Source: Planctomycetota bacterium
GTDB taxonomy: Bacteria; Planctomycetota; Phycisphaerae; FEN-1346; JAACEH01
DNA length: 15,133 nucleotides
Direction: 5' to 3'
NCBI GenBank assembly: GCA_016935955.1
Contig: JAFGPY010000089.1
Coordinates: forward strand, 1-15,133
The notes under the pieces are model-generated. The model made no database searches and was not told where the DNA came from. It was given only the letters and a program-made list of their open reading frames with translations. The position numbers and the translations under genes were made by a program. How positions within the stretch are numbered: the stretch's first letter is position 1; each line of letters opens with the position of its first letter. Shown here one piece after another: positions 1-15,133 of this stretch.

Positions 1-2145
1 AAGGACAAGGGCCGCAAGTACCTGGTCGTCGGCGAGGGGCTGCACCTGACCGACGACGCCCGGGTCTTCTGCCTGGACGTGACCGCCAGCGAGCGCGAGC
101 GCGACGGCGTCAAGCTCTGGTCCTACCGCACGGGCAGCCACGTCGAATCGTCGCCGTGTGTCGCGGGTGGCAAGGTCTTCATCGGCGCCGGCGACGACGG
201 GCTCTATTGCTTCGCCCTCGACGGCGACGGCCAGGGCAACGCCAAGGTGCTCTGGCACTTGCCGGGCCCCAGGAGCGAAGGCGTCGCCGAAGGGGCGACC
301 GTCTATCCCGACTGCGAGACTTCGCCGGTCTACTACAAGCCCGAAGGCGCCGACAAGGGCGTGGTCTGCTTCGGCCTGGGCATCGGCGGCCACGCGGTCG
401 TCTGTGTGGACGAGGACGGCGCCGAGCAGTGGCGCGTCGAGGCCCCGTACCCCGTCTTCGGCAGCCCGTCGATCGCCGACGGCAAGATGTACGTCGGCCT
501 GGGTCACGGCGACTTCGTCAATACGGCCGAGCAGGTGCAGAGCAACCTGCGGGTCAAGTTGAAGGAGCAGGGCAAGAGCGAGCAGGAGATCGAGGCCGAG
601 GCCTCGAAGATCTATCCCGTCGGCGAGGTCTGGTGCATCGACCTGGCCACGCACGCCGTGGACTGGAAGGTCCCCGTGGGCCGCGTGGTGCTCGGCTCCG
701 TGGCCGTGGACGGCGACTTCATCTACTTCGGTTCACGCGACGGGCAGCTCTACCGCGTGACGACCGACGGCAAACAGGTCCGCAAGTGGAATGCCCACGC
801 CCCGATCATCACCTCGCCGTCCGTGGCCAAGGACCACGTCTACATCGTGACGACGGCCGGCGACCTGTACGGCCTGGACAAGAAGACCATGGAGATGACC
901 TGGAACGTCTCGCTGAACAGCGAGGTGTTCAGTTCTCCGGTCGTGGCCCGTGGGCACGTCTACGTCGGCACGACCGCCAACGGACTGATGTGCGTCGGGC
1001 AACCGAGCGGGCAGCAGAAGACCGCCGGGTGGCCGGGCTCGCTTGGCGGGCCGGGCGACTCCGGATGGATCGACGGCAGCCTGTTGGCCAATCGCGGCGG
1101 CTACGCGTGGGGCTACGTGGGCGAGGCTTCGGGCGACGGGCAAACACCCGCGCCGCCGACGATCAAGGCTCCTGCGGCCGCACTGGGCAACGCCCTCTTC
1201 GTCGGCCTCAGCCGCGACGGCAAGCACGGTCTGGCCAAGCTGGCGTGCGGCGACGATCTGGGCGACGGCGCCGCCGTGAAGCAGCACTGGTTCGTCGAGT
1301 GCGCCAACCCGATCAGCCTGTCGGCCGCCGCTTCGGAGGCGGCCGTCTTCTTCGTGGACGGCGCCATGGGCGACAGCAACCGCGCCCTGCGGTGCGTCGA
1401 TCCGGCCGGCGGCAACGTTCTGTGGCAGCATCCGGTGGCGTCTGATGCCGGCGGGCAGATCGTCCTCGGCGGCGACAACCTTCTGGTCGCCGACACGGCC
1501 GAAGGGCTGACCTGCCTGGACATTTCCTCGCCGGCCGCAAAGACAGTGCGCTGGCAGGCCAAGGTCGGCTCCTGCGTCGGCATGGCCTTGCCGATTGACG
1601 GCGTGGTGATGACCGTCGTGGCCAATCCGGCGCAGTGGATCGTGCTGGACGGTGTGGACGGTTCGGTACTGCTGCGACGCCCGTTGCCTTCGGCGCCGAC
1701 GACGGGACCGGTGTACGCCTCCGGCCGCACGTGGATCGGCCAGGGCGACGGGCTTATCGGCTGCAGTCTGCAAGCGGGCGAGGCCGACGTGAAGGTGTCG
1801 TGCGGCAGCGTGGCGGGATCGCTGGCCACGGGCGGCGACCGCCTGGCCTGCAAGACGGCCGACCGGGCGATTGTCGTCATCGACACGACGACGGGCAAAG
1901 AGGTGGTTCGCATCGACGACGCCCTGGGCGACCTGCCGCCGATGCTGACCGACGACGCGCTGCTCTACGTGGCCGAAGGCGCCATCCGCTATTACGATCT
2001 GAAGCTGAACGAGGGCAGCCAGTGGGCGATCATCCGCAGTTCGTTCCCGGGCAACCTGACGTCGCCGATGATCATGGTCGATTCGCATGTGTTCTTTGCA
2101 ACGGATAAAAAGGGACTGGTATGCATGAAACCAAGGAAGCGCTGA
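1..2145 (+). CDS. PQQ-like beta-propeller repeat protein, 5' end missing
   Basis: The frame is open from base 1, so the true start lies outside the window; 714 codons are visible. The protein is built from repeated blades of the form 'SSPCVAGGKVFIGAGDDGLYC', 'GSPSIADGKMYVG', 'TSPSVAKDHVYIVTTAGDLY' and 'SSPVVARGHVYVGTTANGL'. These are the PQQ-binding-like (BamB/quinoprotein type) beta-propeller signature. The length allows two propellers, with a Gly/Pro-rich linker near codons 350-395. A charged helical insertion sits near codons 173-208. No PQQ-dehydrogenase catalytic motif or CxxCH haem site is visible, so a binding or scaffold role is more likely than an oxidoreductase. Any signal peptide would be upstream of the window. 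The last 25 bases overlap the phosphotransferase gene, so the two are probably co-translated. The fold is confident; the function is unknown. Confidence 0.85.
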   Translation, partial: KDKGRKYLVVGEGLHLTDDARVFCLDVTASERERDGVKLWSYRTGSHVESSPCVAGGKVFIGAGDDGLYCFALDGDGQGNAKVLWHLPGPRSEGVAEGATVYPDCETSPVYYKPEGADKGVVCFGLGIGGHAVVCVDEDGAEQWRVEAPYPVFGSPSIADGKMYVGLGHGDFVNTAEQVQSNLRVKLKEQGKSEQEIEAEASKIYPVGEVWCIDLATHAVDWKVPVGRVVLGSVAVDGDFIYFGSRDGQLYRVTTDGKQVRKWNAHAPIITSPSVAKDHVYIVTTAGDLYGLDKKTMEMTWNVSLNSEVFSSPVVARGHVYVGTTANGLMCVGQPSGQQKTAGWPGSLGGPGDSGWIDGSLLANRGGYAWGYVGEASGDGQTPAPPTIKAPAAALGNALFVGLSRDGKHGLAKLACGDDLGDGAAVKQHWFVECANPISLSAAASEAAVFFVDGAMGDSNRALRCVDPAGGNVLWQHPVASDAGGQIVLGGDNLLVADTAEGLTCLDISSPAAKTVRWQAKVGSCVGMALPIDGVVMTVVANPAQWIVLDGVDGSVLLRRPLPSAPTTGPVYASGRTWIGQGDGLIGCSLQAGEADVKVSCGSVAGSLATGGDRLACKTADRAIVVIDTTTGKEVVRIDDALGDLPPMLTDDALLYVAEGAIRYYDLKLNEGSQWAIIRSSFPGNLTSPMIMVDSHVFFATDKKGLVCMKPRKR

Positions 2146-4907
2146 GCGGATCGCGCATGATCTACTTCTTCGGCGACAGTACGTGCGAGGGAGATCCGAA
2201 GCGCAAGGACATTCTGGGCGGCAAGGGTTCCAGCCTGGCCGCCATGAGCTGCGCGGGGCTGCCCGTACCGCCGGGATTCACGATCGCGATTCCCTGTTGC
2301 CGCCATTACCACGAGCACAACGGCCACTGGCCCGACGGGCTCGAGGGCGAGTTGCGGGCCTACATGGCGCGGCTGGAGAAGTGCACGGGCCTGGTCTTCG
2401 GCGAGGGGAAGACCCCGTTGTTGGTCTCGGTCCGCAGCGGCGCCGCCCAGTCAATGCCCGGCATGATGGACACGATTCTGAATTGCGGTCTGCATCCCGG
2501 CCTGGCCGCGCACGTGGCCGACAAGGCCCGGTTCTGGTCGGTCTACGCCGCATTCATCCAGCAGTTCGCCAACACCGTGGCCCACATTCCGATCCCGGCC
2601 TTTGACGAGGTGGCCGACGGGCTGGCCCAGAAGGCCGACTTCGAGCAGGCCATGGCCGAGGCCTACATCGGCCTCTACGAACGCGAGTCGGGCAAGCGGT
2701 TTCCGACGACGGCCTGGGACGCCCTCTGCCAGTGCGTCAATGCCGTCTTCGAGTCGTGGAACAACGAGCGGGCCAACATCTATCGCAAGTCGCACGGCCT
2801 GGAGAATCTCGAAGGCACCGCCGTCAACGTGCAGTCGATGTTCAACTCGCGCGTCTCGGGCATCGCCTTCACGGCCAACCCCGCGAAGCCGTCGGCCGAC
2901 GAGATCGTCATCGAGAGTTCCTACGGCCTGGGCGAATCGATCGTCTCGGGCGACGTCACGCCCGACCGTTTCGTGCTGGACTCCAAGACGCTGGCCATCA
3001 AGGAGACCGCCCTGGGCCGCAAGGACCACGTCATGACCGGTCTGCAGGCCGACAGCGAGGACGAGACGTTCGATCCCGATGCGGCTTCGCTGACGGAGGA
3101 GCAGGTGCTGGAGGTCGGGCGGATCGCCCTGAACGTCGAGAAGTACTTCGGCTTCCCCGTGGACATCGAATGGGGTCTGGCCAACGGGCGGTTCTCGCTG
3201 CTGCAATCGCGAGCCGTGCGCGGCCTCGACGTGGCTCGTGACGCGGAGGTCGGTCGCCTGGAGGAGATCGCGCGGCTGAAGGAGATCGTGGCCCGGTCGC
3301 GCTCCAAGAGCAAAGTCTGGATCGTCCATAACCTGGCCGAGACGCTCGAAAAGCCTAAGCCGCTGACCTGGGACATCATCCGCGGCTTCATGAGCGGCAA
3401 CGGCGGTTTCGGGCAGATGTACAAGGACTTCGGTTACCGGCCGAGCGAGCAGGTCTGCGAAGAAGGATTCCTGGAACTGATCTGCGGCCGCATTTACGCC
3501 GATTCGGACCGCACGGCCGCATTGTTCTGGGAGGGCATGCCCTTTGAGTACGATCACCAGGAGGTGCTGGCCAACCCGCGTCTGCTGGAGGCGGCGCCGA
3601 CGAAGTTCGAGGCCGACCGCGCGGACGAGAAGTTCCTGCTGCGTTTGCCCGGGACGCTGATGGCCATGCTGCGATCGAGCCGCACGATGAAGAAGGCCCG
3701 CCGCAACGCGGTCCAGGTCTTCGAGCACGAGCAGTTGCCGACCTTCCGCGAGTACCTGAGCGAGAAGCGTGAACAGAACCTCTGGGAGATGTCGACCGAG
3801 GCCGTCATCGCCGAGCTGCGCGACCGTATCCGTCGCGTGCTGACCGATTTCGGTAAGGAGTCGCTCAAGCCGGGTTTCTTCGGCGGCTGCGCCCGGGCCG
3901 AACTCGAAACGCTGCTGACGCAGATTCTCGGGCCGATGGAAGGCGAGAAGATGACCCAGGTGCTGACCTCGGGCCTGGAGGGCGATTCGACCGTCGAGCA
4001 GAACGCCATGCTCTTCCGCGTCGCCCAGGGCAAAGACACCATGGACGAGTTCATCAACCGCTACGGACACCGTGCCGTCGGCGAGATGGAACTCGCCAAT
4101 CCGCGCTGGCGCGAGGACGACAGCTACGTGCGGCAGATTGTCGAGAACCAGGACGTCGAGGAGGACCATTCCCCCGCGACCCTGCACAAGCGCAATGCCG
4201 AGCGCCGCGAGGAGACCTTGCGACAGCTGCCCGAACTGCTGGCCGAATCGGGCGGCAGTTCGATGCGCGAGGAAGTCGAGGATCTGGCTCGCGAGGCCCA
4301 GGTGCTGCTGCCGTACCGCGAGATCGGCAAGCATTACCTGATGATGGGCTACGAGCTGATTCGCCAGGCGATTCTCGAACTGGGCAGCCGCTGGACGATC
4401 GGCGACGACGTGTTCTACCTGTATTTGGAGGAGTTGCCGCTGTTCGAGAGCGACCGCGAGCGGCTGGTATCGCTGATCGGCAAACGCAAGGTCCGCTGGC
4501 AGTCGGCCCAGCGGCTCGATCTGCCCGACGTGGTCGGCAGCGAGGAACTGGACGTCCTGGGCCTGCCGCGGCAGATCGAGGCAGCCAGCGAGATGGACGC
4601 CCTGTCGCTGTCGGCCGGCATCTTCACCGGCACAGCGCGGATCGTCTTCGATCCGGGCGACGCCAAGGACCTCGGCGACTCGTGCGTCCTGGTCTGCCCG
4701 AGCACCGACCCGAGTTGGACGGCCCTGTTCACCAAGATCAGGGGCCTGATCGTGGAGCGCGGCGGCGTGTTGTCGCACGGGGCCATCACGGCCCGCGACT
4801 TCAGCATTCCGGCCGTCGCCTGTCCGAGCGCGACGCAAATCATTCGCGACGGGGCCAAGGTCCGCGTGGACGGCGACCGCGGTCACGTGACGATTATCGA
4901 GGAGTGA
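2121..4907 (+). CDS. PPDK/PEP-synthase-like phosphotransferase lacking the PEP/pyruvate barrel
   Basis: This 928-residue protein belongs to the dikinase/rifampin-phosphotransferase superfamily. Residues about 14-120 resemble the PPDK nucleotide-binding domain: 'GGKGSSLAAM', 'GLPVPPGFTI', 'LLVSVRSGAAQSMPGMMDT' with Arg105. Residues about 230-365 look more like PEP synthase or RPH: 'SGIAFTANP', 'YGLGESIVSGDVTPDRFVLD', 'DIEWGLANGRFSLLQSRAV'. A mostly helical region of about 430 residues follows. The protein ends in the swivelling phosphohistidine domain, 'GGVLSHGAITARDFSIPAV', with His886 the expected phosphocarrier. PPDK and PpsA continue into a TIM barrel that binds PEP/pyruvate; here the protein stops 42 residues after that His. 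The order therefore matches rifampin phosphotransferase, and the middle region should bind the acceptor. ATG 2121 has an AGGGA site 5 bases upstream; ATG 2157 is an alternative start. The acceptor is unknown, and antibiotic resistance should not be assumed. Confidence 0.88.
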   Translation: MHETKEALSGSRMIYFFGDSTCEGDPKRKDILGGKGSSLAAMSCAGLPVPPGFTIAIPCCRHYHEHNGHWPDGLEGELRAYMARLEKCTGLVFGEGKTPLLVSVRSGAAQSMPGMMDTILNCGLHPGLAAHVADKARFWSVYAAFIQQFANTVAHIPIPAFDEVADGLAQKADFEQAMAEAYIGLYERESGKRFPTTAWDALCQCVNAVFESWNNERANIYRKSHGLENLEGTAVNVQSMFNSRVSGIAFTANPAKPSADEIVIESSYGLGESIVSGDVTPDRFVLDSKTLAIKETALGRKDHVMTGLQADSEDETFDPDAASLTEEQVLEVGRIALNVEKYFGFPVDIEWGLANGRFSLLQSRAVRGLDVARDAEVGRLEEIARLKEIVARSRSKSKVWIVHNLAETLEKPKPLTWDIIRGFMSGNGGFGQMYKDFGYRPSEQVCEEGFLELICGRIYADSDRTAALFWEGMPFEYDHQEVLANPRLLEAAPTKFEADRADEKFLLRLPGTLMAMLRSSRTMKKARRNAVQVFEHEQLPTFREYLSEKREQNLWEMSTEAVIAELRDRIRRVLTDFGKESLKPGFFGGCARAELETLLTQILGPMEGEKMTQVLTSGLEGDSTVEQNAMLFRVAQGKDTMDEFINRYGHRAVGEMELANPRWREDDSYVRQIVENQDVEEDHSPATLHKRNAERREETLRQLPELLAESGGSSMREEVEDLAREAQVLLPYREIGKHYLMMGYELIRQAILELGSRWTIGDDVFYLYLEELPLFESDRERLVSLIGKRKVRWQSAQRLDLPDVVGSEELDVLGLPRQIEAASEMDALSLSAGIFTGTARIVFDPGDAKDLGDSCVLVCPSTDPSWTALFTKIRGLIVERGGVLSHGAITARDFSIPAVACPSATQIIRDGAKVRVDGDRGHVTIIEE

Positions 4908-4911
4908 GGCT

Positions 4912-5751
4912 ATGGGTTCATTTCTTGACACGTTGAACACCGCGCTGATGTCGATCGGCGATCCGCTGCTGGGCTGGCTGCTGAAGATGCCGCGCAGCGC
5001 GGCCCTGTTCATTATCGCCATCGGCACGGCGCTGATCCTGACCGTGGTGCGCCTGTGGACGACCAACCAGGATCTGCTCGGCCGCTGCAAGAAGGACAAG
5101 GACCGGTTGAAGCAACTGACGCGCGAGGCCAAGAAGGCCGGCGACAAGGACGCCGTGGCCCGCTACCGGGCGACCGTCGGGCAGATCGGCATGAAGACCA
5201 TGAAGGCCGAGGGCAAGCCGCTGCTGGCCTCGATCGTGCCGATCGCCATCCTGGCCTGCTGGGCCTGGGCGCGGATCGCCTACGTGGCCCCGACGCCCGG
5301 CGAGCCGGTCGGCGTGAGCGTCTACTTCCCCCCGGCGGCCATCGGTCACCTGGTGCACGTCGTGCCGCAGGACGGCCTGGAGGCCGAGACCGGCTGGATT
5401 CAGAAGGTGGTCCAGGACGTGGACCCCGACGGCAACGTGGTCAACAACGGCGTGGCCCACTGGCAGATCAAGGCCGCCCGGCGGGACGGGCCCTACAAGC
5501 TGGAGTTCCGCTACGCCGGCAAGACGTTCACCAAGGACCTGATCGTCGACGGTCGCAAGTACGCCGAGCCGATCACGTTCTACGAGGACAACGCCCCGGC
5601 CATCTGCGCCGAGCTGAAGATGGAGGAGTTCAAGCTCTTCGGCATCATCCCGGGTCTGCCGTCGATCGGCATGCAGGCCTGGATGGTGGGCTACCTGGTG
5701 ATCGTCCTGCCGTTTTCGTTCCTGCTGAAGCCGATGCTGCGCATCCACTGA
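4912..5751 (+). CDS. EMC3/TMCO1 (DUF106) family membrane protein, Oxa1/YidC superfamily
   Basis: The 279-residue protein has the DUF106/EMC3 layout. A first membrane helix lies at about 29-48 and is followed by 'RLWTTNQDLLGRCKKDKDRL' and a long charged, probably coiled-coil segment (about 50-100). A second helix lies at about 104-124 and a third at about 255-274, ending 'LPFSFLLKPMLRIH'. Between helices 2 and 3 is a soluble, beta-rich stretch of about 125 residues, which should face outward if the coiled coil is cytoplasmic. Archaeal and eukaryotic members usually have only a short loop there. Family members are membrane-protein insertases or related factors; activity here is inferred from family membership. 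The start has a GAGGAGTGAGG ribosome site. The gene begins 4 bases after the phosphotransferase stop, so it belongs to the same operon. Assignment rests on topology and the helix-coiled-coil-helix pattern. Confidence 0.75.
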   Translation: MGSFLDTLNTALMSIGDPLLGWLLKMPRSAALFIIAIGTALILTVVRLWTTNQDLLGRCKKDKDRLKQLTREAKKAGDKDAVARYRATVGQIGMKTMKAEGKPLLASIVPIAILACWAWARIAYVAPTPGEPVGVSVYFPPAAIGHLVHVVPQDGLEAETGWIQKVVQDVDPDGNVVNNGVAHWQIKAARRDGPYKLEFRYAGKTFTKDLIVDGRKYAEPITFYEDNAPAICAELKMEEFKLFGIIPGLPSIGMQAWMVGYLVIVLPFSFLLKPMLRIH

Positions 5752-5803
5752 TGCCGCCGTGGCGGTGATCGGACATTCGGATGTTCTCGTGCTGACTGAC
5801 GAC

Positions 5804-5839
5804 GCATCGCCTGCCACGGATGGCCGTGACGGGCGACGC
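5804..5839 (+). terminator. Imperfect 16-bp hairpin after the three-gene operon, possible terminator
   Basis: Bases 5804-5819 pair with 5824-5839 around a 4-base loop (ATGG), with two mismatches and one G-T pair. The stem is GC-rich. It is followed by CCTTGTTGG rather than a clear T tract, so it is a poor intrinsic terminator. It could be a terminator, an mRNA-end stabiliser or a leader structure for the lipoprotein gene, whose ribosome site begins 18 bases downstream. The remaining bases of 5752-5868 show only two smaller hairpins, near 5754-5767 and 5771-5786. Confidence 0.45.
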
Positions 5840-5868
5840 CCTTGTTGGACTTACATGAGGAGGCAGCG

Positions 5869-8103
5869 ATGATCCGACGAACGCTGGTTCTGGTCTTACT
5901 GTCCACGGCCGCCGCAGGGTGCCGGCCGGTCGCCCAATGGCCCGATCACGTCATCATGGGCCCGCACACCAGCAGCGTCTCGATGACCGAGGCGACCGTC
6001 GTCTGGGTCACGCCGCCCGGCGCCCAGACCACGGCCGGCCTGTCCCCGAATCAGGGGTTTGAATCCGCGGCGATCAAAGCCGTGCTCGCCGATTCGCCCA
6101 TCAGCGATCGGCCGGAGCGCGTGCACACGCTGAAGCTGTCCCGGCTGATTCCCGGCGCGACGTATCGCTACTTCGTTACCTGCGACGGGCAGACCGTCGA
6201 GGGCCTGTTCCGCACGGCGCCGCCCCGGTGCGCGAAGACGCCCGTTCGGTTCGTCGCCTACGGGGACACGCGGACCTATCCCGAGAGGCACCGCCGTGTC
6301 ATCGACGCCATGGCCCGACAGTTGCCGATCGACTTCGTGCTGCACACGGGCGACCTCGTCGAGAACGGCGATGTCTGGACGAACTGGCCGCGGGACTACT
6401 TCGGCCCGGCCCGCGCGATGCTGGCCCTGTCGACGTGGTGGACGGTGCGCGGCAACCACGAGGGCCAGGGACCGCTGTATCGCGACCTGCTCGCGCTGCC
6501 GGACAACGAGCTGTACTACAGCTTCGATTTCGGCAATGTCCACTGTGCCATGCTCGACAGCTACGTCAACGCGGACCGGTTGCCCGAGGGGCGCGCCGAC
6601 CCGGAGATGGTCCGCTGGCTCGAGCACGACCTGGCGTCCACGAAGGCCGACTGGATCGTCGTCGCCTATCACGAGCCGACCTTCAACATCGGCGGCCACG
6701 GCAGCACATGGGGCCAGTCCGACGTGCTGCCGATCCTCGAGAAGTACGGCGTCGACATCGTCGTGACCGGGCACAGTCACCTTTACGAGCGCTTCAAGCC
6801 GATCGGCCCGCGCGGCGGCAAACCCATCATCCACATCGTCTCGGGCGGCGGCGGGGCGCCGACCTACCCCACGCGGCCGAGTCCGATCCTGGCCCAGGCG
6901 CATTCCACGATCCACTTCTGCCTGTTCGAGGTTTGCGGCAATCATCTGGAGATGACCGTCTTTGACGACTCCGACCGGGTCATCGACAGGCTTTCGCTGG
7001 AGAAGTCGGCGACGCGATCGGTCGGCGTGACCGTCGACGAGTCGGCCGACCCCGCAAGCGGCCTGGCAAGCATCGGCCGGCTGGACGTGGTCCGCTCGCC
7101 CGGCCGCTACCAGGACAGCGTCATGGAGAAGATGATCGAGACCTCCGAGGCCATTGACATGGCGTTCCTGGAGTCGCCGCGACTCTCCGTGGAATACCGC
7201 CGCGTGCCCGAGGCGCAGCGGGACATGACGGTTCATGTCACCATGCAGGACCGTCTGCCGCCGGACGCCGTGGTGCGGTTCACGACGGCCGCCGAGAGCG
7301 GCTGGACGGTCGAGCCTGCTGAGTTCTGGGTCGCCGACGAGCCGTTCGCCCTGAAGGTGCAGCCGCCGGCCAATCTGAAAGTCGGCAAAGGTCGCATCCA
7401 GCCGTCGTTGCGGCTCGGTGTCGCGGTGACCTATCGCGGCAAGACGTACGGGCCGGAGGACCGCACGCCGTCACTGGCTCCGGCGACGACTCGTCTGCTG
7501 ACCCCCGAACCCGTGGCCAGCCTTGTGCGGCGCGCTGCGACGGACATTGTGGTTGACGGGCGGCTGGACGAATGGGCGGCCGTGGCGCCGCTGACAATCC
7601 CGTCCAAGGGCGCCGCCGGCACGATCGCGAAGATGGCCTGGGGGCCGGACGGCCTGTACATAGCCATGAACGTGCGCGATTCGACGATCAAAAGCGACCC
7701 CGGCCGGGTCTGGCAGGCCGACGGCATGGAACTGTTCATCGAGGGCGACTACGCCCGCAGTGACGATGCCCAGAAGAATCCCGCGGCGACGAAGATGTCG
7801 CTCTACCCGCAGCCGGACAAGGGACCGGGTGCGGGCGGAATCGACATGTCCTACGGCCGCTTCAAGGACTCGCCGCAAGTGATCGCCGCGGCCTGGCAGC
7901 CCGTGTCCGGCGGCTACACGATGGAGATCCTGATCCCCACCCGCGTGCTCCGTTCGGCCGCCATGGCGGCGGGCACGAAGATCGGGTTCCACTACGTGCT
8001 CTACGACGACGGGCGGGCGATCGAGAGCTTCGCCGACACCAGGGGCAAATCCGGCGTCTGGCGGACGGGGCTGCACTGGGGAGCGGTGCAACTGGTTAAT
8101 TGA
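5869..8103 (+). CDS. Lipoprotein metallophosphoesterase (purple acid phosphatase-like) with CBM9-like C-terminus
   Basis: The start is ATG 5869, with GAGGAGG 5 bases upstream; a TTG at 5842 lies before that site. The 744-residue product opens with a lipoprotein signal, 'MIRRTLVLVLLSTAAAGC', with Cys18 the expected lipidated residue. Residues about 30-120 form a fibronectin-like domain as found in purple acid phosphatases. The calcineurin-like catalytic domain follows: GDTR at 132-135, GDL at 161-163, GNHE at 195-198, 'YHEP' with His268, and 'GHSHLYERF' starting at 301. These are the di-metal ligands in family order. Residues about 560-744 ('DIVVDGRLDEWAAV', 'WGPDGLYIAMNVRD', 'DGMELFIEGD') match the CBM9-like domain common on exported planctomycete enzymes and may bind carbohydrate. 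It probably removes phosphate from extracytoplasmic phosphoesters, perhaps while attached to polysaccharide. The substrate is unknown. Confidence 0.88.
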   Translation: MIRRTLVLVLLSTAAAGCRPVAQWPDHVIMGPHTSSVSMTEATVVWVTPPGAQTTAGLSPNQGFESAAIKAVLADSPISDRPERVHTLKLSRLIPGATYRYFVTCDGQTVEGLFRTAPPRCAKTPVRFVAYGDTRTYPERHRRVIDAMARQLPIDFVLHTGDLVENGDVWTNWPRDYFGPARAMLALSTWWTVRGNHEGQGPLYRDLLALPDNELYYSFDFGNVHCAMLDSYVNADRLPEGRADPEMVRWLEHDLASTKADWIVVAYHEPTFNIGGHGSTWGQSDVLPILEKYGVDIVVTGHSHLYERFKPIGPRGGKPIIHIVSGGGGAPTYPTRPSPILAQAHSTIHFCLFEVCGNHLEMTVFDDSDRVIDRLSLEKSATRSVGVTVDESADPASGLASIGRLDVVRSPGRYQDSVMEKMIETSEAIDMAFLESPRLSVEYRRVPEAQRDMTVHVTMQDRLPPDAVVRFTTAAESGWTVEPAEFWVADEPFALKVQPPANLKVGKGRIQPSLRLGVAVTYRGKTYGPEDRTPSLAPATTRLLTPEPVASLVRRAATDIVVDGRLDEWAAVAPLTIPSKGAAGTIAKMAWGPDGLYIAMNVRDSTIKSDPGRVWQADGMELFIEGDYARSDDAQKNPAATKMSLYPQPDKGPGAGGIDMSYGRFKDSPQVIAAAWQPVSGGYTMEILIPTRVLRSAAMAAGTKIGFHYVLYDDGRAIESFADTRGKSGVWRTGLHWGAVQLVN

Positions 8104-8143
8104 CGAAACAGCGATATGATCTACTTCTATGAAAGGACAACCT

Positions 8144-8244
8144 GTGCGAAAGATCATTGTCATTGCGAGTGCCGCCGCGTTGTGACGGCCGTGTGGGTGG
8201 GGTGGTGTGCCGCCGAGGTCGGTCGCAAACTCGGCACGCGCTGA
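8144..8244 (+). pseudogene. Frameshifted small single-pass membrane protein (candidate)
   Basis: GTG 8144 has AAAGGA 6 bases upstream; an in-frame ATG at 8129 lies before it. It encodes 'MRKIIVIASAAAL' and then meets TGA at 8183. Adding one base near 8182 continues the frame as 'VTAVWVGWCAAEVGRKLGTR', ending at TGA 8242. The joined product would be a protein of about 34 residues with a positive N-terminus, one membrane helix and a positively charged tail. Both halves fit this so naturally that a one-base deletion, a sequencing error, or a real decayed gene is likelier than chance, though chance is possible at this length. The function is unknown. It follows the lipoprotein gene by 40 bases and could have been transcribed with it. 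Confidence 0.35.
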
Positions 8245-8280
8245 TCGGCTCGCTGTCCCGATAGGCTGTTGCTGGGGTGC

Positions 8281-8307
8281 CATGGTCTGGCCGCAGGCCA
8301 GGCCATG
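8281..8307. repeat. Near-perfect 12-bp palindrome with GCA loop, possible dispersed repeat
   Basis: CATGGTCTGGCC (8281-8292) and GGCCAGGCCATG (8296-8307) pair completely apart from one G-T wobble, around a 3-base loop. There is no T tract on either side. The block GCTGTTGCTGGGGTGC lies just before it. A GC palindrome of this kind in a non-coding gap looks like a dispersed repeat unit; only one copy is present in the window. Confidence 0.45.
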
Positions 8308-8339
8308 AAGACCGTTCATCACGTGCCGGCGCCCATCGC

Positions 8340-8358
8340 GGTCAAGCTTCGCTTGGCC
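8340..8358. repeat. 8-bp palindrome, possible second half of a repeat element
   Basis: GGTCAAGC (8340-8347) pairs with GCTTGGCC (8351-8358) around TTC, with one G-T wobble. The arms share the GGCCA/TGGCC theme of the palindrome 33 bases upstream, so both may belong to one repeat element. Confidence 0.3.
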
Positions 8359-8391
8359 ACGACTCCCGCCGCATGTTATCCCGATCGGTTG

Positions 8392-8420
8392 TTGCCCAAC
8401 CGGGAGTCCGCGTGTATCCT
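8392..8420 (+). promoter_or_regulatory. Possible sigma70-type promoter for the methyltransferase-prenyltransferase pair
   Basis: TTGCCC (8392-8397) and TATCCT (8415-8420) are separated by exactly 17 bases, and each matches 4 of 6 consensus positions. Transcription would begin near 8427, about 50 bases before ATG 8479. This is weak evidence. Confidence 0.25.
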
Positions 8421-8478
8421 CGTGCCTGCAGGACGGGGCACACGTTGCGGCCCTTGCGTGCGTATCGGCGGGCACACG

Positions 8479-9369
8479 ATGGACCGAACCGGCAATCCAC
8501 AACCGAGGCGACGGCGCTGGGCGGCTCTCGGGCTGCGCGTGGCGCGACTGTCGCTGCGCCCGGCCCACGTCACCGACCACTTGGTGTCCGACAGCTACGA
8601 CCACATCGCGTCGGGTTACGACGATGTCTGGACCGACCATATGCGGCACCTGTCGGTCGAGATGCTCGACCGCCTGGCTCCTCCGCCGGACGCCGAGTGC
8701 ATCGACCTGACCTGCGGCACCGGGTTCGTCACGGCCGAACTCGCGCGGCGTTCGGGCCGCAGGGCCGTCGGCGTCGACCGCTCCGCCGGCATGCTGGCCG
8801 TCGCCCACGAGAAGCACGGCGCGTCGTGCGACTTCGTCCAGGCCGACGTGCTCGCCTTTCTGCGCTCCCGTCCGGCCTCCAGCGCCGACGTCGTGACGTG
8901 CGGCTGGGGCCTGGGATACTCGCGGCCCTGGGCCGTCATCGGCCAGGCGGCCCGCATCCTGCGACCGGGCGGCCGCATCGGCATCATCGACAACTCCCTG
9001 TTCTCGCTGGCCGGCGTGCTCTGGTGCTCGCTGGTGACCTTCGCCGAGCGGCCCGAGGCACTGCAACACGTGATGAAGGTCCGTTTCCTCCCGTCGAGCC
9101 TCCAACTGGCGACGATCATGCGGCTGCGCGGCTTTGCCGTGGACCGGCGATGGGACGGCGACAAGACGTACCACGTCGCCGACGGGCGCGCGGCCATCGC
9201 TCGGCTGACCGCGACCGGTGCGGCCGCGGGATTCGAGTCCGCCGTCGTCCCGGAAGCGCGCGAAGACGTCTTCGCGCGGTTTGCAGAGGTCATCGAGGAG
9301 CGCCGGCGAACCGATGACGGCATTCCCATCACGCACCGCTACCTTGCAGCCGTGGGCCACAGACGATGA
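8479..9369 (+). CDS. Class I SAM-dependent methyltransferase
   Basis: The 296-residue protein has the Rossmann methyltransferase motifs. 'YDHIASGYDDVW' (about 40-51) is the usual lead-in helix. Motif I is 'DLTCGTGFV' (76-84), the acidic motif II residue is Asp100 in 'AVGVDRSAGML', and 'FVQADVLAF' and 'ARILRPGGRIGIIDNS' (from about 158) follow. The substrate-binding C-terminal half has no signature I recognise. ATG 8479 is the best available start, preceded only by a weak GGCGGG; the frame is open to 8269, so the N-terminus is uncertain. The stop overlaps the next start as ATGA, implying coupled translation with the UbiA-family prenyltransferase. Methylation of a prenylated lipid or quinone head group would fit, as in MenG/UbiE pathways. 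This is inferred from context, and the protein is not clearly UbiE. Confidence 0.85.
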   Translation: MDRTGNPQPRRRRWAALGLRVARLSLRPAHVTDHLVSDSYDHIASGYDDVWTDHMRHLSVEMLDRLAPPPDAECIDLTCGTGFVTAELARRSGRRAVGVDRSAGMLAVAHEKHGASCDFVQADVLAFLRSRPASSADVVTCGWGLGYSRPWAVIGQAARILRPGGRIGIIDNSLFSLAGVLWCSLVTFAERPEALQHVMKVRFLPSSLQLATIMRLRGFAVDRRWDGDKTYHVADGRAAIARLTATGAAAGFESAVVPEAREDVFARFAEVIEERRRTDDGIPITHRYLAAVGHRR

Positions 9370-10199
9370 TCGCACTGCTCAGACTCTGTCGCTTCTACTA
9401 CGCCTTGCCCATGGCCGCGGCCTACCTGCTGACGGTCTACTACGCGCGCGGCGGCCGCATGGACGGCCGCTGGTCCAACGACCTGATGTCCGCTGCCGCC
9501 CTGGCCCTGGTCATTGCGGCGGGCTACGTGCTGAACGACGTGCTGGACTACCACGTCGACCGGCTCAACGCTCCGCGACGGCCGCTGCCTTCGGGCGGCG
9601 CGAGTCGCGGTGCCGCCATCGCCTGGGGCGGCGCGCTCATGGTCGCCGGGCTCGTCGTGGCGTCGCAGTGCCGGCCGTGGTTTCTGGAGGGACTCGTCGG
9701 CGTGGCGGCGGGCTTGGTGCTCTACGACGTCTTCAGCAAACGCCTCGGACCGCTCAAGCAGGTCCTCGTCTCGCTGCTCATGACGAGCATCTATCCGCTG
9801 GCCGTCGCTCAGGCAGGCTGGCCCGTCGGCTCGCGGGCCGGATCGCTGGCCTTCTTCCCGGCGTGGCTGCTGCTGACGAGTTTCGGCTACGAGATTCTCA
9901 AGGACATTCGCGACACCCGCGGCGACATGGCGGCCGTCGAGCGTCCGCTGCCCGTCCAGCGCCGGCCGCGCGCGTGGCGAACCGTCTCGCGCGCAGCCAT
10001 TCTTGTGGCCGCGCCGCCGCTGGCGGGGCCGTGGCTGTACGGTTGCGGGTGGATCTACCTGGTGGGCGCGGCGGCGGCCGTCGTCCTGGCGGTCGTCTCG
10101 ACCTTTCTTCCGGTTCGCCGGGCGCTGCGCGTCCTCTACGCCGAGTGCTTCCTGGTCGGCCTGGCGGCAACGCTTGACGTCATCGTGCTCGGGTTCTGA
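9366..10199 (+). CDS. UbiA-family prenyltransferase
   Basis: The 277-residue protein consists of about eight or nine hydrophobic helices and carries both Asp-rich UbiA motifs. The first is 'NDVLDYHVDRLNAPRRPLPSG' without its last residue (Asn57, Asp58, Asp61, Asp65), on the first conserved loop. The second is 'YEILKDIRDTRGD' (Asp180, Asp183, Asp187). These bind the Mg-diphosphate of a polyprenyl donor in the membrane. The 'NAPRRPLPSG' ending and the 'EILKDIRDTRGD' motif resemble the chlorophyll synthase/DGGGP synthase branch more than UbiA proper, so the acceptor could be a lipid or glycerol-phosphate derivative; this subfamily guess is tentative. No separate ribosome site is evident, and initiation is probably coupled through the ATGA overlap with the methyltransferase. 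Its last 20 bases overlap the end of the oppositely oriented radical SAM gene. Confidence 0.88.
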   Translation: MIALLRLCRFYYALPMAAAYLLTVYYARGGRMDGRWSNDLMSAAALALVIAAGYVLNDVLDYHVDRLNAPRRPLPSGGASRGAAIAWGGALMVAGLVVASQCRPWFLEGLVGVAAGLVLYDVFSKRLGPLKQVLVSLLMTSIYPLAVAQAGWPVGSRAGSLAFFPAWLLLTSFGYEILKDIRDTRGDMAAVERPLPVQRRPRAWRTVSRAAILVAAPPLAGPWLYGCGWIYLVGAAAAVVLAVVSTFLPVRRALRVLYAECFLVGLAATLDVIVLGF

Positions 10200-11376
10200 G
10201 CAGCCTGCGGTATCCCTCGGGCAGCGGGGCGTCGAGGTCGGCCGGCGGGCAGAGCCTCTCGCTCGCGTCGCGCGGCAACGGCAGGACCGCCCCCTCAGTT
10301 GACAGTTGCCGCCCGACGTGCCGCATGAGGCAACCGCGCCGCGGCACGGGGAAGAACCTCTCCATGCGAGCCCAGACGTCGGCCAGCGGCTCGGCGGTCA
10401 CGTTGCCGAAGCCCAGCGGCGTCAGGTCGCACGGACAGACCTCGCCGCCGGCATCGATGAACAGGTGGTGGTAGCCCGCACCGCAACCGAACATCTCGTC
10501 GGACTCCAGGTAGGCGAAGCAGGCGACGGCCGGCCCGCCGCGACGGCGGTTCCGCCGCACGTGGAACTCGGCCAGGCGACGATGCTCGTCGGGCGAGAGC
10601 ATGGCCGCGGCGCAACCGGCCAGTCCGCCCGTGGCCACGGGAGCCAGAACGCGGAGTTCGCCGACGTTCCATCTTGCCGCCAGATCGTAGATGCGATCGA
10701 GTTCGCCGGAAGCCATCTTCTCGCGGAAGCCGACGGTCGAGAGGGCCGCATAGAGTCCGGCCGCATGGCAGGCCTCGACGGCCGCCGCGGCCTCGGCAAA
10801 CGATCCCTCACGTTGCCGCACGGCGTCGTGAGTCGCGGCGTCCGACGATTCGATGCCCACGGTCACGCAGTCCACGCCGGCCTCGGCCAGGCGGTGGGCC
10901 CGCGCGGCGTCCAGCCCGCAGCCGGTCGTGAAGACGATCGTCGCCATCTCGGGCTTGGCCGCCGAGGCGATGGATTCCAGGTCGTCGCGGAGCAGCGGCT
11001 CGCCGCCGGTCAGCCCGAGCGTGCACGCGCCGAGGGCCTTGACTTGGGCGACGACGTCGAGCGTCTGTTGCGGCGACAGGGCTGCATTGCGGCGATGCTT
11101 GTAGCTGCAATGGCCGCAGCGGCAGGGACATTTCGCCGTGACCGCAAGGTAGACGGAGAAGGGCACACGGCGGCGGGCGGCAACGGCGCGGCGGAAACGG
11201 TCGAAGGCCGGCGACGGGTACGGCGGAAAGAAGGTGTTGATGCGGATCTGCCCGGCGAAGCGGTGCGGCTTCTCATTGCGCATCCGTCGCCACAGGTACC
11301 ACAGGTGCCCGAGAGGCGCGCGGCCAAGCAGTGGAGCGAACATCGGCAGAATGGCTGTTCGAGATGCCTGCCTCAT
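10180..11376 (-). CDS. Radical SAM protein with SPASM-like C-terminal cysteines
   Basis: The 398-residue product has the radical SAM cluster motif CxxxCxxC in 'AKCPCRCGHCSYKH' (Cys83, Cys87, Cys90), followed by 'LTGGEPLLRDDL' (GGEP 124-127), 'FTTGCGL' and 'VGIESSDAATHDAVR'. The C-terminal part, 'FGCGAGYHHLFIDAGGEVCP' with 'CDLTPLGFGNV' (Cys298, Cys314, Cys316) and Cys349, resembles a SPASM/twitch auxiliary-cluster domain. The N-terminus 'PPYPSPAFDRF' precedes the barrel. The start at 11376 overlaps the stop of the upstream membrane-protein gene as ATGA; the frame is open far upstream to 11772, but that sequence is the antisense of the membrane gene. SPASM enzymes often modify peptides, while related proteins act on lipids. 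No precursor peptide is visible here, and the UbiA/methyltransferase neighbours point towards lipid or quinone tailoring. Its 3' end runs 20 bases into the UbiA gene. Confidence 0.87.
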   Translation of the reverse strand: MRQASRTAILPMFAPLLGRAPLGHLWYLWRRMRNEKPHRFAGQIRINTFFPPYPSPAFDRFRRAVAARRRVPFSVYLAVTAKCPCRCGHCSYKHRRNAALSPQQTLDVVAQVKALGACTLGLTGGEPLLRDDLESIASAAKPEMATIVFTTGCGLDAARAHRLAEAGVDCVTVGIESSDAATHDAVRQREGSFAEAAAAVEACHAAGLYAALSTVGFREKMASGELDRIYDLAARWNVGELRVLAPVATGGLAGCAAAMLSPDEHRRLAEFHVRRNRRRGGPAVACFAYLESDEMFGCGAGYHHLFIDAGGEVCPCDLTPLGFGNVTAEPLADVWARMERFFPVPRRGCLMRHVGRQLSTEGAVLPLPRDASERLCPPADLDAPLPEGYRRLLRTRAR

Positions 11377-11894
11377 GGCTCTTCGGTCGCCTCGCAGTCG
11401 GGAAGTGCGCCGCCAATGCGTCTGGCTGCCGTAGCCAACAGGAGACCGGCAATTGTGCCGAGAATCAATCCGGCAGGAATGGCGAAGATCTGGCCGGCTA
11501 TTATGCCGTCGGGCCTGAACCGTCCGATGGCGATCATCAGTCCCGCGTGCAGGAACACGGCCGCTCCCATGGCGACGAGAAGGCTTGTGCCGACGCCCGG
11601 AAAGAGGTGATTCACTGCCCGTCCCGTCTTCTGAAGGTTTTGCCGCATGCAGCGCATCATGCGCACCGACCAGAGCACTCCCGCCGCAAGTCCGCCAACA
11701 GCGCCCAGAACCAAGCCGGTCTGAGTCGAAACCTTGGTGTCGTGTTCGGCCCAGTCTTCTGTGGGCTCCCATTCGCCTATGTCATACATGACCGCGGCCA
11801 ATGCTCCAAGTACTGCGCTAGCCGCACACGCGGCAAGGCAAACCAATACGATCACGGTCCATACGGCCACGGTGTTGACGGATGGACTCGGCAT
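11373..11894 (-). CDS. Four-helix membrane protein of unknown family
   Basis: I do not recognise this 173-residue protein. It has four predicted membrane helices: about 'VWTVIVLVCLAACAASAVLG' near the N-terminus, 'GLVLGAVGGLAAGVLW', 'VGTSLLVAMGAAVFLHAGLM', and 'GLILGTIAGLLLATAARRI' towards the end. Small-residue GxxxG patterns, which allow tight helix packing, are frequent. A polar loop 'WEPTEDWAEHDTKV' separates helices 1 and 2, and basic residues follow helix 2. ATG 11894 is chosen because GGAGGA lies 7 bases upstream and because a strong promoter at 11921-11949 would start transcription near 11914, after the alternative start at 11924. The stop overlaps the radical SAM start, so the pair is coupled and this protein may anchor or assist that enzyme at the membrane. 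The partnership is inferred. Confidence 0.7.
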   Translation of the reverse strand: MPSPSVNTVAVWTVIVLVCLAACAASAVLGALAAVMYDIGEWEPTEDWAEHDTKVSTQTGLVLGAVGGLAAGVLWSVRMMRCMRQNLQKTGRAVNHLFPGVGTSLLVAMGAAVFLHAGLMIAIGRFRPDGIIAGQIFAIPAGLILGTIAGLLLATAARRIGGALPDCEATEEP

Positions 11895-11920
11895 GGGGCG
11901 TTCCTCCAGAAGGCGGCCCC

Positions 11921-11949
11921 ACAATACGTGGCGACATCCGGCATGTCAA
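11921..11949 (-). promoter_or_regulatory. Sigma70-type promoter for the membrane protein/radical SAM pair
   Basis: Read on the - strand, TTGACA (11949-11944) is a perfect -35 box. It lies exactly 17 bases from TATTGT (11926-11921), which matches 4 of 6 positions of the -10 box. Transcription would begin near 11914, leaving a leader of about 20 bases that carries the GGAGGA ribosome site at 11907-11902. Confidence 0.6.
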
Positions 11950-12026
11950 CTCCTCGGGGCCGTTCAACCTACCGGTCGGGCCACGACAGGGCGGGCACAT
12001 TTCGTGGCCGCAAGCCGGTTGTGATG

Positions 12027-12035
12027 TGTTACTAT
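12027..12035 (+). promoter_or_regulatory. Extended -10 promoter for the toroid protein
   Basis: TGT-TACTAT has the TGn extension followed by a hexamer matching 4 of 6 positions. No good -35 box lies 16-18 bases upstream, as is often true of extended -10 promoters. Transcription would begin near 12042, just before GGGGAGG at 12048-12054. The ATG at 12034 lies partly within this -10 box and would not be in the mRNA. Confidence 0.4.
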
Positions 12036-12066
12036 GGTTGAGCGACAGGGGAGGCCGCGAGTCTTG

Positions 12067-13953
12067 ATGATTCACAGACCGAAGATCGGGTGGTTCGTTC
12101 GCACGGCGCTATGCGTCTTAGTCGTCGCGGTCGCGGCGGCGCTATGCGCTGCCCAGGAGCCGGCGTCCGGCGTCTGGTTTGACGACCTGGGCGAATCGCT
12201 CACGATCTCGCGCGATGATGGCAAGGCCTTAGTGGCCCAAATCCACGCTCGTCTTGCGGGCGATGGCGAGGCGAAGGACAAGGCCATTGCGTTGCCCGAA
12301 TCGCTGGCCGCGGACAAGACGCCCCGGATCGTGTTCCTTTCGTTGAGCGACGGCCAAACGGCAGCGCGGGTCGTTGTCGGAGCGGGGCAGGGGCTCAAGG
12401 CGGTAGTCGAAGCCGCACTGGCCGAGGCCGCGCCGCTCGTGGCCGCGGGGCTGAAACTTTGCTGGCTGAAGCTCGACATCGTGACGGGAGTCGAGAAGTC
12501 GGTAGACCTCGAACCGGCGACCGGGCGGCGCTTCGACCGCAGTCTCTACGGTCTGGCGTTCGACCGGCAGTCGCGGATTGCGTTCGTCCCCGAGCAACTC
12601 GTGGCCAACAATCTGGTCGACGAACTGGGCCGCCTGTGGGCCAACAACGTGAGCCGCTACCTGGAATCCGCAGGCGATCGCAAGGAGGCGTTCCTCGCGG
12701 TCTACGGTCGGCCGCAACTGAGCGGTTTCCTGTTCCAGACGCAGAGTTTCTTCTGCGACGGCACGCGGTCGCTTGCCCTGTATCGCGGCCATGCGGCGAG
12801 CGAGGAGATGCCGGACCTCGGCCCCGAGCGTCTGCTGGAGGCCTCGCGGCAAGCGGGCGCCTACTTCGTGCGGACGATCGACGACCAGGGACGCTTCGAC
12901 TACCTCTACCTCCCGGGCCACGACCAGGAACTCGACCGCTACAACATCCTGCGGCACGCCGGCTCCACGTATTCGCTGCTGGAGCTGTACCAGGTGGACC
13001 GCGACGAGGCGACGTTGAAGGCGGCCGAGCGGGCCGCGGACTACATTCTGAAGCACGTTGTGCCGACTCCGAGCAACGACGAGAGCATGCGGTGCATCGC
13101 CGAAGACGGGACCAGCAAACTCGGCGGCAACGCCCTGGCGATCATCGCTCTGGCCAAACACGTGGAGGTCACGGGCCGTCGCGACCACGTCGAGACGATG
13201 CAGCGACTCGGCCACTGGATGGTCAGCCTGCAGGACGCCGACGGGCAGTTTCAGCCGCACACCATGACCTATCCCGAGGGCCGCGGGACCGGCTTCGTGT
13301 CGCAGTACTATCCCGGCGAGACGCTGCTGGCCCTGGTGCGGTTGCACGGCGTCGACGGGCAGGCCGCCTGGCTCGATGCGGCGGAGAAGGGGGCCAAGTG
13401 GCTGATTACCGTCCGCGACGGTCAACTGGCCGACTCCCAACTCAGTCACGATCACTGGCTGCTCTACGCGCTGAACGAACTGTACCGATGCCGGCGCAAC
13501 GAACTGTACCTGAAGCACGCGCAGCGGCTGGCGCGGGTGATCGTGGCCGCACAGATGGTCCAGGCCGACTACCCCGACTGGGTCGGCGGTTACCTGCGGC
13601 CGCCGCGGTCGACCTCGACCTCGACGCGGAGCGAGGGACTTTGTGCCGCGTGGTGGCTGGAGCGCGACTTCGGCCAGGCCGAGCAGGCCCGGGCCATCCT
13701 CGACGCCGCCCGCCGCGGCGTGGCCTTCCAGTTGCTGAGCCAGTTGCGGCCCGAGAGCGTCCTGTACGCCAAGGACCCGCAACGGTCGCTCGGAGCGTTT
13801 CGCCGCAGCCTGACCAACATGGAGGTCCGCATCGACTACGTGCAGCACAGCATGTCGGCGATGCTGGCCCTGCGGCGAATTCTCCTTGCTGCGTCCGATA
13901 ACGCTTCGGGCACGCCTCCGCAGGGCGAGCCGCAAGGCCTTCCACGGGAATAA
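12067..13953 (+). CDS. Secreted protein with alpha/alpha-toroid (six-hairpin-like) C-terminal domain
   Basis: From ATG 12067 the product is 628 residues. It opens with a signal peptide, 'MIHRPKIGWFVRTALCVLVV' continuing to 'AALCAAQ', with cleavage probably after LCA. GGGGAGG lies 12 bases before this ATG and 9 before an adjacent TTG at 12064; ATG 12034 is rejected because it has no ribosome site and sits in the likely promoter. Residues about 30-215 form an alpha/beta domain containing 'RIVFLSLSDGQ' and 'YGLAFDRQSRIAFVPEQL', distantly reminiscent of AMMECR1. Residues about 250-610 are repeated helical hairpins, for example 'YNILRHAGSTYSLLELYQ', 'LGGNALAIIALAKHVE', 'HWMVSLQDADGQF', 'YYPGETLLALVRLHG' and 'HDHWLLYALNELYR'. 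This is an alpha/alpha-toroid pattern of the kind seen in six-hairpin glycosidases, glucuronyl C5-epimerases and related enzymes. A polysaccharide-acting periplasmic role is plausible; no catalytic residue can be assigned. Confidence 0.72.
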   Translation: MIHRPKIGWFVRTALCVLVVAVAAALCAAQEPASGVWFDDLGESLTISRDDGKALVAQIHARLAGDGEAKDKAIALPESLAADKTPRIVFLSLSDGQTAARVVVGAGQGLKAVVEAALAEAAPLVAAGLKLCWLKLDIVTGVEKSVDLEPATGRRFDRSLYGLAFDRQSRIAFVPEQLVANNLVDELGRLWANNVSRYLESAGDRKEAFLAVYGRPQLSGFLFQTQSFFCDGTRSLALYRGHAASEEMPDLGPERLLEASRQAGAYFVRTIDDQGRFDYLYLPGHDQELDRYNILRHAGSTYSLLELYQVDRDEATLKAAERAADYILKHVVPTPSNDESMRCIAEDGTSKLGGNALAIIALAKHVEVTGRRDHVETMQRLGHWMVSLQDADGQFQPHTMTYPEGRGTGFVSQYYPGETLLALVRLHGVDGQAAWLDAAEKGAKWLITVRDGQLADSQLSHDHWLLYALNELYRCRRNELYLKHAQRLARVIVAAQMVQADYPDWVGGYLRPPRSTSTSTRSEGLCAAWWLERDFGQAEQARAILDAARRGVAFQLLSQLRPESVLYAKDPQRSLGAFRRSLTNMEVRIDYVQHSMSAMLALRRILLAASDNASGTPPQGEPQGLPRE

Positions 13954-13980
13954 GTTGCAGCGGTTTTCGCCAGCCCGCTA

Positions 13981-14009
13981 TTGACATCCCGCGGCCAGGA
14001 TGAGAAACT
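13981..14009 (+). promoter_or_regulatory. Sigma70-type promoter with extended -10 for the aldolase
   Basis: TTGACA (13981-13986) is a perfect -35 box. After exactly 17 bases comes GAAACT (14004-14009), matching 3 of 6 -10 positions, immediately preceded by TGA, which fits the extended -10 TGn. Transcription would begin near 14016. This means the aldolase can be expressed independently of the toroid gene, which ends 27 bases before the -35 box. Confidence 0.45.
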
Positions 14010-14052
14010 ACCCGTTCTGTCGCCGCAAGCGCACTTCAGACAAGGGAGAGTC

Positions 14053-15051
14053 ATGGAACACGGCAAGAGCGAGTTGGCAAAGGGCACCTGGCTGACCTAC
14101 CGGCCGGACATCAAGGTCCTGGACTGCACGGTCCGCGACGGCGGGCTGATCAACAACCACATGTTCGAGGACGGTTTCGTCAAGGCCGTTTACGACTGCT
14201 GCGTCGAGGCCGGCATCGACTACATGGAGCTGGGCTACAAGGGCTCGGACAAGATCTTCTCCCGTGACGAATATGGCACGTGGAAATTCAGCACCGAGGA
14301 CGACATCCGTCGCATCGTCGGCGACAATCCGACCAACCTGACGCTCTGCGCCATGGCCGACGCCGAGCGAACGGACTACCACACGGACATTCTTCCCCGC
14401 GAGCAGAGCGTCCTGGGCATGATCCGCGTGGCCACCTACATTCACCAGATTCCCGTGGCTATGGACATGATCAAGGACGCCCACGACAAGGGCTACGAGA
14501 CGACCGTCAACCTGATGGCCGTTTCGGCGGTGCAGGAGCGCGAGTTGTTCGAGGCCCTGCAGACCCTGGCCAAGAGCGAGGTCGGCACGATCTACATGGT
14601 CGACAGTTTCGGCTCGTTCTACAGCGAGCAGATCCGCGATCTGACGCTGGCTTACCTGAAGGCCGTCGAGGGCACCGGCAAGAAGATCGGCATGCACATG
14701 CACAACAACATGCAATTGGCCTACGCCAACACGATCGAGGGCCTGATCCTCGGGGCCAGCATGCTCGACGCAACGATCAACGGCATGGGCCGCGGCGCGG
14801 GCAACTGCCCGATCGAACTGCTGCTGGCCTTCCTGAAGAACCCCAAGTTCCGGCTGCGGCCGGTGCTCAAGGCCATCCGCGACCACTTCCTGCCGCTCCT
14901 GGAGAGCCGCAAGATGGAGTGGGGCTACATGATTCCTTACCTCGTCACCGGCATGCTCAACCAGCATCCGCGTGCAGCCATGAAGTGGCGGGCCGGCGAC
15001 ACGCCCGACGACTACGTGGCTTTCTACGACCAGGTGGTCGAAGAAGACTAG
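14053..15051 (+). CDS. DRE-TIM family (HMGL-like) aldolase
   Basis: The 332-residue protein starts at ATG 14053, chosen because AAGGGAGAG lies directly upstream; the TTG at 13981 is part of the promoter. The barrel opens with 'VLDCTVRDGGLINNHMF', whose RDGG (Arg28, Asp29) replaces the DRE signature of isopropylmalate synthase and HMG-CoA lyase, as in 4-hydroxy-2-oxovalerate aldolases. Metal ligands His215 and His217 lie in 'GMHMHNNMQLAYANTIEG', and 'NGMGRGAGNCPIELL' gives the conserved glycine loop near the C-terminal end of the barrel. The expected reaction is metal-dependent C-C bond cleavage or formation with a 2-oxo acid or acyl-CoA. The RDGG...NN form is common in unassigned aldolases near polysaccharide genes. 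There is no acylating aldehyde dehydrogenase (DmpF/MhpF type) beside it, so a 4-hydroxy-2-oxovalerate pathway is not supported here. The substrate is unknown. Confidence 0.85.
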   Translation: MEHGKSELAKGTWLTYRPDIKVLDCTVRDGGLINNHMFEDGFVKAVYDCCVEAGIDYMELGYKGSDKIFSRDEYGTWKFSTEDDIRRIVGDNPTNLTLCAMADAERTDYHTDILPREQSVLGMIRVATYIHQIPVAMDMIKDAHDKGYETTVNLMAVSAVQERELFEALQTLAKSEVGTIYMVDSFGSFYSEQIRDLTLAYLKAVEGTGKKIGMHMHNNMQLAYANTIEGLILGASMLDATINGMGRGAGNCPIELLLAFLKNPKFRLRPVLKAIRDHFLPLLESRKMEWGYMIPYLVTGMLNQHPRAAMKWRAGDTPDDYVAFYDQVVEED

Positions 15052-15082
15052 GAGCCCGTTGAAGAAGTCAGAGCTTATGTAG

Positions 15083-15102
15083 CACGCCCGCCCTCGGGCG
15101 TG
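15083..15102 (+). terminator. Perfect 8-bp GC hairpin after the aldolase, terminator or repeat unit
   Basis: CACGCCCG (15083-15090) pairs perfectly with CGGGCGTG (15095-15102) around CCCT, 31 bases after the aldolase stop. It is followed by ACAGAAGG rather than T residues, so it is either a factor-assisted or weak terminator or one copy of a dispersed palindrome. The window ends 31 bases later, with no gene start visible in between. Confidence 0.45.
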
Positions 15103-15133
15103 ACAGAAGGCGGCAAACGACCGTTCAGGTCCG

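Follow-up and report, generated by a model that had tools for sequence, protein, structure and literature searches.

Conserved linkage of a phosphohistidine dikinase, an EMC3-like membrane protein and a beta-propeller in Planctomycetota points to a candidate trans-envelope complex

Why should a beta-propeller, an ATP-driven phosphohistidine enzyme and an Oxa1-type membrane protein be encoded together in one tight gene cluster? This question is raised by one end of the window, i.e. the whole stretch of 15,133 nucleotides of a Planctomycetota contig (JAFGPY010000089.1) that was analyzed. The genes and their junctions are as follows.

1..2145, + strand: BamB/PQQ-like beta-propeller gene (3' 714 codons, the 5' end lying outside the window; PF13360, 3e-34)
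2121..2145, + strand: stretch common to the propeller and dikinase genes (25-base overlap; same overlap in L052)
2121..4907, + strand: RPH-type ATP-dependent phosphohistidine dikinase gene (928 aa, ATG; PF01326 3e-57, PF00391 3.1e-20; rifampin phosphotransferase match)
4908..4911, + strand: gap between the dikinase and EMC3-like genes (4 bases; same gap in L052)
4912..5751, + strand: EMC3/TMCO1-like (archaeal-type Oxa1 superfamily) gene (279 aa, ATG; PF01956 28.3 bits; MJ0480; pLDDT 96.3)

The overlap, which presupposes the ATG at 2121 as the dikinase start, and the gap were found as an earlier note on this DNA had described them, and the −25/+4 spacing was identical in the closest relative, L052 (genome G001). 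Scanning of positions 1–6500 gave no promoter (0 found, 0.5 expected) and terminator-like sites at chance level (3 found, 2.9 expected). The downstream metallophosphoesterase gene (5842–8103) was rejected as a fourth member, its family occurring in just 4 of 50 clustered sequences (49 loci and the window).

The comparison was centred on a close relative, L001 of genome G001. Scanning genome contigs for close relatives yielded 1 locus only, and further loci were gathered by profile searches of genomes around G001 and its relatives, all within one phylum. The earlier note had asked whether the three families are usually unlinked in related genomes. They are not: among 31 relative loci of the window's EMC3/TMCO1-like family (the separate form) the dikinase family recurs in 30, adjoining the EMC3/TMCO1-like gene in 30/30 testable loci (L082 being untestable), and the propeller family (21/31 loci by clustering, 24 once L100, L059 and L068 are added) adjoins in 24/25 testable loci. 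Over the whole set of loci, including those of the fused form below, the propeller was untestable at contig ends in L058, L066, L067, L070, L076, L082, L131, L133 and L150; on the other hand, L079 and L148 have room for a propeller gene yet none adjoins, which counts against a complex. In L056 the trio was reordered once (propeller–EMC3–dikinase) without loss of a partner. Regarding other neighbours, 43 families were found in the 31 loci, of which 37 are confined to one or two loci; after the trio, the most frequent encodes an FG-GAP protein (14 loci), followed by one with 6.

The strong EMC3-like family was found in 13/397 class genomes, namely the 12 whose dikinase middle domains are the closest, and G738, which has a degenerate copy (left aside in this class-wide middle-domain search: G431, G613 and G723, and additional weak or partial matches in G001 (C26), G467 (C247, C409), G479 (C590) and G558 (C68)). 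Any EMC3-like match, including the weak family, was found in 22/392 phylum and 29/397 class genomes, a patchy distribution indicating that the unit is not generally required. Some dikinase homologues come from Kiritimatiellae and Verrucomicrobia.

A sister clade (20 loci) has the dikinase and the EMC3-like protein joined in one polypeptide (readable in 18/20, with L143 and L149 unreadable at contig ends), with an open frame of 1205–1485 residues where complete and the propeller gene upstream in 16/17 testable loci. The fused C-terminal part matched the separate EMC3-like family in a profile comparison (probability score 97.3, E 1.8e-11; unrelated-pair control 0.5), whereas against PF01956 only 8/18 fused C-termini matched, at E ≤ 0.1 only, and a PF01956 search of the fused-type genome G415 gave no match at all. 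The separate and fused forms are parted by one change on a tree obtained by quick search with SH-aLRT support only, in which the rows of L065 and L084 are long, that of L066 is short and six have an unusual composition; L086, which is cut, was excluded from alignment A4. Between the dikinase and the EMC3-like part of the fusion an extra transmembrane helix was seen by eye as a hydrophobic stretch, which an N-out hub would require for the enzyme to stay in the cytoplasm. Linkage kept across deep divergence, together with this fusion of two members, bears out part of the earlier interpretation, namely that the three genes are one real unit; assembly of the propeller by the EMC3-like protein stays a proposal, and so does the cytoplasmic partner or metabolite that the earlier note assigned to the phosphotransferase.

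The earlier note had called the middle protein a phosphohistidine enzyme; this holds by the families PF01326 and PF00391, and the wording can be sharpened to the rifampin phosphotransferase (RPH) type, owing to the following features.

2328..3227, + strand: ATP-grasp domain (aa 70–369 by profile; R105, E350 and QxR within, K35 before)
3258..4619, + strand: helical acceptor (middle) domain, equivalent of the rifampin-binding domain and query of the class-wide search
4317..4331, + strand: acceptor site R733-E734-x-x-K737, by alignment the counterpart of the Arg-Glu...Lys block of RPH
4677..4883, + strand: swivelling phosphohistidine domain (aa 853–921)
4776..4778, + strand: catalytic His886 in GGVLSHGA, by alignment with RPH

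A study of RPH-Lm (PMC4844700) gives Lys22 and Arg117 as ATP-site residues, and a His and an Arg-Glu...Lys acceptor block. In the window enzyme, as in RPH, the ATP-grasp comes first and the acceptor domain second, with the swivelling His domain at the C-terminus; H886 and R733/E734/K737 align with RPH, and the ATP-site Lys and Arg correspond to K35 (in a weak 2.0-bit segment) and to R105 by motif, a column poorly aligned in L083 and L100. Judged by domain order and key residues, it is therefore an RPH-type small-molecule dikinase. It differs from the known small-molecule dikinases RPH, HpeHI, CreHI and PpsAB in that its ATP-grasp half is closer to PPDK and in its link to a membrane hub, which is either the product of a neighbouring gene or part of the same chain. 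ATP-grasp and phosphohistidine domains are also common to PEP synthase and pyruvate phosphate dikinase, an identity that was rejected because no PEP/pyruvate-binding domain was found (PF01326 and PF00391 only) and the His is C-terminal, at 886 of 928.

His886 is conserved in 47/48 copies readable there, and R-E-x-x-K in 48/51, L065 having Arg for Lys. The remaining departures are L084 and L080 (the latter without the His domain), both of which also lack the first propeller domain; they are sisters on the tree and come from one family, so that the joint loss of active site and propeller domain may be a single event. The genomes of the two, G475 and G738, lie in one family of 39 genomes, whose sole other match, in G288, belongs to the weak EMC3-like family. 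Since a degenerate enzyme is kept at these two loci, some role of the complex may not depend on catalysis.

The third protein has three transmembrane helices and a helical hairpin after the first (model, pLDDT 96.3), all on the following stretch.

4993..5061, + strand: TM1 (aa 28–50; R47 nearly invariant)
5068..5211, + strand: Lys/Arg-rich helical hairpin between TM1 and TM2 (aa 53–100), predicted cytoplasmic
5218..5274, + strand: TM2 (aa 103–121; model)
5284..5646, + strand: beta domain between TM2 and TM3 (aa 125–245; Ig-like aa 126–215), predicted periplasmic
5677..5736, + strand: TM3 (aa 256–275; model)

Its earlier designation as an EMC3/TMCO1-type membrane protein was upheld narrowly by PF01956 (28.3 against a curated cut-off of 27.1 bits), and 45/53 proteins of alignment A1 match this family at E ≤ 0.001. 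Membership of the Oxa1 superfamily is based on Pfam and on a sequence-profile match to archaeal MJ0480 (E 1.4e-5); Foldseek and VIA-align of the model gave Ig-like, helical and other folds, with no Oxa1-superfamily structure among the matches listed. PF01956, the three helices and the TM1–TM2 hairpin are shared with the EMC3/TMCO1/DUF106 branch, a protein type known so far from archaea and eukaryotes, whereas the window protein is bacterial, carries a beta domain of ~120 residues between TM2 and TM3, and is of a family that is co-encoded with a dikinase or phosphodiesterases and coexists with YidC. It is not YidC itself (no PF02096 match at E ≤ 0.001); a separate PF02096 protein occurs in 10/11 host genomes tested (separate form 5/5, fused form 3/4, second operon type 2/2), so the EMC3-like protein is not the sole insertase there. 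By profile alignment, the fused form has an invariant Gln in place of the TM1 arginine, and the groove may differ between the two forms.

Regarding the propeller, full-length relatives (L001/L052, P0092) begin with a two-helix membrane hairpin, after which come two propeller domains; the hairpin is invisible in the window, whose copy is cut at the 5' end. This conserved hairpin and its positive loop agree with the earlier suggestion of an exported protein, and a periplasmic location is predicted. Two propeller domains are present in the separate form and one in the fused form. PF13360 repeats are common to BamB, PQQ-like propellers and the window protein; BamB has a lipoprotein anchor, whereas the relatives of the window propeller carry the membrane hairpin. 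With the truncated window copy, the assignments BamB (TIGR03300, 85.8 against an equivalog cut-off of 285.2 bits) and PQQ-dependent dehydrogenase (PF01011, 25 against 26.7; TIGR03075, 31.4 against 480.05 bits) were rejected. The FG-GAP protein (Pfam assignment from one protein, P0093) is an optional member, found in 14/31 separate-form loci and directly upstream of the propeller in 10; the window opens inside the propeller gene, so this position falls outside it.

A related EMC3-like family is found in a second operon type, after two homologous PF01663-type phosphodiesterases, of which one is apparently cytoplasm-facing and one exported. The first phosphodiesterase has a YIGPG membrane helix in 14/17 loci.

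Since adjacency is conserved and two members are fused, the trio probably forms a membrane-spanning machine. We lean, by a little, towards one trans-envelope complex, in which a dikinase docked on an Oxa1-type hub would transfer phosphate to an acceptor associated with the membrane and the propeller would lie on the far side; from the sequences we infer both the physical contact among the three and the direction of transport. The EMC3-like protein would be the membrane hub (TM1, cytosolic hairpin, TM2, periplasmic Ig-like domain, TM3), with the RPH-type dikinase on its cytoplasmic side. ATP would phosphorylate His886, whose phosphate the swivelling domain would ferry to the helical middle domain, and R733/E734/K737 would aid transfer to a hydroxyl of the acceptor. 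The product or its signal would presumably be passed to the propeller, held on the periplasmic side by its own hairpin. The presence of YidC in most genomes tested, the joint occurrence across the class, the well-kept key residues and the apparent inside/outside enzyme pair of the second operon type also speak for this reading; the narrow PF01956 score, the lack of a PF01956 match in G415, the Foldseek listing free of Oxa1 folds, the Gln of the fused form and the patchy distribution speak against it. The acceptor is probably membrane-associated because the enzyme is tethered beside an Oxa1-type membrane protein and its middle domain is homologous to a binder of a large hydrophobic molecule; characterised dikinase relatives use soluble phenols and an antibiotic, which counts against this. 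A phosphorylated lipid or lipid-linked carrier is the leading guess for the acceptor, albeit a doubtful one.

A different, rather unlikely, account makes the EMC3-like protein a dedicated insertase or chaperone for the helix pair of the propeller (and, in the second operon type, for the anchored phosphodiesterase), powered or regulated by the dikinase. Such a role would suit the hairpin of the propellers and the YIGPG helix, and eukaryotic members of the archaeal-type Oxa1 superfamily insert membrane proteins, according to PMC8887752 and PMC8675477; but the large TM2–TM3 domain lies outside the three-helix core described in PMC8675477, the genomes tested nearly all have YidC, the TM1 arginine is lost in the fused form, and a dedicated insertase would have little reason to be covalently joined to a dikinase.

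The FG-GAP protein, as a second outside partner next to the propeller, and the joint loss of active site and first propeller domain in L080/L084 would fit signalling, in which the propeller (with FG-GAP) senses the outside, the hub transmits and the dikinase relays via His phosphorylation to a protein or metabolite. We regard this as improbable, since the acceptor-side residues of small-molecule dikinases, R733/E734/K737, are conserved, no neighbour family beyond the trio and FG-GAP occurs in more than 6/31 separate-form loci, and the degenerate loci are sisters of one family that may record one event. Operons are also known to persist without physical contact, and the three proteins might be merely co-regulated, with independent jobs; this is very unlikely in view of the fusion in the sister clade and of a trio kept after reordering in L056 and throughout a patchy distribution in which other neighbours are little shared.

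The earlier note knew of no operon type of this kind. Our literature searches, which were not exhaustive, likewise found no description of a dikinase/EMC3-like/propeller operon, but the operon type itself is recurrent across relatives. Each part is from a known superfamily; to our knowledge, nothing described so far couples a phosphohistidine dikinase with a membrane protein of the Oxa1 superfamily. Should the trans-envelope complex be real, the EMC3/TMCO1 branch gains a bacterial, non-YidC role beside phosphate chemistry, and the small-molecule dikinases, which have been little explored, would include this family as a branch held at the membrane. The complex would also bear on the open question (PMC10491306) whether Oxa1-type grooves move lipids as well. 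A wider reading, which we think unlikely, is that planctomycete EMC3-like Oxa1 proteins are not insertases but hubs that act across the membrane on phosphorylated lipids or lipid-linked carriers, with a cytoplasmic enzyme (dikinase or cytoplasm-facing phosphodiesterase) and a periplasmic partner (propeller or exported phosphodiesterase); the whole would be an ATP-powered phosphorylate-and-pass machine of a hitherto undescribed kind.

The natural fusion, a protein of the KGY99_07240 type, offers a single-chain target for structure determination and assay. A database search with its C-terminal region, in which 7995 candidates were scored, recovered 11 proteins including the query; all 11 carry PF00391 and 9 also PF01326, and the two named matches are from Phycisphaerae (the query) and a Thermoguttaceae bacterium.

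The propeller, phosphotransferase (an RPH-type ATP-dependent phosphohistidine dikinase) and EMC3-like genes of the window were assigned by domain search as follows:

1-2145, + strand, propeller protein, 5'-truncated, BamB-like PQQ repeats
2121-4907, + strand, phosphotransferase of 928 residues, PPDK_N and PEP-utilizers
4912-5751, + strand, membrane protein of 279 residues, EMC3_TMCO1, just over its cut-off

The first two genes overlap by 25 bases and the last two are separated by 4 bases. In the closest relative, L001 (Phycisphaerae MAG JAAYDY010000121.1; 80% identity for the EMC3-like protein and 87% for the phosphotransferase), the complete operon was present with spacing identical to that of the window (checked in the wider stretch L052), and this locus supplied the propeller N-terminus missing from the window.

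Linkage was evaluated with profile A1, built from 53 homologues of the EMC3-like protein, which matched 22 of 392 genomes of the phylum, and 29 of 397 genomes of the class, to which G001, the genome of L001, belongs. Wider stretches fetched around these matches (L052-L100, 49 loci) fell into a strong set of 31 and a weak set of 18. In the strong set, the phosphotransferase gene adjoined the EMC3-like gene in all 30 loci where this was possible (L082, which begins at a contig end, was left out), and the propeller gene was adjacent in 24 of 25 testable loci, the exception being L079. With gene starts estimated from the nearest start codon, the phosphotransferase-to-EMC3 junction lay between −14 and +19 bases in 26/30 loci, and 11 of 22 propeller-to-phosphotransferase junctions showed a 4-base overlap; in L056 the order was propeller, EMC3-like, phosphotransferase. 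The most divergent EMC3-like protein kept 25% identity to that of the window, and the most divergent phosphotransferase 31%. Of 43 neighbour families, counting the trio, 37 occurred in only one or two loci. An FG-GAP repeat protein (P0093 family) was present in 14 strong-set loci and is likely a fourth operon member; in 10 of them (L052, L053, L054, L056, L057, L060, L061, L064, L074 and L077) this secreted-looking protein was encoded directly upstream of the propeller.

Other genes of the window were as follows:

5842-8103, CBM9-containing metallophosphoesterase, separated by 90 bases from the EMC3-like gene upstream of it
8269-10199, methyltransferase (UbiE-like) and UbiA prenyltransferase genes with a 4-base overlap, possibly a quinone or lipid pair
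10180-11772, − (opposite) strand, radical SAM/SPASM protein
12034-13953, protein with weak GH127-like matches, under cut-off
13981-15051, HMGL-like aldolase, near 4-hydroxy-2-oxovalerate aldolases, under cut-off

L082 and L083 likewise have relatives of the metallophosphoesterase gene (three copies) in the neighbourhood of their EMC3-like genes.

When the middle domain of the phosphotransferase was the sole query, 34 of the same 397 class genomes matched at E ≤ 1e-10: 13 of the strong set, 18 of a second clade and 3 others (G431, G613 and G723; weak partial or contig-end matches), which, like five further weak or partial matches inside the other matching genomes, stand outside the counts of fused and separate forms. 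The second clade comprised 20 loci, including an extra copy in G435 and one locus in G407, a genome holding both separate and fused forms (L082, L100, L138). Its open frame spanned 1205-1485 residues where complete, and in the last 380 residues the EMC3-like layout was preceded by an additional hydrophobic segment (18/20 loci readable). A profile of these C-termini matched A1 with probability 97.3 (E 1.8e-11, 243 columns), and an unrelated control pair gave 0.5. Since only 8 of 18 C-termini matched PF01956 at E ≤ 0.1 (best 0.0011), the relation is visible mainly at the profile level. A database search with this region listed 11 proteins, query counted; PF00391 was present in every one of them and PF01326 in 9. 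The propeller gene lay upstream of the fused gene in 16/17 testable loci (exception L148). An assembly error is an unlikely source of the fusion because it occurs in many independent genomes. A single branch divided fused from separate forms (SH-aLRT 100; quick tree of 51 phosphotransferases), so that one fusion (or fission) suffices.

The weak-set EMC3-like family is related to that of the window (profile A1 against A4, which aligns 17/18 weak-set loci: probability 99.7, E 9.7e-26), and its gene follows different neighbours. Two adjacent homologous proteins were encoded upstream in 16/18 loci, so that among the 17 loci with any such homologue (L071-L073, L085-L098) only L092 had one; L099 had none. 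All four upstream proteins examined by Pfam (L087 and L072) were PF01663 phosphodiesterases. The first gene product bore a YIGPG membrane helix in 14/17 loci (in L086 and L094 it is cut or partial, and in L092 the gene is missing); the leader ahead of this helix was inspected visually in just two loci, L087 and L072. After this helix, Lys/Arg were present and acidic residues were absent from the first 20 positions. The positively charged flank of a membrane helix stays cytoplasmic (the positive-inside rule), and therefore the catalytic part of this protein should face the cytoplasm, judging from sequence. The second protein showed a TAT-like motif in 5/16 pairs and a lipobox-like motif in 5/16; neither motif was seen in 6/16. 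In window-type propellers, hairpin loops were positive wherever the helix pair was picked up, except in L063, where the script selected a different pair; such charges are what a propeller on the outside would be expected to show. Because of these loop charges and the helix and export signals of the phosphodiesterases, both operon types seem to place one partner on each membrane face around the same hub.

The sequences show a conserved gene set with close spacing, a natural fusion of two of its members in the second clade, the residues key to catalysis, and topology signals that agree with one another. We infer that the trio likely forms a physical complex. A membrane-associated acceptor for the dikinase is plausible, and it is speculative that a lipid or carrier, once phosphorylated, is transferred across the hub; lipid scrambling is reported for protein insertases (PMC10491306). 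No description of this gene set was found among the matches listed from open-licence literature on bacterial EMC3/DUF106, planctomycete Oxa1/DUF106/TMCO1, or RPH membrane/fusion/propeller operons.

Two sister loci encode phosphotransferases lacking catalytic residues, that of L080 (6882-10285, − strand) being without the His domain and that of L084 (4565-8901, + strand) having Thr in place of His; in both, the first propeller domain is absent and the operon is retained. The ATP-grasp N-terminal part seemingly exists as PPDK-like and RPH-like versions in the same operon context (L056, L070, L083 and L100 versus the other separate-form loci), and apparently both versions also occur inside the fused clade, where L138 and L142 are PPDK-like by alignment start or motif.
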